From a virus, in IMG/VR virus record IMGVR_UViG_3300029787_000124, positions 1 through 39,889 of that record: a DNA stretch of 39,889 bases; one strand, given 5' to 3'. A model generated the notes under the pieces. It was not told where the DNA came from. It did not search any database and saw only the letters and a list, made by a program, of their open reading frames with translations. Below are positions 1-39,889 of the stretch, in pieces (position 1 is the first letter of the stretch; each line of letters begins with the position of its first letter). The position numbers and the translations under genes were made by a program.

Positions 1-146
1 GTGTGGGCGATGTCGCCGCAGTGGACAATGTAGTCCACGTTTTCTCTACGAAGAATCTCGTAAAGCTGTTCGAATACCTTCTTGTATTCGTAATGATACT
101 TCAAATTTTTAATGTGCGTGTCCGCAATGTGAGCAATTCTATACAC
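1..146 (-). CDS. SbcD/Mre11/gp47-like metallophosphoesterase, N-terminal fragment
   Basis: Only the first 48 codons lie in the window; the gene runs off the left edge. The translation starts VYRIAHIADTHIKN and reaches IVHCGDIAH. These are the first two metal-binding motifs (D-x-H, then G-D) of calcineurin-like phosphoesterases, spaced as in SbcD, Mre11 and T4 gp47. Members of this family pair with an SMC-like ATPase (SbcC/gp46) and process DNA ends in recombination-dependent replication. I chose the GTG at 146 because AGGGGA lies four bases upstream; an in-frame GTG at 161 lacks a ribosome site. A sigma70-type promoter lies just upstream, so the leader would be only about 20 nt. Other phosphoesterases share these motifs, so the SbcD assignment rests on the N-terminal pattern and the phage context. 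Confidence 0.8.
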   Translation of the reverse strand, partial: MYRIAHIADTHIKNLKYHYEYKKVFEQLYEILRRENVDYIVHCGDIAH

Positions 147-165
147 GTTATCCCCTAACACAAAA

Positions 166-195
166 CTCTACCACCAGTATACACCAGTGGTAGAG
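166..195. repeat. perfect 9-bp inverted repeat over the promoter (operator or terminator)
   Basis: The arms CTCTACCAC (166-174) and GTGGTAGAG (187-195) are perfectly complementary and separated by 12 bases. The centre of symmetry falls inside the -10 hexamer of the minus-strand promoter, and the arms are 21 bp apart centre to centre, about two helical turns. That geometry fits a dimeric repressor or activator site. On the minus strand the distal arm is followed by TTTTG, so the same sequence could also act as a weak intrinsic terminator for the upstream genes. The sequence alone does not decide between these roles. Confidence 0.6.
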
Positions 196-203
196 CCTGT
201 CAA
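176..203 (-). promoter_or_regulatory. sigma70-type promoter upstream of the SbcD-like gene
   Basis: On the minus strand TTGACA (203-198) is followed after 16 bases by TATACT (181-176). This is a perfect -35 and a five-of-six -10. An A/T-rich tract (about 235-204) lies directly upstream and resembles an UP element. Transcription would begin near 169, leaving a short leader that contains the AGGGGA ribosome site at 156-151. It is the best bacterial-type promoter I saw in the window. It sits in one of the few real intergenic gaps, which suggests the nuclease gene is expressed by host polymerase separately from the upstream genes. Confidence 0.75.
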
Positions 204-222
204 GTGTTATTTTTAATTTTTA

Positions 223-693
223 TTAAAGCATTTTTTTGATGGCTGGCATCGGAGCAGCCACCCTGTCAGTGCCGCCGGCGTTCTTATATGCCTGGGCAAC
301 CTTCTCTTTTCCATGCTTGGCGATCAGGCCGCGGAGGCCTGCCAGATACTCGGGTGCGAGATTGGGTGGGAGGCGCTGCTCAGCCAACTCTACCGTCTCC
401 TCCATCGGAGCATACATCGGGTTGGCGAGGATGTGGCGAAGCGTAGCAACCATATCGGCGTCCAAGCTCATGCTAAGGTCCTTCAACTCATCGCGTGTCA
501 TCTTACCCAGAGTTTCCCTGGCCTTGATCAGAGTAACGAGCCGACCTTCGGGAGAATCAAATGCTCGATCACGGGTCTCGTCGTCGACTGGCTCGGCAAT
601 ATCTTCAATCCCTGCGCCGGGACGATCGGCGCCACGCATGGCGTCCATCTCTTCCTGAATCAATTCTTTAAGTCTTGCTTTTGTAATTTTCAT
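223..693 (-). CDS. conserved small phage protein with MKITK-type N-terminus (156 aa)
   Basis: I do not recognise a function. The N-terminus MKITKARLKELIQEE is a short basic/amphipathic helix, nearly identical to that of the next gene upstream (MKITKSRLKEIIKEE). The rest is charged and probably helical, with a proline-rich stretch (PPNLAPEYL, MPAIKKML at the C-terminus) and no cysteine-based metal site or membrane segment. The start codon overlaps the previous stop (TAATG) and AGGAG lies upstream, so the two are co-translated. L-I-Q-E at residues 11-14 resembles the (L/I)-x-E cleavage sites used by T4-type prohead proteases, so a packaged internal protein is possible. That is inference. Confidence 0.75.
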   Translation of the reverse strand: MKITKARLKELIQEEMDAMRGADRPGAGIEDIAEPVDDETRDRAFDSPEGRLVTLIKARETLGKMTRDELKDLSMSLDADMVATLRHILANPMYAPMEETVELAEQRLPPNLAPEYLAGLRGLIAKHGKEKVAQAYKNAGGTDRVAAPMPAIKKML

Positions 694-1151
694 TATTTGT
701 CTCCTGCCTTTCGGCGTGCAATTGCTCGTAAGCGTCGTGCGGCCAAAGAATCACCGAGTGGGTCTTCTTTCGGGCCCTTAAGAACGAGAGCACCTTTTCG
801 GCGTTCGGCCTCATACGCTCTCACATAATCTTTATCACTGTCAGCTTGCGCGCGGTTGGCCTGATAACCTTCATCTTCTTCTGAGTTGCGGTCTGCGGCT
901 TCGTCGTCTGCTGCATCAGCTCGTCCAAGCTGGGAGGATTGAATGAATGCCTCGTCAGCATCACCTTCGTCGTCTTCGTTTATTTCACCGCGATCTCTCT
1001 TAGACAAAGCAATGGCAACAGCCTGATCTTGTGGCTTGCCCTTTTTTACTTGCGCAGAGATTTCATCCGAAACTGTTTTTTCGGCTTTTTCGAAAAGGTT
1101 TACAAGTTCTTCCTTGATAATCTCTTTCAGTCTTGATTTGGTGATTTTCAT
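693..1151 (-). CDS. conserved small phage protein with MKITK-type N-terminus and GKPQDQAVAIALS motif (152 aa)
   Basis: The function is not known to me. The N-terminus MKITKSRLKEIIKEEL matches that of the downstream neighbour. A second recognisable segment, around residues 37-51 (KKGKPQDQAVAIALS), is a short motif I associate with small phage and plasmid proteins of unknown role. The middle is strongly acidic (GEINEDDEGDADEAF) and the C-terminus is basic (RRLRAIARRKAGDK). This charge-segregated, low-complexity layout suits an internal virion or nucleic-acid-associated protein. The ribosome site AGGA precedes the ATG. It lies between the primase gene and its paralogue-like neighbour, separated from the primase stop by only about 13 bases. 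Confidence 0.75.
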   Translation of the reverse strand: MKITKSRLKEIIKEELVNLFEKAEKTVSDEISAQVKKGKPQDQAVAIALSKRDRGEINEDDEGDADEAFIQSSQLGRADAADDEAADRNSEEDEGYQANRAQADSDKDYVRAYEAERRKGALVLKGPKEDPLGDSLAARRLRAIARRKAGDK

Positions 1152-1164
1152 TTTATGATTCCTG

Positions 1165-2100
1165 CTATATCGACATTGCGAGCGTCAACAATAAATAGTT
1201 GTCCGAAGTGATAAGGGTCGCATTTTTCAGGCATTTCTGGAATTGTCCCTTGTTCATGGACCCGACGTCTTCGTTATCACCGATATCAACCTTCCAAACC
1301 TCGATATCAAAATCCAGCAAAGTCTTGATAATCTCAAGCTCTTTCATCTTTGCGTCCGGATCTAGAGCTACATAAACTCCTGCATCCTCTTTGACAATCC
1401 TACGCAGCAAAACAGAGTTTTGATTTAGCGTAGATCCCAGAATGGGCACAGCATTTCGACCTGCTGTGATGGCATCGAAAACGCCCTCCACTAGAATAAT
1501 GTCGGAACTCCAGTCCACAAACAAATCATTGAAGACGATATTCTTGCTGACCGGTGGGTTCTTATACTTGGGATAAAATCTCTTATCATAGGAGCGAGAT
1601 ACAAAATAGGATAGATCACCCTCTTCATCAAACGATGGAATGATGATGCGACCTTCATATTCGCCGCTAGCGCAATATCCCATCTTCCACCACACAATGT
1701 CTTTCTTGTCGATGCCACGCTTACGCAGATAGTTGCGGGCCGCGAAGCCTGTGGGAGGAATATCTTTGTTTGCCAGGGACACAAAGTGTTCTGGCATTTC
1801 TAGTATTTGCTTTTCTTCGACTTCCTCAGCGAAAAGATCTTCGAGCTTGTTAAAGTCAACGACGTCAGTAAACTCTCTCCAACTCGCCTTATCATGATGA
1901 TTACCAAAGCGGCGAATAACACGATAGATATTTTTACCGCGCGTGTCGCAGACCCAACACTTGTAGTAGCCCTTAGCCACATTAACAGAAAATTTCCGCT
2001 TATGATGCTTACAATAAGGGCAAGTAAAAAGATATTCATTGTTGGACTTGTATGCTGGACCGAGAACGTTTGTTAGAATCTTAAGTTTCTTGCTGTCCAT
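1165..2100 (-). CDS. DnaG/gp61-type DNA primase
   Basis: This protein (311 aa) should synthesise RNA primers at the phage replication fork. An N-terminal zinc finger has Cys27, Cys30, Cys48 and Cys51 (CPYC ... CWVC). A central segment has the primase-like stretch GRIIIPSFDEEGDLSYF (about 151-167). A Toprim domain follows, with the catalytic glutamate in ILVEGVFDA (Glu205) and the metal-binding pair ALDPDA (Asp247, Asp249). The length is close to T4 gp61. No helicase domain is fused, so a separate helicase must be encoded elsewhere. The start overlaps the end of the RuvC-like gene by 20 bp, with GGGGTGG upstream, so the two are probably translationally coupled. Confidence 0.87.
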   Translation of the reverse strand: MDSKKLKILTNVLGPAYKSNNEYLFTCPYCKHHKRKFSVNVAKGYYKCWVCDTRGKNIYRVIRRFGNHHDKASWREFTDVVDFNKLEDLFAEEVEEKQILEMPEHFVSLANKDIPPTGFAARNYLRKRGIDKKDIVWWKMGYCASGEYEGRIIIPSFDEEGDLSYFVSRSYDKRFYPKYKNPPVSKNIVFNDLFVDWSSDIILVEGVFDAITAGRNAVPILGSTLNQNSVLLRRIVKEDAGVYVALDPDAKMKELEIIKTLLDFDIEVWKVDIGDNEDVGSMNKGQFQKCLKNATLITSDNYLLLTLAMSI

Positions 2101-2602
2101 TTATCCACCCCGCCTTTGCAATCACATAACTATCCGACCGATCAGTATAACCGGCCTTTGGATTTCCATGTCTTGTGTATTCTATATCAAACGAGGGCAC
2201 GTTGTCAACAACAAACTGCAATGAAACTGCTTTTGCCTTCTGACCCTTGGGAACCTTGATTCCGCAGGCCTTTCGTGCCGACGATGCACCGATATAGATT
2301 GGGGGGCCAGAAAAGATATTATAACACAACCACGACACAATGCCATTGATTTTTGATAACAATGACAATGTTTGCGCAGACGAGAAGCCCGAGCGGAATG
2401 ACTGCAGAGACTGCTCAACATAAACCGTCTCTATCTCATAATTGTTACTAATATCTTGCAGACGAGAGTTTATCATCTCAACTTTTTTAAAAAAGTCTTT
2501 TTCTTTCCGCAAGTCAATGTGGTCACATGCCAATATTTCTCCACCATGATCCAAAACAGTATAACCTGTAATACTGGTGGAGATGTCTAAACCCAATATC
2601 AT
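2081..2602 (-). CDS. RuvC-like Holliday junction resolvase
   Basis: This protein has 173 aa, the usual size for RuvC. The N-terminus MILGLDISTSITGY is the first beta strand and catalytic Asp6 of the RuvC/RNase H fold. YVEQSL carries Glu63. The C-terminal helix TDRSDSYVIAKAG supplies the last acidic residues (Asp154, Asp157). Together they give the four-carboxylate metal site expected for a resolvase. A role in resolving branched recombination or packaging intermediates follows from the family; T4 uses an unrelated enzyme (gp49) for that job. The primase gene overlaps its 3' end and the gp47-like nuclease lies a few genes downstream, which makes a small DNA-processing group. Confidence 0.85.
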   Translation of the reverse strand: MILGLDISTSITGYTVLDHGGEILACDHIDLRKEKDFFKKVEMINSRLQDISNNYEIETVYVEQSLQSFRSGFSSAQTLSLLSKINGIVSWLCYNIFSGPPIYIGASSARKACGIKVPKGQKAKAVSLQFVVDNVPSFDIEYTRHGNPKAGYTDRSDSYVIAKAGWINGQQET

Positions 2603-2614
2603 GTAAAGAGAATA

Positions 2615-3826
2615 TCAGATATCGAGCTTGATTTTAAATGTGAAATCACGTTCGGCTGTCTTCTTAACTGGTGTTGCAACCTTAGCAATGCCAATAAGAT
2701 TTTTATCTTCATCGTAGATGCCAACCTTTGAGATGTATGTTGTTTTCTCAAAAGATCCAGTGGGATCCGGGTAGGATGAACTGACGATATTTTTGATTGG
2801 TCGGTTCGTTAGTTCCAGGTAGGCGTGTGAACCACTGGCCGCATAGTCGCTAGTGCCGTAGGTAACGTAAGTTGGGTTGTTAGAGTGGTTAAGCTCACCC
2901 TTTTGCGCGGTGGCAAACAGCGTGAGGGTTTGAGTTTCAGTCGTTCCACTGATCTCCATGACGTATGCAGAGTTCGGCGCTGTGATAGAACCAGAGATTG
3001 ACTGAGCGTAGTAGATCCATTTTGGATTATCATTGGCTGGCTTATAGGCATCCACGCTCGTGTTCAGCGCTGTCGTACCCGTCAGGATCAGAAAGCCCTC
3101 ATTATAAAGAGCAATACCAACCGGGGAGCCTAGGCCTTCGCCATACGTCGAATACAGAACTCCGTCGCGGTTCTTATCTTGCGCTCTAGCAATCAGAGTT
3201 CCGGTATAGTAGTACTCAAGATTAATCGATCCCTTCTTGATCGCTGAGCCATAAAATGCTGTTGGGACACTGACCACACCGACCTCAGCACTGTCAAGAT
3301 CTCTCTGTAGAAGTGAAGAGGAGTATTCAAACTGTGGGCTGACGTAATTATAGTGGTTGATTGTGTTTTTTAGAGCACGAAGGTGTGACACATAACCACC
3401 AGCTAGATCTGAAGCAACACCAACTCGCGGGGTGGTAGTGTCGTAAAACTCCTTATCTATACTAGAAGTGTATGGATAAAGCGCGCCCGTGATGACAGTA
3501 CCATAGTCAGCCGCGTTCCATGCTGGTGCTGTCTCGGTTCTGAAGTTTATTCTCGAACCATTCTTGACGACCCATGGGTAAATAATTCCCAGATCACTAA
3601 CTTCACCTATGCTCTTACCAGTGTCGGCCTCAATTCTATCAACGTTAATTTCGTAGAGGGATACGTTGCCGCCATCAGTTAGCCTGATTGGATTGGCAAG
3701 AGCACCTGAGATAGTTGGGGTGTTGTTATAGTACGCCGAGCCGCTGTAGACTACGAATTTAACACTTGGGTATGTTACTAAAGTATTGTTATATACTTCA
3801 TTCCGTTTAAACTTGTAGTAAGGCAT
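2615..3826 (-). CDS. virion structural protein, probable appendage/baseplate component (403 aa)
   Basis: The sequence is rich in Gly, Ser, Thr, Tyr and Asn with alternating hydrophobic residues. There is no signal peptide, membrane segment or enzyme motif. The C-terminal ~100 residues (NNPTY ... SKVGIYDEDKNLIGIAKVATPVKK ... FTFKIKLDI) match the end of the adjacent 360-aa protein (NPTY ... TAVGLYSPDNELLAVAKLSEPLKK ... FTIRVRLDY), so the two are paralogues at least over this domain. The N-terminal parts differ. It lies at the downstream end of the tail-protein run, just before the replication genes. The ribosome site is weak. Exact position in the particle is unknown. Confidence 0.75.
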   Translation of the reverse strand: MPYYKFKRNEVYNNTLVTYPSVKFVVYSGSAYYNNTPTISGALANPIRLTDGGNVSLYEINVDRIEADTGKSIGEVSDLGIIYPWVVKNGSRINFRTETAPAWNAADYGTVITGALYPYTSSIDKEFYDTTTPRVGVASDLAGGYVSHLRALKNTINHYNYVSPQFEYSSSLLQRDLDSAEVGVVSVPTAFYGSAIKKGSINLEYYYTGTLIARAQDKNRDGVLYSTYGEGLGSPVGIALYNEGFLILTGTTALNTSVDAYKPANDNPKWIYYAQSISGSITAPNSAYVMEISGTTETQTLTLFATAQKGELNHSNNPTYVTYGTSDYAASGSHAYLELTNRPIKNIVSSSYPDPTGSFEKTTYISKVGIYDEDKNLIGIAKVATPVKKTAERDFTFKIKLDI

Positions 3827-3846
3827 GGCATGACCGCATCTTCACT

Positions 3847-4929
3847 TTAGTAGTCTAGTCTCACACGAATTGTGAACTCAGCGCTTGGATCCTTCTTCAG
3901 AGGCTCCGACAATTTAGCAACCGCGAGCAATTCGTTGTCAGGTGAATAAAGACCAACTGCTGTTACATAGGATACTGGGAGATCCTGCGAGTTTGTCTTA
4001 ACCACCATCTTACTGCTCGAAAGATATGTTGGGTTTGCGGAGTAGTTGAAATCGGTGTTGTTCACACGGCAGAAGTAAACTGTCGAGTTCAGCTCTGTCG
4101 TGTTGTTAAACGAGATGTTTTCAATTCTGTGTCGAATACCGTCAGCGTTGAGGTTAATCGAGGAACCAGTGAGAACTGCATCTGCAATCTCTGTGGCCGC
4201 GTTCACCTCAGCATTAAGTCCAAGCAGCCCCTGGAAGATAGAAGCTGTAACAACCGCGACACCAGCCTGGTAGTAAAGAAGACCAGCAGGGACATTACCG
4301 TTTTCATCTGGTGTAGCGTCTCCACCGTGGAGCAAGTTACCTGTAGCGTACAGGACTCCATACTCTCCAGCAGGGGAGTTAACCTTGTAGCCGCTAGAAC
4401 CACTGTAGTCTCTAAGTGTGACTGAGCCTGTGCCTGTGCCGAACGGAGTAGTAAACGAGGCGCTCACGCCCAGTGTGAGGTTGAAGGAGCCCTTTTTAAT
4501 CTCATCCTTTGTCAGGAGGCGTGTAAAGTTAAAGAAGTAAGCCTCGTCGATCTTAGTGCCTCCTGTGAGGTCTCCATCTTCATCGAAGCGTCGGATTGCA
4601 CCGTTCTCATCGTAGCCGACGAGGACCTGAGCAAACTCGTTATAGATGTTGATCTTCTTATCCTGCTGCGCTGCGGCAGGATATCCGGTGCCCGAGAGTC
4701 CCGAAACAGCCGAATAACCAACAGTCAAATCAAGAATGTGGTTGGCCGAGGAGCTGAGGAAAGGATAGTCATATATTGACTGGAACATTCCATGCGAAAA
4801 CTCTTTGATGTTCTCAGTGGCGTATGTGCCCGAAACGATAGATCCCGTGATCGGAATTGCCTCATGCAAGAGGTTTCTTGTTACTACGGAGTCTCTTCCG
4901 CTTTCTAACGCTTTAAATGAAGTTGCCAT
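3847..4929 (-). CDS. virion structural protein, paralogue of the 403-aa neighbour (360 aa)
   Basis: A beta-rich, Ser/Thr/Gly-rich protein without recognisable catalytic motifs. The C-terminal domain has the pattern NPTY, then VGLYSPDNELLAVAKL, then P-x-KK, then FTIRVRLDY at the end, shared with the downstream 403-aa protein. The N-terminal half contains repeated SGS/GTG-type turns (such as FGTGTGSVTLRDYSGSSGY), typical of phage fibre and baseplate periphery proteins. AAAGGA stands before the ATG. The shared C-terminal domain may be the part that docks on a common partner, with the divergent N-terminal halves doing different jobs; that is inference. Confidence 0.75.
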   Translation of the reverse strand: MATSFKALESGRDSVVTRNLLHEAIPITGSIVSGTYATENIKEFSHGMFQSIYDYPFLSSSANHILDLTVGYSAVSGLSGTGYPAAAQQDKKINIYNEFAQVLVGYDENGAIRRFDEDGDLTGGTKIDEAYFFNFTRLLTKDEIKKGSFNLTLGVSASFTTPFGTGTGSVTLRDYSGSSGYKVNSPAGEYGVLYATGNLLHGGDATPDENGNVPAGLLYYQAGVAVVTASIFQGLLGLNAEVNAATEIADAVLTGSSINLNADGIRHRIENISFNNTTELNSTVYFCRVNNTDFNYSANPTYLSSSKMVVKTNSQDLPVSYVTAVGLYSPDNELLAVAKLSEPLKKDPSAEFTIRVRLDY

Positions 4930-4949
4930 TATTATATCCTTTTACTTAA

Positions 4950-5876
4950 CTAGTTTTGCTTCACAAATCTAACTGGAACATCCAGTGTATATCCCGTCGA
5001 AACGCCAGAAATCCTAACCGTCGAGTCAATAAATCTGTAGTTTGCGGCGGCGAGGTCACCAATAGCTGACACACCTGGGGATCCCAACTGTGTGAACAGG
5101 AACGAGCTTGTCTTAAGATCAAGCGAGGAGGCAACCTTAAGCTGAACTCTAGAGCCTCTTGGTCCTCTCAGGATAGAGGCTGCGGCCGGATTCAGATCCG
5201 AAACAGCTCCTGTGTCATCGTTGCTACTAAAAATATACGTTGCAATGTTATCATCATCAATGGAGGATGGGCTATACGAAGCGTCCCCAGCTGCCGAGCG
5301 CAGCTGACCAAGACGATTGTCGATCTGAACAAAATATTGTGTTTCGACAAGAGTATCGTCCTCTGCGGCCAGACTTACCTCGTTGGAAAGTTCTGTGGTG
5401 TCAAGACCCTGATCTGCTTCAATAAGGTTTGCGCCCTGAGCAGGCCTGAAACCATTAAGGACGCCGGCGGCAAGAGCGTTCTGGCCAGTAGAAGAAACGG
5501 TATCTACCGTGGTCTGGTCAACCAAAATGATGTAGGAGTTCAGACCACTAAAGAAAGGCTGTCCACCAGCTGTTGTATTTGCAAGAATCACTGGTAAGTA
5601 AAGCAGGTCGTTTCTGGCATATGACAGCAAACGCGACTTCATGCTGGACATGTTGTTTGTAAACGATTCCAAGACCGGCGTCTGCAGAATGTTAAGATCG
5701 TAGTATGCAGAACCACTTGCGTGTGTTTTGTCATACAGACCGTAGTCAATCTCGTCGTCGCCTAAAGCGAACTTTGAAATGTTAAATCTACCATTTCCTT
5801 CGGCTAATCTCTTTCTGCCTAAGTCGGTAAGTACAGCGTCTAAAATAATGTCGCCAGAATTGTCTAAGAAACCCAT
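4950..5876 (-). CDS. conserved phage structural protein of the LT-x-x-G-x-x-RLA type (308 aa)
   Basis: The N-terminus MGFLDNSGDIILDAVLTDLG, followed by KRLAEG and KFALGDDEIDYGLYD, is a pattern I have seen in structural proteins of marine phages. It also matches the N-terminus of the 305-aa protein at 11364-12281 (VKLTNYGKDRLAAG ... FFDDDVLYD). The two share a domain of about 50-70 residues, while the remainder diverges. The rest is beta-rich, ending with a domain of alternating hydrophobics (TVRISGVSTGYTLDVPVRFV). AGGAAGAGG lies upstream of the ATG after a 40-bp A/T-rich gap. A baseplate or appendage adaptor role is likely from its neighbours; no specific function can be assigned. Confidence 0.78.
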   Translation of the reverse strand: MGFLDNSGDIILDAVLTDLGRKRLAEGNGRFNISKFALGDDEIDYGLYDKTHASGSAYYDLNILQTPVLESFTNNMSSMKSRLLSYARNDLLYLPVILANTTAGGQPFFSGLNSYIILVDQTTVDTVSSTGQNALAAGVLNGFRPAQGANLIEADQGLDTTELSNEVSLAAEDDTLVETQYFVQIDNRLGQLRSAAGDASYSPSSIDDDNIATYIFSSNDDTGAVSDLNPAAASILRGPRGSRVQLKVASSLDLKTSSFLFTQLGSPGVSAIGDLAAANYRFIDSTVRISGVSTGYTLDVPVRFVKQN

Positions 5877-5916
5877 ATTGTTATCCTCTTCCTTTAAATA
5901 GTTTTAATTTTGCTTA

Positions 5917-8658
5917 TTAGCTTGGATTTGTAACCCCTGAATTTTTAAAAGTTAAATTTAAATCAATTTTCTTGCCTGTCTTTTTGCTCGTAACTCTAAT
6001 TTTGAAGGTCTTGTTCCAGCAAGATTGTTCGTTTGTCTGAGCGCCCAGAATGTTGTCTGATGGCGGAATCTGTATGTCCCCTGGTGCATTTACCTGCTGG
6101 TCAAGTGCAACCTGATTGAAACTAGGTTCAACATAAATAAATCTTCGGCCGGGCTTTGTGAATGTTGGTTTTTCCCTCTCAAAAGTAAATAACTCCTGTC
6201 TCAGGAATATCTGACCCTCATTATTCACCATTTCTATTTCAAAAATGTATGTTGGGTTCGAAACGTTGTCGTGGACATCCACTGCTCTAGCGCAGTAATA
6301 ATACTTCCTGTTTGGCACGATAGTGTCTTGGTAGTATCCTGGAACACCCACATCCGGATCAATTTCGATGAACTCGTTATTAAAGTCACGATACGAGGTG
6401 GGCTTTTCGCTTATCCTGAACAGTTGATACTTGTTAACTGGGTCATCGGATGAGAATGCTATCTTGAGACCATCTTCAGTGATTTCTTCAAATGTCTTAC
6501 TAACCTCTGTTTGAGCGAAGTATAGATCTTCGAAGTAGGCAGCATCCGAATCTTGAATCTGCACCGGCCTGTCTTCAAATTCGCCTGTGTGGGCGTTGAG
6601 CAGGATCTTGATGTTTCTGTCGTTCCCCTTTATAGGATAGAAAGACAGGTTTGGAGAAACGGGTGGCTTATCCATCATCATAACATGAAGGCCAGCGTCA
6701 CCCATTCCGTACGGTGCCAAGATGACCTTGATGGACATTTCGTTGACAACTCCCTTGATCAATGTTGTCTGGCCTGGATAGACGAGGGATCTTCTCGGAT
6801 ATGTATATTGGTTTCCATATACAATAACCATTTTCTTAAGATCATACCGATACCTCTGGCCATACTTGATTTGTGAATCATAGTAAGTCGGCATTGGACC
6901 TGTAATCGGTGGCTTCTCAATTCTCGGGGAAATAAAGAATCTTTGAACGAGTGTGCCTACGTCATCGTCGTCGTCGACTCTGTATTTCTCAACAACATAC
7001 ATCAATGTTTCTGCGTGACAAATCTTGTTATTGAATATCTCTTCTAGTGAGCGCTTAAACGAACTTATCAAAGAGCCGGGGAAGCCACCAGGGAAATAGG
7101 TGGCCATAGTCTGGTCCATTGACAGTGCTACATCTGGTGGGTTTTCAAAAAGAGTTGGGAGATCTTTTCCAAGATAGTCTCTCAAGAAATTGACTGGCAC
7201 CTGACTGAGGAGGCCCAGACCCTTGTTTTGCATGAATCGAACAAAATTAACCACATCATTCAGGCCGTTCGCAAGAATGTCTCCCAGATCCAAAAGTATC
7301 GGTAGTCGAGCTGGGTCAGTCGGCGCGTCGTAGTCAAAATCTGATAAGTCGCTGACATCATTAAGTCGCTTGAGCCTCGTGGCGAACTCTGGTGTAGGTA
7401 AAAAGCCCTGAACATAGTAAGCAAACACAGCGGCTGTCTGTAATACGTCAATGAAAGGTGCCGTATCCGGGTTGGTGGACATTGCCATCAATAGGCCAGC
7501 TGGACCTTGGGCGGAGTCCGTGTCATCTCCGATTACAAGCTTATTATAAAATGGAATCTTGTTGAGATCGAGTGCGTCGGGGTCGAGAATGGGCAGATCG
7601 GATCTGACAACAGCCAGGTCACCATTGACTGCCTTGATGCTATCCTTCATATCTTCACTCATGGTTTCAATAGCTGCAGCCATTCCATCAGAGTACAAAT
7701 TGTAGTAAACCCCAATGTTACTTTCGGACATACCTGCGGTGGACGTCTGGAACCAATCAACTGGACCATTAGCTGTTTGGGCCCTAACGATTGCTGGGAA
7801 GGTAGTGAACTGGCCACCAAACTGTATGGCTGTGACATGACCCGGCTCGAAGGGCAGGTCTGTCTCATTTCTCAACTCTATCTGCAAATAATAGGAGTTG
7901 GGAATTAAATATTCTTCCACTCTAGGATCTGCGATGACATCTTCATAGTCTGGATTGGAGTTGATATAGAAGTTGTAAACCGCCTCTACGCCAGTTAAAA
8001 CACCCGATCTTTCTCTGATAGTCTTTTTTCTAGGTAGTAAGAAATGTCTAGACGTATGATCAGCGAAAGTCTTGTTCTCGAAGTTCAATAGATTGAGGAG
8101 ACCTGGATAGGAATACTGGTTGCCATTGACTATATCGGTAACTGTGACATTAGGAGTTGAGAGGTCAAAATCACCCACATAATCAACGATATTATCAATG
8201 AACCACTGTGATCCATTACCCAACGTATTGTCGGCAGATGGGTACTGATCCCAAGTAAAAGGAGCAAACGTCAGCATTATGTCTGTGTCACCCGGGAGAA
8301 ACGTCGGGTCGAAAACAAGATTACGGCCGTAATTGTTTCCTTCTAGTTGATACCGCAGGGCCCCAATTCCATTAGGGTCTTGGTCAACTGCACCTACGTT
8401 GCCGCCAGCTTTTAGTACTTCTAAGGCCGAGGCGTAGTTGTATAATGTTTCACCCTTAGTACTAAGGTATCGTGTGTAATACGAACCCAGCACACCACGC
8501 AATGGGTCCTCAATCCCCCAGTTGTCCCTAAGCATTGGGTGGAAGTTGACTGGATTTCCAACAATCTCAGCGTTGTTTGTGTTCACGCCTCTGTTTTTAA
8601 TGCCAATCAAATTGTTGTCAACAATTAGTAATCTATCTTTATAGCTATCATCTTGCAT
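5917..8658 (-). CDS. large virion protein with C-terminal Fn3-like domain (913 aa)
   Basis: A large protein without membrane segments or enzyme motifs. Residues about 731-812 look like a fibronectin type III-type beta sandwich: strand-like KYQLFRIS, then the G-strand region PNRKYYYCARAVDVHDNVSNPTY. The final residues form another beta-rich patch (KTFKIRVTSKKTG ... LNLTFKN). The N-terminal two thirds contain long acidic and aromatic stretches and Asn/Asp-rich loops. It is sandwiched between the 900-aa and 308-aa structural genes with 3-bp and 40-bp gaps. Fn3-like domains are common in tail proteins that touch the cell surface. The attachment or baseplate-periphery role is inferred from this and from position. 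Confidence 0.78.
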   Translation of the reverse strand: MQDDSYKDRLLIVDNNLIGIKNRGVNTNNAEIVGNPVNFHPMLRDNWGIEDPLRGVLGSYYTRYLSTKGETLYNYASALEVLKAGGNVGAVDQDPNGIGALRYQLEGNNYGRNLVFDPTFLPGDTDIMLTFAPFTWDQYPSADNTLGNGSQWFIDNIVDYVGDFDLSTPNVTVTDIVNGNQYSYPGLLNLLNFENKTFADHTSRHFLLPRKKTIRERSGVLTGVEAVYNFYINSNPDYEDVIADPRVEEYLIPNSYYLQIELRNETDLPFEPGHVTAIQFGGQFTTFPAIVRAQTANGPVDWFQTSTAGMSESNIGVYYNLYSDGMAAAIETMSEDMKDSIKAVNGDLAVVRSDLPILDPDALDLNKIPFYNKLVIGDDTDSAQGPAGLLMAMSTNPDTAPFIDVLQTAAVFAYYVQGFLPTPEFATRLKRLNDVSDLSDFDYDAPTDPARLPILLDLGDILANGLNDVVNFVRFMQNKGLGLLSQVPVNFLRDYLGKDLPTLFENPPDVALSMDQTMATYFPGGFPGSLISSFKRSLEEIFNNKICHAETLMYVVEKYRVDDDDDVGTLVQRFFISPRIEKPPITGPMPTYYDSQIKYGQRYRYDLKKMVIVYGNQYTYPRRSLVYPGQTTLIKGVVNEMSIKVILAPYGMGDAGLHVMMMDKPPVSPNLSFYPIKGNDRNIKILLNAHTGEFEDRPVQIQDSDAAYFEDLYFAQTEVSKTFEEITEDGLKIAFSSDDPVNKYQLFRISEKPTSYRDFNNEFIEIDPDVGVPGYYQDTIVPNRKYYYCARAVDVHDNVSNPTYIFEIEMVNNEGQIFLRQELFTFEREKPTFTKPGRRFIYVEPSFNQVALDQQVNAPGDIQIPPSDNILGAQTNEQSCWNKTFKIRVTSKKTGKKIDLNLTFKNSGVTNPS

Positions 8659-8661
8659 TTA

Positions 8662-11364
8662 TCAATAACCCAACCCGGTCGGTGGCCTGCTAGTAATTAG
8701 CTGCACTGCGGGATTTTGTTGAGCTGGTGCTTGAGCCGTCGTCGACGCAGCGGCGCGCGTCGTGCTTGTTGTGGAAGCAACCGGTACATTTTTTGAATAT
8801 AGTATATTAACGTTGTCCAGATTGAGATTGATATCTGGGGACTGATTTTGCAACCTCTGTCTGGCGCGCTCAGCCACAACTGTGGGAGCAACTGCAGCAG
8901 ATGCAGGGGCAAGCTTCTGAGGTGTCCCAATCACAAACATGCTAGACATCGGCTGAAGATTCAAGACATCAGGGACGCCCAGGGCACTGGAGACCTTGAC
9001 CATCTTACACACCATAGGCTGGTTTCTGGCACTCTTGGCATCAAGGATATCAGGTGTTAACACATTCCAGTTCTGCTGTGTTATACCCTTCTTAGTATCA
9101 TAAGAGGCCAAGTATTGCACCTGAACGACCGAATTGAAATTAACGGCGTTTGAAAGTGCCGAACCAGATGCAAGAACGGTAGAATCTTCTCTTAGTTTCT
9201 GAAGTGCTGGTGATCCCTGGAGTGATTCAGCTTCAACGATGCGAGTAGGACGCTTAAACGACGTTACCGTTCGTTCAATAAAAGATTGTACAAGGGGCGC
9301 GCTGAGAACTCTGTCCTTCTTAGGATTGGGGACATTTGAACTCTTTGAGCCAGAAGTTGGTATGTTAGCCTTGTCTTCGTAAATAAAATCAGAAGTCTCC
9401 GACAGAAATTCTGCTGCATCAATGATATCTCGGGCCATCGCTCTTGATGGTGTGTTGACGACCTCTCGAAGTGGCACGCGCTGAGGAGCAACGTTAACAT
9501 TCAACGTGCTTAAAACATTCTTTGTTGTAGTGGCTGGCTTCTCTTTTTTGTTTAAGTCCAATACATTTCTCTTCTGTGTGTTACTTTGTATTAGTGGTAG
9601 TGCCAGGCTCGTTGGAGCATTCAGCTTAGCCATACTAAATCTTGTGGGGTTGGGCGTCAAATTAATTGACTGCGCCGACAGGAATCCGAACGGGTTCAAA
9701 GCAGTCGCTTGAGTATTGACGATTTCATATTTCGACACCTCTTGTCTTGCACGAGATTTGTAATTGTCAAACGTGATTGTAGGCACGGACACGCTTGAAG
9801 GCTCGATGTCGTTGTCGATAATGCTTAGACCAAAATCTCTAGTGCCAGTAAAGGTATACTTGTTAACAAAAGATTTGCGTGCTGTGAGAATCCCATCTTT
9901 CTTGGAAATGTACATTGCAGAATTGATATTAAACGTATCGGTCTTTTTGGCTTGCTTGTTGCGTATGGATTCCAGCTTAGCAACAAAATCACTGATAGTC
10001 TTGATAAACAACTGCTTGTCTTCATCATAGTTTGGATTAAACCTGTTAACCAACGCAAGTAGATTTTTTCTCCAGAACTTTTGCGAGAACTTGTTAAATG
10101 GCTGAGTGCCAAAGATCGTTGATACTGCGGCAAGATACTCGATTACTACAGCGTCATAAACAGCCTGACTATCTGCGATATCTTGGACATCGTTAATCTT
10201 CTGCATCTGATTGGTTATCCTGGTGATTAGGTCGTTAAGCATTTCTCCTGTCTTATCTTCTACAATCACCTCAGCTTTATATTCAGCTGCGCCTGAGTTC
10301 ACCTCTGTTGTGGTGTTGTCAGTAAAGAATATCTCAACCAAGTCTGTGTTCTCGGTGGTGTTGGCCACAATAGAGCAGTTGTTGTTTAAATTTGCAACTG
10401 TCTGCATTGTGTTCGCCTCTTCAAGGCCACACTTCGTGGATTTGCCTGTAGTCAGTGCGTTTCCGCCAATATCTCTGTCAGATATCTTTTGGTAAATTAC
10501 AACGTCTTTAATAATAACGGTCGACAACAATGTTTCGTTGTTCTTGATAAGGCCGCCATATTTGCTAACATTTTCAGCGAACGCCTGCCGATTAAACGTG
10601 AATGAACCATTGACGTCTCCAGAAGGCACACGCGATAAGGTTGCCGGAGAAAAATACGGCGCTGCGCTCTTTTCAAACTTATAGTTCAGAGAGTTGGCGG
10701 CTTTTATAACTCGCAGGTCTTTCAACCGCACGTTAAGAACAGTTCTCGGAGTTACATCAGGGTGCTGTTCCAACACATGCGCATTGCCTGCCATAAATTG
10801 ATTATTGTGAAGGTGCACAGATCCAGGCCAGACTGTATCTTTGGTGCCATAGCCCTCAACTGTCTCATCCAAAGTATAAACTGTTGCATTAATGGGAGTT
10901 ACATCATTGGCGATGATCGTCTCTTTTGTCACATTTCCAATGATAAAAGCATTGTTTACTTCGATATACGAGCACACCAAGACATAAAGCTGTTGTGATT
11001 TTTCTAGAACAAACCTCTTTCTGTTCAAATAGCTGTACACACTGTTGCTTTTCTCTGCCGTGGCTTTGAGTGTAAACATGTCAGTCGTTGGACGCAGGTT
11101 AAAACGATTTTTACCATTTCCCCTGATAACCCTGAGAAGTTCTGATTGTGAGCTGCTTAGTGAATCAATTTCTGTCTTGTTGTCGGAGAAATAAATAAAG
11201 TTGCCAAAGCTGGTGGCGCCGGGGGTGGATCCATCTTCGATCACTTTTTCATTCGACACACCCAATACAACAACATACTGGCCCTCGTCGTTTACATCAA
11301 ACCTAATATCTTGGATGCTTGCAAAGGGAATTGATCTTTCATATGGACCGAGAGAAATTGACAT
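8662..11364 (-). CDS. large virion protein with Ser/Thr/Ala-rich C-terminal tail (900 aa)
   Basis: I place the start at the ATG at 11364 (MSISLGPYERSIPF), which overlaps the upstream stop as TAATG and has AGGAG eight bases before it; a TTG two codons earlier has no such support. The N-terminal ~150 residues are beta-rich. The middle has a helical, lysine-rich section (near KKTDTFNINSAMYISKKDG). No catalytic motif is visible. The last ~39 residues (8665-8781) are low-complexity: VASTTSTTRAAASTTAQAPA, ending in TSRPPTGLGY. This tail resembles the end of the 2936-aa protein two genes upstream. Its place in the operon makes a baseplate or fibre role likely; the exact function is unknown. Confidence 0.78.
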   Translation of the reverse strand: MSISLGPYERSIPFASIQDIRFDVNDEGQYVVVLGVSNEKVIEDGSTPGATSFGNFIYFSDNKTEIDSLSSSQSELLRVIRGNGKNRFNLRPTTDMFTLKATAEKSNSVYSYLNRKRFVLEKSQQLYVLVCSYIEVNNAFIIGNVTKETIIANDVTPINATVYTLDETVEGYGTKDTVWPGSVHLHNNQFMAGNAHVLEQHPDVTPRTVLNVRLKDLRVIKAANSLNYKFEKSAAPYFSPATLSRVPSGDVNGSFTFNRQAFAENVSKYGGLIKNNETLLSTVIIKDVVIYQKISDRDIGGNALTTGKSTKCGLEEANTMQTVANLNNNCSIVANTTENTDLVEIFFTDNTTTEVNSGAAEYKAEVIVEDKTGEMLNDLITRITNQMQKINDVQDIADSQAVYDAVVIEYLAAVSTIFGTQPFNKFSQKFWRKNLLALVNRFNPNYDEDKQLFIKTISDFVAKLESIRNKQAKKTDTFNINSAMYISKKDGILTARKSFVNKYTFTGTRDFGLSIIDNDIEPSSVSVPTITFDNYKSRARQEVSKYEIVNTQATALNPFGFLSAQSINLTPNPTRFSMAKLNAPTSLALPLIQSNTQKRNVLDLNKKEKPATTTKNVLSTLNVNVAPQRVPLREVVNTPSRAMARDIIDAAEFLSETSDFIYEDKANIPTSGSKSSNVPNPKKDRVLSAPLVQSFIERTVTSFKRPTRIVEAESLQGSPALQKLREDSTVLASGSALSNAVNFNSVVQVQYLASYDTKKGITQQNWNVLTPDILDAKSARNQPMVCKMVKVSSALGVPDVLNLQPMSSMFVIGTPQKLAPASAAVAPTVVAERARQRLQNQSPDINLNLDNVNILYSKNVPVASTTSTTRAAASTTAQAPAQQNPAVQLITSRPPTGLGY

Positions 11365-12281
11365 TAACAAGGCTCCTCATTGTTGGTTGAATACAAATCT
11401 CTATTCAACCTAACTCTTGCTGCACTCGTGCGGACGGCGTCTTCATTAATATTTAGTTCCTCAAGAACTTCGTCCGGAATATCTGAGTCAGTTACAATGT
11501 TCATAAAGTATTCAATGTTATTAACTGTTGGAGCAATAAACTCAGTGGGACTTTCAGGTGTGAAGCTTAATTGTGTGTACTCATCGGAAGTAGAGCCCGA
11601 TAGGAACACCTCAAACTCAAAGTTTTCTTTCTCGAACGGAGTGTTTTCCTCTTGCAATTCTACCATCAGATAATTCTCTTTTAAAGCCAGGAATATATTG
11701 GTTCCATCAAGATGTTGGGTTATGGACTCATCAGTCAAATCACCAAACTCGTAAAAGGTTTCATAATCAATAGTTATATCAATTTGAGGAATCGGTTGAA
11801 TATAGTCATCTTCGTTCAAAGTACGGCCCGAAACTGACGCTGTTGGATTCGACAGCAGCTCTAGCTGCCACGCAGGAGCACTTTGTTCATTCAGGGATGA
11901 TCTGCCAAGCGGGTATGCATCAAGCTTGCCCTTGTCGCCGTATGGCTGCTGCTGATATATCTCCACATACTCTGCCGGATCAGAAGTTTGTCCACCGATG
12001 GTGCTATTAAAAGACGAGGAAACATTGTCAATAAACCTGCTGACTCTTGTCTCAGCACCTTCTCGGGTGGGGATCGCTCTCAACTTAGGGGTGTCGCTCT
12101 GAATTCTACCCTCTGCACTATTTTGAGTCTCCTCGAATCCGGAGCCGCTGACATCATACAGCACATCATCGTCAAAAAATGCATAGTATGTTGGGTTGAG
12201 CTGGCCGGCTGCGAGCCTGTCTTTGCCATAGTTGGTAAGCTTTACCTCTAGTACATCCTCTTTTTTATTGAAAAATTCCAT
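11364..12281 (-). CDS. conserved phage structural protein, LT-x-x-G-x-x-RLA-x-G type (305 aa)
   Basis: The N-terminus MEFFNKKEDVLEVKLTNYGK, then RLAAGQ and AFFDDDVLYD, recalls a structural family found in various phages and is paralogous to the start of the 308-aa protein at 4950-5876. The rest is strikingly acidic (many Glu/Asp, for example EENTPFEKENFEFEVFLSG), ends NNEEPC with a terminal cysteine, and has no membrane or enzyme signature. Both its start and stop are in TAATG overlaps, so it is tightly coupled between the 2936-aa giant and the 900-aa protein. That suggests the three are made in fixed proportion and assemble together. The specific role is unknown. Confidence 0.8.
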   Translation of the reverse strand: MEFFNKKEDVLEVKLTNYGKDRLAAGQLNPTYYAFFDDDVLYDVSGSGFEETQNSAEGRIQSDTPKLRAIPTREGAETRVSRFIDNVSSSFNSTIGGQTSDPAEYVEIYQQQPYGDKGKLDAYPLGRSSLNEQSAPAWQLELLSNPTASVSGRTLNEDDYIQPIPQIDITIDYETFYEFGDLTDESITQHLDGTNIFLALKENYLMVELQEENTPFEKENFEFEVFLSGSTSDEYTQLSFTPESPTEFIAPTVNNIEYFMNIVTDSDIPDEVLEELNINEDAVRTSAARVRLNRDLYSTNNEEPC

Positions 12282-15200
12282 TAGTAGCCACCTCCTCTGC
12301 TACCACCACCGCCGCGTCGGGTCCTTGTTGTCCTTGGCGCAGCTGTAACCTGAGCAGTCGTGGTTGTCGTTGGCGCTGTTGGGGCCGCGGGCGCGGCCGG
12401 AGTTACAGGTGCTGCGGTAGTTGCGGTGGCCGCTCTTGCAGGCGCTGCTCTTGTAGTTGCTGGTTCCGACGTCACAGGGGCCCTGCTAGTGGTTGACGCT
12501 ATGGGGGCCCTGCTAGTGGTTGGCTGTGGCGGTGTGGCTGACCGTGTAGATGTCGGAGTAATCCCAGTTGGATCTGACGGATCAAGAAGATCCTGCGATG
12601 CGTACTGTACAGTTTCGTCCATCTTGACCAGCTCGACCAGTGAGAAGTAATCGTACGGCCAGTTGTATGAGTAGTTACCAATCTCATCTGGTAGAGCAGA
12701 AGTATCTTCTGTGACAAGCGATCTTCTAAACTTGTTATACGAGCTGGCGCCGCGCTTCTTAACCTTGAACACAAGCCACTCAATATTCTCTGAGTTGTTG
12801 ATAAGCAGGTCAAGAACCTGCTGGTCATCGATAACAACCTCTTTCTGTTGGAAACTTTCTCCAATGCTTGGTGGCAAGTTCTGCCACATATCAGTAATGT
12901 CTTTACTGGAGACAGCTTGCGAGAACTCGAAACCATACATAAGGATTGGATCTACTGTCTCATTCAGAACAAAATCAAATCGTGGCGGGAAGATATATTT
13001 CTCCATGAGCGCCGTGATAGCGGCAAGACGACCATTATCCTCTTGGACTGGGAAGAACTTTCTGCGGTTGTTAACTGTCTTGAACGGAATTGCGACCACC
13101 GCCTCTTCGAGTAGGTTTGCCTGCTTTGGCTGGCCAATTCTTGCTGGCCTACCGGTCTCAAAACCAACAAGTCGGGCAAGGTCTTTGAAACCAGCTGTTT
13201 CTGCGCCTTCGCGGATCTTCATGAAGATGCCCTCGTTATCTGCTGTTGGAGCTGTACCATACTGGTGCCACATGCCGTTAATCTTAATGTCGGCAGAGCT
13301 GGAAAGATCTGGGCCAACAAAACTTGCAGTTGGGGCTGTATATGAAACATTTGCAAAGTTAAGCACAGGTGTCTCGAATTTAGACTGAATCAACCATACC
13401 TTTTTCTGCTCGACAGTATTCTCTGGGACTTCCGTAAAGAAGTCTGTCAGGTTTATCGAATCTCCAATGTTCATTGTGCACTGATCAATCACATCATACG
13501 GATACTCTGTGGTGAAGCTAATCGATGTGTTTGCAAGAATCTCATCCAGTGTTGGACGTCCTGTAGTCGGTGCGACAAAAGTATAATCCACTGTGCCGCG
13601 ACCATGATAATAAGATGGAACAACGTGGTTGAACGATGCAGTCTGAGTAGTTCCTGGGGCTTCGCCTTGACCCAGTGGATATCCGAAGGCTGACTCTCGG
13701 GCATATAGATCAAACGAGTCACGGTCAACTTTCAAGTCTGCATCCAACGTGCGGAACATATCAATCCTCATTCGGTAAGTGCTACCACTTTCCACCGTGC
13801 CAAACTGGTCTTCTCGATTGGAGCGGAAACTTGCAAGGCCATCCATGAAGAAGTTAGTAGTTTCACACAAGAAGTTATCGATAGCCAATTCATAAAGTCT
13901 CTTACCGTTGTTGATTTTAATAAAATCTAGGCCGATCGCGCCGGCACCGATGGTGGAGAGCGCATGGTTTGGAAGCGCATCAGAACCTGACGAAACTCCA
14001 GTATCAAACATCGCGCCGGATCCGGAAAGACGCCCAGTATCCATGAATGCCAACGGTCGCTGCAGCGTTTCAAAAGGCAGTTTTTGGACTAGGTATCCAT
14101 TGTTCTCACCAAGGGTCGGGTCGTTGCCCTTTGGATTAAGCATTTCTCTATATTGGACCGTCCCCTCTGGTAGTGGAGAAATAGCACCACTGCAGATTGG
14201 CGGAGATAGAGTGCCCTTAACTGTGCTAGCATCGCTACCTGTGTTAACCAGTACATAGTTGCTAACCGCAAGACCACTCTTGATTGTATTATACATGATT
14301 CCTGGTGCATACAGGGGTTCCAGGAATGTGCGCAAGACCATTTCGCGACCTGTCGAGCCGCCAACGCCGGCGATCTCAATGTATTGCCCATAGGATTGCG
14401 ATAGGATGGTTGCAAGCTCCACGGTTCTCTCAGCTGGGTAGAATCCCTTGTACGGCAAGAACTTAGTGATTGCATTGCAACGAAGCGAGACCTTATCTCT
14501 CTTGATCTTAAGGGGTGCGGAGCGCTGGTCGTTAAGATCCTCGTCGATAACCGAGAAGTATTTTAAGAAGTCTGCATTTGTATATGTCTTATAGAAGTTT
14601 TCCTTTGAGCTATCAGGGAGCGCTGCACCGGTCAAGCTAAAGATATTATCAATTTCTGCCAGGAAATCACTAGACTGATCGTCAACATAAGTTGCTATCA
14701 GTTCACTTATACGGAACTCTGGTACGATAGAGTGGTCTTTTCCTGCCAAGGCAATCCTGTCAGCATATGAAGTGTAGTTTTGATGAGGCGCTTTACCAGA
14801 TTGATCACCGGCTTGCCAAAGAGCGTCCCCAGCATAAACCAATGGTGACTGGCTGACCCGAGGATCCGTGGCGCTGGAGCTTCCTGCAGGGACGAGGGCG
14901 GCGTAAGTGGCAGCGGCCTTGATGTTGGCATGCTTTGTGTCGCCGTCGACTTCGAACAATGTAGCATAGCGCGAATAATGGTTCAGAAGTTCGCCGGCGC
15001 CTAAGCCAGTGGCGAACGGGGCGGAGGTCTGGGATCCCGTTGGAACGGTTCCTAATTCAGTTGTAAAGAACAAACGAGCATCTAGGGTGAAAACAGATGC
15101 TGACTCAACATTCACTCCCTGGGAGCTAATCAGGCCAGGGAACCCGGAAATGCCGGATCTTGCTATGCGTGGCCCTATCAAGCTGCGCTGAGTGCGGTCA

Positions 15201-18200
15201 TCGTTCCAAGCATTGTCAATCGTGAATCCGGTTCGTCGTCTTACCCGATCATCAAACATGTTGATATCCGCCGGATACAGGTTCTCTGTGTATGAGACCA
15301 CAACACTCAAGCTACTGCTCAATGTAAAATCAAGAATTGTGTTGTATGAGTTTAGGTTGCTCGGGTCGGACTTCAGGTTATAGAAGTTGTTCAATTCATT
15401 GTGCGAGAAGTAATCGATCTGGTTTCTAAACGGAACCGTAACAACCATGTTGTTTGCTGGATCGGAGTTAGCTGTGTTGTCCTCCAGTGCGAATGTAATC
15501 GGCGAAGCATTGAGAGAGATAGGAGCCTCAGTGAGATCAATAAAGTTATTTGGTTGCAATCCTTGGGCTGGCTGGGGGCGGCCCGGGCCCGATGGAAGCC
15601 TCTCTGGCAACGGCAGATATCCGATCTGGTTTGTTCTGATCAGGGTTCGCGCTGTCTTTGTCTCGCCGGTGCGGATCTGCTTCCAGGTTGGGTATCCAAA
15701 TGCTCCATTACGCATGGTAGTCAGCACGTTGAGTAAATCAGCCTCGTTGTCCAACGGATTACCAGGGAAGAAATCAGCGTTGATGTAGGAGGAGCTAGCG
15801 TTTGAACTTGATGGGAAGCCAAGAACATGCGCGGAGGCAGACACTGGATCGATCAAACGTGTGTTGAGACCAACAAATGTTACGTTTGAGTAGGATCCTG
15901 TCTGCGTCAACTCATCCAGCGAACTGGCACTGAAACAAGTTGGCCTGTTGTTGGAGTAAATTATCTGGTTCTGTCCCAATGAGGCTGTTACCCAAGTGTA
16001 CTGCTGAAGTGATCGAGGGATTGCGTGCTGAACGAACAGGTTATCGAAGTGCGAACCTGTAAAGAGTGTATGTGTTCCCGACAACTCTGGGCGGCGGCCT
16101 CTGTTTCGGTTTGTCTTATGCCAAGATGGAACTGTTACATAACTCGCTGCCGGAACGGAGCCGTATGCTGCATCGGATCCAAAACGTCCAGCGTGCAGAG
16201 TTGCCAGCTGATTCAGGCCACGATTCTTATCGATCTGGTCAACTACAGCAATGGTGTTGGCCTCATCAGGATCAAGAGAGGCAGAACCCGACATACCATG
16301 AGAGATAATACCTCGGTTGCGGTATGGGCTTGCGTTATATACCGACAACTCTTCGTGGGCAGGATCAAGATAGCCTCTTGACAATACCTCAAAAGATCCG
16401 GGGGACGAGAACAGGTTGACGAATACTGTCTCATTAGAGTTGGCGCCCGTTCTGTCTGGCAGTGTAAAGTCAATATCTCCGCCAGTGTTTGCTGTGGAGG
16501 ATGTTGCGGTGCCTAGCGGGAAGCGCCCTCGTGTTGCAGTTGTCTCTGGATCTGCAGCAAAAGTAATAGACTGATCCTTGAAGAATGGATCGTTAATCGT
16601 ACGTCCTGCAGTCTGGATGACTTGATAGTTCTTCTGATAGTTACCAATCTGGTTGTGAACAATGGTGCCGGAAAGCCTTACAGCTGTCGATCCGGTAGAC
16701 ATAAGGATGTTCTTAATGTTAACCGGACGCTTTGCAGTTTCATCGCGGAAGCGCTGTGCTGTTGGAGTCTCTGGCAAGAAGCCGTCAGGTGCAGACCCAG
16801 CTGGGGAATCTGGGAACGGATAGTTTGGCGCCACAATGCCCAGGGCACCGGAGGCTCCAACAGGGACTTCTAGAGTTGGAGGGTATCCAAGACCCAAGAG
16901 GAGTCGGAAACCTTCGGGTCTGTTTGTTCTTCTATCGGTGCCATCGTTTAGTTCTGCGTGTCGATAGAAGCGGCCGCCAACAAACTTCTCTGTAAACGGT
17001 CCCTGGAGACCCGTGTCTGTGCTGTTAACAAAATCGTTATGCAGGTTTGTAATCATCGCGCCCGTGGAGTAACTTTCAACAATGGCAGCGTTGTAACCAG
17101 TCTGGACGGATGAGCTGTACAAACTAAATGGTGCATACATGTTGCCATCAAATTTTAAATCCTCTGAACCGCTGCGGTTTTGTGATGGGTTCAGGCCAAA
17201 GCCCAGGCGTTGCTTTCGATTAGCGAAGTAGACGTCCGGAGTATCAACAAGCTGTTCAATATCGGTATCAAAGGACAGCATAATGTTAACTGGAATGTTT
17301 GTCGAGGGCTGATCGACATTTGGGCCATATGGGGCCGCGGCAGCAAATGTGAAGTTCGGCTTATTGCTTGAGTGGCGGAGTACACCGCCAACGGTTTGTA
17401 CGGCTCCAAAATTAACGTTTACCGGGGCTCCGATCATTCGGGTGTAAGTCGAATTAAGTGCCGCCAGAATGCCTGCACGCGGGTCTGAGGCACTGCCTGT
17501 GCCCTGTCTATACCTCTGCCATGGCAGGTGAGCGTTAGCTCCCGAAAGTGGAGCATGGTTAAACTTGTATTCTTTAAATCGAGTAGGATTGGATGTACCG
17601 ATCTGTCGTCGAGTGATTGCCGTGTTGGCAAGATATACCATCGAAGGCGAACCTGGTTCTGGTCGAGAAGGTGCTGAGGCGTTTGATGATGTAAGAGTTC
17701 CTTCAAGGTCTACGCCGCCTTCTCTCTGAAGGAATGGGAACTTGCGCTGATACTTAGGTCTCTCCAACACATGGTTTTCAACTACCGTTCGAACAGTGTC
17801 AGCAAAATCTGCGGAGGCTGGAACCAGCTGACCCAGCATCAGGGACAGCGAGGTATCGAACCACTTGTAGAACTCATAGAACTTGTCAAAGTCTAGCTCA
17901 TCATTGCCTACCTTCTCGAAGAACTTTCGGCGCATATACGCCATCTGCTTGTAGTCAGTTCTATACTTCTCGACTGGATCACCGATCAGATTATGAAGGT
18001 CTCTCAGTGTTGCGAAGTAATTGATTATCTCCTCTGAGATTGTCTGATACATGCTCTTTTCGAAAGCAAAGAAGTAGTTGATGGGCCTAGACTCTGTTGT
18101 AAAGACGTCCTGCTCTTGTGCATTCAGCACCCGGACCATATCTTGTGATTGGACGTTCTCTGGTAGATTTAGCTTAGAGGAAACAACAAAGTCTTTGTCG

Positions 18201-21091
18201 ATAGGATCGGTGGAGGATGCTTTGAAGAAGTCGCCTCGGGCCGTATACTGCTTGTTCAGAATGTTTCCTAGCTCACCAAATGTTGTTAATTCAGCAGAAC
18301 CAGAGCTAAGATCATCGACAATGAACTGACCGCTGGCGTTGGAGCCTGTGTTTGTTAAGAACTCCCAGTTGAATGCAAGCGTATCAAACTTGGAGATGTC
18401 CATATTGGAACCAGACATCTTAAACTCATACGCATACAAGTGTGGCTGGAGCGCACCGAAGTTCTCGGTGTCGAGGATGTGACCCTCAAGGGCCTCATCG
18501 TTAATGTAGTCAAGCCAATATCTACACGAATTGACCTTAACGTCGGCCGACTGAAGGACGGCGCCGGTGAAGTTAGTTCTATGTGCGCCAACATATACAC
18601 GCTTGCTGCCTGTAACAAAACCAGCTGGTGGGGCTGTCACAGTTCCAGAAACAGTAAACTCCTGGAGAATCTCGCCGGCTTCGGCCTGAACACCATGCAG
18701 CTCGACGACATAATCGTTATCGGTGCCGTGAACGAGGTTTGTAAGTGGATATTGGTCTGGTCTAATTCGAACAGAAAGGTTCCACCTGGTGTTGTTGTAT
18801 ATGTCTTCATACAACTGTGATTCCAGCGATGGGACAAAGCCTCCCGCAGTGCCGGTCAAGACGAACTTAGCGTTCGTTGAGTTGATCTCATCACGAACGG
18901 CGTAAACCTGGAAGTTAACCCTATCTTCGGGATCCCAAGTGGTGTCCGTTCCAGAGTAAACAGTCCCGTGGGTTCCGAACAACGATGCACTGATGGTGTT
19001 TGTATCAACAAATGCGCGGGAGTCGCGGGCTAGCTTGAGTGGGAGCAGGACCTCTGTTTCCAAAGTGGAGGCATAGCCATTCTGTAGATCAGCGCTAGCC
19101 GTTACAAAACCAACAGAATTAGAGTTTGTAGTGTCCTTGTAGTTGTAGATTACAGCTGTCTGGCCATCAGCTGTGTTGAAGTTAGCAAATTTGTCAGCAA
19201 CAATAACGTTTCTTCTGTTGTTGTCGAGGTCATACTTGATATTATCGGCGTACATATTGAGCTTAACCAGCTCATCATCAATGCCAAAACAGCGAATAAG
19301 GTTTCTGAATCCCTTCTCTGTGCCCTTTGTCTTATAAATGTAGTTTAAGTTGTTGTAAATATTCTGATAAATCGTGTTCTTGATGTCATGAAGCGACTTC
19401 TCATAAACCCTATCTTCACTTCTGTCAGCAAGCTTTTCCAATACATCGGAATCTAGGAAGATTTCCGGGGCAACAAAGCCATATGAGTTTAGAAGTCTCT
19501 CAGCAAAAGGCAGCGGCTTATCACTGCCACTGGGGTATTCAATATTTTTGAGACTGTTTAGGCTGTCAATCTGTAAGTGCAGGGTATCAAAATAGCTAGA
19601 AATAATCTGTGTAAGATACTTAACATTCTTTGTACCCTCTTGATCCTCTTCTGTAATCCATGAAGGGATTGAGTTATAGATCGCCGCGTTGTTCTCGTTA
19701 TCGTGTGCAGAACCAGATGTCTGAAGACCGGCGGCGATGGACTTTACATCCGGGTGGAAGGCATAAATAATCGGGTCCTTGAACTCCTTGGTGGCCGCAT
19801 TAGAGAGGACAATAGCAGATCCAGTCTGTCGCGCTCCAGCCGCATACCCAGTCCACGAACCATTCGAGAAACGACCAGAGTAATCCAACACTGTGCTATC
19901 GGTGGAGCTGGTCCCGGTGATTCCTTCGTTAAACTTAAAGTACACACCAAGGTCAATGTTAGCCGACTCTTCAGTGGTCGTAAATGGAGTGGGGTCTGTA
20001 TTGACGCCGCCACCTACCTGTGTAAACCAGAAGCGGCCGATCTCTTCGGAGCTTCGCTGTGTCTTCCAGTAGCGTAACTCATCAAGCGAGGCAGAGAGCT
20101 TACCGGCAGAGGCATTTGCTGTGGAGCTAGATGGTGGCGCAATGAGAGCACCAATGTAGGCGCGATGTGAAGAACCATCAGTATCGTTGACGGCTTTGCC
20201 GAGAAGTTGCTGCCTATTGAGGTTACCATCGACGTAGAATCTTGTCTCTATAACATCATTATCAGTGTCAGACTTAACAGTAACTGCGTAGTGATGCCAG
20301 TTGCCGTCTGCGACGGAAGCTGTTGTGATGCTGGAAGCTGCGACTGAAGTTGACTGAAAACCTGTTGTTCCCGAAATTACCGTCAGGAGCCATGGATCCG
20401 CACCCGATGTGGTGCCTGACAGCTCCAATCTGAATCGTAGATAATCTGCGGAGGACGAGAGGGCGCCGTTCCAGAGGTCAAAGATAACCTCTTTTTCTGT
20501 CGAGCCAGTGATAAATTCGGTCTTGTTCAGCCAGAACTCTAATGTGGCGCCGTGAGTTGTTAGATCAAACTCTAGGTTTGACCCTCTGTTCATTGATGGC
20601 TCGTAGTAGTTAGAGCCAGTAAACTGAGTTGACTTTGGGGACATCCCGTTAGGGTTGGCATTTGGGCCGCCCTTTACAAAGATGTACTCGTCATCAGCCG
20701 GGTCTCCATACCCGTCTGTCATTGTACGCGTGGAGCCCCAGTCTAGTCCGTGGATAATGTATCCATTTGTTCTTGGATACAGATTGTCGAATACATGGAG
20801 ATCGATATAGGTTGAAGCGTTTCTCCATTCCAGCTTCTCTCTTAACGAGCCATCATAAGGATACTCGTTGTAGATCCTCTTTACAGACTGATCATAATAT
20901 TCTTCAGCGGAGCCATAGCGAGCAAAATTCTTCGGGTCGGAGAAGTCTACTCTTGGAATAAACCTTTCCTCTTCGATGATATCTTGTTCATGGTAAGCGA
21001 CGGACTCAACTTGAGAGCCGATTTGATCCGCCGTTTTACCGGAAAGAGATTTGATTTTATCAGTGATCTCAAAATACTTTTTAAGGCTCAT
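12281..21091 (-). CDS. giant virion protein with LamG lectin-like domain (2936 aa)
   Basis: This single 8.8-kb reading frame is the largest gene here. Residues ~1-150 are a conserved-looking N-terminal region (RFIPRVDFSDPKNFARYGS, WRNASTYIDLHVFDNLYP). Residues ~171-360 form a LamG/concanavalin-like beta sandwich (LEFDL, ATLEFWLNK, GNWHHYAVTV, RFYVDG, SASLDELRYW), a fold that often binds sugars. Near a third of the length there is a helical stretch (KFYEFYKWFDTSLSLMLGQL, then RTVVENHVLERPKYQRKFPF). The following ~1700 residues are beta-rich with many Asn/Gly/Ser loops. The last ~93 residues (12284-12562) are Thr/Ala/Pro-rich, ending RGGGGSRGGGY. Its place between the DNRLRE-like and 305-aa proteins suggests a baseplate-linked host-recognition structure; the function is inferred. 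Confidence 0.82.
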   Translation of the reverse strand: MSLKKYFEITDKIKSLSGKTADQIGSQVESVAYHEQDIIEEERFIPRVDFSDPKNFARYGSAEEYYDQSVKRIYNEYPYDGSLREKLEWRNASTYIDLHVFDNLYPRTNGYIIHGLDWGSTRTMTDGYGDPADDEYIFVKGGPNANPNGMSPKSTQFTGSNYYEPSMNRGSNLEFDLTTHGATLEFWLNKTEFITGSTEKEVIFDLWNGALSSSADYLRFRLELSGTTSGADPWLLTVISGTTGFQSTSVAASSITTASVADGNWHHYAVTVKSDTDNDVIETRFYVDGNLNRQQLLGKAVNDTDGSSHRAYIGALIAPPSSSTANASAGKLSASLDELRYWKTQRSSEEIGRFWFTQVGGGVNTDPTPFTTTEESANIDLGVYFKFNEGITGTSSTDSTVLDYSGRFSNGSWTGYAAGARQTGSAIVLSNAATKEFKDPIIYAFHPDVKSIAAGLQTSGSAHDNENNAAIYNSIPSWITEEDQEGTKNVKYLTQIISSYFDTLHLQIDSLNSLKNIEYPSGSDKPLPFAERLLNSYGFVAPEIFLDSDVLEKLADRSEDRVYEKSLHDIKNTIYQNIYNNLNYIYKTKGTEKGFRNLIRCFGIDDELVKLNMYADNIKYDLDNNRRNVIVADKFANFNTADGQTAVIYNYKDTTNSNSVGFVTASADLQNGYASTLETEVLLPLKLARDSRAFVDTNTISASLFGTHGTVYSGTDTTWDPEDRVNFQVYAVRDEINSTNAKFVLTGTAGGFVPSLESQLYEDIYNNTRWNLSVRIRPDQYPLTNLVHGTDNDYVVELHGVQAEAGEILQEFTVSGTVTAPPAGFVTGSKRVYVGAHRTNFTGAVLQSADVKVNSCRYWLDYINDEALEGHILDTENFGALQPHLYAYEFKMSGSNMDISKFDTLAFNWEFLTNTGSNASGQFIVDDLSSGSAELTTFGELGNILNKQYTARGDFFKASSTDPIDKDFVVSSKLNLPENVQSQDMVRVLNAQEQDVFTTESRPINYFFAFEKSMYQTISEEIINYFATLRDLHNLIGDPVEKYRTDYKQMAYMRRKFFEKVGNDELDFDKFYEFYKWFDTSLSLMLGQLVPASADFADTVRTVVENHVLERPKYQRKFPFLQREGGVDLEGTLTSSNASAPSRPEPGSPSMVYLANTAITRRQIGTSNPTRFKEYKFNHAPLSGANAHLPWQRYRQGTGSASDPRAGILAALNSTYTRMIGAPVNVNFGAVQTVGGVLRHSSNKPNFTFAAAAPYGPNVDQPSTNIPVNIMLSFDTDIEQLVDTPDVYFANRKQRLGFGLNPSQNRSGSEDLKFDGNMYAPFSLYSSSVQTGYNAAIVESYSTGAMITNLHNDFVNSTDTGLQGPFTEKFVGGRFYRHAELNDGTDRRTNRPEGFRLLLGLGYPPTLEVPVGASGALGIVAPNYPFPDSPAGSAPDGFLPETPTAQRFRDETAKRPVNIKNILMSTGSTAVRLSGTIVHNQIGNYQKNYQVIQTAGRTINDPFFKDQSITFAADPETTATRGRFPLGTATSSTANTGGDIDFTLPDRTGANSNETVFVNLFSSPGSFEVLSRGYLDPAHEELSVYNASPYRNRGIISHGMSGSASLDPDEANTIAVVDQIDKNRGLNQLATLHAGRFGSDAAYGSVPAASYVTVPSWHKTNRNRGRRPELSGTHTLFTGSHFDNLFVQHAIPRSLQQYTWVTASLGQNQIIYSNNRPTCFSASSLDELTQTGSYSNVTFVGLNTRLIDPVSASAHVLGFPSSSNASSSYINADFFPGNPLDNEADLLNVLTTMRNGAFGYPTWKQIRTGETKTARTLIRTNQIGYLPLPERLPSGPGRPQPAQGLQPNNFIDLTEAPISLNASPITFALEDNTANSDPANNMVVTVPFRNQIDYFSHNELNNFYNLKSDPSNLNSYNTILDFTLSSSLSVVVSYTENLYPADINMFDDRVRRRTGFTIDNAWNDDRTQRSLIGPRIARSGISGFPGLISSQGVNVESASVFTLDARLFFTTELGTVPTGSQTSAPFATGLGAGELLNHYSRYATLFEVDGDTKHANIKAAATYAALVPAGSSSATDPRVSQSPLVYAGDALWQAGDQSGKAPHQNYTSYADRIALAGKDHSIVPEFRISELIATYVDDQSSDFLAEIDNIFSLTGAALPDSSKENFYKTYTNADFLKYFSVIDEDLNDQRSAPLKIKRDKVSLRCNAITKFLPYKGFYPAERTVELATILSQSYGQYIEIAGVGGSTGREMVLRTFLEPLYAPGIMYNTIKSGLAVSNYVLVNTGSDASTVKGTLSPPICSGAISPLPEGTVQYREMLNPKGNDPTLGENNGYLVQKLPFETLQRPLAFMDTGRLSGSGAMFDTGVSSGSDALPNHALSTIGAGAIGLDFIKINNGKRLYELAIDNFLCETTNFFMDGLASFRSNREDQFGTVESGSTYRMRIDMFRTLDADLKVDRDSFDLYARESAFGYPLGQGEAPGTTQTASFNHVVPSYYHGRGTVDYTFVAPTTGRPTLDEILANTSISFTTEYPYDVIDQCTMNIGDSINLTDFFTEVPENTVEQKKVWLIQSKFETPVLNFANVSYTAPTASFVGPDLSSSADIKINGMWHQYGTAPTADNEGIFMKIREGAETAGFKDLARLVGFETGRPARIGQPKQANLLEEAVVAIPFKTVNNRRKFFPVQEDNGRLAAITALMEKYIFPPRFDFVLNETVDPILMYGFEFSQAVSSKDITDMWQNLPPSIGESFQQKEVVIDDQQVLDLLINNSENIEWLVFKVKKRGASSYNKFRRSLVTEDTSALPDEIGNYSYNWPYDYFSLVELVKMDETVQYASQDLLDPSDPTGITPTSTRSATPPQPTTSRAPIASTTSRAPVTSEPATTRAAPARAATATTAAPVTPAAPAAPTAPTTTTTAQVTAAPRTTRTRRGGGGSRGGGY
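12477..12522 (-). repeat. 27-bp in-frame tandem repeat in the giant protein tail
   Basis: The 19-base sequence GGGGCCCTGCTAGTGGTTG occurs at 12477-12495 and again at 12504-12522, a period of 27 bp. Translated on the minus strand it gives two nine-residue units, TTSRAPIAS and TTSRAPVTS. They belong to the Thr/Ser/Pro/Ala-rich tail of the 2936-aa protein. The period is a multiple of three, so copy number could change by slippage without breaking the frame. Confidence 0.8.
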
Positions 21092-21098
21092 ACTTTAA

Positions 21099-22628
21099 TT
21101 ATTCTTCAACTCTAAATTTGAACGTTTGTGGTTGCTCCTGCCAGTCTCCTATGCTGTCATTGTAGTAAGCAAGTCTGATTTCATACATGTAATCAGTTTC
21201 CAAAAGGGACATATCCAAATCGAAGTAACTTCCTTCCTTATCATACGACAGATAGGTGCTGAAATCAGATCCTGTTCCGTATGACACTGCTGGTGTATTA
21301 TCAATAACCCTGTGGATACTGAAGGATGCACTTTCAATAATCTCAGTTGGATTATTGGCCGTTGCAACTGTGTAGAGGGTTGGGGACCAGTCCTTGTCTC
21401 GGACAAAGAATCTGAATCTTGCCTTATCCTGCTTAGAATAAACTTTCTTGAGGTTCTTACACGATGTAATCCTGTTAAACGTTGGGGCGCTGTCATACTC
21501 TCGGAGAGTCTCAGGGAAGAACGATCCAGTGAAATACTCAACTCCTCCGGAGTGCCAGACATCATGAATCTCTTGGAGCGGCGTAGAAGCCGCTGTGAGG
21601 GCCACGGAGCACGAATAGATACCAGTGCTCACAAAACTCGCTGTAGTGTTCAGATCGCCGTCTGCGGCCGTTGTACCACCAAGTGAGATCGCTAACTTTG
21701 ATCCGGTTGGAGTTCCAAAAGAACTTGAATAGAAAGAAACCAACAGATCGTTTGTTCCAACATTTGGAAGGTTTCGCAAACGGCCTCGAACGTAGTTGTA
21801 TACATAGAGGTTATTTAAGTTAAATGGAGCCTCTGCGCGGGACGATGAGTAGTAGAAGTTCTCTCTATCATCTGTGACACGGGAATCATATCGCGCTTCG
21901 AGAACTGGCCTCTTGAAGAAGAACTCTGTAGACCGAGCGAAGAACTTTTTGGTATAATAAGACTCTGTTGCGCCATTGATGTTCTGCAACACAGACCCTG
22001 ATGTTGTACCCAACGAGGAAGAGAAGTATGCTTCCTGCGAAGCAGTTAGACGAATACCGAAACCATAGTTGTTATATTTACCACCTTCTTCACCGATAAT
22101 CCAGTTTTCCACCACTGTGGTAACATCAACCTCCATGTCCTCATAGCCTTGCTGAAACCTGATGTTGTAGTTATCGGATGACAGATAGTCACCACCTATA
22201 TTGGTCCAGCCGGCAGTCGAGCTAGCAGAACCCCAGTTTGAAAACCCAAGGTCCTGGTAATTGTCCATGTCAAGGCCGGTGCCCTCATTCCAGGACTGTG
22301 AAATAGGAGCGACAACCAAGTTGAAGTCTTGTGGCAACGTGAATGGATGCTCTGCATTAAACATCTTAAGATAAAAAGAAACCGAGCCAGATGCTGGGAT
22401 AATCCCCGCGGATCTGTCCGCACTAATTGATGCGACAGGAAACTGGATAAGTATTCTGGACAGCTCTGAAGACTGACCATTGGAGCCAGAGTCCTGACCG
22501 TAAATTGAAAAGACTTCTAGAGAGTCAGCGAAGCCCATGTTTGAACCTGAACCTCTGGTTAGCAGGTTCGCTTCAAATGCATTTGTAATAGTGTTATCGG
22601 CGCTTGCCGTATACCTTGTAATAGCCAT
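21099..22628 (-). CDS. DNRLRE/CBM96-like virion protein (509 aa)
   Basis: The N-terminal ~230 residues fit the DNRLRE-type beta-sandwich pattern. ILIQFPV is followed by SFYLKMFNAEHP, then APISQSWNEGTGLDMDNYQD, then VDVTTVVENWIIGEEG and NNYGFGIRLTA. These domains are found in surface and carbohydrate-associated proteins. The second half is beta-rich with a basic patch around residue 400 (SCKNLKKVYSKQDKARFRFF) and ends in YNDSIGDWQEQPQTFKFRVEE, again an Ig-like strand pattern. It lies directly downstream of the gp6-like wedge gene with a one-base overlap. It probably sits at the baseplate periphery or in a fibre; enzyme activity is not indicated. Confidence 0.75.
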   Translation of the reverse strand: MAITRYTASADNTITNAFEANLLTRGSGSNMGFADSLEVFSIYGQDSGSNGQSSELSRILIQFPVASISADRSAGIIPASGSVSFYLKMFNAEHPFTLPQDFNLVVAPISQSWNEGTGLDMDNYQDLGFSNWGSASSTAGWTNIGGDYLSSDNYNIRFQQGYEDMEVDVTTVVENWIIGEEGGKYNNYGFGIRLTASQEAYFSSSLGTTSGSVLQNINGATESYYTKKFFARSTEFFFKRPVLEARYDSRVTDDRENFYYSSSRAEAPFNLNNLYVYNYVRGRLRNLPNVGTNDLLVSFYSSSFGTPTGSKLAISLGGTTAADGDLNTTASFVSTGIYSCSVALTAASTPLQEIHDVWHSGGVEYFTGSFFPETLREYDSAPTFNRITSCKNLKKVYSKQDKARFRFFVRDKDWSPTLYTVATANNPTEIIESASFSIHRVIDNTPAVSYGTGSDFSTYLSYDKEGSYFDLDMSLLETDYMYEIRLAYYNDSIGDWQEQPQTFKFRVEE

Positions 22629-24427
22629 TACTGAATAGCTCCCTTAATGTCCACATTGGGGAACTTAAGTTCAAAGATAGCGTTATTCTGGGCCTCGATT
22701 CTTCGACCATCTGCTGATAGTGCTCCTTCAAAATCAAAGGATGACTGACTATACGATGTGCCGGTTCTTTCAACGATTTCTAAATCTACAACGTCGATGA
22801 TACCGTCGACCTTTTGAAGGACCTTGTAGAAGTCAGTTATGAGGATCGACTCGCCAATTTCATACTGATTCTTGAACAAAAATTCTCTCAATGCTGCGTT
22901 TGCGCGACTAATAACAGTGAATCGGTTTGCGGACAAATCAACGGCCGCAACATAGTTGATGCCAAAGTTGACGATCTCAGCGTCCAAAATATCGATTGTG
23001 TCGTTTACAACTTTATACTGTAAAAGCCAATTTCTTAAGTTATTTTTAAGAGTTGTGTTCGCGGCCAGGAGCTTTCCGCTTGTATCCTGCGAAATAACAA
23101 AAATATTCAGGTTTCTCTTGAACTCGTCAAAGTCCCTAACCACTGCTGCTCTTTTGATTGATCCAAACTTGGCCGGCATGCCATAGCAGATCGACTGGTA
23201 GTCCTGAATTGTCACTGCTCTGTTCTGTGTTGCATAGAAGCCAAAGACTCTCTGCTTGATCTCCTCAGAGGACGGCAGCGAGATATCACCAACGAAAGGC
23301 TCTTCGTTTAGAACTTCTAGCGAAGTAAGAACACCGTTACGGAGTGTTTGTGACAGAGATCCTTGGGATGTAAAGCGCACCAATGGGCGATCCACTCCTG
23401 TAATCGAATTGACAGCGGCGTTCACATCGTTTGCGAGGTTGACTCTGTATCCGATTCTCAGAGTTGTGTTGGATGGGGCGATACCGAACTTATCTGTGCT
23501 AATGAGCTTAGTTGGGTCAAAATCAATGTCGGTGGTGTAATCTCGACCATTAAGATCCAAAACAAGGTTAGATGGATCTGTGATCGAGTTAGACAACAGT
23601 TCAGTATCCGAACCATATCCAAACTGCAGGAATGTTCTATCCCCCTCACGCTCAACAGTAAAGCGTCGAGCAACTGGGACTGCCTTTAAAATGTTCGCAA
23701 CCGTTGAGTTAGTCGATGTGTTTGTGTTTCTCACACCCTTGTAGACAACATTCTGAGATAGATGATCTACTTCAATATACTCGTGACCCTCGGAATCTGT
23801 AACCGAGATAACTTCTGCCACTCGGTTGTTCTGGAGTTCTACTCTGAGGAACCTCTGGAAATTCCCTACCTCTACTTCCTTGAACAGTGTTCTTCCCGAA
23901 ACTGCACGACCCTGGGCTCTAATGACAAAGTTCGTAGGATTACCTGTTGAGGAGTCCACTGTTCCCACCACAACCTGATTTGTGGAAACAGAGAAATCAA
24001 CGTCTTCGATAAGTGTGTATAGGCCACCTCCGGTGGAGGAAAAGATCGAACCGGCGCGGAGGACCGGAGCGTAGGTCAGGTTTGGACCGACTGTCGAAGT
24101 GTCAGATGGAACTTGAACGTAAAATGTGAGCAACCCAAAAGACGATGGGCTTGTATTCAACTTGAAACCCATCTGGCGAGCAAGTCGGACAACGTTGTTA
24201 TATTCTATAGAGGTCTCTAAAAACGACTCGTTTGTCTGATAATCTAAGTAAAATGACAGGATATCGCCGATGTAGGACACCGTATCCAGCATCAAAGAAC
24301 CGAAAGACGCTTGATTAAAGTCCTTGTAGGTATCAGGATAGTATCTTTTCGCGTAGTTTTCCAGATCCCTGCGGATAGAATCAAAGTCGCGACTTGTATA
24401 ATCAATTGGTTGTAGTTTTTTGGCCAT
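22628..24427 (-). CDS. gp6-like (baseplate J family) baseplate wedge protein
   Basis: The protein has 599 aa, near the 660 of T4 gp6. The N-terminus (MAKKLQPIDYTSRDFDSIRR, then FNQASFGSLMLDTVSYIGDILSFYLDYQTNESFL) is the hallmark of gp6/gpJ-type wedge proteins in phages and contractile injection systems. The middle has the beta-rich repeat typical of the family (YIEVDHLSQNVVYKGV). A later section contains QNRAVTIQDYQSICYGMPAKFGSIKRA, the baseplate J segment. In T4, gp6 forms the ring that links wedges around the hub and couples to gp25 and gp53. The gp25-like gene is immediately upstream, matching the conserved gp25-gp6 pairing. Confidence 0.9.
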   Translation of the reverse strand: MAKKLQPIDYTSRDFDSIRRDLENYAKRYYPDTYKDFNQASFGSLMLDTVSYIGDILSFYLDYQTNESFLETSIEYNNVVRLARQMGFKLNTSPSSFGLLTFYVQVPSDTSTVGPNLTYAPVLRAGSIFSSTGGGLYTLIEDVDFSVSTNQVVVGTVDSSTGNPTNFVIRAQGRAVSGRTLFKEVEVGNFQRFLRVELQNNRVAEVISVTDSEGHEYIEVDHLSQNVVYKGVRNTNTSTNSTVANILKAVPVARRFTVEREGDRTFLQFGYGSDTELLSNSITDPSNLVLDLNGRDYTTDIDFDPTKLISTDKFGIAPSNTTLRIGYRVNLANDVNAAVNSITGVDRPLVRFTSQGSLSQTLRNGVLTSLEVLNEEPFVGDISLPSSEEIKQRVFGFYATQNRAVTIQDYQSICYGMPAKFGSIKRAAVVRDFDEFKRNLNIFVISQDTSGKLLAANTTLKNNLRNWLLQYKVVNDTIDILDAEIVNFGINYVAAVDLSANRFTVISRANAALREFLFKNQYEIGESILITDFYKVLQKVDGIIDVVDLEIVERTGTSYSQSSFDFEGALSADGRRIEAQNNAIFELKFPNVDIKGAIQ

Positions 24428-24438
24428 AGTTTATTTCT

Positions 24439-24837
24439 CTAAATAGGTTGATCGACATCAATTTGCAGTAATGTTGATAGCTGAAGGGGCAATATAGTGA
24501 AAGATATCGAGACAGACAAGCTATTGGGGAACAAGTCTGGATTTTGTTCGGGAATTTGGAACTCAACTTTGTCTATCTGAATATAACTCAGGTATTTTGC
24601 TGTTTGCTTGCGAATATTGTTCTCTATTGTGGTGTAAGTGCTTGAGTCGTTTTGCTCAAACAAGTATGCTTTAAGCCCAACTCCGAATCTTGGATCCATT
24701 ATCCTCTCGCCAGGGACTGTCAGGATGAGCATTTTTAGATTTTGCCGGGCTAAATCTTCAAAGTTAGTGTTCAGTTCGTAGGGACCAAATACTTCGCTCA
24801 CCACAAGCGGTAGCTTTGGTGATAATCCTGATGCCAT
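24439..24837 (-). CDS. gp25-like baseplate wedge protein
   Basis: At 132 aa this is the length of T4 gp25 and the related TssE/GPW_gp25 family. The signature region is residues 41-57, VPGERIMDPRFGVGLKAYL, where related proteins have an E-P-R-type motif; here Glu is replaced by Asp (M-D-P-R-F-G). The C-terminal half contains the characteristic ordered strand section (YIQIDKVEFQIPEQN, SLSVSISFTILP). In T4, gp25 binds gp6 and the sheath-initiator region of the wedge. It lies 11 bases from the gp6-like gene. No lysozyme activity should be assumed, despite the older name of the family. Confidence 0.9.
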   Translation of the reverse strand: MASGLSPKLPLVVSEVFGPYELNTNFEDLARQNLKMLILTVPGERIMDPRFGVGLKAYLFEQNDSSTYTTIENNIRKQTAKYLSYIQIDKVEFQIPEQNPDLFPNSLSVSISFTILPLQLSTLLQIDVDQPI

Positions 24838-24839
24838 GT

Positions 24840-26339
24840 TTAGGTCTCCTCCGTTTCAGCGTCGTCGTTACACTCGTTTGCTAGTGCGTTTTCGGCGCTA
24901 GCGTTTGAAACATTTTCATTTTGGTTGTCAATTTCACTTCTAAGTAGTTCTAACAGCAGATAAATTATACCCAGTGGGCCTGGTGGCATCATTAACATTC
25001 CAGAAATCGTTCCAGTAAAGTCAACGCCATCAAGGGATACACGCGGGAAGAAGTTCTCAGGGACTCCAGGGTTTCCGTCATCAGGAGGTGGCTGCAATGC
25101 ATCGATGCCCGCTGTCATTCCCTCTTGCATAGCAAAATCAATCAGACATAACAGGAGCTTGGCCAGGTCCTCTCCGTTAAGAGTTGGGTCGAGACCTATT
25201 TGAGTGAGTGCTTCATTCACTCCCTCTGCGATGCCTGCTGAATCCATCACCTCTGCCAACGAATTAAAGGCAAAACCGGTACCAGTCTTGATGACCTTGG
25301 TGATTGCAACGTGAGGGTCTGTCAGTTCGACGACTCCCTTAAGAATATCAATAGGTGTCTTAATCAACATCTTGAGGATAAAGTCTCGGGCGGCAGAGTT
25401 GAATGCAACTGTCTGGTCTTGACCTGTTGAGCTTGCGAGTGCTGCGTTGCTTGCTGGGCGTGACATATCCGGGTTTGCGTCAAAGTTGTTATCATTTGCA
25501 ATTGTAGATATCAGAATGCTCATAACTCTGTCTTTAGGTGCTCGGAAGGCTCGTTGCAACTCTGGGAAATACTGCCCTGTCAGATAGAAGTTGTAGATCA
25601 ATGGCACCAGTGAGATTGAGTCTGAATCAAACGTTGTTGAGAACCACCTTGACCACTCGTCATTGCTAAGAATGAAATCGACGTCGGTTGCAGAATAGTC
25701 AATCCCAGTCGAGTTAAGAATGTACTCTTCGGTCTCGATGGCGGCGTCTCGCGCATCTTCTCTTAGGGTTAACTCTCGATCCACAACGAATATTAGATCA
25801 CGAACGCGCGTCAGGGACCATCGGCCGAGGGTACCATCTGTGGTGACAACTATTGATGCATCTGGGAGGGGATCATATCCACCATCGCCAAGGAGGGCTT
25901 GATACAGTAAAATTGTGTTCTTTACTGTATAACTTTCGGGGCCATTAAGTTCACTCCAGAAAAACCGCTCTGCATTGGCGCGGCTATAACCCTCAAAAGC
26001 GCTAATATCGTTATATAGAAAAATCTCACTCAGATTAATCCATTGCGAGGATAGGACTGGAAAATATACAGCCTTTAGTTGGCTTGAGGTATTGCCAAAG
26101 ATGCCGGCTGCTCTCTGAATAAGAGTGTTCATGTTGGCAAGCTCTGCTGCCCATTCGCCACGGCGAGTGCTGTTGGCATTACCTAGATTTCCATCAACTG
26201 CAGGATTCGTCAGAAGGCCATCTGGCTTCGGACTCCAACCGGGACCACCATTGCTGGTTGAAGACAACGGCAGGCCGGCGTCGTCGAGAATATCATCAAT
26301 GGCAAGGTTAGCAGTTGTTCCTAGTGTATAAGTCGGCAT
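24840..26339 (-). CDS. baseplate-associated structural protein of unknown function (499 aa)
   Basis: I do not recognise the family. Residues ~60-230 are helical with conserved-looking aromatic stretches (YFPVLSSQWINLSEIFLYND, then YSRANAERFFWSELNG). Residues ~300-410 are also helical. The C-terminus has a hydrophobic run, GMLMMPPGPLGIIYLLLELL, before an acidic Asn/Glu-rich end (NALANECNDDAETEET). That run is long enough for one membrane pass but is flanked by prolines, so it may instead be an internal packing or membrane-contact element. Position directly between the 1648-aa protein and gp25 argues for a baseplate wedge or hub component. It could be a distant counterpart of a T4 wedge protein; no residue evidence settles that. 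Confidence 0.75.
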   Translation of the reverse strand: MPTYTLGTTANLAIDDILDDAGLPLSSTSNGGPGWSPKPDGLLTNPAVDGNLGNANSTRRGEWAAELANMNTLIQRAAGIFGNTSSQLKAVYFPVLSSQWINLSEIFLYNDISAFEGYSRANAERFFWSELNGPESYTVKNTILLYQALLGDGGYDPLPDASIVVTTDGTLGRWSLTRVRDLIFVVDRELTLREDARDAAIETEEYILNSTGIDYSATDVDFILSNDEWSRWFSTTFDSDSISLVPLIYNFYLTGQYFPELQRAFRAPKDRVMSILISTIANDNNFDANPDMSRPASNAALASSTGQDQTVAFNSAARDFILKMLIKTPIDILKGVVELTDPHVAITKVIKTGTGFAFNSLAEVMDSAGIAEGVNEALTQIGLDPTLNGEDLAKLLLCLIDFAMQEGMTAGIDALQPPPDDGNPGVPENFFPRVSLDGVDFTGTISGMLMMPPGPLGIIYLLLELLRSEIDNQNENVSNASAENALANECNDDAETEET

Positions 26340-26351
26340 ATTATTCTCTCT

Positions 26352-29300
26352 TTATGGCCCAACCATAGGCGGAATAGAAGGAGTTGAAAAATTGTCCTGT
26401 GAGTACTGCAGAAGTCCTTCTGATTCTGCAACAGGCGGGATAAGTGATGGTGGCGGTTCAGGTGGGCCGCCAGCTGGTGTATAACCCAGATCAATTAGCA
26501 AATAAACATCGTTTCCTTTTTTGAACCAGAGCTTGAAGTGTCTGTTAGAGTCGATTGGGTCACCAAGAATCTCCTCTATAGCTTCAGCGGCGGTTGGCTG
26601 CTCCAGCGTTGTATCCAGGCGACCGTTGATCTGATATCCATAAAACTCAGGGCCCGAAGGAATGGGCGGGTTGAAACTGAAATCCATATACTGAAACCTA
26701 ACCTGCGCGACGACGTTCCTCATTTCAACGTTTGCATACTGAGGATACAGGGCGGCCACCTCCGCCTGAGCTACACTGAGTACTGTAAACTCATCGTCGT
26801 CGATATCATTGCGTGCGGTGTACACCGATACCGCATTATTTGAGGTATTAATAGATACATGGCCGTTAACATATCTTAGTTCACTGCTGGTATATGGCGC
26901 ATTGATTAGAGTAAAATCACTGGTGTCATATTCAATTGGAGCAAGGTTATTTTCTTGTCTTTGTAGAGTGGTTAAGTTTTCGTACGTTTGAGCTGCCTCC
27001 TCAGATGCTGTTGAGCTGTCTGCATAAATGTTCTCAACTCTCAATGTCATCATCAATCCAACTTCAGGAATGTTCAGAACCTCAGCTGTCAGTGAAGATT
27101 CCTCGATGTTTGATAATATCTGACTGATCGCTTCAGGTGTATCGGTCTCGACTGTCAGGCCAGGAAGTGTCCGCAACACAGACTCATCAAAAGATAATTG
27201 GTTAGTGTTTGGGAGCGCCTTGCGGAGAGCGTTGTTGATTGCCAGCCGGCTGCGATCTATTCGATCTGTGATAATAAAGTCTAAGATCTCATCGAAACCA
27301 AAAAAGGTGGACTCAGTAGTGACCGAGAACTCAGTGCCGTCAGGGATTGCAACGGTGCCGTCCTGATAGAGAATGCCACCTTGGTTAACTACAGGTATTC
27401 TCTTAGTCTTCGTATTGAAATACGAGACCAGATCCAAGCGGACCACATTGCCCAATTGTGGGCCGTTCTGGTCAAAGTAAGCTAGCAGTGACTGCAATAT
27501 CTGACCTCTGATGAAGGCAAACACAAAGTTATCGCGATCGAGGAGACCGTCGATGTTATAGGCCGACAGAACAAAGATGTTCTTAATAATAACCTCAGCG
27601 ATGTGGACCTGAACCAGGAGCTGATACATGCCGTATTTGATCACGTTTCTAATCTTAGAGCTTAGAGGGATGTCATCTGCACAACCCTCCTTATACTCAT
27701 CCATCATCTGCTGAATAATCCCGTCTATATCGAGGAGATCACCTAACTCAGATGGCGGGCAGTTTTCTGTTTGAGTGAAGAAGTTTAGCGACTGAAGTGT
27801 CGCAGCGTCAAATATACCATTGTTTAAAACATAATCAAATGCATTATCAACAAGCTGACCATATGCTTGCGGGAAGTCACTGTAGTATACCTCCAGCCCA
27901 CTCTCAGTATCAGGGGAATCCATTTCGCTAATGATTGCCTCTGCAAACTTATATACAAAGGCATTTGCGGTGTCACCCAGACTGTTAACCGAAGAGTCGT
28001 TATATTCGATCTCCGAAACTGTCGCCGTCTTTGAGCCACCGATGATTTCGTCTTCTGCGTTATTAAGGAAAAACCTGCGCAGATTAAAGTCAGCGATCAG
28101 CTGAGGCTCTTCATAGTCTTCGGGCTTTGCGGGATACGTTATAGCAAGAGAGTTCGGGAAGCCCGAAGGAGGCGTACCAACCTGTTCTCCAACACCTGTA
28201 TTCGCAAACGACTCAAGGAATGAATTCTGAAGGTTCTCCGCAAGGGGCTGGAACGTTGTCGTTGTGGAAGCTGCTTGCTGGTCGATGGCGAATGGTGCCT
28301 GCAGACTTGAAGGACCCCATTCAGGGTAACCAGGGTGATTATGGGATGGAATGTAGATACCATTTTCTGTATCGTGAACACCATCGCCGACCTGTGGGCT
28401 TTCTATTGTTACATCGAGGCGCCCATTAATTTGATATCCATAAAACTCAGGACCTGTAGGAACGTTATATTGCACATCGTAATTTTGATACCTAACTTGT
28501 GGCACAACGTTTCTCATCTCAGCGTTAGGATACTGGTTCATAATGAAGAGTTGTGCTTCTTCCAAAACATAGTATTCATCTTTATCATCTAGATCATTAA
28601 ACGATAGGTAGACCGAGATGCCATTATTTGAGGTATTGGTAGATACATGAGTATTGATGTATCTTAATTGATTGCTAGTGTATGGTGGGTCAATTCGCGT
28701 AAAGTCGTTTATGTCATATTCATTGGCCGGAAGACCGGACTCTTGCCTCACAAGCGTCGAGTTCGGGGAAAAGATTGGCTCATCATCTTGATGTATAACG
28801 TAGCCCAATCCGCTTGGATCGTTGGCAGGGTTGACGTAGTAGTGGAAGTGCTGCCCACTTTCGTTAAGGGATGGCAGAAGGGAGATGTCATTCTCCTCCG
28901 CAAACCTAAACAGGAGCTGCAGATCTTTGTACGCGTCGGGTTCGCCGGCTGCAACAATATACGAACTGTAAAACCTCTGCGTCAGTGTTTGAAGTGTTTG
29001 AGAATCATACTCAAACGTCTCGGGGATTATGTAATCCCTAAGAGCATCGATAAAGTTTTGATTAAACTTATACGTTGTGAAAACCGGGTTTTCTATGTTT
29101 GCTGGGTTGTCCAGTCCTTGAATGTTGTCGATGACGTTTTGTATCGCGTCTCTGAAGTTAGGGTCATTGGAAGCATCCGTTAGGGCGCCGGCCATTGTGC
29201 TGACGGTTCCAATTGCGGCGGCCTGGTCTGTGCCCAGAATACGAGCGATATCGACATCGCATTCTTGTAGTCTCGTCTCAAGATCATCGAAACCATCCTT

Positions 29301-31298
29301 GACGTCTTGTAGGACACTCACAATTTTTTGCAAGAACTCCGGAGAGATACCTGGGCCCAGGTCTCTTTCTATACCTCGAAGCTCATCAGCATACTGAATA
29401 CCGCTAAGCACTGGGGACTCATTTGCCTGAACTGGCTGCAGCATAATCTCCTTCACTGAATCACCAGAGGCAATAAACTGGAGCAGCACTGTTTCTGCCA
29501 ATACATTGAATGTCTCTGGTACTGACTTACCGATTGTTGGATCTAGGAACTCTGAATCTGGGCAATCGAGATCAAGGTCTGGAAGATCAATCACCAGGCC
29601 GTCTTCTATAAGTCTTAACAGATCGTTAATATTTTCGTCATCAAAGATCCCTGCATCTAGACATACGTTGTCTTGATTAAGGGCATAAAGGTCGTTGGCA
29701 ATTTGATTACAGAGGTCGGTTACGTCAACGCTTGCAGACAGGTCTTCGAAGAACCCTAGAATTTGGGTTATTGAGTCCAGCCTCTCGCCAACTACGGTAT
29801 CTGAATACTCTGCATTGAAGTCTAATATCTTATCGATTAGATCGGGTGGTGCATCGTTTCTATTCAACATCAGTGTGCAAATATCAATCGAGCTTAGTAT
29901 AGATGAAAGGGCGCTCAGGTAGTCCAATGTCTGTTGAACCGAGAGGCCATTCTTCGCTGACAGTTGGTCGAGCTGTGATGTGGCACCTACCTGTGGCAGA
30001 CCATCCAATTGCGGATTGGAGTTATCGTTAATAAAGCTTGTGATGTCGTTCTGACCATAATCGGTAGATCGTGGTGATGTAGTTGGGCAATTTTCCCTCA
30101 GCAAGTCGGCAAGCTGCTTGATGATCTCCAAGACAATCTGCTGAACTGTATCGATCAGAACTTTCTCGATTTGTTTCCACAAGTCCCCAGAGATCGTAAA
30201 TGGTTTGAACTTCTCAAAATCAATTTCCGGCAAGCTAATTGGAGCGCGCTTTGGCAAGTCGGGGGGTATGTAAACTGAGGCTGCAGCACTTGTCAGAGCG
30301 TTAGCTGTAGCACGGCCGACTCTTGCAGCGGCTGCAGAGGCACCGAAAGTTAAGCACAAGAACGCTTCTTTTGCAATCTCATCAATTCCAAACTGTCGCA
30401 TGATGTATGCAACTTTTGGGTTCTTCTTCTGGATTAGACCCAATGGGCCCTGTTCAATAACATTAGCGATGGTATTTGAAACATCTGCTGCAGTTGTAAG
30501 AGCTTTGACAGACTGGGCTGCAGCGACTCTCTTAAACACCTCTGGATTGTCAGCGACTTCCTGCTTGAGCTTTCTGTATTCCTCCGATGTGAAGTAATCC
30601 TTGAATCCTTTTTCCAACTGATCAACGTTATTGATATCAATAAGGCCCTGATCTGATGCCACCCGGAGGAGTTCATTGGTCATATCCTTCTTGGGTTGGA
30701 GTTGGAAGTTCTCTATCAGGTCTCCTGTGAGTCCTAGCGAGTCTCTAACCGAGTCATCGTTCAGAAAGTCAAAGAAAGAATACGGGTTTTGTGTGTCGAT
30801 GTTACCCTGGAATGCTGTGAGCAGGTTCTGATAGTTTCTTAGGATCGCCAGAGTCAGCGGGTCTTTTAGTAGTTTGTTATTCTTGATGATCGAGAAGTAA
30901 CCCACGCGCAGAGGCTGACTTTCAATCGAATCCTCGACGAGGAGATAATCTATTCTAGACACAGCAAGCTTCCCGCGCTTCTTGCCAAAAATTATGGTGA
31001 TTGTATCAGCCTCGGAGAAATCATAGCTGGGGCTCTGGATCTTTGTCTGTTCCGACAGGATGGCCACAAGTATGTTTAGAATGCCCGTTGCCTGCAACTG
31101 CAGGGGGCCAAATGCAACATTGATGTCTATCTGTCCCTCAAAGCCACCATACTGTGTATCAAAGGACTTAAGACCATTGTTCAGAAGATTATTTTGGCTA
31201 CCGAGTGTCCCAACCGTAAGTGTGGTCTCTGAAATCTCTCCTACGATGCTCTGTTGTTCATTGAAGAACGCCAGGTTTGCATCGAAGTCAGGCATCAT
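26352..31298 (-). CDS. large tail/baseplate protein with internally duplicated domain (1648 aa)
   Basis: I start the gene at the ATG at 31298 (MMPDFDANLAFF), overlapping the previous stop (ATGATGCCTGA), with AGGGAGGA about 12 bases upstream; an upstream in-frame start would overlap the previous gene by over 100 bp. Residues ~1-230 are a mixed N-terminal domain (DTITIIFGKKRGKLAVSRID). About 230-780 is largely helical. Residues ~848-966 and ~1444-1567 are two copies of one domain (TLVRQESG ... GPEFYGYQINGRL). SGQHFHYYV occurs at 814-822. The C-terminus is proline-rich. The size invites a tape-measure guess, but the domain content and its position beside gp25 and the spike genes favour a hub or baseplate protein. 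Confidence 0.78.
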   Translation of the reverse strand: MMPDFDANLAFFNEQQSIVGEISETTLTVGTLGSQNNLLNNGLKSFDTQYGGFEGQIDINVAFGPLQLQATGILNILVAILSEQTKIQSPSYDFSEADTITIIFGKKRGKLAVSRIDYLLVEDSIESQPLRVGYFSIIKNNKLLKDPLTLAILRNYQNLLTAFQGNIDTQNPYSFFDFLNDDSVRDSLGLTGDLIENFQLQPKKDMTNELLRVASDQGLIDINNVDQLEKGFKDYFTSEEYRKLKQEVADNPEVFKRVAAAQSVKALTTAADVSNTIANVIEQGPLGLIQKKNPKVAYIMRQFGIDEIAKEAFLCLTFGASAAAARVGRATANALTSAAASVYIPPDLPKRAPISLPEIDFEKFKPFTISGDLWKQIEKVLIDTVQQIVLEIIKQLADLLRENCPTTSPRSTDYGQNDITSFINDNSNPQLDGLPQVGATSQLDQLSAKNGLSVQQTLDYLSALSSILSSIDICTLMLNRNDAPPDLIDKILDFNAEYSDTVVGERLDSITQILGFFEDLSASVDVTDLCNQIANDLYALNQDNVCLDAGIFDDENINDLLRLIEDGLVIDLPDLDLDCPDSEFLDPTIGKSVPETFNVLAETVLLQFIASGDSVKEIMLQPVQANESPVLSGIQYADELRGIERDLGPGISPEFLQKIVSVLQDVKDGFDDLETRLQECDVDIARILGTDQAAAIGTVSTMAGALTDASNDPNFRDAIQNVIDNIQGLDNPANIENPVFTTYKFNQNFIDALRDYIIPETFEYDSQTLQTLTQRFYSSYIVAAGEPDAYKDLQLLFRFAEENDISLLPSLNESGQHFHYYVNPANDPSGLGYVIHQDDEPIFSPNSTLVRQESGLPANEYDINDFTRIDPPYTSNQLRYINTHVSTNTSNNGISVYLSFNDLDDKDEYYVLEEAQLFIMNQYPNAEMRNVVPQVRYQNYDVQYNVPTGPEFYGYQINGRLDVTIESPQVGDGVHDTENGIYIPSHNHPGYPEWGPSSLQAPFAIDQQAASTTTTFQPLAENLQNSFLESFANTGVGEQVGTPPSGFPNSLAITYPAKPEDYEEPQLIADFNLRRFFLNNAEDEIIGGSKTATVSEIEYNDSSVNSLGDTANAFVYKFAEAIISEMDSPDTESGLEVYYSDFPQAYGQLVDNAFDYVLNNGIFDAATLQSLNFFTQTENCPPSELGDLLDIDGIIQQMMDEYKEGCADDIPLSSKIRNVIKYGMYQLLVQVHIAEVIIKNIFVLSAYNIDGLLDRDNFVFAFIRGQILQSLLAYFDQNGPQLGNVVRLDLVSYFNTKTKRIPVVNQGGILYQDGTVAIPDGTEFSVTTESTFFGFDEILDFIITDRIDRSRLAINNALRKALPNTNQLSFDESVLRTLPGLTVETDTPEAISQILSNIEESSLTAEVLNIPEVGLMMTLRVENIYADSSTASEEAAQTYENLTTLQRQENNLAPIEYDTSDFTLINAPYTSSELRYVNGHVSINTSNNAVSVYTARNDIDDDEFTVLSVAQAEVAALYPQYANVEMRNVVAQVRFQYMDFSFNPPIPSGPEFYGYQINGRLDTTLEQPTAAEAIEEILGDPIDSNRHFKLWFKKGNDVYLLIDLGYTPAGGPPEPPPSLIPPVAESEGLLQYSQDNFSTPSIPPMVGP
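26595..26969 (-). repeat. second copy of the duplicated domain in the 1648-aa protein
   Basis: Residues ~1444-1567. The segment runs from TLQRQENNLAPIEYDTSDF, through SSELRYVNGHVSINTSNNAVSVY and EMRNVVAQVRFQ, to GPEFYGYQINGRLDTTLEQP. It aligns without large gaps to the copy about 1.8 kb away. DNA identity is high in places; for example TGATATCCATAAAACTCAGG is shared exactly. Confidence 0.85.
28399..28757 (-). repeat. first copy of the duplicated domain in the 1648-aa protein
   Basis: Residues ~848-966. The segment runs from TLVRQESGLPANEYDINDF, through SNQLRYINTHVSTNTSNNGISVY and EMRNVVPQVRYQ, to GPEFYGYQINGRLDVTIESP. The unrelated sequence between the two copies shows the duplication was not in simple tandem, or was later separated by an insertion. 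Confidence 0.85.
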
Positions 31299-31686
31299 TC
31301 GAAAGCAGTTCCTCCCTCTTTTTGTCGAAGTTATAAACAGATCTAAAAATAACGACTGTTTTGTTCGATGGAGGGAATGTCTGGTAGAATGATTCAACAG
31401 TGATAGAATCTTGGATATCGAGCACTAGTTGATTTGCTAAATCAAGATCACCATTGGCCTCTGTTGCAAAATATTCCTCATCATATAGGGCAGAGTAAAA
31501 CTCAGGGAGGTATGATGTAATGAACTCGCGTGCTGCATCACGGATATTGGCGCTGTTGCCAACAATCTCGTCAGCACTATTGGCGCGGCCAACCTTCATT
31601 CGGACTTTGCTAGATTCACTTGACCGCTCATAAAACGGCACATTAAAAGTTTTACTTAGATATTTTTTTGTTATGATGGAAGTCAT
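31288..31686 (-). CDS. small baseplate-region protein of unknown function (132 aa)
   Basis: I do not recognise the family. The N-terminal third is basic (MTSIITKKYLSKTFNVPFYE, KVRMKVGR). The middle and end are acidic with an aromatic patch (LPEFYSALYDEEYFATEANG) and a last beta-like section (TVVIFRSVYNFDKK). There is no membrane segment and no cysteine. It starts eight bases after the spike-like gene and its end overlaps the start of the 1648-aa gene by 11 bp. Its size and position resemble small baseplate-assembly or tail-completion proteins, but nothing in the sequence proves that. Confidence 0.75.
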   Translation of the reverse strand: MTSIITKKYLSKTFNVPFYERSSESSKVRMKVGRANSADEIVGNSANIRDAAREFITSYLPEFYSALYDEEYFATEANGDLDLANQLVLDIQDSITVESFYQTFPPSNKTVVIFRSVYNFDKKREELLSNDA

Positions 31687-31693
31687 ATCTTAA

Positions 31694-32680
31694 TTAATTC
31701 GTATTGTTATATTTGCTTAATATAAATAAGCCTTTATCATCGGTACTTGTCTCTGCTCCGCCAGGGACCTCAAGGTATGTTCTCTTGATCCCGCTTACTT
31801 TTTGCATGTGCAACATCAATTGCGCCTCAACATTTGCGAGGTTGTTAATGATGCTCTCAGTGGCAGAAGGTAACAGGTTTTCAAAGTCCGGGGCTGTGAG
31901 TTGTCCATAGAACGGAGATCTGTGAGTGTGAGTCATCAGGGCTTTCGTGAGTTGTCGGTTGTACTCCAAGAAGTTTTTGAATAGCTCTCTAAGGTCATGG
32001 ACAGCATCACAGGTCTCTATCAAGCACTGCTGTAGATTTGATCCCTTTACGAGAGGCTGCATATCACGATCGTCGTTCATAGCAATCAGGTCGATGCCAT
32101 ATGCCGTTGTCGATGCATTTGTGAGGTCACCACCTTGTGAGTTTTTCTTGTCGGTTCGAGTCACAAGTTTGATATTCTCACGGGCAATGAATCGAAGCGT
32201 ATCAGCCTTGAGGGCCACAGTGCTTCGAGGAGAATCTGGTGTGGTGTTACCTACTGTCCCGGCAGCCAAACCAAAATATGAATCAGGGTCAGACTTCTGT
32301 GAGGTGTAGATGCGTGCGGCGTCTAATTTAAAGTTAGGATCGACTCGGAGCGCTTTGCCTCTCTTATCGCGATGGCGTGCTCGGTATCCCAATCTTCCCG
32401 CGACAATATCCACTGCGGCACAGTGTGTGTCCTTGGACCCCCCGAAACCAGACAGAACATTATTTGGCCTATCTAGCCCCAATACAATTCCGCAATTGCC
32501 CTTGTGGGTTGCCAGCTCTTCATCCAATGATATAAACTCAGGGGTATCAAAGTCTTCTCTCGTACCCTGACCGAAGCCAAGAAACTCTGCCTGTTCTTGC
32601 TCTGACATGCCATCATAGGCCTGTCGTTGCTCGGGCGAAAGCAAACTTAAATCAATTGCTGGTTTTTTGCGCGATGCCAT
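31694..32680 (-). CDS. spike-like baseplate protein with HTH tripeptide (328 aa)
   Basis: Residues ~62-98 have the pattern NCGIVLGLDRPNNVLSGFGG, then DTHCAAVDIVAGR. Residues ~154-176 (VALKADTLRFIARENIKLVT) look like the regular beta strands of a spike beta-helix or OB-type stem. Residues 250-264 (THTHRSPFYGQLTAP) recall the H-x-H segment near the tip of gpV/gp138-type membrane-piercing spikes, where histidines from three chains hold a metal ion. Here the motif is followed by ~65 helical residues, so it is not at the extreme C-terminus. The start overlaps the stop of the M15-bearing gene (TAATG). Together they would form a hub and spike complex. The spike call is inference. Confidence 0.65.
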   Translation of the reverse strand: MASRKKPAIDLSLLSPEQRQAYDGMSEQEQAEFLGFGQGTREDFDTPEFISLDEELATHKGNCGIVLGLDRPNNVLSGFGGSKDTHCAAVDIVAGRLGYRARHRDKRGKALRVDPNFKLDAARIYTSQKSDPDSYFGLAAGTVGNTTPDSPRSTVALKADTLRFIARENIKLVTRTDKKNSQGGDLTNASTTAYGIDLIAMNDDRDMQPLVKGSNLQQCLIETCDAVHDLRELFKNFLEYNRQLTKALMTHTHRSPFYGQLTAPDFENLLPSATESIINNLANVEAQLMLHMQKVSGIKRTYLEVPGGAETSTDDKGLFILSKYNNTN

Positions 32681-33867
32681 TAGCTAGTTTCTCCTATCTT
32701 ATATCCTACAATACTTCCGGCAGCGAGAAGTCGCTTTGCCTCATTCTGCTCAGGAATAGCCTCTGTTCCTTCACCGAACGAAAAGTGGAAATGCTGGCCT
32801 GAAGCGGCGGAAGTTAATGTCGTATACTCATCCTTAAATCTAAACGCCGAGTTGACAGCGCTGTAGCCTTGTAGTATTTTTAGTATAGCTGATTCGTTGG
32901 CTTCATTAACTGGAAAAAATACAAAGTCTAAGGCGTTCCCAAGGACATGCCTGCTTGTATAAGCACCCTTTCGGCCGGCTTTTTTAGCATCAGCAATTAC
33001 TTTGTGATACTTATCATTACCGCCAGTGGCTGTTATACCAACGCTTGGTAGTTGTTTCTTGATCTGCTTGAACACTTCTATGCCCACATCGGCCATTTTC
33101 GCTGTGATATCGCCGGCATTTGACAACTCAGTGCCCTTCTCTCTATAGCCTAGCTCTGTCAGGGCTGCGCGGAGTTTGTCCGCGTTGGGTGTCTCTCCAT
33201 CAAAGTCAGGTCGATTAGCTGCTAAATTCTTGATCTCTCCAGAGAGAAGTTTCCTTTCCGGGATAGCATCTAGAAGAGGAAGTGGCATTCCATTCTTGAA
33301 TGCAGTGTCTAGACTTTGTGCTTGCTCATATCCTGCCAGTTGAACAGGAGGGCCGACGATGGAGCTGATCTTAGGGCCATAGAGGGTTCCTACGTCCTCA
33401 TAGATTACTCTAACTATAGATCCGATCTCAATCCCAATCTCGGTGGGAGTGACATCGGAGTAAACATCGGAGTATGTAGCGATGATTGGATCGTTGGTAC
33501 CCCTAGGGGCTGGCCGTGGTTCAAGCTCAGGGATGTATACTTTATAAACAAATGTCGGATAATCAGCAGTCTCGGCGGCGTCGGAGCCCTCAGACTCCTC
33601 AGATTCTTGTGCAACCTTAAGGACATAATCCTTAAACAGTGCTGACTTATTTTTTACTGACGGGAATGTGATTGTTCTTTTCGCGATCACAATACCCTCA
33701 AAGGAGTCCTTGTTCGCGAGGGCATCTCGACCGTAGGCCTCTTCTGTTGATAATCGCAGAAACTCAAGAGGGTCGGTTCTCCTCCGATCGGTGGAGGGAC
33801 CGCCAGCGTCAGATATGTTGTTTAGTGTACCAAACGGTATCTGATCAAGCCTGAGTTTACCTGTCAT
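32680..33867 (-). CDS. baseplate hub protein with OB-like domain and M15-type peptidase domain (395 aa)
   Basis: Residues ~55-170 form a beta-rich domain (FVYKVYIPELEPRP, GSIVRVIYEDVGTLYGPKI) like the OB fold of spike and hub proteins. Residues ~225-365 match the M15/VanY-like peptidase family: SRHVLGNALDF (Ser305, His307, Gly310, Ala312, Asp314), then SGQHFHFSF (His359, His361). Zinc would be held by His307, Asp314 and His361. Such enzymes cut peptide cross-links in peptidoglycan. The architecture parallels T4 gp5, where an OB domain is joined to a lysozyme, but with a different enzyme class. It is coupled to the spike-like gene downstream and overlaps the 103-aa gene by 11 bp. Confidence 0.82.
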   Translation of the reverse strand: MTGKLRLDQIPFGTLNNISDAGGPSTDRRRTDPLEFLRLSTEEAYGRDALANKDSFEGIVIAKRTITFPSVKNKSALFKDYVLKVAQESEESEGSDAAETADYPTFVYKVYIPELEPRPAPRGTNDPIIATYSDVYSDVTPTEIGIEIGSIVRVIYEDVGTLYGPKISSIVGPPVQLAGYEQAQSLDTAFKNGMPLPLLDAIPERKLLSGEIKNLAANRPDFDGETPNADKLRAALTELGYREKGTELSNAGDITAKMADVGIEVFKQIKKQLPSVGITATGGNDKYHKVIADAKKAGRKGAYTSRHVLGNALDFVFFPVNEANESAILKILQGYSAVNSAFRFKDEYTTLTSAASGQHFHFSFGEGTEAIPEQNEAKRLLAAGSIVGYKIGETS

Positions 33868-34168
33868 CTTCTTTGTTCTCGTTCAGAAGATCAAACAGTT
33901 GTTCCTTATCATCGTCAGTAAGGCCGACATTTCCTGTTTTTTGTCTCTGAAGGATGGCCGCGAGCTTCACCATCTGCTCATTTGAACGTTGAAGATTTTC
34001 AACAAACTTTGCCGCCAGAGGACCAAACTCTCTGCGGTCGTGTGAGGAAGTCGCCATGTCGGCCATAACATCCATTAGGAGTGTTTTGGCCATGGCACGG
34101 TCTTCCTTGATGTTCTTGGTGGTTTCCTCGATGTAGGTTTCTAAACTTAGATCTCGCTGTTTTCCCAT
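33857..34168 (-). CDS. small helical protein downstream of the late sigma factor (103 aa)
   Basis: The function is unknown. The protein is almost entirely helical and charged (ETYIEETTKNIKEDRAMAKT, then AAKFVENLQRSNEQMVKLAA), with an acidic C-terminus LTDDDKEQLFDLLNENKEDD. It overlaps the sigma-factor gene by 22 bp and the hub gene by 11 bp, so it is translated with both. The QLFDLL segment (residues 90-95) has the hydrophobic-plus-acidic character of sliding-clamp-binding peptides. T4 has a small late co-activator, gp33, that works with gp55 and the clamp. Whether this is such a protein is conjecture; a small terminase or assembly protein would also fit. Confidence 0.7.
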   Translation of the reverse strand: MGKQRDLSLETYIEETTKNIKEDRAMAKTLLMDVMADMATSSHDRREFGPLAAKFVENLQRSNEQMVKLAAILQRQKTGNVGLTDDDKEQLFDLLNENKEDDR

Positions 34169-34833
34169 TTTACTTTGAACGTCCTATATCTCTTTCGGAG
34201 TTTATTCAAGTTGTTAACCACCTGCTTAGTGTTTAACCCCGTGATCTCCCGAAGGTATAAGTAAATAGCTTTTTTATTGAAAATTTCTATTTGATCGGCG
34301 GAGTCTAGCAGGATTCGAACAGCCATGAGAACCTTTTTCTCGTTCTCCTTAATCATAAAGGAGTCCCAAGTCTCTATCTCGCTGTTGAGAGAAGTCCAAA
34401 ATTCTATCTCAGACCTTTTGTCATAGTATGTGATCTCGTCAGAAACCAGATCCTCGTCCACTTCATTAAGAACATCCTCCATGAAGACCTCTGTCTGAAG
34501 GCGCTTCTTGGTTCTCTTAACTTTGTGAATAAACCAGTTTTTGGTGACGACTGAGAAATATGAAAAGGCCTTCGAGCCCTTGTTGGGGTCATACTTGTTT
34601 AGAATGGTTGTGAGCCAAACCTTGCAGTCAGCTCGCAAATATTCAATATTTGGTAGTGTCGTAAAACGATAGGTGTAGATAATCTTATCTACCATGTGAT
34701 CAAACGCAGGCTGGATGTACTCCTCGTACAACTTAGATCGCAACTCCCTGTCATCTGTCAGGGCGTATTTAACTATTGCGTCCTCGTGTACCTGCGTAAA
34801 GTAATGATTTTTCTTGCTCTTCTTCCTCGGCAT
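34147..34833 (-). CDS. gp55-like late-transcription sigma factor (228 aa)
   Basis: Residues ~30-110 contain the sigma region-2-like core: LYEEYIQPAFDHMVDKIIYT, LPNIEYLRADCKVWLTTILN, then DPNKGSKAFSYFSVVTKNWF. This is the conserved pattern of T4 gp55-type sigma factors, which direct host RNA polymerase to short late promoters together with the sliding clamp. At 228 aa it is longer than T4 gp55 (185). The extra C-terminal part (~187-220, FNKKAIYLYLREITGLNTKQ, then NNLNKLRKRYR) looks like a helix-turn-helix. GAGG nine bases upstream supports the ATG, although the start lies 65 bp inside the preceding gene. It probably controls the structural genes that follow. Confidence 0.88.
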   Translation of the reverse strand: MPRKKSKKNHYFTQVHEDAIVKYALTDDRELRSKLYEEYIQPAFDHMVDKIIYTYRFTTLPNIEYLRADCKVWLTTILNKYDPNKGSKAFSYFSVVTKNWFIHKVKRTKKRLQTEVFMEDVLNEVDEDLVSDEITYYDKRSEIEFWTSLNSEIETWDSFMIKENEKKVLMAVRILLDSADQIEIFNKKAIYLYLREITGLNTKQVVNNLNKLRKRYRTFKVKWENSEI

Positions 34834-35140
34834 TTAATGCTTCCTCTAGTTCTTCCTCTAGCTCCTCGTCTATTGTGTACTCAAATACATCCCGAAAGTT
34901 CTGCATCTCATCATTGACCTGCCTAATGCGGTCGAGGAGTTCCTGTATGATAGGCTCTCCATGATATGAATCCATGCCATACATGTCCTTAACAAACACC
35001 TGAAATGCCTTTGTCATCAAATACAGTTCAGATATGGTGTCCGACAAGTACAAAAACTTTTGCAATAGACGAGTAACATACCAAGCTAGTAGTACATTCG
35101 CTACGATTGAAATAGCAATTAAAACATAAATTGTTGACAT
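34769..35140 (-). CDS. small one-pass membrane protein with acidic tail (123 aa)
   Basis: Residues ~3-22 form a clear transmembrane helix (IYVLIAISIVANVLLAWYV). This is followed by a helical, probably coiled segment and a very acidic C-terminus (DEELEEELEEALNAEEEEQE). No signal-peptidase site or enzyme motif is present. The 3' 65 bases overlap the start of the sigma gene in another frame. The first base of the zinc-ribbon gene's stop region lies immediately upstream. The role is unknown; comparable small membrane proteins sit beside gp55-like genes in phage genomes I have seen, but I cannot give a function. Confidence 0.75.
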   Translation of the reverse strand: MSTIYVLIAISIVANVLLAWYVTRLLQKFLYLSDTISELYLMTKAFQVFVKDMYGMDSYHGEPIIQELLDRIRQVNDEMQNFRDVFEYTIDEELEEELEEALNAEEEEQEKSLLYAGTRGRNS

Positions 35141-35389
35141 TTATCTATCTTTATCCAATTTTTTTCTTTGCTGCTGCAATTCGTGTCGCGAATCTTCTAT
35201 AAATCGTTCAGTTATTTGACCAACTTTTTTCTTTTCTGTTCCCGCCTTGTTGGTCCTGAACTGCGTTAGCATTTTTACTAACGTATCTTTGTTACCACAC
35301 TCAGGGCAATCGGTTTCAACGTCGCTAGAAGCGTGACTTATGACGGAAATCTTATCGCATGTTGTGCAACGATATTGATATCGTGGCAT
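35141..35389 (-). CDS. FmdB-type zinc ribbon protein (82 aa)
   Basis: The N-terminus MPRYQYRCTTCDK and the second pair CPECGNK (Cys8, Cys11, Cys28, Cys31) give the four-cysteine ribbon of the FmdB/CxxC_CxxC regulatory family. The rest is a basic, helical tail (EKKKVGQITERFIEDSRHEL, then RKKLDKDR) that may bind nucleic acid or protein. Family members are small putative regulators of mostly unknown target. Its start shares a TAATG with the 51-aa gene upstream. A role in regulating transcription beside the late sigma factor is plausible but not shown. Confidence 0.82.
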   Translation of the reverse strand: MPRYQYRCTTCDKISVISHASSDVETDCPECGNKDTLVKMLTQFRTNKAGTEKKKVGQITERFIEDSRHELQQQRKKLDKDR

Positions 35390-35544
35390 TACTTCTTGCG
35401 TTCGAGGGTCCTAAGTCTCTTGTCAATATCAGTAAGGTGCTTCTCAAGCGATCTTGCCTGTTCGCGGAGGGCCTCACGGATCTGAGAATCAACGAGTTCC
35501 GTTGTTTCAATCTTAGTAATAAAATCAGTCTTCTTCTTTAACAT
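35389..35544 (-). CDS. 51-aa coiled-coil protein
   Basis: A short gene between the 72-aa and zinc-ribbon genes. It reads MLKKKTDFITKIETTELVDS, then a charged helix through REALREQARSLEKHLTDIDK, ending RLRTLERKK. Heptad-like spacing of Leu/Ile suggests a short coiled coil. I chose the ATG at 35544 because AAGGAG lies nine bases upstream; an in-frame ATG at 35553 abuts the ribosome site. The stop forms TAATG with the next start. The function is unknown. Its fit in the tight gene chain, with no other frame open there on this strand, is the main evidence that it is real. Confidence 0.7.
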   Translation of the reverse strand: MLKKKTDFITKIETTELVDSQIREALREQARSLEKHLTDIDKRLRTLERKK

Positions 35545-35545
35545 C

Positions 35546-35764
35546 TTATTCATCTCCTTCTAAAGGTAAAGTATTTTCTTCGACAGTGACATCCTCAAAG
35601 TTAACCACAGGAGGATTAGTGACCACTAACTCGGAATGGGAGTTGTCCTCGGGGTTGACCTGAAAGTCCATGTCCTGAAGAATTGGAACAATGTCGCTCT
35701 GCTCCATAAGTGATCGCTGGAGGGCCATCATTAAGGCCCCAACTGCTTGGTTTGATAGTTTCAT
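35546..35764 (-). CDS. small acidic conserved phage protein (72 aa)
   Basis: The protein starts MKLSNQAVGALMMALQRSLM, a helix that looks conserved, and continues with SDIVPILQDMDFQV. The second half is acidic and proline-containing (LVVTNPPVVNFEDVTVEENT, ending LPLEGDE). I recall similar small proteins in marine T4-like phage genomes but know no function. AAGGAGACATAAA precedes the ATG, and the stop codon lies within the ribosome-site region of the 51-aa gene. It separates the sugar cassette from the small regulatory genes. Confidence 0.75.
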   Translation of the reverse strand: MKLSNQAVGALMMALQRSLMEQSDIVPILQDMDFQVNPEDNSHSELVVTNPPVVNFEDVTVEENTLPLEGDE

Positions 35765-35765
35765 T

Positions 35766-36599
35766 TTATGTCTCCTTAATAAAACAATCTTTGATTGCTT
35801 GCTTTGAATCTATTGTAGCAGACCAGCCAATATTTTTTAATTTAGCTGTATCCGCCTTTGTTGTTTTCACATCCCCTACACGTTCTGGGACGTAAGAGAA
35901 TTTGACCTGATTGTTATCTTCTACAATTTGCTTTATGTCGTTCAGAGAAATGACGGCGCCAGATCCGACGTCAAACCATTCTCCACCAAAGTCTTTATCA
36001 TAGTTCATGCAGAATACATTAGCCGCAACGATGTCATCTACATGAACAAAGTCTCTGCTTTGTGTTCCGTCCCCGTCTAAGCGGAGTGGGAGACCCTTGC
36101 TAATCATCTCCATCCATGCACAAATAACTGTTGAGTAGGATCCACCATACTCCTGATCTTCCGAGAAGACGTTGAAATAGCGCAAGCAAACCGTGTCTAG
36201 TCCATATAGCTGCGAGTATAATTTACACTCTTGTTCTGAGATTAGCTTGTGAAGGCCATATGGAGAGTTCGGACCATCTCCATCACCTAACACTGCTGAT
36301 GAGGAGCTGAAGATTACCCTTGTAACCCCATGGTTCTTAGCCCATTCTAGTAGGATGGATGTGACATAGGCGTTATGCCTGAATGTATAACTTGGCTGTT
36401 CTACAGAGTAATTGACTCTTGGCAGTGCAGCCATGTGAAAAACGTAATCAAAGTCTTCATCAGGCAAGCAGTTGGCTATATCCTCTCCCTCTTTAAGGTC
36501 AATGCCGCGGATATATGTTTCCGAAGAGCAATTTTCTTGTAGATGGGAGAGCAGATGCGAGCCAATGTAGCCTCTGTGACCCGTGATTAGGATTTTCAT
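35766..36599 (-). CDS. GalE/WbpP-like NAD-dependent epimerase/dehydratase (extended SDR)
   Basis: I begin at the ATG at 36599 (MKILITGHRGYIGSHLL), because the Rossmann strand starts there; an upstream in-frame ATG adds nine unrelated residues. The protein is then 277 aa. It has the NAD-binding G-x-x-G-x-x-G (Gly7, Gly10, Gly13), the serine run FSSSSAV (98-103), and the catalytic Tyr114-x-x-x-Lys118 (SPYGLHKLISE). LRYFNVF and SRDFVHVDDI are typical of UDP-hexose 4-epimerases and relatives. Substrate cannot be read from the sequence. Directly after the GDP-mannose dehydratase gene it could instead reduce or epimerise the GDP-4-keto-6-deoxy sugar, but its motifs look more GalE-like than fucose-synthase-like. 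Confidence 0.82.
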   Translation of the reverse strand: MKILITGHRGYIGSHLLSHLQENCSSETYIRGIDLKEGEDIANCLPDEDFDYVFHMAALPRVNYSVEQPSYTFRHNAYVTSILLEWAKNHGVTRVIFSSSSAVLGDGDGPNSPYGLHKLISEQECKLYSQLYGLDTVCLRYFNVFSEDQEYGGSYSTVICAWMEMISKGLPLRLDGDGTQSRDFVHVDDIVAANVFCMNYDKDFGGEWFDVGSGAVISLNDIKQIVEDNNQVKFSYVPERVGDVKTTKADTAKLKNIGWSATIDSKQAIKDCFIKET

Positions 36600-36600
36600 T

Positions 36601-37575
36601 TTAGAGTTCGTTTTGCCATCTCTCAATCATGTCATCCAGCAGAGTCTCGAAAGTGAACTCTGGTGTCCAACCCAAGACCTCTCTGGACTTGGAGGAGTCA
36701 CCCTTGAGGTATTTGAGTTCCTCTGGTCGCATGTACTTCGGGTTCTGGACGACATAATCGCGGTAGTCCATTCCTAGCTTGGTAAAGACTGTATCACACA
36801 GGTCTCTAACAGAGTGAGCTTCGCCGGTTGCAACGATAAATTCGTCAGCAACATCATGATTGACAATCATGTGCATGGCTCTCACATAGTCCTGGGAGTG
36901 GCCCCAGTCACGGTAAGAATCCATATTGCCAAGCTCAAGGTTTTCCTGCAGACCCTTCTTGATAGCCACGGCTCCCTTGACAACCTTGTTGGTGACGAAG
37001 TTAGAACCTCGGCGTGGGGACTCATGATTAAAAAGAATACCGTTGCATGCATGAAGGCCGTAAGCGTGCCTATAATGCCTTACAAGGTTGTACCCCATAA
37101 CTTTAGCGCAGCCGTAAGGACTAACGGGATTCATGGGCGTTGTGAGCCTCTGGAAGCCATCGTCGTCGACGGAGTTGCCAAACATCTCGGAAGAGCTGGC
37201 CTGATAGAACTTAGCTCCGGGGCAGATCGTACGGTAGACCTCTAGAAGGTGCAGGACACCAAGAGCATTTGTCTGAATTGTAAAAGAAGGCATATCGAAG
37301 CTGACGCGGACATGACTCATGGCGCCAAGGTTGTAAATCTCATCTGGCATTACCTGCGATACGATTCTAACCAACGAAGGATAGTCTAGAAGATCTCCAT
37401 AGTAAGCGTGGACGTTCTCTCCCAGGCCGTACTTGTGGAGTCTGTGGTTCTGGTTCTCCGCGACCGAGTGGCGACGGACAATGCCGTGGACTTCGTATCC
37501 CAACGACAGTAGGTGCTCTGTCAAATAGCTGCCGTCTTGGCCAGCGATTCCTGTAATCAGTGCTTTCTTCTTCAT
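36601..37575 (-). CDS. gmd: GDP-mannose 4,6-dehydratase
   Basis: The protein has 324 aa, the normal length. It carries the NADP-binding motif ITGIAGQDGSYL (Gly9, Gly12, Gly15), the active-site run ASSSEMFG (Glu130), the catalytic Tyr154-x-x-x-Lys158 (SPYGCAKVMGYN), and the family signature FNHESPRRGSNFVTNKV (182-198). SYRDWGHSQDYVRAMHMI and YMRPEELKYLKGD are also characteristic. The enzyme converts GDP-D-mannose to GDP-4-keto-6-deoxy-D-mannose, the branch point for GDP-fucose, GDP-rhamnose and GDP-perosamine. Its start overlaps the aminotransferase stop (ATGA), and the epimerase gene follows after one base. The intact active site argues that it works. Confidence 0.95.
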   Translation of the reverse strand: MKKKALITGIAGQDGSYLTEHLLSLGYEVHGIVRRHSVAENQNHRLHKYGLGENVHAYYGDLLDYPSLVRIVSQVMPDEIYNLGAMSHVRVSFDMPSFTIQTNALGVLHLLEVYRTICPGAKFYQASSSEMFGNSVDDDGFQRLTTPMNPVSPYGCAKVMGYNLVRHYRHAYGLHACNGILFNHESPRRGSNFVTNKVVKGAVAIKKGLQENLELGNMDSYRDWGHSQDYVRAMHMIVNHDVADEFIVATGEAHSVRDLCDTVFTKLGMDYRDYVVQNPKYMRPEELKYLKGDSSKSREVLGWTPEFTFETLLDDMIERWQNEL

Positions 37576-38171
37576 TTCTTAAAAATCTCCAATTTTGTAA
37601 GGTCAGGCCAATCTGTAACGACCCATTTATGTGGCTTAGTCTTTATAGCTTCTGGAAGCTTTTCTAGTCCCAGCGAAGCAACCTCCGGTGTCATATAGTA
37701 ATGAAGTCCGAAGGTATCAATGTTCTGCTCTCTCCACGGTATATCTGGTATTCTACCATCGTATGACATCTTTTTTAATTGGATCGCATCCTTTTCGTCA
37801 TCTAAAAGAATGACACCACCACGACCAAGACTCAAGTGCTTCGCATACTGGAAACTGATACACATGAAGGATCCAGGGATGTAACTATTTCTTGTCCAGA
37901 GTACGGCTGCATCATAGATCGGCTTTGGCTCATCGTTTATCTTGTAGCAATCTTGCCATGCTTCGTCTCTCCATTCAAGGCCAATGTTTAATTTGTTAGC
38001 CAAGAATGGAACTGACAGGTATGTTCTTCTCGGAACATTTATCTTATCGAGCTTTTGGTATCGCACACAAAGTTCTATGCCATGCGTGCAACTGTCCACT
38101 GCAACAGCGTATGGGCAGCCAAAAAACTCGGCCAATTGATTTTCAAACTTTCTTACGGGCTCAAAACTCAT
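37572..38171 (-). CDS. minimal DegT/DnrJ/EryC1-type PLP aminotransferase (199 aa)
   Basis: The N-terminus KFENQLAEFFGCPYAVAVDS, then CTHGIELCV, is the usual start of sugar aminotransferases. PIYDAAVLW supplies the Asp that contacts the PLP nitrogen (Asp87). CISFQYAKHLSLGRGGVILL supplies the PLP lysine (Lys111). HYYMTPEVASLGLEKL matches the family's N-Y-R-M-T-E-I-Q-A-A-x-G segment. Full enzymes have about 370 residues; this protein ends after that segment, lacking the C-terminal domain, and its N-terminal part is also condensed. It is coupled to gmd (ATGA) and to the GT gene (ATGA). A GDP-perosamine-type amination of the Gmd product is possible. It may also be inactive or need a partner. Confidence 0.78.
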   Translation of the reverse strand: MSFEPVRKFENQLAEFFGCPYAVAVDSCTHGIELCVRYQKLDKINVPRRTYLSVPFLANKLNIGLEWRDEAWQDCYKINDEPKPIYDAAVLWTRNSYIPGSFMCISFQYAKHLSLGRGGVILLDDEKDAIQLKKMSYDGRIPDIPWREQNIDTFGLHYYMTPEVASLGLEKLPEAIKTKPHKWVVTDWPDLTKLEIFKK

Positions 38172-38989
38172 TTATCTATCAATCCTTTTTGTTCAGCAAA
38201 CTGCTTAATACCGTAATTCCAGTATATATGATCTAAGGTCAAGTCTTTAGCTAAGTTGTAATTCTCTTCTACCACGCTCAGCTTGCTGTTGTAATGCTCT
38301 TCGGAGACAACGTTGGTCAGAATATCTTTCAGCTCGTCTATTGTCTGGAAGAATAGGACACCTTCGGTATTATAATAATCATGAATGTTCGAGCTTTCGT
38401 TGCCCCAGTATATGGGGATGGACCCACAACAGAACGCATCGTTGACCTTTTCGCTGGCATATCCGTTTTCTTCATTCTCAACCACAACATGGTATCGATA
38501 ATCTGCCAGACCCTCTGTTTTTGTTTCAACAGGATTGTATTCTCTACCATACACATCCATCACATTGAGATCCTTCAATTCCTTAACGATTTCGTGTCGG
38601 AAGCGATGACCTTGGGTCACTGCGGCCGCAGAGAAGATAGCAGATGTCATCTTAGACTTATCGTACATCTTTCTCTCTTCTTTAGGAATCCAGATCTTTG
38701 GCCATATTGGATAGTATACAAACTTATCAGCATTCGCTGCCATGTCCTTGTTGTGTGTCATGATCAGGTCAAAATATGAATGATTCTGGTATACCCACTT
38801 GTATGTCCCGCCTGCAACCGTAATCGGCTCAATCAACAATGCAATTTTATATTTACTATGGTGATGCGGCGCGGACCAGCAGGCCACATCGACATACACC
38901 GTAATATCTGATGGCTGGTCTGTGAACAGATCGCCGTAGACACTTGGACCCAACGACCTTTCGGCCAAACGTACTTTTATATCATACAT
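38168..38989 (-). CDS. GT10 (alpha-1,3-fucosyltransferase-like) glycosyltransferase
   Basis: I start at the ATG at 38989, with AAGGAA upstream and an 8-bp overlap with the cupin stop; the TTG one codon earlier is less likely. The protein has 273 aa, without a membrane segment. The donor-binding signature of family GT10 is visible near residues 164-197: YRYHVVVENEENGYASEKVN, then DAFCCGSIPIYWG. These enzymes usually transfer fucose, or a related 6-deoxy sugar, from a GDP donor. That fits the gmd gene two positions downstream. The N-terminal half is short for the family. The acceptor is unknown: a virion protein, a host glycan or another phage product. Confidence 0.82.
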   Translation of the reverse strand: MYDIKVRLAERSLGPSVYGDLFTDQPSDITVYVDVACWSAPHHHSKYKIALLIEPITVAGGTYKWVYQNHSYFDLIMTHNKDMAANADKFVYYPIWPKIWIPKEERKMYDKSKMTSAIFSAAAVTQGHRFRHEIVKELKDLNVMDVYGREYNPVETKTEGLADYRYHVVVENEENGYASEKVNDAFCCGSIPIYWGNESSNIHDYYNTEGVLFFQTIDELKDILTNVVSEEHYNSKLSVVEENYNLAKDLTLDHIYWNYGIKQFAEQKGLIDK

Positions 38990-39395
38990 CAATAAATTCC
39001 TTATCTAACTCCTGACCATAATATGGGCCAGTCTTATATTCGTATACAACTGTATCATCCTCAAGGCAAAGGTAGTTGTGACCACCTCTAAACGATATGG
39101 TGCAATCCCCTTGTCCCAACGTTTCCTCTGCGAGAAGGGTCTGATCAACGTCGTACAGAAACACTTTTACAGAGCCCTTGACAACAACCCAAGACTCTTG
39201 TGTTATGTTGGCAACTTTGTTGCATTCAATATGTTGGTGTGCCCTGAAAGTCTTCCCTTCGTTTAAACGAAAGACCGATACTTGTAAGAACTCTTCTTCG
39301 GGGCTTAGATCGGTTCTTTTTTCAGCGATCTCATCATACCGATTGATGGTATGCATCAGAAGGCCTTCTTCCACTTTTGAAAAGATCTTTTTCAC
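38982..39395 (-). CDS. cupin-fold protein of sugar biosynthesis clusters (137 aa)
   Basis: A single small cupin barrel. FRAHQHIECNK gives His53 and His55, ITQESWVVVKGSVKVFLYD gives Glu67, and FRGGHNYL gives His106; together these can bind one metal. The C-terminus YEYKTGPYYGQELDKEFI is a pattern I know from small cupins in O-antigen and capsule gene clusters, where their roles (isomerase, or unknown) are not settled. The start is GTG with GAGG seven bases upstream, three bases after the sulfotransferase stop. The GT gene overlaps its end. Which sugar it acts on cannot be read from the sequence. Confidence 0.82.
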   Translation of the reverse strand: MKKIFSKVEEGLLMHTINRYDEIAEKRTDLSPEEEFLQVSVFRLNEGKTFRAHQHIECNKVANITQESWVVVKGSVKVFLYDVDQTLLAEETLGQGDCTISFRGGHNYLCLEDDTVVYEYKTGPYYGQELDKEFIDV

Positions 39396-39397
39396 TT

Positions 39398-39889
39398 TTA
39401 ATCCTCAAACTTGTAACTAAAATATTCTATATCATTTTTGAAATATTGTTCAACCATATCTCTAAGTTCATCGTCATAGAAACAATCATATGATGGCATG
39501 TTGTCGGTGTTGAACTCTTTCGGAGGCAAGTCACTAACATTTACCTTGTTTCCAGTCTCCAACGTCTTGTTGGGATTGCGGAAGTCTCTCACATCAATGC
39601 CAAGATGATCACACACCTGATTCATTCCGTTAGCGTAGTCCTCTAGCCTTACAATCTGGTCAAACTTGATATCTCCCAGCTCGCTGGTCTGACTCTGGAG
39701 GTGCTGCTCCAGATACTGGTCTGGGGTGTCACACACAAAGTTTACCAGGTCTCTGAATGTAAAATCTTCGCTGTTCATATTCTGCTGTCGCACATCAATA
39801 GGCCATGTGGAATTTTTCCACCAAACAGCGACCTTCTTGTTCTTGTAGTAGCTAACGATTCTCTTCCAGGGATTTCTGCAAACTATAAA
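39398..39889 (-). CDS. carbohydrate sulfotransferase-like protein, C-terminal part (N-terminus outside the window)
   Basis: The reading frame is open through the right edge, so the apparent GTG start at 39793 is internal. The first visible residues FIVCRNPWKRIVSYYKNKKV match the 3'-phosphate-binding loop (R-x-P-x-x-R-x-x-S-x-Y) of PAPS-dependent sulfotransferases. The rest follows the family layout: FTFRDLVNFVCDTPDQYLEQ, then FDQIVRLEDYANGMNQVCDH, then a C-terminal YDDELRDMVEQYFKNDIEYF. The enzyme would move sulfate from PAPS to a hydroxyl of a sugar or related acceptor. At least 163 residues are visible and the N-terminal PAPS loop is missing, so the length is unknown. It heads the sugar-modifying gene run. 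Confidence 0.82.
   Translation of the reverse strand, partial: FIVCRNPWKRIVSYYKNKKVAVWWKNSTWPIDVRQQNMNSEDFTFRDLVNFVCDTPDQYLEQHLQSQTSELGDIKFDQIVRLEDYANGMNQVCDHLGIDVRDFRNPNKTLETGNKVNVSDLPPKEFNTDNMPSYDCFYDDELRDMVEQYFKNDIEYFSYKFED

Follow-up and report, generated by a model that had tools for sequence, protein, structure and literature searches.

A duplicated domain that probably behaves as a swappable part at two sites of a large protein encoded near phage baseplate genes

A domain of about 120 residues occurs twice, at two different internal positions, in a large protein encoded in a virus record of 39,889 bases (the entire stretch of DNA analyzed here, hereafter the window). Judging from sequence comparison with relatives of this protein in other viral contigs, the duplication is accompanied by variable occupancy of both sites, transfer from one site to the other and replacement limited to one site in pairs of near-identical phages. 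The reading that we favor, with moderate confidence, is that this unit is a swappable accessory domain that occupies two permissive sites in a probable baseplate or tail-tip protein and changes the interaction of the phage with its host.

The duplication, which was reported in a first-pass annotation of this sequence, is real. The copy at site 1 (28392..28757, minus strand; residues 848-969) and the copy at site 2 (26592..26969, minus strand; residues 1444-1569), both delimited by alignment and profile, are 62% identical over 121 pairs and are separated by about 480 residues. When residues 701-1100 are aligned locally, as protein, with residues 1101-1648, the best alignment pairs 847-988 with 1443-1587, with 79 of the 140 aligned residues identical and a BLOSUM62 score of 375, compared to a maximum of 67 and a mean of 44.5 among 200 shuffled controls, so that mere chance short matches, a possibility that the annotation itself had raised, are excluded. 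All four motifs quoted there are found in the sequence, and the DNA of the two copies is similar as well, being alignable across the unit and 64% identical by codon. Furthermore, a profile made from the units yields strong scores in the window for precisely the two copies.

The protein of 1648 residues described in the annotation does exist as an open reading frame (26352..31298, minus strand) that contains both units, but this is only the major portion of a gene found intact, at 1779 and 1780 amino acids, in the related contigs L006 and L015, in each of which it is a single ORF. In the window, the initial ~131 residues are encoded by a separate 132-aa ORF (31288..31686, minus strand) that overlaps the larger one at 31288-31298; the gene is split because of a short deletion near 31296 relative to L006, which is 98% identical to the window, hence the length of 1648 residues. 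This frame break is either a genuine lesion or an assembly error, and intact copies of the gene exist in relatives. Upstream of a 499-aa ORF, a gp25-like baseplate wedge gene (24439..24837, minus strand; Pfam PF04965, E 2.3e-12; PHROG 261) and a gp6-like baseplate wedge gene (22628..24427, minus strand; PHROG 219, E 9e-20), the 1648-aa ORF occupies a position that suggests, from gene order, that the large protein is a tail or baseplate component of the virion. The gp6-like protein is closest to those of Microcystis phage Mel-JY01 (29.7%) and the Flavobacterium phages immuto (29.3%), over 99% of the length. The start of the unit (positions ~13-43) shows weak profile similarity to the N-terminus of this gp6-like protein (E 0.3-0.9 across relatives) that is probably due to chance. 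Elsewhere in the window, a late sigma factor family match (phrog_234, E 1e-6) lies at 34147-34833, near the baseplate genes; two adjacent genes (35766-36626 and 36601-37575) both match phrog_540, a nucleotide-sugar epimerase family, perhaps as a result of gene duplication; and a 2936-aa protein (12281-21091) combines a concanavalin A-like (Laminin_G_3) domain at residues 176-351 with a C-terminal tail rich in Thr, Ala and Pro.

Searches of broader collections returned no relatives. Among 50,697 phage records, there was no relative of the 1648-aa protein or of the protein of contig L003 at the thresholds used and no match to two of the units; a profile of the protein had no match in three whole phage records (a search run with no positive control), and the conserved core had none among genome contigs. 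The whole 1648-aa protein matched no Pfam family at E up to 1, the C-terminal half matched no PDB sequence, and a literature search by titles and abstract openings listed no paper on the protein described here.

Structural modeling supports the unit as a separately folding domain. The model (query, copy 2 of L015; seven sequences) has a pLDDT of 88.5 and a pTM of 0.80, and its predicted order of elements is helix, helix, two strands, helix, two long strands, that is, an alpha/beta arrangement in which helices of 8 and 12 residues alternate with strand pairs; a model of the C-terminal half of the protein (910 residues) is poor (pLDDT 50.4, pTM 0.33), and both units show the same element order in it. 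A Foldseek search of PDB and BFVD with the unit model gave no match at E up to 0.001, the best VIA match had a Z of 5.1 and, across Pfam, PHROG, PDB, Foldseek and VIA, there was no match to a family or a PDB sequence and no clear one in fold, so the unit may represent a small, hitherto undescribed domain family. Matches resembling ribosomal proteins (VIA Z up to 5.1) were set aside as lying within the noise described for the tool, and RbfA, by sequence (E 0.15), as noise level. LAGLIDADG homing endonucleases and intein-type mobile elements are marked by a characteristic motif and fold; this identity is disfavored given that the unit has no Pfam or PHROG match and that no LAGLIDADG motif is present in the unit sequences read. 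As for the fold, an I-SceI chain appears once, without significance, among the Foldseek matches listed (E 0.41, TMq 0.29), and none is among the 50 VIA matches listed.

How, then, is the unit distributed among relatives? Scans of viral contigs identified the gene in 22 of them, a total that includes the window and counts repeated loci of one contig once, and occupancy was determined by profile search and reading. Both sites are occupied in three of the 22 (the window, L006 and L015) and neither in seven (L009, L010, L012, L013, L014, L018 and L042). Single-copy relatives, a search for which the annotation had proposed, are thus found among viral contigs: 10 carry the unit at site 2 only (L007, L008, L017, L019, L023, L024, L025, L016, L051 and L052, where the units of L051 and L052 are very divergent and weak, E 2e-4 to 3e-4, and were assigned to site 2 by position and alignment, and the sequence of L023 does not reach site 1) and two at site 1 only (L011 and L026, the latter incomplete and holding only the end of its unit). 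A further profile match, in L027 (E 1e-3), was dropped as belonging to an unrelated 726-aa protein. When nine whole records were searched with the unit profile, five had matches, seven in total, all in this gene. In a core tree of 12 proteins from which the sites were excluded, the window-type phages (L006, L015) are joined by L024 and then L007, and every one of these has the unit at site 2; L009, L010 and L014 form a group with no unit; and L011, with its unit at site 1, groups with L012 and L013, which have none. These groups are well supported, but L016 and L018 sit on long branches and their placement is unsure. Depending on the phage, unrelated filler or a His-rich segment can also be found at site 1. 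By all appearances from these alignments, the unit is an insertable module.

In the window, copy 1 interrupts such a His-rich segment (QHxH, VIH, VH, HxHP) that is uninterrupted in L009, L010 and L014. Its left half, with HxH, lies at 28758..28856 (minus strand; residues 815-847) and its right half, also with HxH, at 28299..28388 (minus strand; residues 971-1000); when joined, these flanks score 79 against the segment of L010, compared to at most 58 in 1000 shuffles and to 47 and 50 for the single flanks. From the motif, one might guess that the segment binds metal. Copy 2 lies close to the C-terminus. With 38% difference between the copies, surroundings that are unlike and separate presence and absence in relatives, the sequences argue for a module that is attached independently at two places. 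The annotation suggested two equal binding sites, which would be putative.

The clearest case of movement between the sites is provided by L011, in which site 1 contains a segment of ~450 nt that is not in L013, although the two are 83-90% identical on either side of it, and that L012 likewise does not have. This insert is 83% identical to the site-2 unit of L023 and L024 over 428 nt; within the unit, nucleotide identity is 0.88-0.89, and the amino acid identity to site 2 of L024 is 0.896 over 115 aligned residues, whereas the core proteins of L011 and L024 are 0.56 identical. At four-fold sites, 39 of 52 are shared between the units of L011 and L024 compared to 78 of 242 across the whole genes, and the similarity of the insert to the site-2 source drops soon past the unit edges. 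Since the insert is absent from L012 too, the simplest reading of these sequences is that the unit was transferred into L011 from a site-2 source. As the contigs were assembled from metagenomes, some of the junctions could be imitated by chimeras, though the right junction of L011 recurs in L026 (99.9% identical), which comes from a different metagenome record. At the left junction (about 4273-4335 of L011), a stretch resembling the unit start is present twice, imperfectly (by eye), which may bear on the route of insertion.

Replacement in place is seen in comparisons of close relatives. Between L016 and L051, nucleotide identity per 50 codons is 0.90-1.00 up to L016 residue ~1448, 0.36-0.75 from ~1448 to ~1719 (~270 residues, unit included) and 0.97 thereafter, a pattern indicating that the site-2 unit is exchanged together with its surroundings. 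Between L051 and L052, identity is mostly 0.90-1.00 but drops to 0.54-0.83 across site 1 and to 0.71 in the final 33 residues; at about residues 330-420 of its partial ORF, L052 has extra site-1 sequence with an HxH motif (HIHGG) that is not in L051. Furthermore, the core of L024 is 0.70 identical to the window type and 0.67 to L007, whereas its unit is 0.58 identical to that of L007 and 0.40 to window copy 2, a mismatch that in-place replacement may explain.

The hypothesis that appears to us to accommodate these observations is the following. The unit would be an accessory domain that can be inserted, together with short linkers, into a large protein whose gene lies a short way upstream of those for the baseplate wedge; site 1 would be a permissive hypervariable stretch after residue ~870 (L006 numbering), site 2 would be located near the C-terminus, and both may be exposed loops. 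Through recombination with other phages, the unit would be gained, lost and swapped at each site; in one case, a site-2 version would have moved into site 1, and both sites would have come to be filled in an ancestor common to the window phage and L015. Of these elements, the exchange is evident from the sequences, whereas exposure and host binding are inferred. The unit might bind something on the host surface or shield the tip, such that swapping would alter the host interaction, and gene order together with variability points to a surface-displayed, baseplate-associated role in adhesion. Under this scenario, the domain probably behaves as a swappable part that helps the virus to vary what the host meets. 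An alternative that we consider unlikely, albeit not negligible, is that the unit is a structural spacer or oligomerization domain, the two copies of which set the geometry of the tail tip or baseplate, with the variation reflecting co-adaptation of partners. The location of the gene beside gp25- and gp6-like genes is compatible with such a role, and so is the predicted well-ordered structure with long strand pairs, but entire clades do without the unit at one or both sites and yet keep the core, and near-identical phages differ mainly at one site, unlike what would be expected of a fixed scaffold.

The substitution pattern bears on another alternative, namely that the unit is nearly neutral, with recombination-prone permissive loops gaining and losing sequence and the unit persisting since it is folded and harmless. 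Between the window and L006, nonsynonymous differences are found at 13 of 570 sites in the units and 7 of 2292 in the core (p 1.3e-5), whereas synonymous ones, at 18 of 159 and 54 of 684 sites, do not differ significantly (p 0.16), the unit counts in this comparison being rounded down. Relaxed constraint fits this faster amino acid change as well as adaptation does, and the mixed content of site 1 also speaks for near-neutrality. However, dN/dS in the units is still about 0.2 in this same comparison, hence the units remain constrained, and site 2 in divergent phages repeatedly holds homologous units, not random sequence, so that near-neutrality seems to us improbable.

Returning to the swappable domain, when were both sites filled? 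The annotation took the duplication to be fairly recent or else kept similar by conversion, and comparison with relatives contradicts the former view and gives no significant signal for the latter. In L006 and L015, as in the window, each site has its copy of the unit, so the duplication predates the split of these phages. At four-fold sites, the two window copies match each other at 13 of 26 positions, no better than window copy 1 matches its counterpart in the clearly different phage L015 (18 of 34); synonymous sites therefore differ between copies about as much as between phages, and a recent duplication is accordingly rejected. Because the units of the window, L006 and L015 are of one type, distinct from those of L024 and L007, the duplication is most simply placed after the split from L024 and before the split of L015, with the caveat that the unit tree does not settle the branching order of the window-type copies. 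An internal duplication held similar by gene conversion, giving two putative equal binding sites, is highly improbable: lineage-specific residues (5 within-genome, 6 orthologous and 1 cross site) and a run of six adjacent window/L006 differences in copy 1 that all match copy 2 (suggestive only, the chance of a single run being 0.0076 for a run picked after seeing the data) speak for it, but at the DNA level 12 sites fit within-genome sharing and 7 the cross pattern between the window and L015 (p = 0.18), and the two sites vary in occupancy separately across phages.

A bolder extension, which we regard as a long shot, is that the gene works as a display system with two sockets, in which a common pool of unit cassettes circulates among these uncultivated phages and is copied into either of the two non-homologous sockets of one virion protein, generating combinatorial variation of the tail tip; if true, this would be comparable with antigenic variation by cassette exchange. 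More generally, a single domain shifts here from one internal position to another in the same large protein, and with empty sites, donor-like sequences and near-identical phage pairs all available for comparison, it becomes possible to test which positions of such a protein accept insertions and whether host range depends on them.

Among known systems, domain exchange is familiar from phage tail proteins, mostly at fibre ends, and HxH metal-binding segments occur in phage tail fibres. The segment that is split by copy 1 in the window resembles the latter in its paired HxH motifs and differs from them in being split by an inserted domain and in lying outside any annotated fibre. The BACON domain is an all-beta, Ig-like sandwich, whereas the unit is predicted to be alpha/beta, and no curated (Pfam) profile matches the 1648-aa protein. 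As described for crAss-like phages, copies of the BACON domain form tandem arrays (PMC6949934); the movement of the unit resembles the spread of this domain, but unlike in those arrays, the units are about 480 residues apart. Phage domain mosaicism, as outlined by Smug et al., is the presence of a fragment of at least 50 aa that is far more identical than its surroundings, pointing to recent shuffling, in tail and baseplate proteins or close to them, and 'contemporary' mosaicism there requires that the fragment in common span at least 50 aa and be at least 50% identical (Smug et al. 2023, PMC10684548). The 115 residues with 89.6% identity between site 1 of L011 and site 2 of L024 exceed both values. 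Unlike mosaicism in the sense given in that account (PMC10684548), the proteins here are homologous along the core (56% between L011 and L024), and it is only the two positions taken by the fragment within one protein that are non-homologous. This is domain shuffling of a known type in which the two-site pattern is unusual.
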